In this document: piece by piece, positions 1 to 64,000 of the stretch | Numbering within the stretch: position 1 is the first letter of the stretch | Layout of the letters: every line of letters starts with the position of its first letter | Assembly: GCF_010389155.1 (NCBI RefSeq) | Contig: NC_057763.1 | Span: forward strand, 10,602,649-10,666,648 | DNA: 64,000 bases | Direction of reading: 5' to 3' | Source: Erigeron canadensis | Lineage: Eukaryota > Streptophyta > Magnoliopsida > Asterales > Asteraceae | Program-made: the position numbers and the translations under genes | The notes under the pieces: generated by a model | Seen by the model: only the letters and a program-made list of their open reading frames with translations | Told to the model about the DNA's origin: nothing | The model's database searches: none

Positions 1-1313
1 CAACACGACTACACACGAGATCAAACGAATCAAGCACGAAAGAACCAAGAGTTGCCCTAGGACGATCTTGGCTTCAAGATCGTCCCTCCAGGACCGTTTC
101 ATAGTCAAGAACAGGTACATGATTAACAACAGGATCTAGATCGATTTCAGGACATGTTAGAACATAACACTAGTTCATATATGCACAATAACACTAACTA
201 ATAACACTTTTAATGCTTTTTAAAATCAAATAACACATGAACAAGTCATGACACTGAAGAACAAGTTGTACCTTCATATTCAAAAATAGGTTTTGTAAAT
301 TAAAGCATGTTATGACCCAAATTTGTTCACACAAATGTTGTTAGACACATTTAGACACAATCCCATTAACTATTAACACGATTTTCGATCAAAATTGGAC
401 CAAATCATCAAGAAGATGAACTTGAAAAAGTACACTTTCAATTTGATCAAAAACCCATCAAATGTTGGTGTTACCTGAGATTTGATTCAAGAAGTATGTT
501 TTGATTATCACAAGGATGCTAAAAGTATAAATGATTTTGGTTTAACAACACAAAATCAAAGGATGAATTTAGTGTGTGAAAATGTGGCTGCACTAGGTGT
601 TTTAGAGTGAGAAAGAAGAGAGAAGAAGAGAATGAATAGTGTTGTGACCTCTCTCTGTAGGTTTCCATCTTTTCCTATATATACATTTCCATATTTAATG
701 AACTTCATAAATGCAAGGACCATTTACGAACTTTTTGAACTAGAACTTAATGAACATGAACGTTTATGAACCGAACTTTGTTATTTCATTGCACATAATC
801 ATGGACTCGTTATATAGATCAAGATTTTAGATCAAATTGACCTTCATATAAGCACATAATGGAGGTCTAAAGTACGTCAAGAACTTAATCAAATTGAACT
901 GTCTGGCCGTTCTAATTGCAAATGTACGTTTTTTTTTAGAACTTAATAAGGACATTTCTAAGACGGTTGTTACAAAAACAATCCTTGATGGTGCACCGCA
1001 TATTCGTGCATCATCAATCCTAATTAATATCTAATTATCATAAGACATGTGATTGAAAGTAAACTTATCCGTGTTATGAGTCTGCATCATGATCAAATAC
1101 ATATTTTTGAATGTCAAGTACAGGATCACAAGTATGTTTATATTTTAATTCTTAATTATCTTTAATAATAATATCAATATATGAGTGCAACTGTTTTAAA
1201 AAAATTCTATAATAGAGAAATTATTGTAGCATGTACCTTGTGGAATGACTACGAGAAACAATTCTATCAATATGTCTCAGCTAATAATGACAGTGACGAA
1301 CATTTGATTATTG
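1..1313. other. Left flank of CopA; no gene seen
   Basis: I see no credible coding region. Read on the minus strand, the stretch looks like an LTR or promoter: repeated AAGTTC-type words (about 700-1000), a TATA box (675-684), a pyrimidine-rich leader (about 600-670), then a possible splice donor (CTCAG/GTAAC, about 475-485). It could be part of an LTR or the promoter of another third-ORF gene lying left of the window. The 81-codon open frame crossing 1181-1426 runs into the CopA LTR and is not a gene. Confidence 0.5.
675..684 (-). promoter_or_regulatory. TATA-like box of a minus-strand promoter-like region
   Basis: A TATATATA core is followed, in the minus direction, by a CT-rich leader typical of plant 5' UTRs. 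The downstream transcript would leave the window at base 1. The layout resembles the ORF3 promoters inside CopA, CopC and CopG, but no coding exon is visible. Confidence 0.35.
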
Positions 1314-1318
1314 TAATA
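1314..1318. repeat. CopA target-site duplication, left copy (TAATA)
   Basis: TAATA directly abuts the TG terminus of the left LTR and is repeated exactly at 13429-13433 after the right LTR. This 5-bp duplication fixes both ends of CopA. Confidence 0.93.
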
Positions 1319-1995
1319 TGTAAGGTACCCTATTGTTGCGTGGATTGTAATAAGACGCGATTCGTTATGTCAAGAGTGCGGAATTCTCTTGAGATAACTA
1401 GATTGCTATTGCCTTTTGCTGATTAATGAGTAATTAATCAACCTAAAGAGATGCATGAAGCTTGTGGTTCGTGTAGGAGGTCACACGAGCAACAAGTCAA
1501 CCGAATTCGTAAATTGTGAATAATTGATTCAAAAACGTTACCTAATTTCATGATTTAGGTTTGTATTTAAACTAATAGGGTTTTTATTCGTGTAGGCTTA
1601 GGCCTTAATTGAAGAGTTAGGCCCGATTCAACAACCAACTGATTTGCCTCATGTTGACGTCAGTACAAGGTTGATCCTTCATGCTGATGACGTCAGCACG
1701 AGGTTCGACCCTTTGGTTCCTTGTTTGACTTCGTTTGACCTGTACATAACTTCCAACCATCGTTTAAGTATTCTACGACACTTATAAACCTTGGTTCTAT
1801 GTTCTTGTACCTGTAAAACAATATATAACACACAAACGCAAAACAAAATTACATAAACAGATATAATATTGAAGTTCAAACGTAATCATTAAATACCAAC
1901 ACAAGTTCTTATTTAAATGATTACAATCATAGTTCCTAAAACATAAAGGATAATCAAATCTATGTTGCAATTGTCACAACGAATCTACATCTACA
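1319..1995 (-). repeat. CopA 3' LTR
   Basis: It starts TGTAAGGT and ends CATCTACA and matches the right LTR along its length with scattered substitutions, indicating an insertion of some age. The U3 part has degenerate copies of the TGACGTCAGCACGAGG motif (about 1648-1703). The polypurine tract abuts it at 1996. Confidence 0.93.
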
Positions 1996-2010
1996 GACTC
2001 CCCCTTGACA
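1996..2010 (-). other. CopA polypurine tract
   Basis: On the minus strand this reads TGTCAAGGGGGAGTC, a purine tract directly next to the 3' LTR, where plus-strand DNA synthesis is primed. Its place confirms the minus orientation. Confidence 0.88.
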
Positions 2011-2044
2011 TTTGCAACTAGATTTCTTTAAAGTTTCTTTAACT

Positions 2045-3356
2045 TTAAATCTGCATCTTAGAGACAGAAGCTCTTAAAGCAGCAACCGATGGAGTATCAC
2101 CAACATTAGGTGCATGAGACCTCTCCATAGCAGCTTGATACATAGCAAAATCTCTATCAATTTCAGCCTGAGATCGCTGAGAAGTTGGAAGTCTCTCCAC
2201 AGCATTAACACATTTTTCTTCTCTTCGGCAATCTTTCAACTTCTTCTTCATCATCTTCTGAGTCATCACCAGCATTAACAGTAACTAGTAGCTCAGAAGA
2301 ACCAGCAACATCACCAACTGGAGCAGAGGTCGAAGTAGAAACTCTAGAAGTTGGTGGAACAAGATTTGCGGGATCATCAACATCCTGCATAAGAGCATCC
2401 ATATCTGGATCATTCTCCAGATCTCCAGCATATAGAGGAACATCATTGAGTCCCTCAAACTGATCAGCTCGCTCTTCTTGAGGATTATCTTGAGCCTGAT
2501 CATCATCAGCAGCAACAGCAGCAGGTTCATCATCTTTCCAACCTTGTCTAGGAGCAACATAGTCAGCATTGATAAGATGTCCGAACAATGGTGGATTGGC
2601 AATATTATCAGAAAGACCATGACCTGCAAAGTGTTTCATACTCTAAACAAACACCTTGTGAGTCAGACGACCCAAATTGAAAGTAGGACCATCAAACGGT
2701 AAATCTGCTATTCGGTTTCGAATGATTACCATCACAAATCTTGGAAACAGAAAGAATTTCTTATCGTTTCCAAAAGCTCTCAACTACTTAACGAAATTAT
2801 CATATATGTACTAAGAAAATCTATAGGGCTTGTTCAGCACAAGAGCAATCATCTGAGAAGCAGTAAAAATGTTCAACTGATCATGACCTGCATTCCGATG
2901 ACTAAGGGACCTCAATAAGTAGCAGGCAAACAATCTCCATTTTCCTAGAAGACGATTCTTGCGATAAGGATGAGTAATATCACCAACATATCCCATACGC
3001 CGAAGAGCACCGTCACAAAAGCTTTCTTCAAACTCAACAGGACCTTGCTCCATATCATCAGTTCCTAAGTCCAAAATAGTCCGTAAGTCCCCAGCAGTAA
3101 ACTGAATGTTACGTCCAGCAACAGTAGTGTGAATCATAGTATGATCACCAACTTGCACCAATCTGGCTGAGTTCCAGAATTCAGTAATAAGACTTATGAC
3201 CAACGGAGGATTCTCGGTCAATGCAAAGTGAATACGAGAGTATGTTAGATACTGGAGGACACCGTGAAACTCTAGTGTACATCCCGATTGAGTAATGTTG
3301 AGATCAATCGCAACATTATGTTCTTTGACAAACATGCGAGAACCTTGTCCTGCCAT
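2045..3356 (-). pseudogene. CopA ORF3, broken copy of the post-pol third gene
   Basis: The likely start is the ATG at 3354-3356 (MAGQGSRMF), just after a CAG/GT acceptor-like site, not the upstream Met at 3434. The N-terminal domain runs to about 2811 and shares with the CopG and CopC copies the pattern GKWR, then L-x5-S-x4-GxDQL, then QMIALVLNKPYRFS. A stop at 2811-2813 and frameshifts interrupt it. The downstream part (2205-2639) resumes at PPLFGHLINADY, matching CopG, and becomes Asp/Glu-rich ending near basic KRRK. After one more frameshift the C terminus ends at 2045. Function unknown. I recall similar proteins in Asteraceae gene sets under an automatic longin/synaptobrevin-like name, which I cannot check. 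Confidence 0.75.
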
Positions 3357-3358
3357 AC

Positions 3359-3904
3359 CTGCACAAAAACAGACAAAAACGACAAGAAAATAAAAGTTAG
3401 AATTAAAAAATAATTTTCGTGATGACGTCAGCACTAGGAGAAACTCCTTCGTGTAACGTCAGCATGAACCGACCTTCGTGAACCCAGAAAACATCTCCAT
3501 ACGATGTGAATATTGATCAAAATCAACAAATAACATCAACTTGGACTTGTTTTCATGAATATCATTGATTAAATGCCCAGAAAACGATTAAAAATCAATT
3601 TAGATGAACACGAAGTGGCATATTCTTCGTGTTCTTCATCTGCTTCGTGTTAATAGTGACCGAACCATAATATCTTCAAATAATCTTGATTTTAAACATG
3701 TTAAAGTGAACTTTTGTTAGATTTAAGGTGTACAAACATCAATTAATCCAATTTTAAGTCCAATTTTAGTCCAAGTCATCAAAAATCAAAGATTCAATCC
3801 TTGGTTCGTCCATGTTACTGTTCACGCGAAGGAAAATTCAAAAATCGGGCATTATAACGACATGTAATCGTTAATTTTCATAGTTAATATATCAATAATC
3901 TATC
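3359..3904 (-). other. Putative 5'-UTR intron of CopA ORF3
   Basis: The acceptor (TTTTTGTGCAG) lies two bases before the ORF3 ATG, exactly as in CopC and CopG. The matching donor context AATCTAG is present but is followed by GA instead of GT, so this donor looks mutated or another one is used. The stretch is non-coding and holds further TGACGTCAGC-like words (about 3421-3470). Confidence 0.45.
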
Positions 3905-4059
3905 CTAGATTGGAATTATACCAACAATCTTGGATGAAAAACACGAAAAGTAGATGCAATTGATCGAAAGGGAACGGATGAATAGTGCGAACGAGGTAGA
4001 CGAGTTCGTATGATTTACTTAGGGTTAATTTTCGATTAATGGTAATTAATTAATAGTAA

Positions 4060-4160
4060 TAATCCATATTTATATCCAAGCTCATGGGCCGGGCCAAAGA
4101 TGAACTTCGTGGGCTTCTTGCTGACGTCAGCGCGACGCATGCTGACGTCAGCACGGACGA
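4060..4160 (-). promoter_or_regulatory. Internal promoter of CopA ORF3, resembling the LTR U3
   Basis: In the minus direction there are two GCTGACGTCAGC palindromes (4141-4152 and 4120-4131), then GCCCACGAAG and GGCCCGGCCCA boxes, then a TATA box (GGATATAAATATG, 4065-4077). The CopA LTR has the same order: TGACGTCA palindromes, AAGCCCACACG, then TATA. TGCTGACGTCAGCACG is shared exactly with the right LTR. TGACGTCA is a known bZIP/TGA-factor core in plants. Promoter activity is inferred. Confidence 0.6.
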
Positions 4161-5105
4161 ACTTAAATACAATTACACACGAATTGCTTTCCTTAGCCAA
4201 ATTTTGTCAATTTTCCCAGAAAACTTATCATAGAAAAATTACAAAAATTCCAGAAAGATAAAGCTGTAGATACTCGTTACCAAAAACTTGTATCTACTCG
4301 AATATGTAATCGTAAATCATCCGTACTAACTTGTCATCAAAATAATGTATGAAATAAATCTTACATTATAATCTTGACATAAAATCGATCATTTCTTCAT
4401 TGATGTTTAACTCAACAAATGCAAACTTACATCAAAACATATGCAATGTATAATGCATTACAAATAGGTTGTGATCTTGATAAAGAAACATAACCTATCA
4501 CACTAAGTCTTAGGTTATGATATTCATAAATGACATGATTTACATGAATACCAATGTTTCACGTAAATGAGTTTCCCTGAAAATTGTATCACATGATGCA
4601 TTCCGCACTTTCATAGTGAAAATGAAATTTGATAGCTATAACCTGCACACTAAACAAACTTCATCAATGCATCAAAAGTAACACAGGTAACATACAAAAC
4701 AATCAAAATCTTAACCTAATAATCACTACAAGATCTAGGTCAAGTCCATTCTTTGTCAAGCATACTTATCAACCACAAACAATTGAAATTTCAAAAATTT
4801 ACTTGAAACACATTCAAAAATATTTTGACTTTTCAATTTCAAATCCATTTCATTTTCTAAATTAAACAACTTATGTATTAATTAAAAAATCCATCTTTTA
4901 AACACACTTACCATAAGCAACAAGACTCATATAATTCACCAAGAATCATATAATCTCCTACAGAATCATTAGATGCTTATCAAATCTCTCATGCAATAAG
5001 AACTAGTTTGACACACAAACTGACACTTTTTAATAAAAAAATAAAAGTTAAAATAAAACTAAAAACAAAAATAATTAAAAAAAAAACTAAACGACTTTTT
5101 TTATT
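4161..5105. other. AT-rich spacer between post-pol block and ORF3 promoter (CopA)
   Basis: No open frame with recognisable content. It includes A-rich stretches (about 5030-5100) and a word near 4974-5002 (minus strand: AGTTCTTATTGCATGAGAGA) that also occurs after the post-pol block in the two other families at about 35675 and 47945. Confidence 0.6.
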
Positions 5106-6005
5106 TACACGAAATTTTAAGTTTTTGCAGATTAGATCAGATTAGCATTTACCTAAGTCTGCAAGTGAGAAATAATTTTCTTATTATTAGTTATCAACGG
5201 TGACCCAACCACGATTACCGGTATATTTGTCATCTTAAACACTCGGTACTTCAAGTTTCCTTTGAGTTGTGACATTTTCAACATACCCTGGCCAATGACA
5301 GTCACCATGTAACCCGAGTAGCCTTATATGTCACTGAATAGTTTGCGAACTTATGTGACCCACAGTCAGATATACTTCCGTAATCGATACAAGAACTAAG
5401 ATAACACTTATTCAATATATATACAAAAACATCCTTAAACAAATCATGAGACACTTTTTAGACTACTAAATTTAATTACTTTGTGATTTAAGATTATTTG
5501 CTTTTGCATTTCATTATTTATAAGGAACTCGTGATTTTCTATGAGACCCATGTAGCGAACTTTCTGACAACCTATGCCAAGTTGGAAGCTTTAGATAGGC
5601 TAGGTATACAAGGATACCCCGAGGACATACTTGTCCGAATTTCAAAGACCACATTAGCCCCTTAATTAACATTCATTTCATTTGCATAAACAATATCACA
5701 TTTCACTTTCATGCTCTTGAGTTGTAGAGGTTTTTGCCTATACATTGAATAAATCCTATAGTAATACTAGATCTTTCACAAAATTTAAGGACTAGATCAA
5801 TTCATAACTGAAAAGCAAGCATTCTCAGCCATATATCTAAATATGTTTCCCACAAGAACATTGTAAAAATTAAGTTCAGATTAAGGAAACCTTGCTACTT
5901 TGTGTCTACCAATATATCCCAAATTGTAATAATTGAACTAAGCAGTTATATTACGATTAAGCAGACTTAAAAGCTAAGTATCCTCATGTCTAATCATCTG
6001 ACAGC
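5106..6005 (-). other. Conserved post-pol non-coding block, CopA copy
   Basis: It begins just after the RNase H stop. It contains the words TTTTAAGTCTGCTTAATCG, CACAAAGTA-CAAGGTTTCC, TGTTCTTGTGGGAAACATAT, GTATACCTAGCCTA and AGCTTCCAACTTGG in the same order as at 34690-35600 and 46850-47840. It ends in a pyrimidine-rich CTCACTTGCAG, which could be a splice acceptor. No frame is open in all three copies, so conservation appears to act on RNA or DNA. Function unknown. Confidence 0.75.
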
Positions 6006-6056
6006 ATCAACATAAATCTCTTCCATATTTTTGTCATTTTCTCATTTTTCACTTTT

Positions 6057-8246
6057 TTATGATTTGTATATGACACTAAGAACTCTTTTTGTATTTTTAT
6101 ATGACCTATTGAGAAGAATTAACTTCTCAAACCGAGTCTTATCAAATGCTTTGGTATACAGATCAGCTAAATTATCTTCAGTTATAACCTTTTCCAAATG
6201 AATTAACTTCTTTTGGGCACAATCACGCAAGAAATGATGTCTAATATCAATATGCTTGGTGACCTTATGCATGACAGGGTTATTTGTAATGTCTATAGCT
6301 GACTTATTATCTATTCTAATAGGAGTATCAAGAAAATCCATACCATAGTCACGAAGTTGTTGCTGAATTCACAATACCTGGGAACAACATCTACCAGCAT
6401 CCATATACTCTACCTCTCATGAAGACTGAGCAACACATGTCTGCTTCTTGCACTGCCACGATACTAATCTTCCTCCTAAAAACTGACAACCTCCAGTCGT
6501 AGACTTTCTGTCATTGTTACAACCGCCAAAGTCCGAATCAGTATATGCAACAAAATCAAACATTCCTCCCATAGGATACCATAGACCAAGCCCTTGGTTT
6601 CCCTTAAGATAACGTAGAATACGTTTTGCTGCAACCAAATGTGACTCTTTCGGACTAGCTTGAAATCTAGCACATAGACAAACAACAAACATAATATCTG
6701 GATGTGAAGCAGTCAGATACATCAATGAGCCAATAATAGCATGATAATAAGTTGCATCCACAAGTTCATCTTTCGGATCAAGAACTCCTAAGCCATGATT
6801 CTGCTGAATAGGAGTACCATATGTCTTGGATTCTAACATTTGAAACCTCTCCAAGATGTCATCGACATACTTAGACTGGTGTATAAAGAATCCATTTTTC
6901 CTTTGATCAACTTACAGTCCGAGGAAGAATTGAAGTTCCCCCATAGCACTCATTTCAAATTCCTTTATCAAGCTCATTTCGAACTTTTTGCACATCTTTG
7001 TGTTAGATGAACCAAATATGATATCATCCACATAAACTTGTACAATTAGATAATCTCGCTTCCTCCATTTGATAAACAAAGTGTTGTCTATCGATCCTCT
7101 TTTAAAGCCGTTTGTCAACAAATGTGTCGACAACTTTTCAAACCACACTTTGGGTGCTTGATGTAATCCATAAAGAGTCTTATCCAGTCGATATGCTCTT
7201 CTTCGATAATTCGGATCTTCAAACCCTGGTGGTTGGTGAACATGTACTTCTTCCTTAACTTCACCATATAAGAAGGCACTCTTAACATCTAACGGATACA
7301 ACTTTTTACCTTTGAAACTTGCATAGGCTAAAAATAACCTTATAGCTTCAATCCTAGCAACTGGTGCAAAAGTTTCATTATAGTCATATCCTTCTCATTG
7401 TGCAAACCCCTGAACTACCAACCGTGCCTTATTTCTAGTAACAACGCCTTTGTCATCTCGTTTGCATTTAAATACCCAACGAGTTCCAATCGGTTCTTTA
7501 CTTCTAGGCACATCTACTAACTCCCATACTCCAAGTTTTTCAAATTTAGCTAATTTTTTTTGCATAGCTTCAACCCAACAGGGATCTTGAAGTGCTGCCT
7601 TAACATTTTTGCATAGCTTCAACCCAACTTGTGAAATGAAACCAGAATATAAACACTCAGTGATCAATCCAGTGTCTTTCACTTCACAAAACAAACTAGT
7701 TAGTTCCTTATTCAACTGATTTCTCGTTCGAATAGGTTCTGTAGCATTACCAAGAATATTTTCAACTGGATGATCTTTATTAACTCGATATTGAGGAACC
7801 GAATCAACATTCAGACTTTCTCCTAAATTCGTTCTAATCTGAAACTCAGGAGAGCTAAAATCATCTTCTGATTTTTCAGAAATAGGATCATCATCAGGCA
7901 GTGAAACCTTTGACGGAGTAGGTGATGTAGTATTCTCAGGTTCACAGTCATTTGAATCTGTTCTTTTATTCTTGTCCTTACTACTTTCACCAATAACAGT
8001 AGACTGAACTTTAGTTGGAGTAGTATCAACATTTTGAGCAGGAGGAGATGTAGGAGTAGTGGAATAATCTATATGATCTCTTAAAGTGATCACATCATCC
8101 ACTGTTTCAGGATCTGAATAAGAAGCAGGACCGTGTAATGAACGAAACATACTGTCATAATCGAAATTCTTACCAGTTCCAGAATGTACAGCGGGTTTAT
8201 GACTGACAATATTGACATTAGTGCCCAAGTCAACTTTGCCGGTCAA
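6057..8246 (-). pseudogene. pol: CopA pol: integrase C-terminal linker, reverse transcriptase, RNase H
   Basis: One reading frame runs from 8246 to 6057, interrupted only by stop codons (7395-7397, 6912-6914, 6417-6419 and about 6365). Order: acidic Ser/Thr-rich integrase tail, RT beginning near WVEAMQ (about 7580), GTRWVFKCK, DVKSAFLYG, LYGLHQAP, the catalytic YVDD (7023-7034), then RNase H with YTDSDFGG, the GGRLVSWQCKKQT block and DNKSAIDI. RT copies the element RNA in cytoplasmic particles and RNase H removes it. Several stops fit single C-to-T or G-to-A changes. The frame is disrupted where it meets the integrase core. Confidence 0.93.
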
Positions 8247-9010
8247 TTTATTGTAAACCCGTTGAAAAAATTTGGATCAAACTTTGACTGAGGTAGATAC
8301 TTCAAGAAAGTACATGGTACAACAAATGGTTCAACATTCTGTAAATTTGGTTTCTTCTTATGTAGAAGCTCATAACATGTCTTATTATGACGCTTAACTA
8401 CAGAAACCCTATTTATAATATGACAAGCTGTATTTACTGCCTCCCCCCAAAACATAGTTCTGGCTGTCTCGATTAGAGTCCTATTCTTTCTTTCAGCAAC
8501 TCCATTCTGTTGTGGTTCATACAGTGCACTGAATTGATGTTGGATTCCTTTTGACAAACAAAAGACTTTCAATGTCTTATTCTTAAATTCAATTCCGTTG
8601 TCACTGCTGATTCTCTTAAGACAAACTCCATAAACGTAATACATTCCATCAATAATGAAGTTGATCAAAATCTGTGGAGTCTCATCTTTCGATTGAAGAA
8701 AGAATACCCATGAGAATCTTGAGTAGTCATCAGTAATCACCAAACAGTAATACATTCCACTGATACTTCTTATATTCACTGGACCAAACAAATCCATGTG
8801 AAGCAGCTCAAATGAGTTGGCAATAGAATTTTCTTGCTTCGGTTTATGGGTAGACTTTTGTTGTTTCCCTTTTAAACAAGGTACACATTTGTCTTCCACT
8901 TCAAACCGATTCATGGGAACACCTTCAACCAAACTATGTCTCACAATAGCATTCATCTTTTGGAAATTAATATGTCCTATTCATCTATGCCATAGCAACG
9001 ATTCAGATTC
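8243..9010 (-). pseudogene. CopA integrase: pre-integrase zinc region and DDE core
   Basis: This inserts element cDNA into host DNA. The pre-integrase region has LLWHR with an in-frame TGA followed by IGHINF and then CVPCLKGKQ. The core holds all three acidic residues: HMDLFGP, SSDNGIEFKN and QQNGVAERKNR. After CTFLK the frame is lost by a deletion or shift before the acidic tail that continues into RT. It is the closest to intact catalytic integrase in the window, although broken at both ends. Confidence 0.9.
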
Positions 9011-9106
9011 GTATGCTTAAGTCAACAAGCAAACTGACTCCTTTGGATCATCAATACCTAACACAAGGCCATAAATGTCTCTCTTCCTAGGAGCTTTTAG
9101 TAGGAT

Positions 9107-9442
9107 CTAGTCTTCAGTAATAACATATCCTGGTTTCAAAATAAGTGCTTCTTTCTCAGTAAAATGGACATGATTACCCTCGTCACAAATCTGAGAAACA
9201 CTCAATAGATTATGTGATAATTGTTCCACATAATTGACTTTCTCCAGCGTTATCTTCCCATTGACAACATCACCTTGGCCTGAGATGTTGCCGCCCTTGG
9301 GACCTGCAAAACTAACATACGAACCATTTACATCTTCATAATTGGACAACACTTTCTTGTCCCTTGTCATGTGCCGAGAGCATCCAGTGTCAACATACCA
9401 AAGATTAATAGGCTTCCGTGGTTCTCCCTGCACATCAGACAA
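9107..9442 (-). pseudogene. CopA aspartic protease
   Basis: A retropepsin-type protease domain with the catalytic DTG in WYVDTGCSRHMT, followed by FAGPKGGNISG and LSHNLLSVSQICD, the usual copia order. It would cut the Gag-Pol polyprotein. The first Met is not a true start, because the domain normally continues from gag. It ends in a stop at 9107 before the integrase region. Confidence 0.88.
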
Positions 9443-11160
9443 TAAGATGGTTAATTTCTGAAGGGAACCTAAACCTTTTGAGGTTTATGTTTGCCAAAAT
9501 CATCTCTAATGATTAATTCGGTCCAATATCCATCGCTCTGTAATGGAGCCTTGGATGAAGATGGTGTCACAGACTGTTTCTTCGGTGAACTGAAACGGAC
9601 CTTAGGAGGAGAATTCCTTCTTGAATATGTACCATATCTAGGTTGACTCCCTAATCGATCATAGAATTTAGACGAACTATTAATTCTAGAAGGGGGTGAT
9701 AGGTTTTATTGAGCCATCTTCCTAGGTGAATTACTCCTTTGAGGTGTACGAGAGCGACTCGGACTTCCACTACTAGAAGCAGTATTCTGTGAAGGTCCCT
9801 GTCGTTTTGAGGTCTTAGATCTTTTGAAATTAATCCCTTGATCTATCACAGCAGACTCACCATATGACAAAGATTAAAGTAACTTAACATAATTCTGTGC
9901 ATTTTTATTACCTGGATGTCTTTTTGCATCCCCTTCATAATAATCTCATCTAAATGCACTCATACATTGTGGTGAAGTTACTTGTTCAACTAGTTTATCC
10001 TTCCCTTTAGTATTAGGAATATCATTAAAATCCTTTGACTTGACTTGACTGTCATTTTTAGGATTCTTGACCTTCCTATTTGGACATTTAATAGCTATAT
10101 GACCTTTCTCACCACAAGTATAACACTTTTTTACTTGTTGTTTTCTAGAGTCACCATATTCAATTTCAGGAATTCGAATACCGTACTCCTTCATTTCATC
10201 TATGATATCAAGCGTTTATATCGCTTCTTCCATAGTTCTTGCTGGTTTAAAAGGATCATAATGTCTATCCTTATATGGAATTTGTTCAGCTAACCATTCT
10301 TCTTTATTTTCTACACACCAAACAATCAATTCTAGATTTAGGCTGAATCCTAGTTATAAATACTTCTCTATCATAAAACATTGTATCACAGTCTTTCAAG
10401 GTGTAGTATACTACTTCATTAGGATCAAAATTTAGTTCAACTTCTTTTTCATTTTTGCAATCTTGTTGTAGAAATAAATCAGACTCTATAGTTTCCTTCT
10501 TAAGAATAGCATTTTCAGTAATTAAACTAGTTACATTTTCTTTAAGTGTTAACACCTCAAGTTTCAAATCCGACACCATTTTACATACATCAACAATGGA
10601 AAATAACGAACAAGATACCTTTTGATCTGCAGCCTTGCAATCTGCCATGTATGCAACAAGGTCTTCAGTTGTCATACCTTCAGGTATCATGAAGTCCTTC
10701 ATTTGATCTTTAATCCTCTTCTTAGAAATGTCATCAGCTGGAATAAATGACTTTTCCTTTTCTTCAGATGCTTTCACTGCTGTCATAGGTTTACTCTCAG
10801 ATCTCACAGTCTCAGCAATTTTTCGCACATTCTGTCTCACTATCTCAGATGCATTCTCTTCACTTGAGTACACAGCATAATCAATTATCGCAGCTACCTC
10901 ATCATAAACTTCAACTATGTAAGCATGATTCGAGGTATCTTCTATTTGTGTATCCCACTGATAAGTACCGTCTACATTTTAAACAACAACTGCCTTTGAC
11001 TTCATCAAATGAGGAGTACTTGCTTGTTGTGGAGACGTAGGTAATGGTATCATTGCTTGAGTTTTCTGACTGTTTAGAGGAGTAATACCGCCTTGATTGT
11101 AGTTTCTGACTCCATCAAATGAGGATACTAGCAACGGTATTATCATTTCTCTTAGGGCAT
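9443..11160 (-). pseudogene. gag: CopA gag extension: coiled coil and second zinc knuckle
   Basis: A long extension lies between the first zinc knuckle and the protease. Residues of 10304-10873 are charged and coiled-coil-like, with leucine-rich heptads near DLKLEVLTLKENVTSL. The part at 9946-10194 carries a second CCHC knuckle, CYTCGEKGHIAIKC, followed by KNPKNDSQVKSKD-type basic sequence. The stretch 9443-9945 is Ser/Arg/Pro-rich with stops. Knuckles bind element RNA; the extension's role is not known to me. A gag with two separated knuckles is larger than in the compact Tnt1-type elements. Confidence 0.75.
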
Positions 11161-11162
11161 TG

Positions 11163-12320
11163 ACACTCTCTAGCAAAATGACCAAATCCATCGCAATTAT
11201 AACACTTCACCTTGGATTTGTCAAAGCCTTTAGTGCCATTTCCTACAAATCTCCCTGTTCTCTAAGTGAATCTTCTGACCTTTATAGTAAGCATAGCTAG
11301 CTGCCATTCTAGATCCATTTCTTCCAAATCATCAGGATCTATTTGATTGTAATCCTCATCAATCAATGCAGGATCAATGACCTTTCCTTCGATAAATGCT
11401 TCATGAGCATTACAAAAGGCTGAGTAAACACTCATTCTACCTTCTGCAGAACTCATACTCATTGGGATAGAGTGAAAAGATTGTACATTGCTCTTGACAT
11501 TCGTATTTGCATTGTCATAAGCAACATATCCAAAAAGACCTTCTGCATCCATTATTGGTGTAGCTTTAGCACCACTTAGAAATGCATTGTTTCCCGAGCT
11601 AGAACTTGCTAAATGAACAGTATTGGCATGATACAATGACGGATCTTGAGTGAAATCCGAGTATGTATCTTTAATTCTCCTCTTCATATCTCTATTCTTA
11701 AGCTTGGAGACTACCTTTTCAAAATCCCATGAGCTATATTCTTGATCATCTTGAAGTTGATGAACATAATTAGTCCATGTTTTAGGTAGTGAGTCCAAAA
11801 ACTTATCAACTAGCTCAGTTTGAGGATAAACAACCTCGAAATATGACAACTCTATAGTCAAATGACTGAATCGATTAATAATCTCATCAAGAGGTTCTCC
11901 TTTCAGTCCATTGAAGGCTTCATATTGGCGCTTCAGAAGTTTGATACGATTTTTCTTCAAGGTTGTATCGCCCTCACAGTATCATTCAAGAGCATCCCAT
12001 AAATCCTTTGAAGTAGTGTACTTCTTGAACAAGTGTACACTATCTTGAGGTAAGGCCATAGTAAGTGTGGAAAAGGCCTTACCCTCAATTGCGTATCTTT
12101 TCCTTTCTTCAATCGGCATATCAGCATAAGTATACCTACCGATCATTCCATTCTTCTCGTAAGAAGGCCAATCAAAACCTTGAGTTATCACAAGCCACAT
12201 GTCCATGTCATTAAGACGGATGTAATCTTCAAAACGTCATTTCCACATCCAATAGTTTTCCATACGAAAAAGTTTTGGAGGTTTATTTCCCCAACCAACC
12301 TCATGATCGTGCATGATCAT
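11163..12320 (-). pseudogene. gag: CopA gag, capsid/nucleocapsid part
   Basis: Gag forms the virus-like particle and packages RNA. The start at 12318-12320 follows the leader (MIMHDHEVGWGNKPPKLF). It has a copia gag core with [23 protein letters not shown] and [10 protein letters not shown], then a classic CCHC knuckle, [14 protein letters not shown], at about 11163-11208. One frame covers it all, with stops at 12237-12239, 11979-11981 and 11262-11264. Two of these sit where relatives have Trp or another sense codon, so decay is by point mutation. Confidence 0.9.
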
Positions 12321-12419
12321 CTAGCTAATGAGTAGGGCATTTGGTGAATTTGCGACAGCTAGTATAGTCGTCATTTCCAATCTTTTGAAAATCAAATCAA
12401 ACGAAATAACAAGAAGTTC

Positions 12420-12665
12420 GTATGTTGCACGAAGGACATGACACGAAGTACACGTGACACGAAGGACATGAAGTCTCACGGATTACACATGACACGAGGT
12501 ACTGACACACGAAGTCACACGAGTTACACGTGACACGAGGTGACACACGAGGTCACACGAGGCACACGTGACACGAACTAACGGCTGACGTAAGCAATAC
12601 ACGAAGTTCACCTCGTGCTGACGTAAGCACGAAGTGACACGAAGAAGAGCACGAAAATACTTTTA
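12420..12665 (-). repeat. CACGA-rich tandem array in the CopA 5' leader
   Basis: About 245 bp of degenerate short repeats (plus strand: GACACGAAG, CACACGAGG, TACACGTGACACGAGG) lie between the primer-binding site and gag. They end in a palindrome-like CTCGTGCTGACGTAAGCACGA (12617-12632 core), which is the same family motif as in the LTR and the ORF3 promoter. The position matches where packaging signals lie in retroelements, but that role is not shown. Confidence 0.8.
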
Positions 12666-12740
12666 AACACGAGTTTCGAATCATATTTGCAATCAATAGC
12701 AAATCAAACGATCTTACACCTTCTGGTAATCAACCTTAGG

Positions 12741-12752
12741 GCTCTGATACCA
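12741..12752 (-). other. CopA primer-binding site (initiator Met tRNA)
   Basis: On the minus strand this reads TGGTATCAGAGC, the complement of the 3' end of plant initiator-Met tRNA, two bases from the 5' LTR. It is the start site of minus-strand DNA synthesis. Confidence 0.93.
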
Positions 12753-12754
12753 CT

Positions 12755-13428
12755 TGTAAGGTAATCTATTGTTGCGTGGATCGTAATAAGAGGCGATTTG
12801 TTATGTCAAGAGTGCGGAATCTTCTTGAGATAACTAGATTGCTATTGCCTTTTGCTGATTAATGAGTAATTAATCAACCTAAGGAGATACACGAAGCTTG
12901 TGGTTTGTGTAAGAGGTCACACGAGCAACAAGTCAACCGAATTCGTAAATTGTGAATAATTGATTCAAAAACGTTACCTAATTTCATGATTTAGGTTTGT
13001 ATTTATACTAATAGGGTTTTGATTCGTGTGGGCTTAGTCCTTAATTGAAGAATTAGGTCCGATTCAACAACCAACTGATCTGCCTCGTGCTGACGTCAGC
13101 ACGAGGTTGATCCTTCATGCTGATGACGTCAGTACGGGGTTCGACCCTTTGGTTCCTTGTTTGACTTCGTTTGACCTGTACATAACATCCAACCGTCGTT
13201 TAAGTATTCTACGACACTTATAAACCTTGGTTCTATGTTCTTGTACCTGCAAAACAATATATAACATACAAACACAAAACAAAACATAAACATATATAAT
13301 ATTGAAGTACAAACGTAATCATTAAATATCAACACAAGTTCTTATTTAAATGATTACAATCATAGTTCTTAAAACATAAACGATAATCAAATCTATGTTG
13401 CGATTGTCACAACGAATCTGCATCTACA
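12755..13428 (-). repeat. CopA 5' LTR
   Basis: 674 bp, TGTAAGGT...CATCTACA. In the minus direction U3 holds the TGACGTCA palindromes, then AAGCCCACACG, then a TATA-like GTATAAATAC near 13005, giving a usual plant LTR promoter. The other LTR matches it with modest divergence. Confidence 0.93.
13083..13106. promoter_or_regulatory. Perfect 24-bp palindrome in the CopA U3
   Basis: CCTCGTGCTGAC followed by its exact reverse complement, centred on TGACGTCA, the core bound by plant TGA/bZIP factors. A degenerate second copy lies about 25 bp away (13118-13138). In the older 3' LTR the equivalents are decayed (about 1648 and 1687). Confidence 0.85.
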
Positions 13429-13433
13429 TAATA
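13429..13433. repeat. CopA target-site duplication, right copy (TAATA)
   Basis: Exact match to 1314-1318, next to the CA end of the right LTR. Confidence 0.93.
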
Positions 13434-14169
13434 CAACTTGCAAAGTATAACACTTAGAACTATATACGTTCAAAATTATAATTTTTTTATTAATTAAATG
13501 TATGAACATGTAATATTGATAATATCGTAAATCGTGTGTCCAGTGTTAGACACGAGTCTAAAATCTAGTTGATTAGTTATTAATCAGTCGCAACATTTTA
13601 ATTTATGAGATTGAATCTTCCTTATAACATCAACCTGAAAACTAAATTAAAATTTATAACTAAGTTAATAAAATCCTTTCATTACAAAAAGATTGACATG
13701 TATCTGTACTATATTAAAAAAAGTATCACTTTATTTCTGGTATTGTTTTAAAATATGTAACATTTAAACTTTTATACCTATTAAAATATATTTACTTAAA
13801 ATATATTTACTTACACTACATATTGAACATTAATAATTTAATTATACTATTAATTCTTTATCTTTTAATATATTTTCATTAACTTTTTCCATCAATTATT
13901 TACACCACTCAACGTCTCATTAACCACCAACCATCACCCCCATCACCACATCGTAATCGCCATAGTTACCGTCACATTGCGCGGACAATGTGCTAATTCT
14001 TGTTAACTTTAATTAATGATATCTATATTTATGTAGTCATAATTGTAATTATTATTATTATATAATACAACTGTAGTCGCTTATGAACAGTAGAGCAACC
14101 AGGCAGGCTGTTCACTCAGCGGCCTGCTTACCTGCTTAATTTGTTTTTTTAAATTAATATTTTAATGAA

Positions 14170-15056
14170 ATTTTGTTTTTCTAACATCTGTCATAAAAAG
14201 TTTCGTTCTCTTTACCTTTTTATCACATAAATTAACTAAAGTTTTCGCCATTTTGTTTTGCCACATCACTTGCGTTTACTTCACTTTTTGCACGAAAGTT
14301 TTATACTTTTGTTTTTGTAACTTTGCCACGAAAAATTCGTTCGCTTACTTTTATGACATAACTTTCGGTTTTTTAACTTTTGTCACGAAAGGTTCATTTT
14401 AGAGGTCTAACTTTTGTCAACGAAATTTCATTTTCTTAACCTTTTAACATATAGCTTTACGTATTTCAAATTTGGTATACAAAAAGTTTCGTTCGCTTAT
14501 TTTTTATCACATAAATTTACTAAAGTTTCGCTGTTTTATTTTTGCCACATCACTTGCATTTATTCTACTTTTTTTCACGAAAGCATTGTTTTATTAACCT
14601 AGCTTTTATACTTTTATTTTTGTAACTTTTGCCACGAAAATTTCGTTCACCCTTACTTTTTACTACACAACTTTTGGTTTTTTAACTTTTGTCACGAAAG
14701 GTTCATTTTATTTGGTTTTTGCATATAACTTTGATTGATACGAATGCTTCATTTTCTTTACTTTTCACCACATAACTTTTGGATGAGTTCTAACTTTTGT
14801 CAACGAAATAACTTTGAGTCTTCGCAACATAACATTTGTCAAGAAAATTTCATTTTCCTTACTTTTGACCACATAACTTTTAGATTTTTTTCCTTTGTCA
14901 ACAAAGTTTCATATTGTTAACTTTTGCCACATAACTTTAAATTTTTCAACTTCAGCCACTAAAGTTTTATTTTCTTTACTTTTTACAACATAATTACTTT
15001 CCATTTTTTAACTTTTGTCACACAAGTTTCATTTTATATAACTTTTGTCACATGTG
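14170..15056 (+). repeat. Degenerate tandem repeats inside the Helitron
   Basis: More than a dozen imperfect units of roughly 45-60 bp built on AACTTTTGTCACGAAAGTTTCATTTT, here described by its pieces ACTTTTGTCACGAAAG and TTCATTTT(C)TTAC. Small open frames across it are artefacts of the repeat. Confidence 0.8.
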
Positions 15057-15075
15057 TAGATGTTACGTAATGTCT

Positions 15076-15105
15076 TCCGGGGTAACGCCGGATAAAAAAA
15101 CTAGT
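15076..15105 (+). other. Helitron 3' terminal hairpin and CTAGT end
   Basis: TCCGG, a 7-nt loop and CCGGA form the stem-loop; eight bases later the element ends in CTAGT. Helitrons use such a hairpin as a termination signal for rolling-circle transposition. Confidence 0.82.
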
Positions 15106-16467
15106 TAATTATAAAAATACTAGGGGTAAAGTCTGTACGATACATAACATGAATAATAGTTTATTCGTTCATGATGTATAGACATCGCTACATAATAGCA
15201 TCTACATTAGAAAACTACTTTTTTAAAAAAAAAAATTTTTTTTCTTTTGTTTAAACAACAAGAAAACTACCTAATTGAATAAGCTATTCTGTCACCAAGG
15301 TACTCCATTCGTAGAAGGGTTAATTAATCTCCACCTGAATAGATATCTTCATGAATAAATAATATAACCATCGTACAACCTTGTGAAACAATAACATAAT
15401 TACAACATTTATTTCAACGTCATCCTGAATAGGAAATTGTGGAAGGCACGTAAAAATTATCATCCAAATGGTGTGTTACGCGGTTAATGTGTGGCAATAA
15501 TGCATAGAATCGAGGACATCTCTTTAAAACCATTAGCAGCCTCCAGAATGAAAATGACATCAAACATATCATATAACTAATGCTCAGACCCGTACAACAG
15601 ATATTGCATTACTTTTATATTAAAAATAAAGAAGTTACATTGCATACGAAGATCAAGTACTAAATCATGATAGGTAAGTTTCTGCTTCATAAATCTCTAT
15701 ATATATTTTTAATAAATTGATTATTGATGACAACTTTTGATGTTTTTTTAGCCAAAGCTAATTCAAGAATGTTTTTCTTATGCAACAAAAAGCTAGCGAG
15801 CAAACAATAGTTTCTTTCGGTTTCCATCAATAAATATAGACGAATTAAAAATTTACATAGTAAAGGTATGATTCGAGCAATCATCAATATGATCAATATC
15901 ACAACTTAATCAATACGAAAGCTAAAGAAGAAACATACGAAAATTAACTTCAAATAAATTTATTCGATTTTACCCCTTTTTTTCTACTTTAGTTAACTAA
16001 AAAGAGAAACAAAAAGGGTATGGTATATAATTAAAGAAGAAACATACCAATTTATCAACAAAGATCATTTCAAACATTTTGATTTTCTTTGGGTTGTTCC
16101 ACTTCGAAACAGTCTATACATGCACAAGACGAAGTCGTACATGATGGTTAACATGTGTTGGGTTAAGATCTTTAAGATGAACTAAGGTGTTCTTATTTAT
16201 TGTTGTTGAAGAAGAAGTCATAAGTAACAACAAACTAAATTATAAGAGATAATTATAAAAATAACATAAGAATTCATTGTTAAATAATAATAATAATAAT
16301 GATTAAATATGAACAAAGTATATAAATAAAAAAAGGTCTTTGGTAGACGATCGTATTTTTTTTTTTGTCCGTAAATTATTTTTTTGGTTGAAAATATGTG
16401 AGGGTTTTTTCCTAGGTGGTATATATTATAATAATAATAATAATGAAGATTTATTTACAAGATTTTT
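15106..16467. other. Intergenic AT-rich DNA; nothing recognised
   Basis: No coding region, terminal repeats or RNA gene seen. Short AAT microsatellites occur at about 16282-16300 and 16429-16444. The 71-codon frame on the minus strand (15687-15902) shows no recognisable protein. Confidence 0.6.
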
Positions 16468-18470
16468 TGTATCACCCGTCGATTAAAAATGTGGATTTCA
16501 AAAACTTTTCGCCTAACAACGTTAAGAGATAGCGGAAACAACTTTAAAAGTCCAAACCAACAAAATATGTTTGGTTTATTTATTAAATGTTGTTACTAGC
16601 AATATCATCAAAATAAGTTCAATTGGAAACCCATCGGTTGCCCAATATTAAACAACCGATCACAATATCAATTTAGGACATAAACATCTTAACATAAAAC
16701 AAATGTCTAGAATGAGAAGCCACAATGGGTAAACTATAGTCATCCTGAAATGCAATATACCCATGCCTCGCACTTTAATCATCATCTAGCTCAATCTTGC
16801 AAAACCTGAGGGAGCAACACATTTGAAGAAACAAGTGTTAGCTAACGAATTAACTAAGTAAGATAACACGTCGTTTATAAAGCATTTGTCCATTTAAAAC
16901 TTTATGGAAAAGTCATTTGAATGGTTAAGGCACAAATCACATCTTACATTACATCTCACATAACATATCATCACATCCAACATCTTCATATAGAATGGGT
17001 CATCCTAATGTGCCTAGTCATCTTTTGCATCTTCACATATAACATCTAACATCTTTGCATTTGTGACATAAGTCATGCATCTCATATAACATATACATAT
17101 CATTAAGTGTGACATAAGTCACACCCGACTAGATGGAAAAACCTTATGGTTGTACATAAATGTCGTTAAGGAATGCAAGCCAATCCAGGATTAATTATGT
17201 TGCATGGAGCAACCCAAGCAACTCGAAGACATTGGTGGTTAATCACGCCATCTGGAGATACTCAAACCATGTAATTATGTTGCAAGGAGCCACTCAAGCA
17301 ACCACATATGCGCATCCGCCGGGCAAGGGCAAGTACGGGTTAAGCTTAACACTTCCCATATCATCTATGAGCTCGGTTTACATCAAATATAGTTTAGGTG
17401 TCCACGTTAGCTAAGCATCTTCACATATTCATCTTTTACGTTTTAGCCCTTAAACGTGCACGTGTCATGGCAATTTGATAAGTCTAGTGAACTCGATGAA
17501 CAAGCCATGTAGTCATGCACATTTTACATATCATCAACATATATCACATATCAATTCATCTCAAGATATTACATAGCATTTCATAGCATATCATTACATA
17601 CCATCTTTCATTGCATAACATAGTTCATTACATATCGTATTTCATAACAACTCAAGCATTTCATATCATTTCACATCATATCATAACATCACATATCTTT
17701 GGGGTAGCATTTCAGGCTTCAATATGCATATACATAGCCCATATCGCCTCCCCGTATAATCCCGAATACCCATAAACAAATAAGATATTAGTTTGGAAAG
17801 TTATTATATCAAAACCATGTTTTGTTGAACCCTCAGCGTGTCAAAGTAGTGTATCTTACCTCGTAAATGCGTACAACAAATTATAACGTAAGTTACCAAG
17901 CTTTGCAAGTATCTCCGGCTACCTATAAGCATTGAACGACCATAATGAGCTAAGTAAGCACCTACTTACTTATGTTCAGGTATCAAGCCTAAATATCTAT
18001 GAACATGACCCATGACAAGGCTTGATGAATTGGACTTTCGATTAATACTTTAGAGCTCACAGAACTCGGCGAAACTCGGCATTCACTCACTTAATTAACC
18101 TTTCAGGACACTTGACATCATGATCATCTTTTTAAAGCTTTACCATTAGAAAGTAGACTATCTCACGATTTCGTAGATAGCTTATTTGTTAAAACCGGAG
18201 TTACGGTTTGAAAGTTATGGTTATTTTAAAAGACTAGTAGTTTACATTCTTGACTCTTGATACGACATGACCACCATGGTCACGGCATGACCTCTAACCA
18301 AAAACCCAATTCTTTCCACCTCTGTGATTTGGATGCGACATGACCTTATTGGTTACGACATGACCATATGCAGGTTTGTTCAATTTTGCATGTTTTTCAC
18401 TCCAAAACGAATCTAAACAGATTGCAAACTAATGTGTAAAACTTAGTCTTAATTTAAAAACAAGAAATAC
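16468..18470 (-). repeat. Probable Ty3/gypsy-type LTR remnant, minus strand
   Basis: The left edge TGTATCACCCGTCG resembles the inverse of the GGGTGTTACA end of the solo LTR at 22575, and the stretch near 16805-16860 (ACCTGAGG...AGTGTTAGCTAACGAATT) parallels that LTR's R/U5 text. Inside are a duplicated ATTATGTTGCA-GGAGC word (17197 and 17275), CATATCAT-rich low-complexity runs (about 16930-17140 and 17520-17700) and four GGTCATG(T/C)CG words on the minus strand (18255-18365). The right end and a target duplication were not found. Confidence 0.4.
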
Positions 18471-19253
18471 TGATTAATTGACTACTACACACTCTCGGGC
18501 AGTGGACCCATTCGTATGCAATGTAGTTTAAAGATAAGTCCAGATCGAATCCATAGAGACTGATCAAGAGCATGCGAGTTTAATTTAGCTTTAAAAAGAT
18601 TGGAATTTAAAGACTCTTGTCTTATTGGTATTGAAAATAGTTAGTTAGTTTCTAAAAATTAGTAATTCCAAAGAATTAAACAAAAAGAGATTGATTTAAT
18701 ATCAAGATTTGTTAAAGGATCATCTACTTTGACTCCGTAACACAACTTATTTAGGTTGCATTTAAATTAAAACAAATTCAATTATGTTGATCTTATAACG
18801 AAGTTAGACAAAGAACTCTCTAGTTGGCCACCTAACTTATTACCCTATCCGAACCCATTAACCAATTTCTCAATCCCTAAGATCCGGTTATCACCTTCCC
18901 TATCAAGATCTACTAAATTGACTAATTTGTTTTGTCATTGCAAACAATTTCGTCTACCGATTTTACCCAACCGTTAACACTTTGAATTCTATTATCTATT
19001 GTTGTTTATAAACTCGTTACCACAAGTTAACACCTATTGACTGTACCCAATCAACTAGAACAATGTACTCTAAACTTAGATACCTCTAAATCATTCATAC
19101 ATCATCAACAACACAGTAAATAAGTGAACAAGAACTCAAAACATTAAGATCTTGACAAAACGTTTAACTATCAACTTGAATTTATAAAAGTATACAACCT
19201 TTATTCATCGAATCACTTCATCTAAGTAAATGATAAAAAGTTTAGCTACTCAT

Positions 19254-19509
19254 GACAAATTTATTAAAACTAACAATCATCTTAACCAAAAAGCATTCAT
19301 CTTTTGCGGCTAATTAATGTCACCAATTCGTATCACCTCCTGCCGACCACAAACTCTAAAACTCCACCTAACTCCCTTAGGGACAAATTTATTAAAACTA
19401 ACAATCATCTTAACCAAAAAGCATTCATCTTTTGCGGCTAATTAATGTCACCAATTCGTATCACCTCCTGCCGACCACAAACTCTAAAACTACACCTAAC
19501 TCCCTTAGG
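19254..19509. repeat. Tandem duplication, 2 x 128 bp
   Basis: Two adjacent copies (19254-19381 and 19382-19509) start ACAAATTTATTAAAAC and differ at about one base (CTCC/CTAC), so the duplication is recent. Confidence 0.9.
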
Positions 19510-19960
19510 AATCGACCTCCCTCCTTGATACTGTGCGGAACCCACTTTTTCTTTTCCAATCTTTTTTCTCTTGACAGTAGTAGGAAGAATATATATATAT
19601 ATAATAATAATAATAATACTAATAATAATTTGATGTAAGTTAAAGTCCACGTATGACATTATATATCTTTCTAGACGAGTTTATCAAGGAGTCATGGACT
19701 TTTACTCATCAAGTTTGTAGTATTCTTCCCCCAAGTCTTCCAATTAATAGATATGTCATGCACTTAAACTCCAATCTTTATTTCATAAAAAATTAATCTT
19801 CATTTAACCCATTTTCCTAGTATTCAATATTACATATCTATAATTCAATAAAAACACATATTAAATATAAAAGTCTATAATAATAATAATAATAATAATA
19901 ATTCAATCATAAAACAAATGATATCACGTAAAATATAAATGTATAAAATAGGCGATAAAA

Positions 19961-19998
19961 TTCTCCCACACTTAAGCTTTGTTTGTCCTCAAGCAAAT
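19961..19998 (-). other. Motif typical of the 3' region of plant LTR elements
   Basis: On the minus strand it reads ATTTGCTTGAGGACAAACAA followed by AGCTTAAGTGTGGGAGAA. I know this GAGGACAAGCAAA...GTGTGGG(G)AG pattern as recurrent upstream of the polypurine tract in plant LTR retrotransposons. It gives the likely orientation of the surrounding debris. Confidence 0.5.
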
Positions 19999-20055
19999 CC
20001 AAATTTCAAAACAAACAGTCCTTTGGTTCACAATCTTGAGAAACATGACAATTAT

Positions 20056-20056
<1 letters not shown>

Positions 20057-20099
<43 letters not shown>
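20057..20099 (+). repeat. Poly(A) tract, 43 bases
   Basis: An uninterrupted run of A. It might be a retroposon tail or simple slippage; no LINE or SINE body was recognised upstream. Confidence 0.9.
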
Positions 20100-20103
<4 letters not shown>

Positions 20104-20165
20104 AACCATGAAAGTTAGAAAATAAATGAATATGGTTAAGCAGTTTTAATCTTAAATAAAAATTG

Positions 20166-20170
20166 AAATG
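20166..20170. repeat. Target-site duplication of solo LTR, left (AAATG)
   Basis: AAATG abuts TGTAAC at 20171 and recurs at 22576-22580. Confidence 0.88.
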
Positions 20171-22575
20171 TGTAACAATCGTGATTCTTGACTCTTTGAC
20201 CTCATGTACATTTTGACTAATTATTTAGTTAATTATATATTGAGAACAATTTGGAGCTCAATTAAGTGCAATGTGTTCATATAGATCAATTCATCGTTCA
20301 ATTTGGGACTTATGTGCTAGTCGGGGTCTTTTGTTAGTACTAGTCGGTTCTTACATTTTTTATGACACTTAGAATAAGACTACTTCCCAAAGTAATAGTC
20401 TAAAGTGGCAAAAATGAAAATTAGACAAAATAAGACTACTTCCCAGAGTAATAGTCTAAAGTTGCTGGAAATCAAAAATAGACTACTGGAGACAAAGAGA
20501 GTTTTTACTTAGGGTAATAGTGTAGCATTTACCATTTTTACTTATGCCTCATCTACCCAATCCCTTACACTTTCTTATCCATTCATTCATATCATCTTAT
20601 CTTTCTCTCTAAACCTCTCTAAGAACACACACACATCTCTCTCTCTCTCTGTAAATTCTTGGGTTATTAATGGTTGTTTCAAGCTAGATTTACATAGGAA
20701 TAATCATCCTTATCATCATCTTAGCAACATATCAAAATTTTGAAAAGTCAAAGTGCAAGAATTCTACCCATCTTAGCAACAACTTGGAAGGGGTTTTAGT
20801 AAGTTACATTTCACTCAAATCAAGCATTTTATGTTTATTAAGATGTTTCTAGTCAAACCCAAGTGTTCTTGAGTCAAATTGCAAGTCAAAATCGAAGTGG
20901 GTCAAAAATTAGGGTTACAAAGTGGGTAAATTAGGTCAATTTCGAATCTAAGCTAAAAATTGATGTTTTGAATCAAGTTTTGAAGTGTTTTGTATCTAAA
21001 TATGTTCATAAAAGCTGCAAAAACGAGTCCAAGCTTTCCAAGATCCGATTTTAGGTCAATTAGGGTTTTGTCAAAAGTCAAAACAGGTCAAAAACGAATT
21101 GAACACAAAATTGGTGCTATAGAACGAAATTGTGATGTGGGTTATGTTCATTTATGTCTAAAAATGAGTTTGAAAGAAGTTCCTAGTCGAATTTGAGGTC
21201 AAAATATATTGGGACGAATTAGGGTGTGTTTGGTTACTAGGTTTCAACTAGTCGAAAGTGTGCAGGTCTGTTTTTGGAAACACCGTAGCTCGTTCGTTAG
21301 AGATCTTCAAGAGTTAAACCCTATATTTCTGAAAAGGTCTTTGAGCCCTCTACAATTTCTAGGAATTAAGTTTTGTCTCAATTGGTCATCTTGTGTACCG
21401 AAATTGGTCTACAAAAATAGAAGTAGACAAGGGAAAAACTGAAAGTAGTCTACAAAGAATCCTTTGAGCTTGTTGACTGTCCATGGTATTTGAGTCGACC
21501 CATACTTTCTTGTACACATTCTTTCGGGTCCATTGGTTTCTTGTTCAAGTCTCTTGAGTCATTCATGGTTGGGAGTCATAAGTAGAACAAAGAGATACTC
21601 TTAACTTGTATTGTAATATATATATATATTGATAGGTTGTGGACATTTGGCGGTCGTTGGACGTTTATAGCCTGACTTATACTTGTAAGAGTTGGGCTGA
21701 AAAGTGTACTTTGTCCATGATGACAAATTGTAAATTACATGTTGCGTGAAGGTTTTGATGACGTGCAATTATGTGATTTGTTGTATGGTTACTTGTGTAT
21801 GTATGATGAGTTATTTTAGGATAGTTGGGTATATATGGAGGATGATAATGCCTTTGAAAGGTTGGAAATGTGGTGGGAAAACTGCGGGTGACCCTATATA
21901 TAAGCATTAAAGGCCTTTCAAAAGTAGTATCATAGGAAGTATATACACATGGTGTTTGGTTATGTGTGGACAATGATGGCCATGGATGATCAATTTACGT
22001 GAAATGAATGAAATGAGGGGTATGATGACAATACAAACGGGCACTTTTAGTGCTTGATGACATTATACGGGTACGATACGTACTTGATGACAATTATGGA
22101 TGACATGAGGACAATTGAGGGACATTGTGTGCAAGTGTGAGATCATTTGTCATGTTAGATACTTAATGGATGTCTAAATTTTTGTTCTTTATGATTGTTT
22201 ATGTGATGGATGACATTGGTACGTGTTCTTGTTCTTTCTTTCCTACGAACTCACCAACCTAGTGTTGATATTGTTTAGTACACTTTTCAGGTAACCAAGA
22301 TAACCCAAGAGCTTGATTGCATTGCTAGAAGTTGGACTATGACCATGGATCCGTGATTCATTACCTATTGATGGACTTGCTTAGGATCATGAGCCATCTT
22401 TTGATATCATTTTTGTAAAACACTTGATGGTTGTATGCTCCTTGTGCTTTTGTAACTTGTAAACTAAATGTTGGGTTCACGGAATCCTTTTATTTTTCAT
22501 ATAGTCTCGTTCTACGATAATTCCATCCTGTGTCATGCTTTTCGGTGCATTTCGAGCCTAGCTCGGGGTGTTACA
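20171..22575 (+). mobile_element. Solo LTR of a Ty3/gypsy-type element, 2.4 kb
   Basis: It begins TGTAACAATCG and ends CTCGGGGTGTTACA, with TGTAAC/GTTACA inverted termini and a perfect 5-bp duplication. No internal region exists between the flanks, so this is the product of LTR-LTR recombination. The GGGTGTTACA ending is typical of plant gypsy (Tekay/Del-like) LTRs. U3 has a duplicated GTAATAGTCTAAAG word (20389-20403 and 20446-20460). A CT-rich leader with a TC run lies near 20580-20650. Small open frames inside have no recognisable content. Confidence 0.85.
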
Positions 22576-22580
22576 AAATG
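22576..22580. repeat. Target-site duplication of solo LTR, right (AAATG)
   Basis: Exact match to 20166-20170. Confidence 0.88.
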
Positions 22581-24528
22581 TTTGACAATATTTGAATGAT
22601 CTACAAGCCTCGAAAACACGACTAAGCACTTTAATCAAATGAGAGAATAATATCTCAAGTAATCTACTCCAACTAACAAACTACTGGGGTTGAAATATTG
22701 AATCAATCACCCAAAGCCTAGACGTGATGCATACTACTTTACCATAGGCTTGTTCTAGAATCAAATCTCCACCATCATGGCGTAAGCACTAAGCACAACT
22801 ATCAAAAGAGGTCATTATACGTCTTTAATGTACAATTCTAAAGGCTTACAATGGTCATTCGAATTGTGTTTGGAAATTCGGGATTTAGTTGATGTTAAAA
22901 GAAAATAATACAACAATTAACAAAGTTTTACATTATAGTCTAGTCCAACACAACCCATATCACTAGTTGTCATCTATCCAAAGCCCAAAAGACGTTATCC
23001 CGATACTACTCCCCAATAGACTGATAAAAACTGATACCATTGTGGTGTATGACATTGAAAATGACTTCTAACTACCTTATCTTACCAATGTTGACTTAAA
23101 CAAATGTTACCAACTTCAAATGAAGAATATGCCAATTAAAGAACATTTTAGTTGGTTTTCACAAATGTACCAACTGAAACATAAAAGAAACATTTAACAA
23201 TAAAGCCTTTTGTTGGTTTAAACTATCAACTTACATTGATTTGACAAAAATGAGGGAAATACCAACTGACAGTCCAAGCTTGTTTTTTTTATTTTTTTGA
23301 ACTTTTTTAAAATTTTTTTTTCTATTTTTCAACTTTTTCATTCATTTTTTCTAAGAAGCTATTTTTACCCTGCCTAAATGGTACCCTCTTTTTGAACTTT
23401 AAAACATATTGACAAATCAAAAATCACAAACTAATTTGAGTAATCTAGACTTGATCAACAATTATGACGAAATTAATCTACTCCCAATAGAGAATATACC
23501 AACTTGACACAACCAAGACAACCCCAAACCATCCAACTAGCATAGACACCTAATGACCAACAAAGGATTTCAACTATCGGTATGGGGAGGAAAGGGTAAA
23601 TATTTGAGTGGATTTTACACAAACGAAAAGACTAGGCTCAACAAGTTTTCTAAGTGTATCTTGCACTAAACCTGAATGCAAACAAAGGTTAAACAAATGA
23701 TATTCACTAACCAATGTGATTAGCTACTAAAACTCATGCACAAAAACATGGTTAAACAGTGATAAACATAAACAAAGGGTGAAATAAACATAGAAAAACA
23801 CGGTTAAATCCTAAATTTGCCTTTTTATCATCTAGTTACACCTATATCACCAAAGTGATCTCACTGTGATCTCAAAATGATCAACTAGGACAAGTTCTAG
23901 AATCAATGCTATCACCGGCACACTCATATCAAAGAAATAATCAAAAATGAAATAAATTAACCTCAAACTTGTACATCATAGTTCAAAGTTCTAATAGAAC
24001 CCTTACTCTTTAATAAATCCAAAAGCCTATGAAAGAGACAAATTTATATGGTAATCAAACCAAAACCGTAACACCTAGCATATGTATAAATGAATCATGA
24101 ATCTCACATATTTGGTATTTTGGGATAGAAGTGTGTTATCAATCCAGAAATGATTTGCCTAATTAATCATTCAAAACACATTTCACAAATTAAAAAAATG
24201 TTTACCAAAGGAATTATATAGTTTAATTACTAATATGATTAAATCCTATATGACAAAGCTGTAAAGAATAAACTTGAGCTTAATTGTAGGTTTAATGGTG
24301 GAATTAGGGTTATGTGTGTGTTTGAGTGTGTGAGGGTGATGGGAGGTTAAAAATGATCTAGAGAGAGAAAATAAATCTTAGAGAGAACGATGTGTGGAAT
24401 TATGATTAAAGACTTTTTTTTAACAAAATGGTTGAGGAAGGGGTATTTATACATTTCATCTACTTAACACTAAAACCCCTTCCACAATAACTAATTTACA
24501 ATTTAACACCATATTTGTATTTCTAACA
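22581..24528 (-). repeat. Non-coding debris running into the CopK 3' LTR
   Basis: The right part is an LTR on the minus strand: it ends at 24528 (CTAACA on the plus strand) against a polypurine tract, and has a minus-strand TATA (24444-24451) and a GA-rich leader near 24340-24410. The left LTR boundary is unclear. A weak TGGTATCAG match at 23031-23039 next to TGTGG at 23041 is one candidate. The left part is continuous with the debris before the solo LTR. No coding region. Confidence 0.5.
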
Positions 24529-25160
24529 ATCTCCCCCTTGGTGTTGAATTGTAAATGTTGCATCGTCTTCTGTATTTAAATAAACATGATGAGCCCATCA
24601 CTTTCTCATTGTCTTCAACGTCTTGTATCAACTTTGACTTTGAATCTTCTCAACAAACATATTGAATTGACGATGATCTCTAAATCTTGATCTTCTCTTG
24701 CAACTTATAAAACTTTGGAAGTATCTTTGAAATCTTTGTAGCTTTTGAGCGTTCACAACTTGAACTTTCAAATGTTGATTTCAACTTGATGTTGCTTGGA
24801 GAAGTAACTTGAACTCTGATTAGCATGCGGAAGCTTGGTTTTGACTTGCGGAAATTTGATTTGACTATGAAACTTCCATTCTTGATCTAACTTGTCTTTG
24901 AATCACAATCATCATGGAACATTTTATCCTTGAATTCTTGATCTAACTTGTCTTTGATCAAAGAATTTTGCTCCCCCTCAAACAAACATCTATCTTGGAG
25001 CATTTCTATCAAATAAACGAATTATCTTCAGATTTCTTGCTCCCCTCGAACAAACAATCATTTCGGAGCATGTTTAATAATTCATGAGTCTTCTCTTGCT
25101 CCCCCTCGAATGAACATTCTCTTCAAACTATGAATCTTATCAACACTCTAACCGAACTTA
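24529..25160 (-). other. CopK internal 3' end with repeated polypurine tracts
   Basis: On the minus strand CCAAGGGGGAGAT (24529-24541) abuts the LTR start TGTTAGAAATAC. Further GAGGGGGAGCAA-type tracts lie at about 24969, 25041 and 25090. Multiple polypurine tracts before the 3' LTR are a known feature of Sirevirus-type copia elements. No open frame is recognised. CopK is then interrupted by CopB. Confidence 0.6.
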
Positions 25161-25165
25161 ACTAT
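25161..25165. repeat. CopB target-site duplication, left (ACTAT)
   Basis: ACTAT directly before the left LTR, repeated at 31622-31626. Confidence 0.85.
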
Positions 25166-26131
25166 TATAAGTCCCAAACTATTGCTAGATGGGTGCTGAA
25201 GACACCTCTATGTCAATGGCGAGTGAACTTTGCAACACAATCAATTAATCTGGACTTGACCAGTTTAGATTGATTGTGTACTAGGTTAACTGGAGGTTTA
25301 CTTATTAAGATGACAGTATGAATAAGTAAATACAAAAAATGACAAGTATATAGATTGGTGAGACAATATGTATTTTTCAAGTGTATTTTATTTATTGATT
25401 GTTTAAATAAAATACAAGGTTGTTGCGGACCCAAGATAATACAAGAATGTAAATATCTTAACAACCTATGAAATACAATTGATCTATACTTGAAAATTCT
25501 CCTAAACAATCGAAACACTTAGAGTTGTGAAATGTTCCTTTTTGCGATTGAGAGAATATTGCACAAGTTCACCAATATTGCAGAATGTATGTATTTGCTT
25601 AGTTGTGAAAATGTTTGTGCAAGGACCTCTATTTATAGTCGAACTATAAGCATTGGGATCTCAACTTCGACGTATAAATATGGTTGACAGCACACAAAAG
25701 TATTGTTAAATAATCCTTTGTGTGTGCTAAATAAAGTAAGACAAAAGGTTACTTTATTCAACCACTCTACATCTTTGCACTTTTATCCACAGACAAGATT
25801 ATTGTCCGGGTAAAAGGATGTAGTGTAAAAGGTCCTCATCGTAATCAGTGTAAAGCTTTGTAAGAGCATTTACACTGGAGGATTCTCCAGTTGATTGATT
25901 TGGTAGATTTTCAACTGGGCTTCGCTTTCATTGCCAATCTCTGTCTTCCATTTGTTGTCTTCGACTTCAACTGGAAGGTCTTCAGATTCTAGTCTTCAGA
26001 TCTCAACTGGAGGAAGTCATCAGTTGCTTAAACTGTACGATGCAACTGGACTTTTAATATTTCGGACAACTCTTCATGCTCTCCAGATGCAACTGGAGAG
26101 CTCCAGTTTTCAGCCAAAACTGGACCTAACA
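25166..26131 (-). repeat. CopB 3' LTR
   Basis: 966 bp. The outer end is TATAAGTCCC (TG expected); the inner end is CCTAACA. It has many CAACTGGA/TCCAGTTG words in inverted pairs (about 25872-26130), for example ACTGGAG-GATT-CTCCAGT. The 101-codon minus frame inside is LTR sequence, not a gene. Confidence 0.93.
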
Positions 26132-26146
26132 AATTCCCCCTAATTG
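26132..26146 (-). other. CopB polypurine tract
   Basis: On the minus strand CAATTAGGGGGAATT, directly next to the 3' LTR. Confidence 0.88.
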
Positions 26147-26406
26147 TCCTGAAATATTACCAAGTGTTTTCAAACTTGTTTCTATACAAGTATGAGTTTG
26201 AAAAACTTGAGTTTGATAAAACCTATTAATTTTCCAAGGCATTTTTATCGATCATCAAATGCCTTGGGTTTGATTTTAGTTGTTTGTAGATTTTATCACT
26301 ATCTATCTTGTTGGTTACAATCTGGTAACTTGTACATACAATAATTTTACAATGAAGTTACAAGAAAGTAAATAAAATTCAGGTAGATAGAAAAGAAGGA
26401 AAAACT

Positions 26407-28467
26407 TCAAGTACGTGGCCCTTCGCCAGTTTTCCTACTTTTGGCAACAGATGAAATCAGTTGTTGATCTTCAGGATCCAAGCCAAGTCTTTTCTCAACA
26501 TCTTCCTTGAACTTGATCAGTCGTTGCAACACAAAGATCCAACCTTTTTCAACCTTGTTTGTATGCTGCCTAGCATTCAACAAATCCAGCATCTCCACCA
26601 CTTCACTCTGACCATACTGATGAACATCAGGGTTCTCAGTTATCAGCTTGGCACCTTGCCAGTATTGAATAGCCACCACAAAGTGCTTCACACCAGGCTT
26701 CATTGTTACATTAATTTCAGTTATTTTGCCTGGCTGATATCTTTGCTGAAGTACTGCTTCCAGATAAGCACGAGCATTAGATTCTTTTTCCAGTTTGATA
26801 TGGGCAGTACTCATCTTTTGCACAGCAGCTCGAACATCTTCAGATGAAGGTTCAGTGTGTGTGGGTTCCACCCAAGTCCTCAGGTTTGCATCTCTTGGCA
26901 AAGCCTTTTGTTTTCTACCCTTAGTCTTGGGAGGGTTCAACACTTGCTTGACAATTTTGTGCACTTGCTCAGTTCTTTTCAAAATTCCCTCAGTCCTCAG
27001 TTCCTTTGCCTTCTCCACTGACACATTCAAACATTTGGCATCTAGACTGGCGTCATCATCTTGATAATGTTTATCCAGTTCTACCTCCAGCATTTCATTC
27101 ACACACTTGACAATCCTTGCATCTTCTTTAATTTTTCGATATTCAGTTAACTGAACACCAAGCGATTTTGCATCAGCTGCATCAATAAGAGTGGGTGGGA
27201 GAGTTTTTCTTGATTCTTCTTGATTAATTTTCATTGTTTTCTTTCTCTCCTTCACCAGATACCTAACTCTTGCCAGCTTTTGACTTTCAGTTTCAGTTAC
27301 TGGAGGTAACTGATCAACATTGCCAGTTTTTAGAAGTTCACCAGTGGCCGGCTTATATGAGACTTCATCAGTGGCCTTATCCTTTCCTTTCCTTTTCCTT
27401 TCATTCCCCCTATCAACCACATCATCAAATTCTTCAATATGCCCACCAGCTTCAGTACTGGTGGCAACAACAAGCTGGCTAGCATCAGTACTAGCATCAG
27501 CAACTACCATCTCCTTTCCAGAACTTGAACTTGGAGCTTAAACAAGAGGGCGTGGGGCTCTAACAACAGATCTTTCCCCCTTGGCAACGTCTAGTCCTTG
27601 CCTAATAGCTTCAAAATCTGCTGGACTAGAGGGCAAGCGACCTAGAGGCTGCCATGATTCCATGGACTTGCACTCTTTGAAGACTCCACATATAATGCGA
27701 ACTATCCTCCACAGAGGATTGATCTCTTTTGACTGAGTCATTACATTTCCACTTGTTTGTTCTTGACTCTTTAAAATTTGTTTAAGTATGGAGAGATCAT
27801 CTGGAGAGAGCCCAGTTGCAGGTACTTCCTTAACCACTTCCATCACAACCTCTTTTTCTTTACCAACTTCAGTAGTCAGATTAGATATTGCTGTTGAGTG
27901 ATCAGACACTTTGCTGGCCAGTGTATCAAGACTGCAGCTTAACCGATCGATCTCAGATGTTATGGGAGTGAGATCAACCTGGGGCTCTACAATCTTGGTG
28001 ATCTCAGATATCACCTTTTCCATTAAACTTCTCTCACTGGCAGCCAAACTTTCTTCAATCTTGAGACCCACTAAAGAGGCCAACTGACTTCCAAGCTCAG
28101 TCACATCTAGGCCAGGTTTGTTACATAGTTCTTGCACCTGCCTTTCCAAGTTCTTGATATCAACCTCTGATGATCTGACAGTATTGTTCAGCAGGTTGGT
28201 TATTGAAGATGTGACTCCAGATTGAGTCAGTGCGAATGCCTCCCTTAATAATGTTGCCAGTTGGTTGGAGGATTCCACTAACTCATTGAGCTTGCCAAAC
28301 ACCAAGTTCTCATTGGCTGAGAACTTATTTATCCCCAGGTCAACCACTTTGACATTCTGCATATGATCCTTTTGGTACCTGGAGAGGGACTTGGTGTTTT
28401 TATCCAGTGTCTTTAGAATCTCCTCAACCCTGATGAGAAGGTTAGAGATCGGCTTGGAAAGACACAA
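26407..28467 (-). pseudogene. CopB ORF3-type tail: coiled coil and C-terminal domain
   Basis: One frame from 28467 to 26407, interrupted by a single TAA at 27538-27540. Upstream it is joined by a frameshift to the frame ending at 28442. The N-terminal half is helical and coiled-coil-like (NLLIRVEEILKTLDKNTKSL, many Ser/Leu heptads). The C-terminal half has KIKEDARIVK, LPRDANLRTW, YQPGKITEI, HFVVAIQYWQGA and YGQSEVVEML. CopF (61865-63760) shares these in the same order, including NLLIQVEG and RDADLSTF. No enzyme motif. It may be a structural or nucleic-acid partner of the element particle, but the function is unknown. Confidence 0.8.
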
Positions 28468-29725
28468 ATTGGCTTTCCAGTGACGGAGGAGAAGGTGTCA
28501 CTGGACCAGCTCTAAAAGCTAAAGGTGCAACTGGACGAGGTATGACAATGTTTGGTTCTCCAGTTGCAGTAGCATCAGTTGATAGAAGAGGAGGGGTTGT
28601 AGAAATGATGGGAAGAGATTCAAGTTGTCGTTCATGCTGAGAATGCTCAGGTGTGAACGACGGTGACGGTGGTGTTAGGATGTGTCTATTTCTAGGCACT
28701 CCCATAGAAGAAAGTAGTTGACGAGAGGCAAATACTTGAGGTATTTCTATGCTTTGTAAGTTTAGTGGGGAAACTAAAACTTGTGGTTCTTGGGTCTGAT
28801 CAAGGAAAGAAGGGAGCCGGGTCAGTACAGATGCATCGGCCATTTCCTGATCAGATTCAGTCTCAGATGAGTCCGAAGACTCAAGCTGAAATTCACCCTC
28901 ATTCAAGCCAAGATCCTCGAATGTTAGGGGTGGCTGAACAAGTTGTTCAGGCTCCTGATGACCAGTTTGAGTTTCCTCAATGGTTTCATCAGTTTGCGGA
29001 ATTTCTTCCTGAAAAGAGGTCACTTGTGCCTCAACCACAACTGCTCTTTCCTCAGTCATGGCATCATTGGCCGTAGAGTTTGGATTCTCAGTCTCCAGCT
29101 GTGACTGGCCGAAGACTTCGTCAGCTCGTGCAAGTAGAGTGTCAGAATTTTGGCTATTTAAGTTTTGTACAGACTCAGACTCTACTCTGGGTTGGGCTGA
29201 CCCAGTATTAACTTCACCACCCTCACCTACAGAAGTTTCGAGGGTGGTTGCTTGTTGTTGGTCCCTTTGACTTTCTTCAGGTAATTGTTGGGAAGTACCT
29301 GAAGGTCTAGGTGGGACACTATCGTCAGTTTGGGCCATCATGCACTTCTTCTTTTCTTTTTCTTTTTCTTGATCAAGTGACATGAGGGCAATCTGAGCCT
29401 TGAGCTTCTTGTATTTAGCCTTATAATCATCAGATTTAACAAAGTTAGGAACAGATGGACCAGTTTGGTTGTTCATCTGACTAGATCTGCATTCCTTCAT
29501 GAAATGACCTTTCTTGCCATACTTGTAGCATGTAAGATTGGCCTTGTCCAGAGAGTTGGAACTGGAAGCATTATTGGACCCATTAAATCTGTTAGATTTA
29601 TGCTTAAACCTGTTGAAGGTTTCAGCAATCATGGCGACCAGATCATCATCGTCAGTTTCCTCACAACCATTACTGAGATCAGTATTGAGGCCAGAATTCA
29701 ATAAACTATTTAACATCTCCTTCAT
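28442..29725 (-). CDS. CopB gag zinc-knuckle region fused to acidic, proline-rich sequence
   Basis: 427 codons, open. Residues 1-60 match the end of a copia gag (EETDDDDLVAMIAETFNRF). Residues 66-79 are a knuckle, CYKYGKKGHFMKEC, in which the second Cys is Tyr (C-x2-Y-x4-H-x4-C), so zinc binding is doubtful. KYKKLKAQIALMS follows, as in CopD. From about residue 130 it is disordered, rich in Gln, Ser, Glu and Pro, where a pol-bearing element would continue to protease. The first Met is an internal gag codon, so the true start is probably in the upstream gag frame. Confidence 0.75.
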   Translation of the reverse strand: MKEMLNSLLNSGLNTDLSNGCEETDDDDLVAMIAETFNRFKHKSNRFNGSNNASSSNSLDKANLTCYKYGKKGHFMKECRSSQMNNQTGPSVPNFVKSDDYKAKYKKLKAQIALMSLDQEKEKEKKKCMMAQTDDSVPPRPSGTSQQLPEESQRDQQQATTLETSVGEGGEVNTGSAQPRVESESVQNLNSQNSDTLLARADEVFGQSQLETENPNSTANDAMTEERAVVVEAQVTSFQEEIPQTDETIEETQTGHQEPEQLVQPPLTFEDLGLNEGEFQLESSDSSETESDQEMADASVLTRLPSFLDQTQEPQVLVSPLNLQSIEIPQVFASRQLLSSMGVPRNRHILTPPSPSFTPEHSQHERQLESLPIISTTPPLLSTDATATGEPNIVIPRPVAPLAFRAGPVTPSPPSLESQFVSFQADL

Positions 29726-29811
29726 AGAATGTGACTGGACATTCTCAATAGATATTAAAGCAGCACAAGGTTGCCCAGTTAGACTGGCAACCTTGGAATT
29801 CTAAGCATGGT

Positions 29812-30603
29812 TTAAAGCATCTTGCTCAGCCACCAGTCTTGCAGCATTGTTATCTTCAGTGAATCTGAAGGCTCCAAAGAGAGATGCAAGGTCTTTCCTT
29901 GTCTTAAGACAAGAACCATGTGTGCCCATTTTGATGGCAAAATATCACAAAATTTCTCAAGAAGGATGTCCTTATCCATCTCAATCCCTAAGCCTCTTAG
30001 TTGATTAATCAAACTGGTGAACCTGGTATAGGTATTCGTCAGGCTTTCATTGGGAAGAGCAAAGAAGGTTTCATACTTCTTATTGAGAGCAACCTTTCTG
30101 GTGGAAAGAGTGTCAGCTCCACCTTCAAACTGGAGAACCAGTTCTTCCCACATGGATTTAGAACTGGGATACAAAACAAGGGTAGGAATTAATTCCTCTG
30201 GAACTGCAGCAAAGATCATGTTTTTCAGTCTGGTATCAAGGTTAACCAGTCTGCGATCCTCATCTGTCCAATGTTCTTCAGATTTTTCCCTTGAACCTCT
30301 TCGCCCAGTTGGGTCAAGAAGAGGACTAACACCACTGTACATGGGTATATATGGTCCATCCTTGAGGATTTTCAACATATACCTCTCTATTCCACCAAAA
30401 TGCAAAAGCATTCTAGCTTTCCAAGTACCAAACGTATCCTGGTTTCCATCGAATTTGGGAACAGGAGTATTTGAGTAATGGCCATGCACGTGGCTAGATC
30501 CAGGAATAGTTGGAGGGGGAGGAGGAGGATTAGTATTTAAAGGTGTAACATTAGAATTAATTTGTTCATTAGGACCAGAACCATTCTCACCTTCAACAGC
30601 CAT
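29812..30603 (-). pseudogene. gag: CopB gag, N-terminal and capsid part
   Basis: The start at 30603 follows the primer-binding site by 45 bp (MAVEGENGSG). It has a proline run then VPKFDGNQDTFGTWKARML, the gag N-terminal pattern also in CopD, EEHWTDEDRRLVNLDTRL, a core with MWEELVLQFEGG and RKVALNKKYETFFALPNESL, and VLVLRQGKTLH. The frame is lost after that and picks up again in the frame at 28442-29725. It would form the particle shell. The gag type differs from CopA and CopC, placing CopB with CopD and CopF. Confidence 0.88.
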
Positions 30604-30647
30604 CGAAGCAGACCTAGGTTATAGAATTGAAACAATTCAACCTGCCT

Positions 30648-30659
30648 GCTCTGATACCA
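30648..30659 (-). other. CopB primer-binding site (initiator Met tRNA)
   Basis: Minus strand TGGTATCAGAGC, two bases from the 5' LTR. Confidence 0.93.
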
Positions 30660-30661
30660 CT

Positions 30662-31621
30662 TGTAAGTCCCAAACTATTGCTAGATGGGTGCTGAAGACA
30701 CCTCTATGTCAATGGCGAGTGAACTTTGCAACACAATCAATTAATCTGGACTTGACCAGTTTAGATTGATTGTGTACTAGGTTAACTGGAGGTTTACTTA
30801 TTAAGATGACAGTATGAATAAGTAAATACAAAAAATGACAAGTATATAGATTGGTGAGACAATATGTATTTTTCAAGTGTATTTTATTTATTGATTGTTT
30901 AAATAAAATACAAGGTTGTTGCCGAACCAAGATAATACAAAAATGTAAATATCCTAACAACCTATGAAATACAATTGATCTATACTTGAAAATTCTCCTA
31001 AACAATCGAAACACTTAGAGTTGTGAAATGTTCCTTTTTGCGATTGAGAGAATATTGCACAAGTTCACCAATATTGCAGAATGTATGTATTTGCTTAGTT
31101 GTGAAAATGCTTATGCAAGGACCTCTATTTATGGTCGAAGTATGAGCATTGGGATCTCAACTTTGACGTATAAATATGGTTACACAAAAGTATTGTTAAA
31201 TAATCCTTTGTGTGTGCTAAATAAAGTAAGACAAAAGGTTACTTTATTCAACCACTCTACATCTTTGCACTTTTATCCACAGACAAGATTATTGTCCGGG
31301 TAAAAGGATGTAGTGTAAAAGGTCCTCCTCGTAATCAATGTAAAGCTTTGTAAGAGCATTTACACTGGAGGATTCTCCAATTGATTGATCTGGTAGATTG
31401 TCAACTGGGCTTCGCTGCCATTGCCAATCTCTGTCTTCCATTTGTTGTCTTCAACTTCAACTGGAAGGTCTTCAGATTCTAGTCTTCAGATCTCAACTGG
31501 AGGAAGTCATCAGTTGCTTAAACTGTACGATGCAACTGGACTTCTAATATTTCGGACAATTCTTCATGCTCTCCAGATGCAACTGGAGAGCTCCAGTTTT
31601 CAGCCAAAACTGGACCTAATA
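30662..31621 (-). repeat. CopB 5' LTR
   Basis: 960 bp, starting TGTAAGTCCC. It matches the left LTR except for scattered bases and a 6-bp gap (near 31180). The outer end reads CCTAATA where CCTAACA is expected. Confidence 0.93.
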
Positions 31622-31626
31622 ACTAT
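31622..31626. repeat. CopB target-site duplication, right (ACTAT)
   Basis: Exact match to 25161-25165. Confidence 0.85.
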
Positions 31627-32089
31627 CCAAGTATCAACAAAAAATACAATCTCCATCTCAAACTTTTTATCTTTTCTCAAAATATTATTCGAACTCAAAC
31701 TCTTGTAATCATCAAACAATGGTCATTTATCCACCAAATCCTTCCATTATCGATCATGAACTTTCACCAACTAAAATCATCTGGAAAATTCTCAATATCG
31801 ACACAATCTTTGAACTTATCACGATAACACGATAATTATTCACTTTCTTCACCTAAGCTAACGATCCTTTGAACAACCAAACACAACAATTATCCTCAAT
31901 CAATATCTACCAATCAAATTCTACCTAATACCTTTAACCCTATTTATCAATCATTCAACCATTTCTCCCCCTTATGATGAATATGTGAAACGTGTTCATC
32001 ATACAATGATGATTGATAGCATAAATGGTAGATAACAACAAACAATAATCAAACAGCTTATCCCAACCCAATTCCCAATTCCCAATGGA
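31627..32089 (-). other. CopK internal remnant between CopB and CopC
   Basis: AT-rich with no open frame of note. On the minus strand an AAGGGGGAGAAATG polypurine-like tract lies near 31963-31976, in keeping with the tract cluster at 24529-25104. CopC is inserted at 32090. Confidence 0.5.
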
Positions 32090-32094
32090 CCTAT
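32090..32094. repeat. CopC target-site duplication, left (CCTAT)
   Basis: CCTAT before the left LTR, repeated at 55908-55912, 23.8 kb away. It shows that everything between is one insertion plus later insertions into it. Confidence 0.9.
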
Positions 32095-32642
32095 TGCAAG
32101 TGCACGTCTATGTCAAAAGCAGTCTAGATTGTTTGGGCTTATATTGTAACATGTCTTTGTCATGTGATTGTCATTAATGAACTTTGTATTATGCATAGAA
32201 TTCTAGATTAAGTTTAAGTATTAAATGTATAATTAACTCTGCTAAGGAGGAAATACGACCTCGTAATTGAAGGGTCAATGACGAGGTGGACATAGGAATA
32301 TGACCTCATATTTGTAGGGACAAATACGAGGTGGGACACAATTACGACCTCGTAAAGGTGTTGAGCTCGGTAGGAAATGTGAGGTCGACTCGCTGAAGTC
32401 CAGATCGTGTTTCCTGTAAATACAAGAACCCTAACAAAGATTAGGGTCGAACATTTTTCGAATTATCAAGCATATTTGTGCAGGTTAATAGGTCAGAGGT
32501 CGTTCCGCTAGCCCCCAGAAGACCTGCGATGCAGCAGGTGATCAAGGGGCTTTCGTTGTGAATCACCACATCATAGAGAGGGATTCCACACCTCTGGATA
32601 ATGGGATCAAACTATTAATGATCCGCGTCAAGGGGACTTACA
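32095..32642 (+). repeat. CopC 5' LTR
   Basis: 548 bp, TGCAAGTGCACG...GGACTTACA (the other copy starts TGTAAG). U3 holds repeated TACGACCTCGTA-type words, including TACGACCTCGTAATTGAAG at 32254-32272. It pairs with 55360-55907. Confidence 0.93.
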
Positions 32643-32644
32643 AG

Positions 32645-32657
32645 TGGTATCAGAGCC
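32645..32657 (+). other. CopC primer-binding site (initiator Met tRNA)
   Basis: TGGTATCAGAGCC, two bases after the 5' LTR. Confidence 0.93.
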
Positions 32658-32825
32658 TCTTGGTTTAATACCAGAAGGTTATAGTTTGTTGGTGATAGAC
32701 AACATCGATTTAGGGTCATTTACGACCGGAAATTGTGTTCGTGGTATATCTTGGTGAAACTCAGGTTCGAGAGCCAATCGATATCTTATCGAAGGTTCGA
32801 GATTGTTTGTTTGATTCTTTTCTCT
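32658..32825 (+). other. CopC 5' leader remnant
   Basis: Non-coding sequence between the primer-binding site and the first recognisable pol text of CopG. The junction near 32815-32830 is abrupt: what follows is the tail of an integrase, not gag. Confidence 0.55.
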
Positions 32826-33845
32826 GAAAAACAACCTCCCGATACTGATGACACGGAAGGTGAAACTCAGGAGGAGCCTAAAACTCCAGATTATAAAACT
32901 CCAGAGCAACATGTGTAGACGAATTTGGGAGACGATCTTTCAGTCGATAAGGTTCCTCAAACTAGGGTCAACAAGGATCATCCAGTCGAGCAAATCATTG
33001 GTGATGCTTCTGCCTGTGTTCGCACGAGGAATCAATCTAAGAAATCGTCGTGTATGTTTGCTGAAGTTCAGGATACTGGGGCAATTACTTGGTACTTGTA
33101 TTACTGCTTTATCTCTCAGGTTGAGCCTAAAAAAGTTGGTATGGCTCTTAAAGAACCGTCATGGGTTGAGGCGATGCAGGAAGAATTGGCTCAGTTTCGA
33201 AAGCTTGAGGTAAGGAAGTTAGTTGACTTACCTCCGGGTGAATCTCCTTTAACAACGCGTTGGGTTTTTCGTTGTAAACGAGATGACAGAGGTGTAGTCA
33301 CTCGAAATAAGGCTCGATTGGTGGTTAGAGGATTTGAGCAACAAGAAGGTTTTGATTACGATGAGACATTTTCACCTGTAGCTAGACTTGAAGCTATTCG
33401 ATTATTTCTGGCATATGCTAGTTATAAAGGAATTAAGGTGTATCAGCTTGATGTAAAGAGTGCCTTCTTGTATGAAGACATTAAAGAAGAAGTGTATGTA
33501 GAACAACCTGTCGGGTTTGAGGATCCAGACTTTCCTAATAAAGTATATCGTCTCGATAAGGCTTTATATGGTTTACATCAGGCTCCTCGATCATGGTATG
33601 AAAAATTGTCCACACATTTGAAGGAAAGTGGTTTCACCAGAGGTTCTATCGACAGCACGTTGTTTATTAAATGGAAAAGGAAGGACTACTTGCTTGTACA
33701 GGTTTATGTCGATGACATCATTTTTGGTTCATCTGATGACAAAATGTGCAAGGAATTTGAACAGAGCATGAAGGCTAAGTTTGAGATGAGTGCTATGGGG
33801 GAATTAACCTTCTTCCTTGGCCTACAGGTGGATCAACTGAAGGTG
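32826..33845 (+). pseudogene. pol: CopG pol fragment: integrase tail and reverse transcriptase
   Basis: In one frame: PPDTDDTEGETQEEPKTP, a TAG stop at 32916-32918, RVNKDHPVEQIIGDA, WVEAMQEELAQF, TRWVFRCKRDD, the FDYDETFSPVARLEA block, DVKSAFLYE, LYGLHQAPRSWY and the catalytic YVDD at 33705-33716, ending in FFLGLQVDQ. Comparison with the CopC pol shows that about 45 codons of the RT connection are missing at about 33836-33850, where the frame also changes. RT motifs themselves are intact. Confidence 0.92.
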
Positions 33846-34528
33846 ATCCATCCGTCGATGCCACTCAATATCGAGCTATCATTGGATCCTTGATGTATCT
33901 GACAGCCTCACGTCCAGATATTACCTTTGCTATTTCTATGTGTGCTAGATATCAGGCTAATCTGAAAGAGTCTCACTTGAAAGCTGCGAAAAGGATTCTT
34001 CGTTATGTGAAAGCCAGACCTCGTCTAGGTCTTTGGTATCCCATGTATGGTTCCTTTGACTTCGTAGCTTATACTGATTCGGATTATGGTGGTGACAACT
34101 CGGATAGGAAATCAACGTCAGATGGATGTCAGCTTTTAGGGGGGAGAATTGTATCGTGGCAGTGCAAAAAGCAGACATCTGTTGCACAGTCTTCCTGTGA
34201 AGCAGAGTACATTGCTGCTGGATATTGCTATTCTCAGGTGCTTTGGATACAGCAACAATTGCGCGATTATGGTATGAATATCTCTAATACTCCTATTTGT
34301 ATTGATAATAAGTCTGCCATAGATATTACCAAGAATCCGAAAAACTTTAAAGTCACCAAGCACATAGATATAAAGTATCATTTCATACGTGACTGTTTTG
34401 AGAAAAAGCTAATTCATTTAGAAAAGGTTATTACTGATGATAATCTTGCTGATCTATACACTAAAGTTTTTGATGGACCTCGTCTTGAGTTGTTATTTCA
34501 ACTCAATGGTATGAAGAATGCCAAGTAG
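33846..34528 (+). pseudogene. pol: CopG RNase H region of pol
   Basis: Open from the deletion point to the natural stop. IGSLMYLTASRPDI, YTDSDYGG, the GGRIVSWQCKKQTSVAQSSC block followed by EAEY, and DNKSAIDI supply the acidic active-site residues of RNase H. It ends with the LYTKVFDGP box. It is only a pseudogene because it is frame-shifted from its RT. Confidence 0.92.
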
Positions 34529-34689
34529 TTTCTCTCAAAGAACTTAAAGTTATTTTTTGTGTCTTTGTAGTGTATGTCGTACATAGATAGAGTCATTAAA
34601 AATACAAAAAGAGTTGGCTTAGTATAAGTTTGTATATATCTAGTGTCAGAAAAATACAAAAACTTTGAAAAATAGAAAATCCAAAAATA

Positions 34690-35600
34690 TGAATAAAGTA
34701 AGGTTACTGCGCTAAATGATGAGAAGTGACGATACTTTAGCTTTTAAGCCTGCTTAATCGTAATATAACTGATTAGTTCAGTGATTACAATTTGGGATAT
34801 ATCGGTAGACACAAAGTACCAAGGTTTCCTTCAATCTGAACTTAAATTATATAATGTTCTTGTGGGAAACATATTCAGATATATGGCTGAGATTGCTTGC
34901 TTTTCAGTAATGAATTGATCTAGTCCTTAAATTTTGTGAAAGATCTAGCATTACTATAAGATTTGTTCAATGAATAGGCAAGAACCTCTACCAATCATGA
35001 GTATAAAAGTAAATGTGATATTGTTATGCAAATCAATTGAATGCAACTTAAGGGGCTAATGTGGTCTTTGAGATTCGGACAAGTATGTCCTCAGGGTATC
35101 TTTGTATACCTAGCCTACCTAAAGCTTCCAACTTGGGATAGGTTGTCAGAAAGTTCGCTACATGGATCTCATAGAAAATCACGGGTTCCTTATAAATCAT
35201 GAAATGCAGAAGCAAATATGTGAAATCACAAAGTAATTCAATTCAGTTATCCACAAAGTGTCCCATGGTTGGTTAAGGATGTTCTTGAATACATTGAATA
35301 TTTTTTATCTTAGTGCTTGTATCGATTACGAAAGTATATCTGAATGTGGGTTACATAGGTTCGCAAACTATTTAAATGGCATATTAGGCTACTCGGGTTA
35401 CATGGTGACTGTCCTTGGCCAGGGTGTACCGAGTGTTTAAGAGGACAAACATACCGGTAATCGCTGTTGGGTCACGGTTCATAACGTATAATAAGAGAAT
35501 TATTTCTCACCCGCAGGCTTATGTAACATGCTAAACTGATCTAATCAGTAGTAATCACGCTTAATGTGAATAATGTATAAAGTCTAGTTAATTAGAATTT
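34690..35600 (+). other. Conserved post-pol non-coding block, CopG copy
   Basis: It holds TTTTAAGCCTGCTTAATCG, CACAAAGTACCAAGGTTTCC, TGTTCTTGTGGGAAACATAT, then a nearly invariant core at about 35102-35195 (GTATACCTAGCCTACC, AGCTTCCAACTTGGGATAGG, TTGTCAGAAAGTTCG). It ends with TTATTTCTCACCCGCAG, an acceptor-like sequence, and GCTTATGTAACATG. It matches 46850-47840 and the CopA block; the core is far better conserved than LTRs or spacers. Confidence 0.78.
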
Positions 35601-36780
35601 AGATTAGTTTATTATTCTGCAATTTTTATTCTGTGTTATTTTTCTTTTTAATTGAGTCAAAATAGTATTTTTATAAGTTCTTATTGCACGAGAGATCCTA
35701 TTTAAATTCTGAGTATATGTTTTGCTGAATTCCTTCATGTGAATTTTTAATGAGGTTGTGTGGATTGTTTACAAAGAAGATTTTCTAATATGGACATTAA
35801 TTTGTTTAAGTTTAGAAAATGATCTTTTCAAGTGTTATGTGAAATGTCAAAGTTAGTTGAAATTTCATAATTTTCACTTGTCACCAAGTTATTAATCGAG
35901 TTTGTTTAAATTTGTGTGGTGACATTTTAGGGTTTACCAAGAAATGACCTCCCTTGATCTTTTGTTAGATTTTTAGTTATTTCATATTTGTTAACCCTGA
36001 TTGAGTGTGATTGTAACTTGAATTTTCTACATTATACTGTTTGTTCTCGATGCGTTGATGAGTTCTGTGGTAAGTGTGCAGTGTTCAGGTTAAGAAGATA
36101 ACAATGGAATGCTGATTTCTATTACTACATTGTTATTTACACGGATGATATCATGATGATAAGATCCTTGGTGTGTAGTGATCGTATTTGTGATGCAGAT
36201 TTGAGCATGTGAAGGATGAATACATGAACTTGTTTTTGGAATAGTTATTTATTTATAATTCATGTATTTAATGAAAATAATCAAATTTGACACTAGTTTC
36301 TTTTGAATTTCGTGTTGTGATTTATGACAACCTTTTGGATATTTTCCTAAGTCTTCAGTGAATTTGTGTTGGATTGTTCATTGTTTGTTAGTTTTGTAGA
36401 CGGCATCTAGTATGGGACTTAAGTGTTTCAAGATGGTTTGCTGTCATGCATATCTATGATCCAAGGAAGTTCTCGGTGTCATAATCAAATTGGTAATGAG
36501 GTTCATATTTAAATTGATTATTTTCAGGTTTGTTTATGGATAGCGTTTAAACCATGGGTTTTCATTCAAGATTATCATGTTCGGTTATCTACTTACATTA
36601 TGATTATGAATTTGGGTGATAAGCACGCTTTTAGTACAAGGCATGAACAGGTTGCTTTCTAACGAGTTTTTTGCTATGTACAGATTGTGATAAAGGGTTG
36701 TGTTTTGGAAGATTGCTTGGATGAAAATCTGAAAATTTTTCAGAAACTTGCTGAACTCTGGATTATTTTCTGATTTGTTG
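35601..36780 (+). other. Spacer between post-pol block and ORF3 promoter (CopG)
   Basis: No coding region recognised. AT-rich. It starts with AGTTCTTATTGCACGAGAGA (about 35677), shared with the other families after the block. The minus-strand 79-codon frame at 36585-36824 has no recognisable content. Confidence 0.6.
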
Positions 36781-36909
36781 TTACGAAGATAACTGTTATC
36801 TTCGTTCGAAACAATTTTGTTCAAACGAAGGATATCTTCGTTTGGCTAACTTCGTTTGTGAAGTTAAGCCCGATCCATAGTTGGCCCATTGTTATTTCCA
36901 TATATAAAG
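36781..36909 (+). promoter_or_regulatory. Internal promoter of CopG ORF3, resembling the LTR U3
   Basis: Inverted repeat ACGAAGATAAC-T-GTTATCTTCGT (36783-36805), a second AAACGAAG-GATAT-CTTCGTTT (about 36823-36843), a TTGGCCCATTG site-II-like box, then TATA (TATATAAAGG, 36901-36910). The CopG LTR has the same order: AACGAAGATA-n5-TATCTTCGTT (40978-41002), AAACGAAG-n5-CTTCGTTT (41009-41029), GCCC boxes, then TATATATACG. About 130 bp of leader follows to the proposed donor. Confidence 0.65.
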
Positions 36910-37042
36910 GGGTTTTTCTTCGTTACTTCTTCATCAAACGAAAAATACTCTCATTTTCGAGCAAAACCCTAAAACACAAACTCTTTTCTTTTCTCTCACT
37001 CTAATTCGTTTTTCTTGATTCGTTGTGCAAACTGTGATCTAA

Positions 37043-37694
37043 GTAAGTGTTTGATGTTCTTTTCATTCACGAAAACGATTTAGGTTTTCCATGTATCTTC
37101 GATTTGATTTATTTTGATTATGTTTATAAATTCTTGTAATCATTCACCTGGTTTACTCAAACGAATTTAGACTTGTGCAAACGAATTTAGACTTTAGTTC
37201 AAAACGAATTTAGATGTGTGCACATGGACTTAGATTTTGAATTGAACGAATTTAACTTGGGTAGAAACAAAGTTAACTTTAGATGATGCCTTACGAACTT
37301 AGACCTAAGTTGATAAGGAACGAACTTAGCTAAGTTTAACACCCTTCGGTTTATTCAAACGAACATAGACTTCGTTTATAAGTTACGAACTTAGAAGATA
37401 AGTTATATAACTTACGAACTTGCATGTACAGTTTAGACTTTACGAACTTTAAATTCGCTAGGTGAAAATTTAGGTTTAATTCTTACGAACTTAAGATCTA
37501 TTTTCGTTTAGTTATTGCTTATGAATTTAGCTTCTATCTTCGTTCTGTATACTTAACGAATTTATTGTTTATCTTCGTTCAGTCTTATTTTGCGAAATTA
37601 TGGATTAGGGTTTTTCAAATTAGGGTTTTTCAATTCTGTAATTCATTTATCGTGATTATTTATACTTGTTTCGATATTTTGGTTGGTTTTGCAG
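37043..37694 (+). other. Putative 5'-UTR intron of CopG ORF3
   Basis: Donor GATCTAA/GTAAGTG at 37043; acceptor GGTTGGTTTTGCAG ending at 37694, followed by AA and the ATG. 652 bp, non-coding, crowded with AACGAA(T/C)TTAG words. CopC has the same donor context (AATCTAG/GTATAT) and the same acceptor-to-ATG spacing. Confidence 0.55.
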
Positions 37695-37696
37695 AA

Positions 37697-39334
37697 ATGG
37701 CTCTCGCTCCACCTCAGTTTGTGAAAAAGCATAATCTTGCACTGAATCTAGATCCCGATCAGCACAATTGCGAGCATTTTCATGAAATGTTCAACTATAT
37801 TGCTCGCTCGCGATTATCTTTTGCTTTTTGTGATTCGCCAAGACTGGTTAGGCAGTATATTGATTCTTTCTGGTCCACTGCTCATGAAGTCATGGTTGAA
37901 GGACAGAGTTTTGTACGTGCTACTATTGAAGGCACATCTTTTGATTTCAATGCTGAATCGCTCCGCACTATTTTACATCTAGGAGCAGAACCAAACGTCG
38001 AAGAAGAGGAAGACGTTGAGATGACATACAAGTTCGCACTTCTTCTTCGTTGCTTTCAAAGGATGGGATTTGTTGGACAGGTCAAGCTTCCTTTCGACAA
38101 AAGTGGGTTTCAAGGACGATGGCGTTATCTAGCATATGCATTGCTCGTCTGTTTGAGCAATCGCAAGGCTGGATTTGATCAACTGTCTGCTCAGATTGCA
38201 TTGCAGATGGTTGCTTTGGTATATAATCGACCTTATCCTTTCTCCCGATACTTTTATCAAGAATTTATTGATCAGATTAACGCTAGGGGGAGAAAGCGAT
38301 TTCTTTTGTATCCTCGCTTTGTGATGGCTATAGTTAGACATTTTTGTCCTGACTTAGTATATGACCAAGGTCCTCGCTACGTTCTTCATGCTTGGCCTTC
38401 GCGTCTTTTTGCTGATCTTGAAGCCAATACGAGTAATGTGGCTGGTCTCCATGATCCACCACTTTTTGGTCACCTGATTAATCCAAACTATCGATCTCGT
38501 ATTGAGAATGATATGTTTGTGGATGATGTTGATGCCGATTCTGATTCTGGTTCTTCTGAGAGTTCTGTTGATGGTTCTGATGATGATTCAAGGGATAAGT
38601 CTGCTGGTTCGGATGATGGACATGATGGAGATGATGTTGATAGTTCCGACGGTTCTGCGGCTACAAATGCGACAGACACAGATGATTCTGCTCCTGCTGA
38701 ACGTCGAACTAAGATGATTCATGACGTCGCGGCTGCTTCTGAAAGTGATCATTCGCATCAGTCGTTTGATCAAGAGGGTGTTGCGTTTCATAGAGAGCGT
38801 AGAAGCAAGACTTGTCATGCTATTCCTGCTATTTCAGATTCAGCTAACTCCACTCCTACTGCTCCTGCGATTGATCCTGATGTTGCAGCTCAGCATGATT
38901 CTGAATTACGTGAGATTTTTGAGGATATGGAAGATCCTGTAAACAGAGAAAGTTCGGTTAGTCCGGCGAAGAGGCAAGGGAGTGTTGAACTTCAATATAC
39001 CAGAAATAAGCGTCGACGTGTTGTTGAAGCTTCTTCTGTAGCAATGCCTGATCCTCCAAGACCGACTGCTGTTGTTGCTCCTGTTCTTGGTCGTCGTGTT
39101 GATCTTTTGGAGACCAGAGTTCGCACTTTGGAGTCTGATCTCACTGATACTCGCGCTGCCTTAACCTTTTTGATCAACTGGGTCAAGAATCAAGGGGGAG
39201 AAGTTCCTGAAGAGGTCTGCAGATTGTCAGCGGTTCAACCAAGACGTCAGAATGACGATGATGATGCTGATAATGCTGGTGAAAGGAATGTTTCTCGCCC
39301 AGTTGAAGATAGAGGAAATGGTGCAGCGATCTAG
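37697..39334 (+). CDS. CopG ORF3, intact third gene downstream of pol
   Basis: 545 codons from the ATG at 37697 (MALAPPQF). The open frame extends upstream into the proposed intron, so the Met at 37565 is unlikely. Residues about 1-270 form a globular domain: FHEMFNYIARSRLSFAF, DSFWSTA, GRWRYLAYALLVCLSNRKAG, FDQL, QMVALVYNRPYPFS, KRFLLYPRFVMAIV, then DPPLFGHLINPNY. Residues about 275-350 are Asp/Ser-rich acidic. Next come a basic KRRRVVE stretch and a coiled coil (VDLLETRVRTLESDLTDTRA). No protease, helicase or membrane segment is visible. It is homologous to ORF3 of CopA and CopC. The acidic, basic and coiled-coil layout would suit a nuclear regulatory or particle protein; this is inference. 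Confidence 0.82.
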   Translation: MALAPPQFVKKHNLALNLDPDQHNCEHFHEMFNYIARSRLSFAFCDSPRLVRQYIDSFWSTAHEVMVEGQSFVRATIEGTSFDFNAESLRTILHLGAEPNVEEEEDVEMTYKFALLLRCFQRMGFVGQVKLPFDKSGFQGRWRYLAYALLVCLSNRKAGFDQLSAQIALQMVALVYNRPYPFSRYFYQEFIDQINARGRKRFLLYPRFVMAIVRHFCPDLVYDQGPRYVLHAWPSRLFADLEANTSNVAGLHDPPLFGHLINPNYRSRIENDMFVDDVDADSDSGSSESSVDGSDDDSRDKSAGSDDGHDGDDVDSSDGSAATNATDTDDSAPAERRTKMIHDVAAASESDHSHQSFDQEGVAFHRERRSKTCHAIPAISDSANSTPTAPAIDPDVAAQHDSELREIFEDMEDPVNRESSVSPAKRQGSVELQYTRNKRRRVVEASSVAMPDPPRPTAVVAPVLGRRVDLLETRVRTLESDLTDTRAALTFLINWVKNQGGEVPEEVCRLSAVQPRRQNDDDDADNAGERNVSRPVEDRGNGAAI

Positions 39335-39586
39335 GGGGAGACAGGAGGTGATACTTCTCAGCAAGGTGCTTCTGATTCTGGTGCTCCTCGTGATTCAGGT
39401 TTCTAATTTTGTCTATGATAAAGATTTTTAGATAGAATGTATAATTGATTATGTGTAATAAGTTATGACATTTTGTGTAATAAAAATGTAATTTATCTTA
39501 TTTCAATACAAGTACATTTCATCTTTATTATAATTATCATGATTATTCTTTCTATTCTGGTGTTCATTTTGTGTAAATTTAAATAG

Positions 39587-40666
39587 ATGATCCAGATTAT
39601 ACAGATTTATTCTTTGATGGTGATGAGCTCGAGGAAGGCGAATTTGTCCCTGAACCAAATCTAGATATATTCAAGAAGCCTTATGGGACTCAATTCCTGA
39701 AGATTCGTTGATTCAAGAGAATAGAGTGTTGGATCAGAAGAGATCAGAAGTTAGGGAAAGAATGCTTCAAGTCCCATTCAGCAGCCTAACTCAAGTTCTA
39801 CATTTTGTTGTGTATGCTAAGAATGGTGATGTGTCGATTCAAGTGATTAATGTGACAAGACCATTTAATTCAAGTGATTTTCCAGTTCCTCTCAAAGATG
39901 ATGATTCATTACATATTGTTGATCGACGTGTTCCCGAGAAAAGAGTGAATGATTGGATAGTACATAGGGAAACGTGGAAACCAAATTTGTATTGGACTCA
40001 TATCTCAGATAAAGATGCTGCAAAGTACAAGACAATCATCTGGTGTTGGTTTTATGATGATGAATTGAAGCTGTTTGTGCTTAAAAGACCAGAAGGTTGT
40101 CAGTACTTAGCGTGGTGTGAGAGACATTTCAGAATTTATGTGAAGAAGATTTACATGAGCTTGGAAATAACTGGATTATCAATCCAAGTGATGATGGCTT
40201 AGCTGATGTTGTTGGTAAGAATCTCAGAAAAGATTTCTGGTTAAGGAAGAACATGAAAGATTCTGATAAACCATAGTTTAAGATTGAGCCAAGATCGAAG
40301 AAAAGAGTGGTTAAGCCAGATAAAACAGTTGAGTTTGTTCAACATGATATTAAGTGCATGATCAAGGTCCCTGCCAAGAAATGGGCACAAGATGTCTTGG
40401 ACAAGATGGATAATTGGGAAATTAATTGAAATTCTGGTGAAGCCAAGATGTATGCAGATTCAAAGAAGAAGATTTTGTTGAGAAGAGTTTATGATCCGAT
40501 GCAGCTGGTGAACTTCTCAAGAAATGATTTGAGAAAGTTGTACGATACAGAGTGTTCGTTCTTGCCATTTTGGAAGCATGAAGAAAGTAGATATCGTAAG
40601 ATACTTCAACTCTGCTTACATGAAGATATTCATGCAAATAGCAAAAGATTGTTGTTTGATAAATGA
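39587..40666 (+). pseudogene. CopG fourth coding segment (ORF4, or second exon of ORF3)
   Basis: After a possible intron (donor TCAG/GTTTCT near 39399; acceptor AAATAG at 39586), coding text begins DDPDYTDLFFDGDELEEGEF. It goes on, after a frame change near 39670, with VLHFVVYAKNGDVSIQVINV, KRVNDWIVHRETWKP and WCWFYDDELKLFVLKRPEG. Then after another shift come KKRVVKPDKTVEFVQHDIKC, WAQDVLDKMDNWE, VYDPMQLVNFSRNDLRKLYD and LQLCLHEDIHANSKR. Two frameshifts and two stops break it. I do not recognise the family. Its place before the 3' LTR matches the C-terminal sequences in CopB and CopF. Confidence 0.55.
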
Positions 40667-40705
40667 TCAGATTTTGAAGACTAAGAAATCGAAGGTGCTG
40701 CTATC

Positions 40706-40716
40706 AAGGGGGAGTT
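40706..40716 (+). other. CopG polypurine tract
   Basis: AAGGGGGAGTT directly before the LTR start TGTTGATGCACG. Confidence 0.88.
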
Positions 40717-41355
40717 TGTTGATGCACGTTGATGTGACAACAACAACTTAGATTTGATATGTCGTTTAGATTAAGACATTATGTTAGTTTATGTCGTATC
40801 TATATATGTAATTGATAGATTATGGACTTTATGTTTTGGTAATGATCGATTACATGTTTTGGTGTTATATATATGTGTTATGTATGGTGTTTGTTGTGTG
40901 ATATACAAGTACAAACATAATATGTGTTAGGATTCCATAAGATGAAACACTTAGGAATATAACCAAGTATTACATCTAACGAAGATAAGATATATCTTCG
41001 TTAGGGGCAAACGAAGATAAACTTCGTTTAGTACAAACAAAGATTAACTTCGTTACATGGGCTGGGCAGCTAAGTTCGTAAGAACAAAGCCCGGCAAGCC
41101 CAGTTCGACCTGAAACATATATATACGAATGAATACCCTAATAATACACACACATTCGACATACACGTACTCCAGACATCTAAGTTCGTTCTATAGCTTA
41201 TAGAAACGAATATAGCATTATACGGCTGATTATTTACTTGATAATTAGCGATATACCCGTTTACTAATCAAACTAGTTATCTCGTGAGGATTCCGCACTC
41301 ACGACATAATCATAGACGATCTCGAGAGCGATCTGTAGCTATCGAGGGACTCACA
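40717..41355 (+). repeat. CopG 3' LTR
   Basis: 639 bp, TGTTGATG...GACTCACA. The U3 hairpins of ACGAAG/CTTCGT type and a TATA (41117-41125) are clear. No second copy is in the window. The following AATATTTCTG leads straight to the CopC gag ATG without a primer-binding site. Confidence 0.8.
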
Positions 41356-41365
41356 AATATTTCTG

Positions 41366-42674
41366 ATGGACCATGAAACCGAAAAGGCCAACTCACCACC
41401 AAAGTTGATAAGCCTTGACAGATACTTCAATTGGAAGGGCAAATTCGAGTCCTACTGCAGGCTGATGGATGTGAGGATGTGACTGTGTATTACAAAGGGT
41501 TATACTTCTCCTACAGTACCAGGTGAAACTCCAGGTTCGAGCACTGCTAGGCTTGCTTCATATGAGCAAATGGACGTCGATAAGAAAAAAGACTATGAAG
41601 CCAAAAGCAAGGCATTGGGCTCGCTTCGAATGGCTCTCCAAGGGGAAGTTCTGCATCTGTTTTGAAAAGTATGATACAACAAAAGGCTTATGGGATGCAC
41701 TCAAAGATCATTGTGAAGGTGACGACGATCTCAAGAAGAGTAGGAAAGACTTATTGAATAAGCAGTATTATGTGTTCACTAGCTTCAAAGATGAAACTCT
41801 TGATGAGACACTGGTTCGTTACAGACATTTGCTGGTTGAGCTTGCCTACTTCGGGTATAATCCACATCCAGAAAACATGATCGAGAAGTTATTGGAGGCA
41901 CTTCTTATCAAATGGGAAGGATTTATCACTTTTATCCAACAAAATCCCGATTTCAGCAAATGATTATTGGAGGCACTTCTTATCCTGGAACAGATTATTC
42001 GAAAGCTGAGAAGCCAAGATATGAAAAGAAAGTTGAAGGAAGCAGGCAGCAGTGATTTTGTTCAGCGTCATGAACTCTATCATAGCAAGCAAAGCATTCC
42101 TTCCTCAAGATCCTCAAGTGGAGGGATTACTGCCTTCTATAGTGGAGATGATGAGAAAATGAAGAAGACGATGGATTCTGACAATAGCTTGTTGTATGTA
42201 AACTCTCCGGAATCAGTGATTGTTGTGCATAATGGTAATCAGAACAGTAGTTTTCCATGCTCGGGTTTAACAGGTATGCCGATGAGCATAAGATCTGCAG
42301 AGGGACATCTGGGCATGCTCGCTTCTTTTGTGTCGGCTCATGAAAAGCATGTTGGAGGAAAATCGACTGATCCTGAACTAGTTAGGGAGGATTACAAGTA
42401 AGTTGATCCAGACGATCTAGAAGAAATGGACCTGAACTGGCAATTGGCTATGTTAACATTGAGAGTTCAGCGTTTCACTGATAGAACTGGAAGGAAGGTG
42501 AATGACAACAAAGTAGGGTTTGATAAAACCAAGGTCAAGTGTTTCAACTATGATGACTTTGGACATTTTGCACGTGAGTGTCAGATGCCAAGATGGGATA
42601 GCAATTCAGTTACAGGTCGTCAAAACTTCAATCAAGGTGGTTCCATTGCTAGTCAGAATTCTGGGCGTCCATAG
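41366..42674 (+). pseudogene. gag: CopC gag
   Basis: Start MDHETEKANSPPKLISLDRY, then FNWKGKFESYCRLMD. There is an early in-frame TGA, then a one-base shift near 41660. After that comes one frame with GLWDALKDHCEGDDDLKK, DETLVRYRHLLVELAYF and SQDMKRKLKEA, stops at 41961-41963 and 42399-42401, and a zinc knuckle, [14 protein letters not shown], in which the second Cys is Tyr. A 21-bp segment (41889-41909) is repeated at 41964-41984 around one stop. The frame then shifts before protease. It would form the particle and bind RNA. Confidence 0.9.
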
Positions 42675-43344
42675 CTCAGGAGAGATCGACAACTCAAGAG
42701 CATTAGTGGTTCAGTCTGATAGTACATATAATTGGGGTTCGACTAGTGCCGATGATCAAAATCATGCATTCATGGCTGAAAGTCAAGACTTTGATGGAGG
42801 GATGAACGATCTTGTTGATAATTTATTCGACTATACATTGTATGCCAGCTCGGATGAACATAATAGTTTTCATCAGAAGGTAGAAGAGGAACCGGAAACA
42901 TCAGAACCACTAAGAGCAAGTAACAGTGCTGCTGAGACAGGGTTCATGGCACACTTGGAAGTCATTGAACAACCGGAATCACTAAGGAAAACTACAGGGA
43001 TGTGGTTTGTCGATAGTGGATGTTCAAGACATATGACAGGAGATAAGAGATTGTTAACTGAATTTACTACTGTTAGAGGTTCGTATGTCAGTTTTGTTGG
43101 TCCCAAGGGTGGTAATATCTCTAGTATTGGAAAAGTCATCAATGGGAAGATCAAAATTGACAACGTGAATTTTGTTGAGCAACTGGAGCATAACCTGATG
43201 AGTGTATCTCAGATATGTGACAAAGGGAATCCAGTTCTTTTTACTGAAAGGGAGGCTCTAATTTTGAAACCAGGTTATGTCATTCCTGAGGAATGGATTC
43301 TGCTGAAGGCTCCAAGGAAGAAAGACATCTATGGATTAGAATAA
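42675..43344 (+). pseudogene. CopC aspartic protease
   Basis: Acidic linker (DLVDNLFDYTLYASSDEHNS) followed by WFVDSGCSRHMTGD with the DSG active site, FVGPKGGNISS, LEHNLMSVSQICD and LKPGYVIPEE. It ends in a TAA after KKDIYGLE, after which integrase goes on in the same frame. No second zinc knuckle lies between gag and protease, unlike CopA. Confidence 0.9.
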
Positions 43345-43347
43345 GGT

Positions 43348-43943
43348 GTGGTTGATTCGGTGGAGCCAATATGTTTGTTGACAAAAGCTTCAGAAGATGA
43401 ATCTCTGCTATGGCATAGAAGGATGGGTCATATTCATTTTAGAAAAATGAATCATATTACCAGCAATGAATTAGTTCTCGGTGTTCCTAGCAAAAGATTT
43501 ATGGTGGAGGACAAGTGTGTGCCATGTTTAAAAGGAAAACAGACTAAGAAGCCACACAAACCAAAGACCCTGAATTCTATTATCGCTCCATTTCAGCTAC
43601 TACATATGGATCTATTTGGGCCAGTAAGCGTTCGAAGCATAGGGTATATGTACTACTGCCTCGTAGTTACTGATGATTACTCTAGATTCTCGTGGGTGTT
43701 CTTCTTGAAGACCAAGGATGAAACTGCTAAAATCCTCATGGAGTTTCTTGAAAGGGTCAAAAATCAATATAGCACAAGAGTGAAGAGAATCAGAAGTAAT
43801 AACGGGACAGAGTTCAAGAATTAAATTATGGAAGTTTACTGTATGAGCAAAGGAATTGAGCATCAATTCAGTGCACCCTATGAGCCCCAACAGAATGGAG
43901 TTGTAGAGAGAAAGAATAGAACCTTGATAGAGACTGCCCGAAC
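43348..43943 (+). pseudogene. CopC integrase, N-terminal and core part
   Basis: Pre-integrase HHCC region LLWHRRMGHIHF...CVPCLKG, intact here, then core HMDLFGPVSVRS, TDDYSRFSWVFFL and QQNGVVERKNRTLIETART. The second catalytic Asp is Asn: IRSNNGTEFKN, codon 43798-43800, where CopA has SSDNG. A TAA stop follows at 43822-43824. At 43944 the gene is replaced by a copied gag segment, so the C-terminal half of the core is missing. Confidence 0.92.
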
Positions 43944-44376
43944 CATGTTGGAGGAAAACCGACTGATCCTGAACTAGATAGGGAGGATTACAAGCAAGTT
44001 GATCTAGACGATCTAGAAGAAATGGACCTGAACTGGCAATTGGCTATGTTAACATTGAGATTCCAGCGTTTCACTGATAGAACTGGAAGGAAGGTGAATG
44101 ACGACAAAGTAGGGTTTGATAAAACCAAGGTCAAGTGTTTAAACTGTGATGACTTTGGACATTTTGCACGTGAGTGTCAGATGCCAAGATGGGATAACAA
44201 TTCAGTTACAGGTCGTCAAAACTTCAATCAAAGTGGTTCCATTGCTAGTCAGAATTCTGGGCGTCCATAGCTCAGGAGCGATCGACAATTCAAGAGCATT
44301 AGTGGTTCAGTCTGATAGTACATATAATTGGGGTTCGACTAGTGCCGATGATCAGAATCATGCATTCATGGTTGAA
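43944..44376 (+). repeat. Gag zinc-knuckle segment copied into the integrase gene
   Basis: 433 bp matching 42348-42780 of the same element over its whole length with few differences. Seams show short homology: CATGTTGGAGG on the left, which also fits integrase text, and GTTGAA on the right. The copy keeps the intact knuckle [14 protein letters not shown], whereas the resident gag has Tyr for the second Cys. Both carry the same frame break after GRP. Template switching during reverse transcription or gene conversion would explain it. Confidence 0.92.
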
Positions 44377-44405
44377 CCAAATTTAATTGTTAAATAGGGT
44401 TTTAG

Positions 44406-46745
44406 TTGTTGAATAGGGTTTTAGTTGTTAAAAGATTTACTAAGACACCTTATGAACTTTTAAACAATCGTAAACCAAATTTAACCGGGCTGGAACCTTT
44501 GGGAGTCCTATGCACATTTTTAAAAGTTCGTGACCAACCTAAATTTGCTGAGAAAGCAGATGAGGGAATTTTTCTTGGTTACATTCCGAGATCTCCAAAT
44601 AGGATGGTGTACAATATTAAGGCTGAAATAGTTGACGTTGGTTATAATGTCGTGATTTCTAGTTATAATTCTCCAGTACATCAAAGGTCTACTATCTTGT
44701 TTAATTATGATGATGTGTTTACTTCCTTTAATGGCCCTATTTCTTTTGGTACAGGTAGCTCAGAGGAAGAATATGTGGTATTGCTACGAAATCAAAGCAA
44801 GAATAGCAGTTCAGTTGCATCAGAAACTTCGACTGACACAGCCAAAAGGGATGATATGGTCCCAAGAAAGGAACAAGAAGTAAACAGGACTAAAGAGCTT
44901 ATGTCAGATTCTTCAGCAGATGGTTCATCAAAGGATACTGAAGTTCTAAATACACAAGAGGTTGAACCTGTTACTCCTTTACCTCAAGGATTACCCAACG
45001 AGGGAGAGATATGTTCAAACCTGGGTGTTGATCTTCAAGTTGATAGGGCTGCACAACATAGAATCAACAAGTATCATCCAGTTGAAGACATTATTGGTGA
45101 ACCAAGTGTAAGACTAAAGACAAGAGCTCAACTCAATAAGCAATCTGGTTTATTCACAGAGATGAAAGAAACCCGCATAGTTGATGAATGCAAGTTCAGC
45201 TGCTTTGTATCCCAAGAAGAACCTAGTAATATCCAAATGCCATTAAAAGATCCATTGTGGGTAGAAGCTATGCAGCAAGAACTCCTTCAGTTTGACAAGT
45301 TACAAGTTTGGGAGCTGGTTGATTTACCAGTATGAGAGTATCCTTTCGACACCAGATGGGTTTTTCGGTGCAAAAAGGATGAAAAAGGTGTTGTTACACG
45401 AAACAAAGCTCGGTTAGTCGTTCAAGGTTTTGCTTAACAGGAAGGGTTGGACTACACTAAGGTGTTTGTACTGGTTGCGAGGCTAGAAGCTATTCGTCTA
45501 TTTCTAGCTTTTGCTGCCTTCAAGGACATTAAGATATATCAATTAGATGTCAAGAGTGCATTCTTATATGGTATTGTCCAGGAGTTAGTGTATGTTACCC
45601 AACCGCCAGGGTTTGAAGATCCAGATCATCCTGATAGAGTCTTTCAACTGAATAAGGCTCTGTATGGATTACATCAAGCACCCAGGGCATGGTATGACAA
45701 GCTATCGAAGCATCTTCTTGAAAATGGATTTGAAAGAGGATTGATTGATAGTACCTTGTTCACAAAATGGAAGGGAGAGGATTTCCTAATTGTACAAGTT
45801 TACGTAGATGACATTATTTTTGGGTCATCAGACGAAAAGATGTGTAAGGAATTTGAGCAGATTACGAAAAGGACATTTGAGATGAGTGCTATGGGAGAAA
45901 TGAACTTCTTTTTAGGTTTACAAGTTGAGCAAAAGAAGGACGGATTCTTTATTCATCAAATGAAGTATGTTCAAGATATTTTGAAACGATTTGGAATAGA
46001 AGATACTTCACCAATGGATACTCCTATACAAAAGATCCATCAACTTGGAATGTTCACGTTTAATGATCCAGAAGTTGATCCTATTCGCTATATGGCCATG
46101 ATAGGTTCATTGATGTATCTTACAGCATCAAGACCAGATATCATGTTTGCGGTTTGTTTGTGTGCACGTTATCAATCGTGTCCCAGAGAAAGCCATATGA
46201 AAGCTGTTAAATGAATTCTTCGCTACCTCAAAGATCAACCAGTGTTGGGACTTTGGTATTCAATTGGGGGAGATTTTGAGTTCGTGAGTTATACAGATAC
46301 AGATTATGGTGGCTGCAACTTCGATAGGAAATCGAATTCAGGTGGATGTCAGTTTTTAAGAGGAAGACTGGTTTCATGGCAATGCAAGAAGCAGACTTCT
46401 GTTGCTATTTCATCTTATGAGGCAGAATACATGGCAACTGGTGGATGTTGTTCACAGGTTCTACGGATTCAACAACAACTGCGTGATTACGGTCAGAACT
46501 TTTTTGTCACTCCTATTAAAATTGATAATGAATCCGCCATATCCATTACCAATAATCCTGTTAAGCACAGTAGGACTAAGCACATAGACATAAGGTTTCA
46601 TTTTATTCGTGATTGTGCTGAAAAGAAATTAATAGTCCTAGAAAAGGTGCCAAGTGACTTTAATTTAGTTGATCTGTTCACTAAGGCTTTCGACCGAACT
46701 CATTTCGAGTTGCTAGTCCAATTAATTGGAATGAGAAATCTATAG
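44406..46745 (+). pseudogene. pol: CopC integrase tail, reverse transcriptase and RNase H
   Basis: One frame with only three stops (45333-45335, 45435-45437, 46212-46214). Integrase tail: NRVLVVKRFTKTPYELL, FLGYIPRSPNRMVYN, then an acidic linker. RT: WVEAMQQELLQF, TRWVFRCKKDEKG, DVKSAFLYG, LYGLHQAPRAWY, YVDD at 45801-45812, FFLGLQVEQKKDGFFIHQMK. RNase H: YTDTDYGG, GRLVSWQCKKQTSV, EAEYMA, DNESAISI, and the DLFTKAFDR end box. It is the most complete RT-RNase H in the window. Confidence 0.94.
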
Positions 46746-46849
46746 TGACAGTGTCTCTCAACAGGAACTTTGTAAAACATATCGTGTCGTATTATGTGTC
46801 ATAGAGAGTCATAAAAACAAAATAAAAATCAGAAAAGAAAAAGAAAATA

Positions 46850-47840
46850 ATAAAAGGAGTAAGGTCACTGTGTGAAGATGATTAGACGTGACGATACTTT
46901 AGCTTTTAAGCCTACTTAATTGTACTGTAAAATTGTTGTGTTCAGTGACTCCATTATACGATGTATCAATAGGCACAAAGTACCAAGGTTTCCTTATAAT
47001 CTGAATTTAAATGTATACAATGTTCTTATGGGAAACATATTCAGATTTATGGCTGAGAATGTCTGCTCTATATTTAGAGTATGGTCCTTAAATCTTGCAA
47101 AAGATCTAGCATTATAATTATGTATATTTGGTTGTTATATAGAAGGTCTCAGGTACATACATGTGTATGTATTGCTTTTTGGATGTATACTTGTGACAAG
47201 ATACGCAAATATCTAATAAATCTTTTGAAAATTATGGAGCTAATGTGGCCTTTGAGATTCAGACAAATACGTCCTTGGGGTGTCTTTGTATACCTAGCCT
47301 ACCTAAAGCTTCCAACTTGGGATAGGTTGTCAGAAAGTTCGTTACACAGGTCTCATAGAAAGTCACGGGTTTCCTAAGCGCTTTAAAATGATGTCACAAA
47401 TATGCAAGTACTTAGCATTATGTAATGTTGAGTATATTTCCGTATGATGAGTCAAGTTATGTCGCTTTTTGCGTGTGAGGAATCACCGACCTGTCACCGC
47501 TAACTTGATTCTTAAAGACCGTCTCCCTTTAGTTACCAAATGTCTTAATCGTAGTGCCTGTGTCAATTGTGAGAGTATATCTGAATGTGGGTCACTTAAG
47601 TTCGCAAACTTGATTATATGACATATTAGGCTACTTGGGTTACATGGTGACAGTCCTTGGCCAAGGTATGTCGAAAGTGTTACAAACCAAAAGGAAACTG
47701 GAAGTACCGAGTGTTTAGGAGGACAAATATATTGGTAATCGTCTTGGATCACTGTTCGGAACTAGTAATAAGAGAATTATTTCTCATGTGGGCTTATGTA
47801 ACATGCTAAGTTGATCTAATCAATACAGTACTTTAGCTCT
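46850..47840 (+). other. Conserved post-pol non-coding block, CopC copy
   Basis: TTTTAAGCCTACTTAATTG, GGCACAAAGTACCAAGG, TGTTCTTATGGGAAACATAT and the core at about 47279-47375 (TTTGTATACCTAGCCTACC, AGCTTCCAACTTGGGATAGG) are present in the order seen in CopG and CopA. Near its end TTATTTCTCATGTGGG lacks the CAG that the other two have. Small open frames inside are not shared between copies. Confidence 0.78.
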
Positions 47841-48160
47841 TGTAACTATGTTATTCGTTTATGTTCGTGTGCGTCTGTGTGTGTGTGTTATGTCTCGTAA
47901 AATGTGTTTAATTTTTATTTATGATTGTATTGCTTAAATAAAAGTTCCTATTGCACGAGAGACAGAGTCAGAACAGAATCTCGTTTCCAAGAGGACTCAA
48001 CTACGTTCTTATGAAACAGCGAATAAACGAGTAGGGTAGTTAAGCGATAGTGAAAGGATCAAAAGCTAAAAGAAAGTTGGTTAATTAACAAGATATAGGT
48101 TTAAGGAAAAGAATACAGTGTTGTTAATTTCAATAAACAAATATTAGGTTAATGAAAATT

Positions 48161-48425
48161 TCTTGAAAGGAAGATTTTCCTAAGAATGAACACTGAGATG
48201 TTCATAGTTTTGAATTTTATCTTTGAAAGAAATGTTTTTTTTCTTAGAAAGAAGATTTTCTTAAGAATGAACACTGAGATGTTCATAGTTTTGAATTTTA
48301 TCTTTGAAAGAAATGTTTTTATTCTTAGAAAGAAGATTTTCTTAAGAATGAACACTGAGTTGTTCATAGTTTTGAATTTGATCTTTAAAAGAATTGATTT
48401 AATCTTTAGAAGGAAGATTCTCAAA
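48161..48425 (+). repeat. Minisatellite, three units of about 81 bp
   Basis: Three copies of a unit containing AAGAATGAACACTGAG, TGTTCATAGTTTTGAAT and CTTTGAAAGAAATG, each with small differences. The unit length is a multiple of three, so both strands stay open and show a repeated peptide, which I take as a by-product. Confidence 0.88.
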
Positions 48426-50439
48426 TGATTAAAGAGGATATGATTAATAGTTTGAGAATTATCCTTGAAAAGATCTGTTTTAAATCAAAAAGATTTGATG
48501 CAGAGATATCAAATGATTTTGACCTAATCTAAACGTGCTTGACGGTGAATTATAGACCTTAATATGACCTAGGTTAATAATAGATTGTTAAGCAGATTCA
48601 TTTATTTTATCTTGCTAAATTATTCATTTCTTCAGATTGTATGTTATTACTTTGAGAAGATATGATGATTTTTTTTTGAGATGTGAAGGACATCAAACAG
48701 ATGCTTAATTTTGTAGGTTGTCAAGCAAGTTCTCAGCATGGAAGCAAGAAACACGAATACACAGAGATGTATAGGTCATATTTTCAGCAGAGATAAATAC
48801 TAGTATGATGAGGCAATCATAGAGATATTTATTATTGTTATTCAATTTAGCCAAGATGTAATATTCTTATGATAAGGTAATCATGTATTACATATGGCAT
48901 GTGATTTTTGCCCAAGATCTTAAAATGGGATAATTCATGAAGATTTGAAATTTGATAGCATTCGGAACATTTTAGGTCAATGCAAATAAACTTTTCGCCA
49001 AATCCGCGTCGAAAAATTTAGGAATTATCAAAATTTTCTTATGATCATGATATCCAAAGATTACATGGAACTCAAAGTTTCATGAGAGCATACCTTAGTG
49101 ACAAAAATTAATGATTATCTCTGATGCAAAAGTATAAGTGATTATAGTTTCAGTTAGATGATTTTACTGAGTTAAAGTCAAGCAACTTTTGAAAGAGTAA
49201 TCTATATAGATTTACATTGTATAAATGGAAGAACTCAGGGTAGTTTATCCATAGAATTTAAGTGGAGGACCTTAAGGTAGGTTATCCACAGATATAAGTG
49301 AAAGACCTCAGGGTAGGTTATTCATTGTTAACATAGAATAATAAGACATAGTTCTTAAGGTTCTAACTCTCTGATAAGTATCAATAGAGTAGTAAGACAA
49401 AGTTCTTAAGATTCAAGATTGTTGATAAATATCCTTAGAATGATAAGATCGAGATGTTAAGATTCTTGTTTTCTTTATGATTTGACGGATTGATTATATA
49501 TCTATAGGTCAATCCCTTAGAACGATAAAACAGGGATTTTAAGGTTCTTCACAGCAAAGTCGACGATAACAATATGTTTAAGTCGCATGAAGTATTATTG
49601 TGTAGTTCTAGACTAAGATAAGGTCATAAGGATCTATGACTTATAATAGTAAAGAAAATCAAATTAGGAGAAGAAAACGAAAAAAAATGTAGGTCTAGAT
49701 TCAGTCATTGCTGTTATAGTGATGAAATAATGAAGAATAACATTATCATTTTTATCTTTGTTTATATTTTTGAGCTTGGTTGTGCAGGTTTTAGCACAAA
49801 GAAGTTTAATGAAAAGTCTAAAAGACTTATATCATTGTTTCAAAACAATTCTTTGTTGTTTGGAAGCTACACATATGTTTTGTCTGACGACTTGAAAAGT
49901 GATCAGAAGAAACATTCAGATTTTTGAATATTAGAGACAAATAAATTGTTTTTGAAACAGAATGTTCCATGATCCTGAAGTTTGAGCTTCAAATCTCAAA
50001 GTTTCTGGTTTTCATGATATTAAACTAGTAATGGATTGATTGTTGGAAATTCAACTCCTCTATCACATGTCGGTTATACAAGGCGAGCAGGGTCTCGGGA
50101 TATGCTTAATACGGAGAGATTTATCGTTGAGGGGAGGACTACAACAAGCTTTGGTGGATTAGTTGATTGTTATGAGATACAGAAAGTTTGAAGTTTGCTG
50201 TTTAAATCTGAAGTTTCAGGATATCAAGTTTCGGGTGTGGCAATTAATTTTGTTGTCTCAAAATTATGTTTTTAAGTGTATTTGCAGAAAATTCAATCTA
50301 AAGGAAGGAATTTTGAGCAAAAGACTGAAATATTCAAAACAAGGCTAAGATCATCAAGTTAGCATCATTCGCTTTGACATGGTTAATGTTGACCTTGCTC
50401 TGATACAGGTTTAACGAGATGATTATAGCAATGTTTAAT
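48426..50439. other. Non-coding CopC spacer
   Basis: No recognisable gene. It holds loosely repeated GACCT(C/T)A(G/A)GGTAGGTTAT words (about 49240-49325) and TAAGACAAAGTTCTTAAG words (about 49340-49470). The 65-codon frame at 49730-49927 has a hydrophobic start but no homologue I know. Confidence 0.55.
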
Positions 50440-51000
50440 TTGTGTTAGTTGAAGATCTTAGATATAGAAATCCAAGATTTAAATATGAAAGATTATCAAC
50501 TATATATGCTAAAATCCTTAGATTTAGACAGTTTGTGAATGTAAAAGATTATTTAAAATCTTAGACATAGACATACTGTGAATATGAAAGGATCTATGTT
50601 GTTAAAATCCTTAGACATAGACATCATGTAAAGTGTAGAAAGGTTAGGTAAACCTTTAATATATACATAATGTGAATGTAGAGGTTACGTAAAGCCTTAG
50701 ATATAGACTTAATGTCAATGTCTTAAAAAACATTAAGTGAATATGAAAGGAATTACATGGTTATTAACTGCCTTAGAAATAAAAACATACTGTTTAAATG
50801 TGAAAGGCTGAATATTTTATATATCTTAGACATAGATATATCGTTTAAATTTGAAAGGTTTGTAAGCGTACAAACCTTAGAAATAGAAACTAATATATGA
50901 ATGTGAAAGGTAAATGTTGCTTTCGATATATACATTATATTTAAATATGAAAAGTTTTATGTGTCTTTAAAACTTTAGATATCGAAAGATAATTGTATAC
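50440..51000 (+). repeat. Degenerate tandem array of about 60-70-bp units
   Basis: Imperfect units of the form CCTTAGACATAGACAT...GTGAATATGAAAGG recur at least eight times. Non-coding. It lies between the post-pol block and the ORF3 promoter of CopC. Confidence 0.75.
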
Positions 51001-51264
51001 GTGAAAAGTGTAAAATATTGATTATGTAGGTCATATAGTTATGAAATTATTTTCATAAGAATATGAAGTTATAATCAATATGTTAAAATGTATGAAATTT
51101 ATATAATTTAAAGAAATTTTGTATTCTAAGAATTTATACATGATTGTGAAATGTGTTTGATACCGTCACATTTCATAATACTGTTTGAAATTTGTATAAA
51201 ATAAAGAAATTTTATATTATAAGAATTTACGTTTCATAAAGGTATATTGCTTTGATAATTAATC

Positions 51265-51410
51265 ATAGTTATATATTGAGGAGGATTACATAATGGTTAA
51301 TTGTTCTATATAACATCATAGTTATGTATCTCATTCATAAATTGAGGGGGAGTACATAAGAATGATGGTAGTTATATTGATTGATCATAGTTATAAAATT
51401 GAGGGGGAGT
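51265..51410 (+). other. Repeated polypurine-like tracts upstream of CopC ORF3
   Basis: ATTGAGGAGGATTACAT (about 51275), ATTGAGGGGGAGTACAT (about 51343) and ATTGAGGGGGAGTGTAAG (about 51399). The last looks like a tract joined to an LTR start, since CopC LTRs begin TGTAAG. It lies about 370 bp before the ORF3 promoter motifs. Confidence 0.65.
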
Positions 51411-51770
51411 GTAAGAATGAAGAATCAATTTTATAACTATAAATATTTTGTGAAATTGTATGAATACGTTTGTTATGTCACAAATGGTACAAATTAAATT
51501 TGCAAGTGGATTATTTGCAAGTGGTACAGTAAGGGAAAGCTCGTTTCGAGATTGTTTAAGAAAGATTGATCGTGGAAAAGTTAAAGATATTTGTATAAGT
51601 TTATTAACTTTTCAGGTTTAAGACGAAGATCAGGGAAAACATGAATATTTGATGACTACAGGTTTGGTCATTTTAGTTTTTCATGTTTCCAGGAAGTTTG
51701 TAATAAACATTGATCAATTATTTAGAATCTTTGACGAAAATTGAAGTTTAAAGTGTGTAGGAGGTGAGAT

Positions 51771-51862
51771 TACGACCTCGTAATTGAAGATGGCAGAATA
51801 CGACCTCCTAATTGGTGGGCATGGGTTGACCCAGACCCATTCGGGTCAAATGGGTATATAAA
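51771..51862 (+). promoter_or_regulatory. Internal promoter of CopC ORF3, sharing the LTR motif
   Basis: TACGACCTCGTAATTGAAG at 51771-51789 is identical to 32254-32272 in the 5' LTR. A second TACGACCTCCTAATT follows, then GGGTTGACCCAGACCCATT and a TATA (TATATAAA, 51855-51862). More TACGACCTCGTA words continue in the leader and intron (about 52240-52465). Promoter function is inferred from architecture. Confidence 0.65.
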
Positions 51863-52021
51863 CCAATTTTACCCAAACACGACCTCACATATTAAAATCA
51901 AAACTAGAGCTTTACGACCCCGAAAAAGAACTTTGCTACCCCATTTGAGATTTGATAGACACAATTAGATCGAGTGTTTTTGAGTGATATATTCGTCATC
52001 CTCGTGAAATACTGAATCTAG

Positions 52022-52854
52022 GTATATAATCTAATCGTCCAATAGTTAACCATGCAACAAGAAAATCAAGAAAATAGCGTTCGAAATTTTCGAACAAGTG
52101 TTTCCTAAGTTCTTCGATTTTTGATGTTTTCTGGGTAAATCTAAGGGTTGGGGTGTGTTTATCACTTGAATAAGAACGTATAGATACAATTTTTACAAGT
52201 TTTGGTTTGGTAAATCGTGTTTTCGAGTTGGGGAAGATGAACAGTGCGACGACCTCGTATTTAGGGGTTTTCTGGCATGGAAATACGACCTCGCATTTGT
52301 CAATTAATTTTGACTTATGTTGACTTCCAGAATACGATGCCGATTTACGACCTGGACAAATACGTGCCAAATTGAAAAATACGACCTCGTATTTTAGAGT
52401 TTGGTTGACCATATTTTGACCATGAAATACGACATCGTACTGAGATACGACCTCGTATTTTGACTGAACAGATTTTCAAAAGTTTTATTTTTATAAAATA
52501 TTTGAAAATGAGTTAATTATTATTTTAACTTAATTACAGGGATAATTTAAGTTTATCGTAATAAAGATTTGAAAATGAGTTAATTCTGTATAACTAAATT
52601 ACCGGGATAATTTATTTATATGTGTTGATTGTAAATTACCGAGATAATTTATGATTGTTTAACTTAATTACAGAGATAATTAAAGTTAATAATATTAACT
52701 AAATTACAGAGATAATTTATGTTAATTGTATTTGTTATAAATTACAGGGATAATTTATATGTTTGACTAGATTACAGAGACAATGCTAGTTGTATATTAG
52801 TCGTGTGAATTTTTATGTCGATTTAGGTAATTAATCATTTGTTATTAATTACAG
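52022..52854 (+). other. Putative 5'-UTR intron of CopC ORF3
   Basis: Donor GAATCTAG/GTATATAATC; acceptor TTATTAATTACAG ending at 52854, two bases before the ATG. 833 bp, with repeated TACGACCTCGTA words and a ladder of AATTACAG(A/G)GATAATTTA repeats at about 52540-52790. Confidence 0.5.
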
Positions 52855-52856
52855 AA

Positions 52857-55293
52857 ATGGCAAGAAATTTCATAAGTGCGCATAATTACGTGATGAACTT
52901 CAATGATAATCAGGAAGGCACAGAGTATTATCACGAGATATTTGCTTTCTTTCGAAGATCAAGAGTTCATCATGCGCTTACACATTCGCCAGTGATTTAT
53001 ATAGATTATTTAAGAGATTTTTGGGCGAATGCTAATGTTGTTCGTGCTGGAGACGAACATATTTTTCATACCATTGTTGTCAGGTAGCAGAAACAGTTCA
53101 CCATTGCTAATCTGATTGATATATTACGTCTGGGTACAGTTGAACAAAAAGGTAGTGCAATAGGTCTCACCAAGTTTAGACACGAAGTTATTCAAGGTGC
53201 TTTAAGACAGATGGGATTTGCAGGAGACCTGGCCAGTAAGACCTTGTTCAAGACAAGTTTCTATAGCAGGTGGAGGTATATAGCTCATGTGCTAAATGTT
53301 GGCATAAGCAACAAGAAGTCTGGTTTGATACGTTAAACCAGGAAGCACAGGCACAGATGGTTGGCTTGGTGTTTAACAAGCCATATAGTTTCTCAAAGTT
53401 CTTCTTCAATGAGATGAGAAAACAGATCACAGCTGCGGGTAAGAGGAGGTTTTTGTTGTTTCCTCAACTTGTGATGATGATTATCAATGCTCGACATCCG
53501 AATTTACCTGTTGGAAGGGAAGTGAAGCTAGTGAGTTTGATCATTCGCCGTGGTTATGATGAGTTTTTGTCTCGCTATCCGAATGATCCAAATGCACAAG
53601 ATGTTGCATTATTCGGTGCAGTTTTCAACGCCAACTATGTAGCACCAGCTATGGGGTCATATCAGCGTATGAAGGGCCTCAGCCAGAAGATGGTGAAGCT
53701 GCTAGGGATGTTGAGCTTCCAGAGAAGTTGCATGAGGTTGTTGTTGAAGGTGATGTGCCGAATGAGCCTGAAGTGATTGTACAAGCTGCAAATGATGTGA
53801 TTGACCAAGTTGGAGCCAATTCAGAGATTGTTGATGATATTCTGGAGCAGATGGCTGATCCAAAGGGTAATATTGCACTAGTGCAGAGGTTTAATCCCAA
53901 TGATGATGATCTAGTGAACGTAGACCTAGACCGGGACATAGATCACTATGTAGCTGAAGCTGCAGATGGTTCTTAAGCAGCTAGAGTTAGTAAGTTAGGT
54001 GCTACTGAAGCTAGTAGGTTAGGCATTGATCAGGTTGGTGGATCCGGTATTGGTGCTAGAGATAGAGGGAAGGCGGCTACTATTGAAGCAGATAGAGAGC
54101 CTTCGGTGCATTCTGATAATGAGTCCAGTAGTGACGGTGATGATGATCCTTACAGATCTCATGCATTTGTCAGAGTTGGATCTAGAATGGTTCCTAAATC
54201 TCCAGTGGACACTAAAGGAAGAAGAAGAACAACAAGAAAAGATGATGCAGATTGGGAGCCAGAGCAGCCCACACCTAAAAAAAGAACACTTGTCAGGGAA
54301 CAAGAAACTTCTGTTGCTGCTGGTGTCTCACAAAGCATACCTATTGTTGTACAAGAGACAAGACAACCACAGACAATGGAAAAAGCTATTAAAGATATTA
54401 CTGGTTGGCAAAGGCTACTGTCTGAGCAAAAGGAGCAACATGACAGAGACTTGTCTGAGATGAGGAGTTTGATCCGTAGTTTGTCTGAGAACTTCAAGAA
54501 TGAAGCTGCCAAGAATGTAGAGCTTGCTAATAAGCTGAATAAGAAGTATTTGGCTCTAGATGAGAAGGTTGTTAGGATGGCAGATGCATTGAAGAAGGGA
54601 GTCAAGATTTTCGAAGAAATACTGCATGAGCTCATCGACAACTATCTCAAGGTTAGAGCGGAGAAAGATAGCTTAGGATGCAGAGGTGATGAGCTAGCTA
54701 AGGCAAGGCATGATGATGATCAGAATGAAGATCCAGATGCTGCTAGAGCTACTTACGAGCTACGACGGAGTTCTGTAATTAGAACAGATACTCAAGGAGA
54801 GTCTAGCCAGGCTGGTGTTGCTAGCAAGGCTACCCAGATGCTCCGCAGACTCAAGAACTGGTTGTCACAAAGCTGAATATGTTAGTTGAGTCTGAGGAAC
54901 CTCAAACCAAACTCCTTATAGAAGATATTGACGCTGATAGATTGGGTAAGGGTTTGTTAGAGCAATCCGAAGCTGTTGCTCTTGATGATGAAGTTGCTAG
55001 TGCTCAGGATAGTGATTCGACCAAGACCGATTCTACTACCAATGCTTCTACAGAGTCAGATTTGCACTCAATGATCGTGCATAGACTAGAGAAGAGATTG
55101 GGTTATTATCCACACGCTCATATGAGAGCTAGAGCAGAGATTATGGATAGTGATGATTATTATGATCTAGGATCAAATGACGGAAAGGTTAGGGTTAACT
55201 CATACTCTTTCAGAGTCAGAGTCAGATTCCGATTTTGAGAATGAGGCTAAGACTGAGAAGGAGCAGAGCAAGAGCAAGAGCAAGAAGACGTAG
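52857..55293 (+). pseudogene. CopC ORF3, broken third gene
   Basis: Start MARNFISAHNYVMNF at 52857. It has the same domain as CopG ORF3: YHEIFAFFRRSRVHHALT, FWANANVV, SRWRYIAHVLNVGISNKKSG, QMVGLVFNKPYSFS, KRRFLLFPQLVMMII, ALFGAVFNANYVAP. A stop lies at 53085-53087, frame changes near 53330 and 53690, another stop at 53974-53976 and a shift near 54876. The second half is acidic, then coiled coil (RLLSEQKEQHDRDLSEMRSL onward to VRAEKDSLG). The end is SESESDSDFENE and a Lys/Ser-rich terminus closing at 55293, 54 bp before the polypurine tract. No known enzyme motif. Role unknown. Confidence 0.78.
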
Positions 55294-55346
55294 ATCGATG
55301 ACAAAGACAAGATGAAGACATTTATTGTAACGTCTAGAAGCTATTG

Positions 55347-55359
55347 CCAAGGGGGAGTC
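55347..55359 (+). other. CopC polypurine tract
   Basis: CCAAGGGGGAGTC directly before the 3' LTR. Confidence 0.9.
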
Positions 55360-55907
55360 TGTAAGTGCACGTCTATGTCAATAGCAGTCTAGATTGTTTG
55401 GGCTTATATTATAATATGTCTTTGTCATGTGATTATCAGTAATGAACTTTGTATTATGCATAGAATACTAGATTAAGTTTAACTATTAAATGTGTAATTA
55501 ACTCTGCTAAGGAGGAAATACGACCGCGTAATTGCAAGGTCAATTACGAGGTGGACATAGGAAAACGACCTCGTATTTGCAGGGAAAAATACGAGGTGTG
55601 ACACAATTACGACCTCGTAAAGGTGTCAAGCTGGGCAGGAAATGCGAGGTCGACTCGCTGAAGCCCAGATCATGTTTCCTATAAATAGCAGAACCCTAAC
55701 AGAGATTAGGGTCGAACATTTGTCGAATTATCAACCATATTTGTGCAGGTTAATAGGTCAAAGGTTGTTCCGCTAGCCCAAAGAAGACCTGCGAGGCAGC
55801 AGGTGATCTAGGAGCTTTCGTTGTGAATCACCACGTTATAGAGAGGGATTCTGCACCTCTGGATAACGGGATCAAACTATTAACGATCCGCGTCAAAGGG
55901 ACTTACA
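55360..55907 (+). repeat. CopC 3' LTR
   Basis: 548 bp, TGTAAGTGCACG...GGACTTACA, with TGTAAG/CTTACA inverted termini. TATA (TATAAATA, 55680-55687) after the TACGACCTCGTA repeats. Several percent different from the 5' LTR. Confidence 0.93.
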
Positions 55908-55912
55908 CCTAT
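55908..55912. repeat. CopC target-site duplication, right (CCTAT)
   Basis: Exact match to 32090-32094. Confidence 0.9.
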
Positions 55913-56584
55913 TGGTGAACTGGAATGTGAGGTTCCGTTGTTGGAAAAATATTTTTATATGGAGTTTGTGTTCTTTGTGTTTCTGTGAAGAGAAATGAAA
56001 TCCGGATAAAAATGATCCGTGACACAACCAAAATCGAAAGGATTAATGGTGTGGCCTAAAAATACGATTACTATTTTTAGGACTTCCCATTATCATCGAG
56101 AAATGCACAAAGTTTATCTCTAAATGCTTCGGTCTATGGCTTTTCAACCGATAGATTGCTTTAAAGAAGGTAATTCATGGTCAGTGTCAGAGAGGTGTTC
56201 GATAACCATGTCTTACTATCCTCAAAGACTTTTGGGAAAATACATCCGAGATCACATAGACTTCTCGTTAACTCGACAAATTCATAAAATGAAAATGTGA
56301 GACCTATGTTCAACGTTGGAAAAGATGTTAGCATTGGTAGGATTTCCATTCGATCATTGTGGAATATAAATAAGATGATATCACTACGAATGTTCCAACA
56401 ATATCACAAAGATATGCAATGTCACAAAGACATATAATGACTCGTTGTGTCCTAGGAAATGAAAGATATATCAAGTACGCTCTAGACTCGATAAGTGATC
56501 AAATGAAGTCGGGGACCGGAGCAGAGTGTCTCCCTTTTTCAATATCAATATCTTCCAAATGAAGAGTCGATAGAAATATGAAAA
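55913..56584. other. Flank between CopC and CopD
   Basis: No gene recognised. It should be the continuation of the DNA left of CopC (CopK debris). GAAAA at 56580-56584 would be the left target duplication of CopD; its partner is not in the window. Confidence 0.5.
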
Positions 56585-58395
56585 TGTTAGGTCGACAACG
56601 ACCAAGTATAATTTGTTCAGAAATATTTGAAAATCAGAGAAGATACTTGTACAGAAATTCTGAGGACCATCTCAGAATTAGTTCTCTGAGCTTCACCTCA
56701 GATCAAGATCAGCACAACTAGAGACATTCATTCTGAAGTCAAAGATTGAAGACTGAAGAAGAGAAACTTCTGAGAAGCAGAGCTCTGAGAAGATTCTAAC
56801 TGATTGAAGATTTGAAGCTGCTCAGTGTAAACGTATTTACAACACTTTTACACTGATTACGAGGAAGTCTTTTAAAAGTACTTTAACAACCTTTACCCGA
56901 TTAATAACACTATACCTGGTGTTTAGGGTCAGATTTTCTATAACTATGATCCTGAACAATTATATCACTAACATAATTTTCTATTGTACACGATAATATC
57001 TTGATATTTTGCAGGATCCTGGATTCTACAATATAAATGCATGATATTCATGAAATGGCTAACGGTCAAAAATGTATCAACACTTATGCAACGGACTTCA
57101 CAAGAGAGTCAATATGCAATCCCTTGAATATCGGAACAGAATGGAAGAATAAACGTGTCAAAGATAGACTCAACGTCTATTTTCCACTTCAACACGTTGA
57201 TTAAACAAGACGCGGAAGATCCCGGATACTTAGGATAGTTAGTTAGCTTTTTACATTATAAATATCGAGTGATTGATCGAAGTCTAGGCACTTAGCATTT
57301 AGTACTCACACTTGTATTCACACACACTTACTCACTGCTTTATTTTCATAACTTCGATCAAATCACTTACTCATCCATTGTATTGTAATCAACGAAAATA
57401 ATCAAAGAACATAGGAAGGGTTGATTGCATCCTCCCGGGGTTTTTTTACCTAAGATCACTTAACTGGATCAAGTGTTTTTCCTCGTCAACAAAATTCTGG
57501 TGTCTTTACTTTTATTTGCAATTTCATTAAGTTTTTACGTTATTTTATTCTATTTTACATTACCTTCAACTGTTTTCTTATTTACTCAAAGTATTTCGAT
57601 CTCAAAGATCTTCTTAAACTCGTTTTTAGTATAAACTCTTAGTTTATTTATTTTTGATAAGAAAACTTTCCTTTTTATTTGAAGATCCTTGAACACCAAA
57701 CCCCACTTACAAATCTTCGGTTGATTATTAATCCAAAATCCGTTCTAAAATTATCTTAGGTAATTTTTGACCGAAACACCTGGTATTGTGCTAGTTTAAG
57801 TAAAAGGTTGAGAATAAAGTATGTCAAGTCACTTCAAAGAAACTTACATACTTTACCTTAAACAAACATGTTATGGATTTGTCCTACAAATCCATAAATG
57901 CACCCAACCATATCTATACGGCTTTTGCCATGTCATCAAGACATGTTGGCTTATAAATATAAGACTTCTCACACTTGCAAATAGGCTTGGAACTTTGGCA
58001 TTGCAACTTGTGAGATATACTCTAGGTAAACTTACGAGTATTTCCTTGTTGTTTAGATCATTTGTATTTCAAGGTTGTTTAGATATTTTCACAAGTGTGA
58101 TTATCTTTGTTCCGTAACAACCTTTGTATTTTGTTTATATGAATAAATAAAATACATTGAAAAATACATCTTGACTCCTTGCCATAATACTTGAATATAC
58201 ATAGTATTTATATAGTTTCAAGCACTTATATTTCGTATTTACTTATTGTTCATATCCATATCTGGATCGTAATTCTAAACTAGTCTTTATCTAGATCAGA
58301 ATTACTTGCCAGTCGGGTTACTTGATTCTTGGCATAGTTGATATATATTTGTTCTATCTTGTTATTCGACTAACATCTTGTGTAGGGGACTCACA
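56585..58395 (+). repeat. CopD 5' LTR, interrupted
   Basis: It starts TGTTAGGTC and ends GACTCACA. After removal of the 859-bp insert and one CCTGG it is about 947 bp, matching the 942-bp CopF LTR read in reverse. U3 is rich in TCTGAG/CTCAGA and CTGAAG words. Open frames here (for example 57821-58117) are LTR sequence shared with CopF. Confidence 0.85.
56920..57778 (+). mobile_element. Solo LTR inserted in the CopD 5' LTR
   Basis: 859 bp with TGTTTAGGGTC...GACCGAAACA ends (TGTTT/AAACA inverted) flanked by the perfect 5-bp repeat CCTGG (56915-56919 and 57779-57783). CopF has the uninterrupted equivalent, confirming insertion. TATA at 57257-57264 (TATAAATA) followed by a CA-rich leader gives plus orientation. 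No internal genes. Confidence 0.88.
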
Positions 58396-58397
58396 TT

Positions 58398-58410
58398 TGG
58401 TATCAGAGCC
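58398..58410 (+). other. CopD primer-binding site (initiator Met tRNA)
   Basis: TGGTATCAGAGCC, two bases after the LTR. Confidence 0.93.
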
Positions 58411-58457
58411 TCCAAGGTTAAATTCATTAAGTTGTTACACCTTTTTGATCCTACAAG

Positions 58458-59600
58458 ATGTCTGGCACCGAACAACCAAACCTTAATGTCAATGCTAATA
58501 ATAATCCACCACCACCTCAACCTAGTGTCCATGTACATTTTCCAAATAATCCTGTTCCTAAATTCAATGGGGATAGTGACACCTTTCTTACTTGGAAGGC
58601 TTGCATGTTAAAGTATATTGCTGGGGTTGAGAGACACTTAACCACCATTCTCATAGAAGGACCTTATGTACCCATGAATGTTTCGACTGTTGTCTTTAAT
58701 GCCGATGGGACTCCTAGGCTGTCACCTAAGGAGAAGGATCATTGGTCAGAAGAAGACCATAGATTGGTTGATCTTGATTCTAAGCTTCAGAATATGATTC
58801 CTTTTTTGTCCCTAAAAGCTTCAAACCCACTCTTGTTCTCCTTGAAAACTCTAAATTAATGTAGGAAGAATTAATGACTCAGTTTGAGGGTACAAAAGAG
58901 ACAGTTGTCACAAGAAAAGTTGTTTTGAACAAAAAATATTAAGCTTTCTTTGCATTACCAAATGAAACTCTGACTCAAACTTATATCAGATTTATAAATT
59001 TGGTCAATCAATTGAAAGCTTTAGATGTTGAAAAAGATAAAGAATTTTTGTTGGAGAGTTTTGTGATATACTACCTTCTAAATGGGAAAACTTGATAATG
59101 GTTTTGAGACAAGGAAAAACCCTTCACAGTCACACTCTTGCCTCTTTATATGGTGCTTTTAGATATACTGAGGAAAGTAAAGCTGAGAGAGTTGTGGCTA
59201 AGAAAAATGCTAAGAATCATGTTTCTGCCAGTGCTACTATGGTTCATTATTTTGAACCCCATGACTCTGCCCTACTATCTTCTAAGAGTGACAATTCTGA
59301 CTCAGTGAAGAAGATGGTAGCTGAATTAATGAAAGTTGGCATTACTGATTATGGAACACATGAATGTGATGAGGAAGATGATGATGATCTTGTTTCAATG
59401 TTGGCCAAAACTTTTAATCGTTTTAAATTCTAATCTAAAAGAAATGGCAAACAATTTTCTTCAAACAATTCCATTGATAAGTCCAATCTGGAATGTTTTA
59501 AATATGGAAAGAAGGACATTTCATGAAGGAATGCAGATCAAATGAACCCTCCTCATCACAATCTGGCCCTAACCATTCTATCTTTTAGAAAACTGATGAT
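58458..59600 (+). pseudogene. gag: CopD gag
   Basis: Start MSGTEQPNLNVNANNN, a proline run, VPKFNGDSDTFLTWKACML, DHWSEEDHRLVDLDSKLQNM, then a frame change near 58798. The core with VVLNKKY, FALPNETLTQTYIRF and DILPSKWENL is spread over frames with a stop at 58939. The next open part, 59092-59433, has RQGKTLHSHTLASLYGAF and EEDDDDLVSMLAKTFNRF. A knuckle follows starting ECFKYGKK, with Tyr for the second Cys as in CopB, and a frameshift inside it. Function as particle protein is from family knowledge. Confidence 0.85.
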
Positions 59601-60600
59601 GTGTATAACGCTAAATACAAGAAATTAAAAGCCCATATTGCACTCATGGCACAAGAAGAATCCAACAAGAATAGCTGCATGGTTGTAGACTCAGAAAAAT
59701 GGGATGATTTTGATGTGTCTTCTGATGATGAAGAAGAAGTAAGGGACATGTGTTTTATGGCTCGTGAAGATCAAGGTCATGTTGTCAAGTCTGATGTGGA
59801 ATTCGGTCGTTGGGTGGATATCATCATGAAGAAGGTTAGTAGTTTTAGTTTTGAGAAAGACGAAGAACAAAAATTGGACCTTTTAGTACTCATTGAGGCC
59901 GATATTTCATATGTCGAAACTGTGCGTTCAGAATGCTTAAAAATGTTTGAAATTAGTAATTCTGAACTGAACGCCAGTCAGGCAAGGCTGAAGGAACTAA
60001 AAGATGTTCAATTGGCTTTAAAAAGTTATCAATCTTTGGTTTCCAAACTGGAATTAGAAAAGGAAGAATTAAGGATCATTCTTGAAAAGGAACAACAAAT
60101 AATTATATCTTGGATGAAATCACCATTTCCTGAAGCTGCCTTTAAGATAACTTTTGAAAATCAAAGAATTGCATATGGCACTGGTGATCTTCATCTTGCA
60201 TCCGTAATAACTGATTTAGATGCACTTCCAAAAGAAATGAGACCAGAAATTGTTTTCAAATACATTGGTAAACCAAATAATGTAACTGAGAAAGCTCAGG
60301 AACAACCTGAGGGAAAATTTGAAGCACGTCAGAGCAATGCTTCAGATAAGAAAGCTAAATCCAAAAAGCCTTCCCCTTAGTCTTCATCCAAGGTTCCTAA
60401 AAACCAAAAGAAGAAGAAAAATGTCTCCCCTGATGATCCCTCTACCTCAGATTCTAGTAAGGCTCAGGTGTCTAATCAAGAATCTATTTTGTTAAGGATT
60501 GAAAGTGAAACAACTAAATTTGAGCTTGATTTGTGCAAAATGGAGTTAGTGTGTGAAAAGGTGTTTGTGTGTGTATGGAGGTTGAAGATGGAGATGGAGA
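59601..60600 (+). pseudogene. gag: CopD gag extension, coiled coil
   Basis: 260 open codons: NAKYKKLKAHIALMAQEES (as in CopB after the knuckle), an acidic DDFDVSSDDEEEVRD stretch, then long heptad-rich helices (SYQSLVSKLELEKEELRIIL), SWMKSPFPEAAFKI, YGTGDLHLASVITD and a Lys-rich end. A TAG at 60378-60380 breaks a frame that otherwise runs on for about 70 codons. CopB lacks this block. In full-length relatives the protease should follow; here CopF intervenes. Confidence 0.75.
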
Positions 60601-60625
60601 GAGAATAATTAGAGTAAAATGGAAT

Positions 60626-61567
60626 TGTAAGTCCACCTAACAAGATGTACACAACATCAAGATATAACAAGATATAAGGTTAGACAATAATAATCACAAG
60701 TTATATCAAGTAACCCGACTGGCAAGTAATCGAAACTAGATATGACTAGTTAGAATTACGATCCAGATAATGGATAAAAGTAATAAGATATAATTGCTTG
60801 AAACTATATAAATTACTAAATATAATCAAGTATCATGGCAATGAGTCGAGATGTACTTTTCAATGTATTTTATTTATTGCTTATAAACAAAATACAAGAG
60901 TTGTTGCGGAACAAAGATAATCACACTTGTGAAAGTATCTAAACAACCCAGAAATACAAATGATCTATGCGACGAGGAATTACTCGTAAGAATACTTAGA
61001 GTAATATCACACGTTGCAATTGCCAAAGTTCCAAGCAATATTGCAAGTGTGAGAAGTCTTATATTTATAGGCAAACATGTCCTGATGACATGGCAATATG
61101 CCGTACTAAATACGGTTGGATGGATTCGTGGGACAAATCCATAACATGCTTGTTTAAGGTAAAGTATGTAAGTTTCTTGATGTGACTTGACATACTTTAT
61201 TCCTAACCTTTTTGCTAAAACTTTCCCAATCCCAGGTTGATAGTAATTAACCGGGTAAAGGTAGTTAAAGCTGCAAAAAGACTTTCCTCGTAACCAGTGA
61301 AAAAGTGTTGTAAGTACTTTTTCACTGAGCCTCTTCAGATTCAACTTCAGGTAAGATCTTCTCTGAGCTCTGCTTCTGAGATGATCTTCTTCCTCAGTCT
61401 TCAGTCTTTGACTTCCGTCTGAACGTCTTTAGTGTTGGTTGATTCTGAATACGAAGTGAAGCTTCAGTGAGCTATATTCTGAATGACTTCAGAATCCTGA
61501 GCAAGCATTCTTCACTGAGCTTCAACTATTTTGAACAAATTATACTTAGTCAATTTTTGACCTAACA
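60626..61567 (-). repeat. CopF 3' LTR
   Basis: 942 bp, TGTAAGTCCACC on the left and CCTAACA on the right. Read in reverse it follows the CopD LTR along its length. The 156-codon frame at 60874-61344 is LTR sequence. Confidence 0.88.
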
Positions 61568-61582
61568 AATTCCCCCTATTTG
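61568..61582 (-). other. CopF polypurine tract
   Basis: Minus strand CAAATAGGGGGAATT, next to the LTR, as in CopB. Confidence 0.88.
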
Positions 61583-61864
61583 TTCTAAAATAGTTCATGT
61601 ATTTTAGACTTCTATCTATACAAGTTTGTAAGTCTAAGAATACAAGTTTTTGTTTAAGTTGTAAAAATATTTCTAAGGACATCTCATAGATCATGATGCC
61701 TTAAGAAAAATTTTCTTGTTTGTTTTCTAACTTAAACTATTTTCTAATAATATGATGTAATTTGCAACTATATAGAACATACTGAGATGATTGTTCAATT
61801 ACAAGTACAGAAATGAAATGAAATGAAAAATATTTACAAGTACAAATATTTACAAAGAGATACA

Positions 61865-64000
61865 CTACTTCTTCGCAGGCCTTGAGCCAGAAGGACCTTC
61901 AGTAGCTTTTCTCTTAGGAGAGCTGATCTTTCCAAATAGTCTTTCCTCCATCTCAACCTTGGCCTTCATTTTCTGTTGGATCTTCAGCATCCAGGCGCCA
62001 TTCAGATGAGACTTCGGTTTTCCCTTCAGCGCATTGATCATCTCCTTATGCTCAGAATACCCAAACTTATGCACCGATACTTGCTCATATTCTTCTTCAG
62101 CTCTACCTTCTCTTTTTACAGTCAGATTAAACAGCTTCAGACCATCTTCCTTCAGAATTTGCACATCCAGGATCTTTGCAGGATGACACCTGTGTTTCAT
62201 GTAGTAATCATACTGATCCTTCTCATGTTTATCCTTTACCTGAGCAACTTCTTTGGAAATGGGTATGAATGTAGAGAGGTCAGCATCTCGAGCATTTTTC
62301 CTTGAAGACCTTGGGCCAGTAAGTTTGGGCTTCTGGGGTGGCTTGCAGATTTCCTTTTCAGCTTTCAGAACACTGGACATTATTTCTTTCTTTTTAATCT
62401 CCATCTCTTTCTTTCTATTCTTTATCAAATCTTCAATAGATATCTTGAAAGTGAGATGGTCCAGTTTCTTTTCTAAGGGAGAATACTTCATCCCATATTC
62501 ATACTCTGCCATATCCACCAATGCCTTCTGCACTCTTGCGTCATGCTTGATCTTCTGATATCTTTCTTTTGTAAGACCAAGAGCTGCAGCATCCACCAAA
62601 TCAATGGTACCCATTGCCAAGTGTTGGGCCCTATCTCTTTCTTGAGTCTCTCTCCACATTATGAACTGATTGGAGACTTGTCTCTGAAGGGCTTCCAACT
62701 TCTTCTGATCAGCTTCTAAGTCTGGCAATGGATAACCATGCTCATCCATATTCTCACCAACCACAAAGCCAGAGTCCTTGGCCCCCTTTTTCTTTGGCTC
62801 CTCAACCATCTTAGCTTCGCCTTTATCTTTCCTTGCTTGTTCAGATGGTTGAGGTTCAGATTGTACCCTTAGTTGTTCCCCCTCAGATCCAGATGTCCTC
62901 TTGGTTGCTTCGATTAATTCTTGAGAGCTGGCCAGCAACCCAATCGGCACATCACTTCCCCCTTTGGGAATCTCCGCAGGCATCCTTGCATATAATTCAA
63001 TTGCCTTCTGCATGCCCTGTAGAGGTTCCCAATTCTGCTGGGAAATAATATCAGAAATTCCCTTCGACATAGTGGCAAACTGAGCTCTTAATCTGAATGT
63101 AGAGTTCAGATTCAGCTTCTCATGCTCCAGGACTTCCTTCAGTAACCCCTGTTTGTCATCAGATAGAGCACCAGAGGGAGGAGGAGTAACAACTTTAGGA
63201 GTTTTCTTGAGCAGGGCCAGGATTTCATCCAGTTGCTTTGACTGGTTCTGAACTTGTTTATCAAGAGTTGACACAGAATTTTTCATGTCAGTTACAACTT
63301 TGTCAACCTTGTCATTTGTTGCTTTAGAGACTTCAGAAACCAGCACCCTGACCCTCTCTTCAACTTTGTCAGCCACCGACACTGAAATCTGAGAAATGAG
63401 ATCTTCAGAAAATATAGATTTCAGTGTCGCAGAAACTTTATCACCAACTGAGGCACCAAGAGACTCTTCATCAACACTTGGCTTCTTTACCAACTCACCT
63501 ACTTCCTTTTCAAGTGCCAAGAAGGAGTTTTGTATAATTAATAACCAGGATTGCAGATTCGCAACTACTAAACTCTGCACATCCCTCTTAGTCAACTTGA
63601 AGGCTTCACCAATCGCCCTACTTAACCCATTGCAAGATGACACCAATTCATGCAACTTCCCAACCACCAAGCTCTCATTCACTGCAATTCTTGTAAATTC
63701 AGTACCCATAACACCCTGGGCATCCTTCAGATCGGTTAGAGACTTGGTGTTGGCAGCCATAGATTTTGATAAGCCCTCAACCTGAATGAGAAGGTTTTAG
63801 ACTGCATTTTGCGATTTCTCTAGCTGAGCTTCCATGCTCAGTGGGGCAGCAGTCAAAGTGGAAGTTGAAGCAACAAAAGGAGTAGTCCTGATGCTCGCCA
63901 GAGATTTCTCTAGGATTCTTTCTGAAGGACCATCAGACTCGGTCTCAGAATCCAACTCTTTCTCTTGCTCTCCTGGCAGATCATACGTCCTCCTTGGTGG
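61865..64000 (-). pseudogene. CopF ORF3-type tail: coiled coil and C-terminal domain, partial
   Basis: The frame enters at 64000 and continues to the stop at 61865 with a single TAA at 63797-63799 (after EKSQNAV). Beyond the edge it is acidic (EQEKELDSETESDG). Then NLLIQVEGLSKSMAANTKSL, long helices with Val/Leu/Lys heptads, IKHDARVQK, KNARDADLSTFIP, HPAKILDVQILK and FGYSEHKEMINALKG, ending KRKATEGPSGSRPAKK. CopB 26407-28467 has the same order. The basic tail could be a nuclear signal. Only one stop in 712 codons makes this among the best preserved genes here. Function unknown. Confidence 0.82.

Follow-up and report, generated by a model that had tools for sequence, protein, structure and literature searches.

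A gene downstream of pol, spliced in CopG and with a presumed promoter of its own, in three copia families of Erigeron canadensis

The window analyzed here, a stretch of 64,000 nt of Erigeron canadensis DNA, holds nested copia elements of the families CopA, CopC and CopG, in which an additional gene, referred to in the following as ORF3, lies between pol and the 3′ LTR. The original prediction was that ORF3 is a separately transcribed, spliced accessory unit, which raises the question of where its RNA starts, whether it is spliced and what its protein does. Purifying selection on the reading frame supports the accessory gene and a spliced genomic copy supports the splicing; separate transcription is suggested by the layout of the sequence.

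The ORF3 gene and its elements

CopA lies on the minus strand between LTRs at 13428–12755 and 1995–1319 that are 94% identical, the 3′ LTR (1319–1995) carrying the palindrome TGACGTCA at 1698–1682. The CopC LTRs, on the plus strand at 32095–32642 (5′) and 55360–55907 (3′), are 91.6% identical and flanked by a CCTAT target-site duplication (32090–32094 and 55908–55912); the 3′ LTR contains a palindrome at 55607–55620 and a TATA box at 55680. CopG is truncated at its 5′ end and nested within the CopC leader, spanning 32643–41360, and AATAT at 41356–41360 may be its target duplication. Its 3′ LTR (40717–41355, plus strand) had not been reported previously and was found via the polypurine tract AGGGGGAG, which begins 10 bp ahead of the 3′ LTR in all three elements (2005 on the minus strand, 40707 and 55350). 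Once placed in this way, the CopG LTR proved to bear the palindrome core of the presumed CopG internal promoter, with palindromes at 40976–41004 and 41009–41029 and a TATA box at 41118. Elsewhere in the window, a minus-strand element at 25165–31619 has LTRs of ≈960 bp (97% identical) and a gag-like ORF with long ORFs behind it, and no pol-like ORF of at least 150 aa among the ORFs listed. The CopC gag-pol region holds a duplication of ≈436 bp (42345–42780 and 43941–44376, 96% identical), and a 128 bp unit occurs twice side by side at 19254–19509 (99% identical).

The ORF3 proteins of the three families are homologous, as had been proposed. CopA and CopG are 40% identical over 174 aa (E = 2e-40) and CopC and CopG 36% over 105 aa (E = 2e-19), with a common N-terminal domain (N-domain) of ≈275 residues. 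In CopG, ORF3 runs from 37697 to 39404 (+) and includes the N-domain (37697–38521), an acidic region and a KR-x10-KRRR cluster. The CopC gene (52857–54876, +) and the CopA gene (2535–3356, −, ATG at 3356) are both interrupted by stops. Homology in CopC extends to 53686, the remainder being an open frame that presumably belongs to the gene; the CopA interval is given as far as homology reaches, and the gene probably extends on toward the LTR. There were 18 database relatives of the ORF3 protein, the named ones from E. canadensis and Smallanthus sonchifolius. Viral contigs searched with P0001 gave 13 pattern matches, none of which encoded a relative.

The CopG gene had been thought to end at 39334. 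However, the TAG at 39332 is a peculiarity of this copy (of 36 copies that cover the codon, 33 have GAG and none has TAG), and coding similarity continues to ≈40639. The C-terminal part was assigned to 39592–40680 (+), with a broken frame in this copy and an approximate 3′ end; residues 736–946 of the relative P0007 match 40002–40639 in two frames. Between the two parts, a segment at 39398–39591 (+), possibly a second intron or a read-through gap, is in frame on both sides relative to P0007, AT-rich and of low divergence among copies (2.2%). Frame and homology fit a second intron, yet the segment is retained in L047, the copy that lost the leader intron (see below), and we do not claim it as such.

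The genome searched for copies was a 426 Mb plant assembly. For CopG, scoring covered 40 of 367 candidate places; these included the window itself, and the other 39 were compared. The ORF3 reading frame is under purifying selection: among these 39 copies, divergence at codon positions 1, 2 and 3 of the N-domain was 2.1, 2.3 and 7.6%, respectively, and that of the leader intron 6.2%.

Splicing of the CopG leader intron

When the sequence was read directly, palindromes, a TATA box, a leader, the ATCTA(A/G) context and CAG-NN-ATG were found where they had been predicted in all three families. The acceptor CAG lies two bases ahead of the ATG in each, but the donor-like site held only in part: its ATCTA(A/G) context is found in all three, and GT follows in two. 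The CopG leader intron occupies 37043–37694 (+), with the donor ATCTAA/GTAAGT and the acceptor TTTGCAG. The presumed CopC leader intron (52022–52854, +) has the donor ATCTAG/GTATAT and CAG at 52852–52854, with TACGACCTCGTA palindromes also at 52376 and 52445. In CopA, the presumed leader intron (3359–3904, −) follows ATCTAG at 3910–3905 and ends in CAG at 3361–3359, and has no GT in this copy, which reads ATCTAG/GATAGA.

The CopG leader intron is real and was spliced in vivo. It was present in 37 of the 39 copies, less than half covered in one (L009) and absent from one, L047, a genomic fossil whose alignment runs from 36105 to 37042 and then continues straight at 37695, lacking exactly the predicted intron with its GT-AG boundaries; the junction reads ATCTAA then AAATGG. 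From this exact loss it follows that splicing at the predicted sites, and then reverse transcription, took place on an RNA of the CopG family. A chance deletion flanked by a coincidental donor and acceptor is hardly credible. L047 is a single instance and also lacks 38540–38664, possibly lost by recombination-like deletion at short repeats, but its breakpoints fall exactly at GTAAGT and TTTGCAG, sites named beforehand, and the gap has no alternative placement. Moreover, GTAAGT is intact in 37/37 intron-bearing copies covering the donor, whereas nearby intron differs by 6–7%. Donor divergence over the 39 copies was 0.9%, compared with 7.3% in the flank, and the donor ranked 26th of 901 12-mers in the region by conservation. 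Among the copies listed, the acceptor AG was kept in 36/36.

A whole-genome search for the exact CopG spliced junction found it once, at the place of L047. There was one match with a single mismatch and 19 with two, compared with 13 in the control, so only the exact junction was counted. No exact CopC spliced junction occurred in the genome, and there were four two-mismatch matches, compared with 0 and 0 in the control.

Together with its upstream flank (L048), L047 comprises a 5′ LTR, gag, pol, the post-pol block described below, ORF3 and a 3′ LTR. The LTRs are 94.7% identical and are the same LTR as CopG 40717–41355. Because L047 reaches so far upstream, its RNA either began at the LTR or joined a longer template during reverse transcription, and the splice therefore supports the leader intron, not an internal start.

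Four database relatives (P0001, P0002, P0007 and P0008) extend just upstream of the ORF3 start and have A-E-M or A-D-M across it, which can be read as the acceptor; judged from protein and not from DNA, the codons would place C-N-G two bases ahead of the ATG. The corresponding residues differ in P0014 and P0018, and the other twelve of the 18 lack this part. Two predicted Smallanthus gene models fuse pol to ORF3, with one residue before the ORF3 methionine in P0018 and ≈8–10 unplaced residues between the two in P0014.

The CopG leader intron contains six ACGAA(C/T)TTAG repeats (37161–37394), and the reverse complement of this motif occurs twice in the CopG LTR, once on either side of the TATA box. 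CopC has repeat arrays in its spacer (48159–48481) and in its leader intron (52480–52784). Acceptor-like GTGCAG words are present mid-spacer in all three families (36070–36110, 4690–4640 on the minus strand, and 49780–49800) and could be acceptors of a second splice.

The presumed internal promoter and the post-pol spacer

The layout upstream of the leader intron suggests that ORF3 has its own promoter, made up of palindromes and a TATA box that share words with the LTR and are kept in copies. In CopG, a dyad scan and sharing with its own LTR delimited palindromes at 36783–36805, 36822–36844 and 36847–36866 (+). They are followed by a GGCCCA box and the TATA box TATATAAA (36880–36908, TATA at 36901–36908, +) and by a presumed leader exon 1 at 36930–37042 (+), the 3′ end of which is given by L047 and the 5′ end of which was put ≈30 bp past the TATA box. 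The corresponding region of CopC (51769–51864, +) has a palindrome at 51769–51784 and a TATA box at 51855, and CopA has the palindromes TGCTGACGTCAGCA and GCTGACGTCAGC at 4153–4140 and 4131–4120 (−), upstream of a TATA box at 4074. In all three families, the TATA box lies 35–71 bp past palindromes of the LTR type.

Conservation of this layout was examined in the 39 CopG copies and in one CopC-like copy. Divergence of TATATAAA was 0.7%, compared with 5.5–8.2% in its flanks, and it was intact in 33 of 35 covering copies among those listed (37 cover the site). It ranked 77th of 905 8-mers by conservation in the region, so the TATA signal alone is modest. The palindrome centers were more variable than the outer arms. 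In CopG palindrome 1, the outer 8 bases on each side differed by 1.7%, although the whole arms, at 6.1%, were not below their surroundings (5.7%); in palindrome 2, the arms differed by 3.3% and the loop by 22.9%. The CopC-like copy, L049, is 86% identical over 51796–53000 with TATA box, donor, acceptor and palindromes unchanged, and carries four TACGACCTCGTA motifs close to ORF3 and three in its LTR.

Word sharing between the LTR and the internal promoter region of one and the same family is well above the level of shuffled sequences. The numbers of spacer ten-mers present in the same family's LTR were 22 in CopA (7.0 expected), 54 in CopC (8.6) and 45 in CopG (5.8), which 0 of 300 shuffles reached, and the shared words came chiefly from the palindromes, joined in CopG by the intron repeat. 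Across families, LTR and spacer shared 17 ten-mers for A–C (19.0 expected), 3 for C–A (2.5), 1 for C–G (3.3) and 10 for G–C (15.0), and the CopG LTR shared 11 with the CopA spacer (5.1 expected; 16/300 shuffles). The exception among the cross-family pairs was the CopA LTR against the CopG spacer, with 20 (8.2 expected; 0/300 shuffles).

The original prediction described spacers and LTRs as not visibly alike between families. This does not hold for the first ≈0.9 kb after pol, where CopA and CopG are 87.7% identical over 798 bp, compared with ≈75% in pol; beyond that, and between LTRs, blastn found no likeness across families. The conserved block, at 34641–35547 (+) in CopG, 46858–47822 (+) in CopC and 5130–6078 (−) in CopA, was 78–89% identical in blastn pieces for all three family pairs, compared with 71–75% in pol. 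The block is non-coding and, on the sense strand, folds better than its shuffles, strongly so in CopG: sense-strand folding z-scores (20 shuffles each) were −5.0 for CopG, −2.1 for CopA and −3.7 for CopC, and −2.4 for the CopG antisense strand. A long rod-like structure was predicted from the three sequences, for which RNAalifold gave 232 pairs, 28 of them with double-sided change; covariation contributed no more than −3.05 of the −163 kcal/mol. Rfam had no match in the window at gathering scores. One idea, which we do not put forward as a claim, is that the block is a structured RNA domain that might, for example, aid the escape of unspliced genomic RNA.

The ORF3 protein and its possible function

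In its place between pol and the LTR, ORF3 resembles the env-like gene (eORF-3′F) of SIRE elements, or Sireviruses, as it does in the palindromes in the LTR and before the gene and in the AGGGGGAG tract (PMC2829016, PMC6317226). The primer site TATCAGAGC was found after the pattern CA/A(T or G)TGG, reading CA/AGTGGTATCAGAGC in CopA and CopC, the two elements (2/2) with a 5′ LTR in the window. The attachment site is TC/TG in CopA and CopC and TT/TG in CopG, unlike the AT/TG published for 20 elements. Sirevirus palindromes have been described in the LTRs, before the TATA box and ahead of the env-like gene, with 8 or more motifs per element (PMC2829016); here, palindromes repeated in these places were found in 3/3 families, in fewer than the published number. 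Their core was CGG-CCG in none of the three families, in contrast to Sireviruses, for which Tnd-1 is a published exception (PMC2829016). A further difference from eORF-3′F is the low hydropathy of the CopG protein. An internal promoter for the Sirevirus env-like gene has been proposed as a hypothesis but not identified (PMC2829016), whereas a TATA box and a spliced leader intron were identified here. What the SIRE 'env' gene does is described as still unproven (PMC2829016, PMC3414828, PMC6317226).

By prediction, the ORF3 N-domain may fold like VANC21 (PDB 9lnj), its best structural match, which is a DNA-binding protein of a transposon that recognizes sequence motifs and counteracts silencing. 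Foldseek gave nothing at E 0.001, and VANC21 was absent among the best 50 of its 226 matches; a sequence-profile search of the PDB gave seven matches, none convincing (best E 0.63). DUF1985 was not among the Pfam matches of the 18 ORF3 family members, and hhalign gave the DUF1985 profile link 0.1% against 10 loci of the same genome (18 genome matches). Transposase_32 (PF20167), which has been reported in a sunflower Athila ORF (PMC11728184), matched the CopG N-domain with 17.5 bits over positions 16–174 of 177, and four others of the 18 members were also weak matches; all scores, including the best (27.8 bits, P0017), were below the curated cut-off of 45. Like the VANC system, these elements encode a protein and carry family-specific short motifs in non-coding DNA, but there is no detectable DUF1985 sequence similarity, the host is an LTR retrotransposon, the motifs are palindromic, and binding and demethylation are putative here (PMC5735166, PMC10398659). 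The maize element Grande likewise has, within its long 3′ internal region, an accessory gene (gene23) with a nuclear protein and its own promoter, but gene23 is antisense and unrelated to ORF3 by the tests done (PMC7264820).

On balance, we favor a reading in which SIRE-type copia elements carry ORF3 as an accessory gene with an LTR-like promoter of its own, and in which the ORF3 protein, through a VANC21-like N-domain, binds the family palindromes and relieves silencing. The ORF3 promoter would be built as the LTR promoter is, with the same family-specific palindromes and a TATA box. The protein, presumably nuclear, would bind its own family's palindromes, probably as a dimer, and thereby relieve silencing of, or activate, both the LTR and its own promoter, giving a positive feedback loop rather than an envelope function. 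We propose that the palindromes would diverge by family because protein and site co-evolve. Foamy viruses have an internal promoter and the Tas transactivator; these animal viruses, for which we claim no homology, would share the logic of one element protein acting on LTR and internal promoter.

That there is no second promoter is unlikely, though a serious contender. In that case the LTR transcript would be the source of ORF3, through splicing combined with initiation at an internal or downstream site, in the manner of a classical env-like message, and the TATA box would be due to chance or decayed. The sole spliced copy carries gag, pol and both LTRs, i.e., an LTR transcript, spliced env-like messages have been reported for barley Bagy2 (cited in PMC7264820), and TATA-like words are common, the long CopC spacer containing 14 of them if the proposed box is counted. 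However, the removed intron lies wholly past the TATA box and all of gag-pol stays upstream of the ATG, so this splice does not by itself place ORF3 first on an LTR message. The position of the TATA box behind LTR-type palindromes in all three families and the preservation of TATATAAA among CopG copies also count against this rival.

We find it improbable that ORF3 encodes a true env-like or movement-type protein and that the palindromes are host transcription-factor sites recurring in both promoters. The CopA palindrome TGACGTCA, which we take to be a bZIP-type site, would fit such host factors, as would published repeated motifs that chiefly matched stress-related sites (PMC2829016), and the position of the gene is that of the SIRE env-like gene. 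Against a single host factor, the palindromes differ by family within one genome. Maxima of 19-residue mean hydropathy were low in five of seven proteins (CopG 1.06, P0001 0.98, P0002 1.17, P0007 1.12 and P0013 0.95) whereas P0008 reached 1.50 and P0011, close to its end, 1.92; the best structural match is a DNA-binding protein.

If the favored reading of ORF3 is right, what has been called an envelope gene may in fact be a gene for self-activation. Tentatively, and with somewhat less than even confidence, the SIRE 'envelope-like' gene would be a VANC-type sequence-specific anti-silencing factor, through which each family reads its own palindromes, located in the LTR and also in a second promoter that bears an intron and serves the factor itself. 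A parallel between VANDAL/VANC and additional ORFs of LTR elements has already been raised in print as an open question (PMC12844716, PMC11728184); the literature covered, with subscription papers largely outside it, contained no report of the CopG leader intron or of any LTR-element ORF being connected with VANC by fold or by sequence. In sunflower SIRE elements, CG methylation is reported to be strongly reduced between the LTRs while CHG methylation stays high (PMC12844716). The reduced CG would fit an anti-silencing reading and the high CHG would not, and neither proves anything for the elements studied here. A VANC-like reader would account for three features at once: the presence of palindromes in the LTR as well as upstream of ORF3, their differences from family to family, and the escape of the elements from methylation. 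If this is true, plant DNA transposons and LTR retrotransposons would share one protein fold for escaping DNA methylation.
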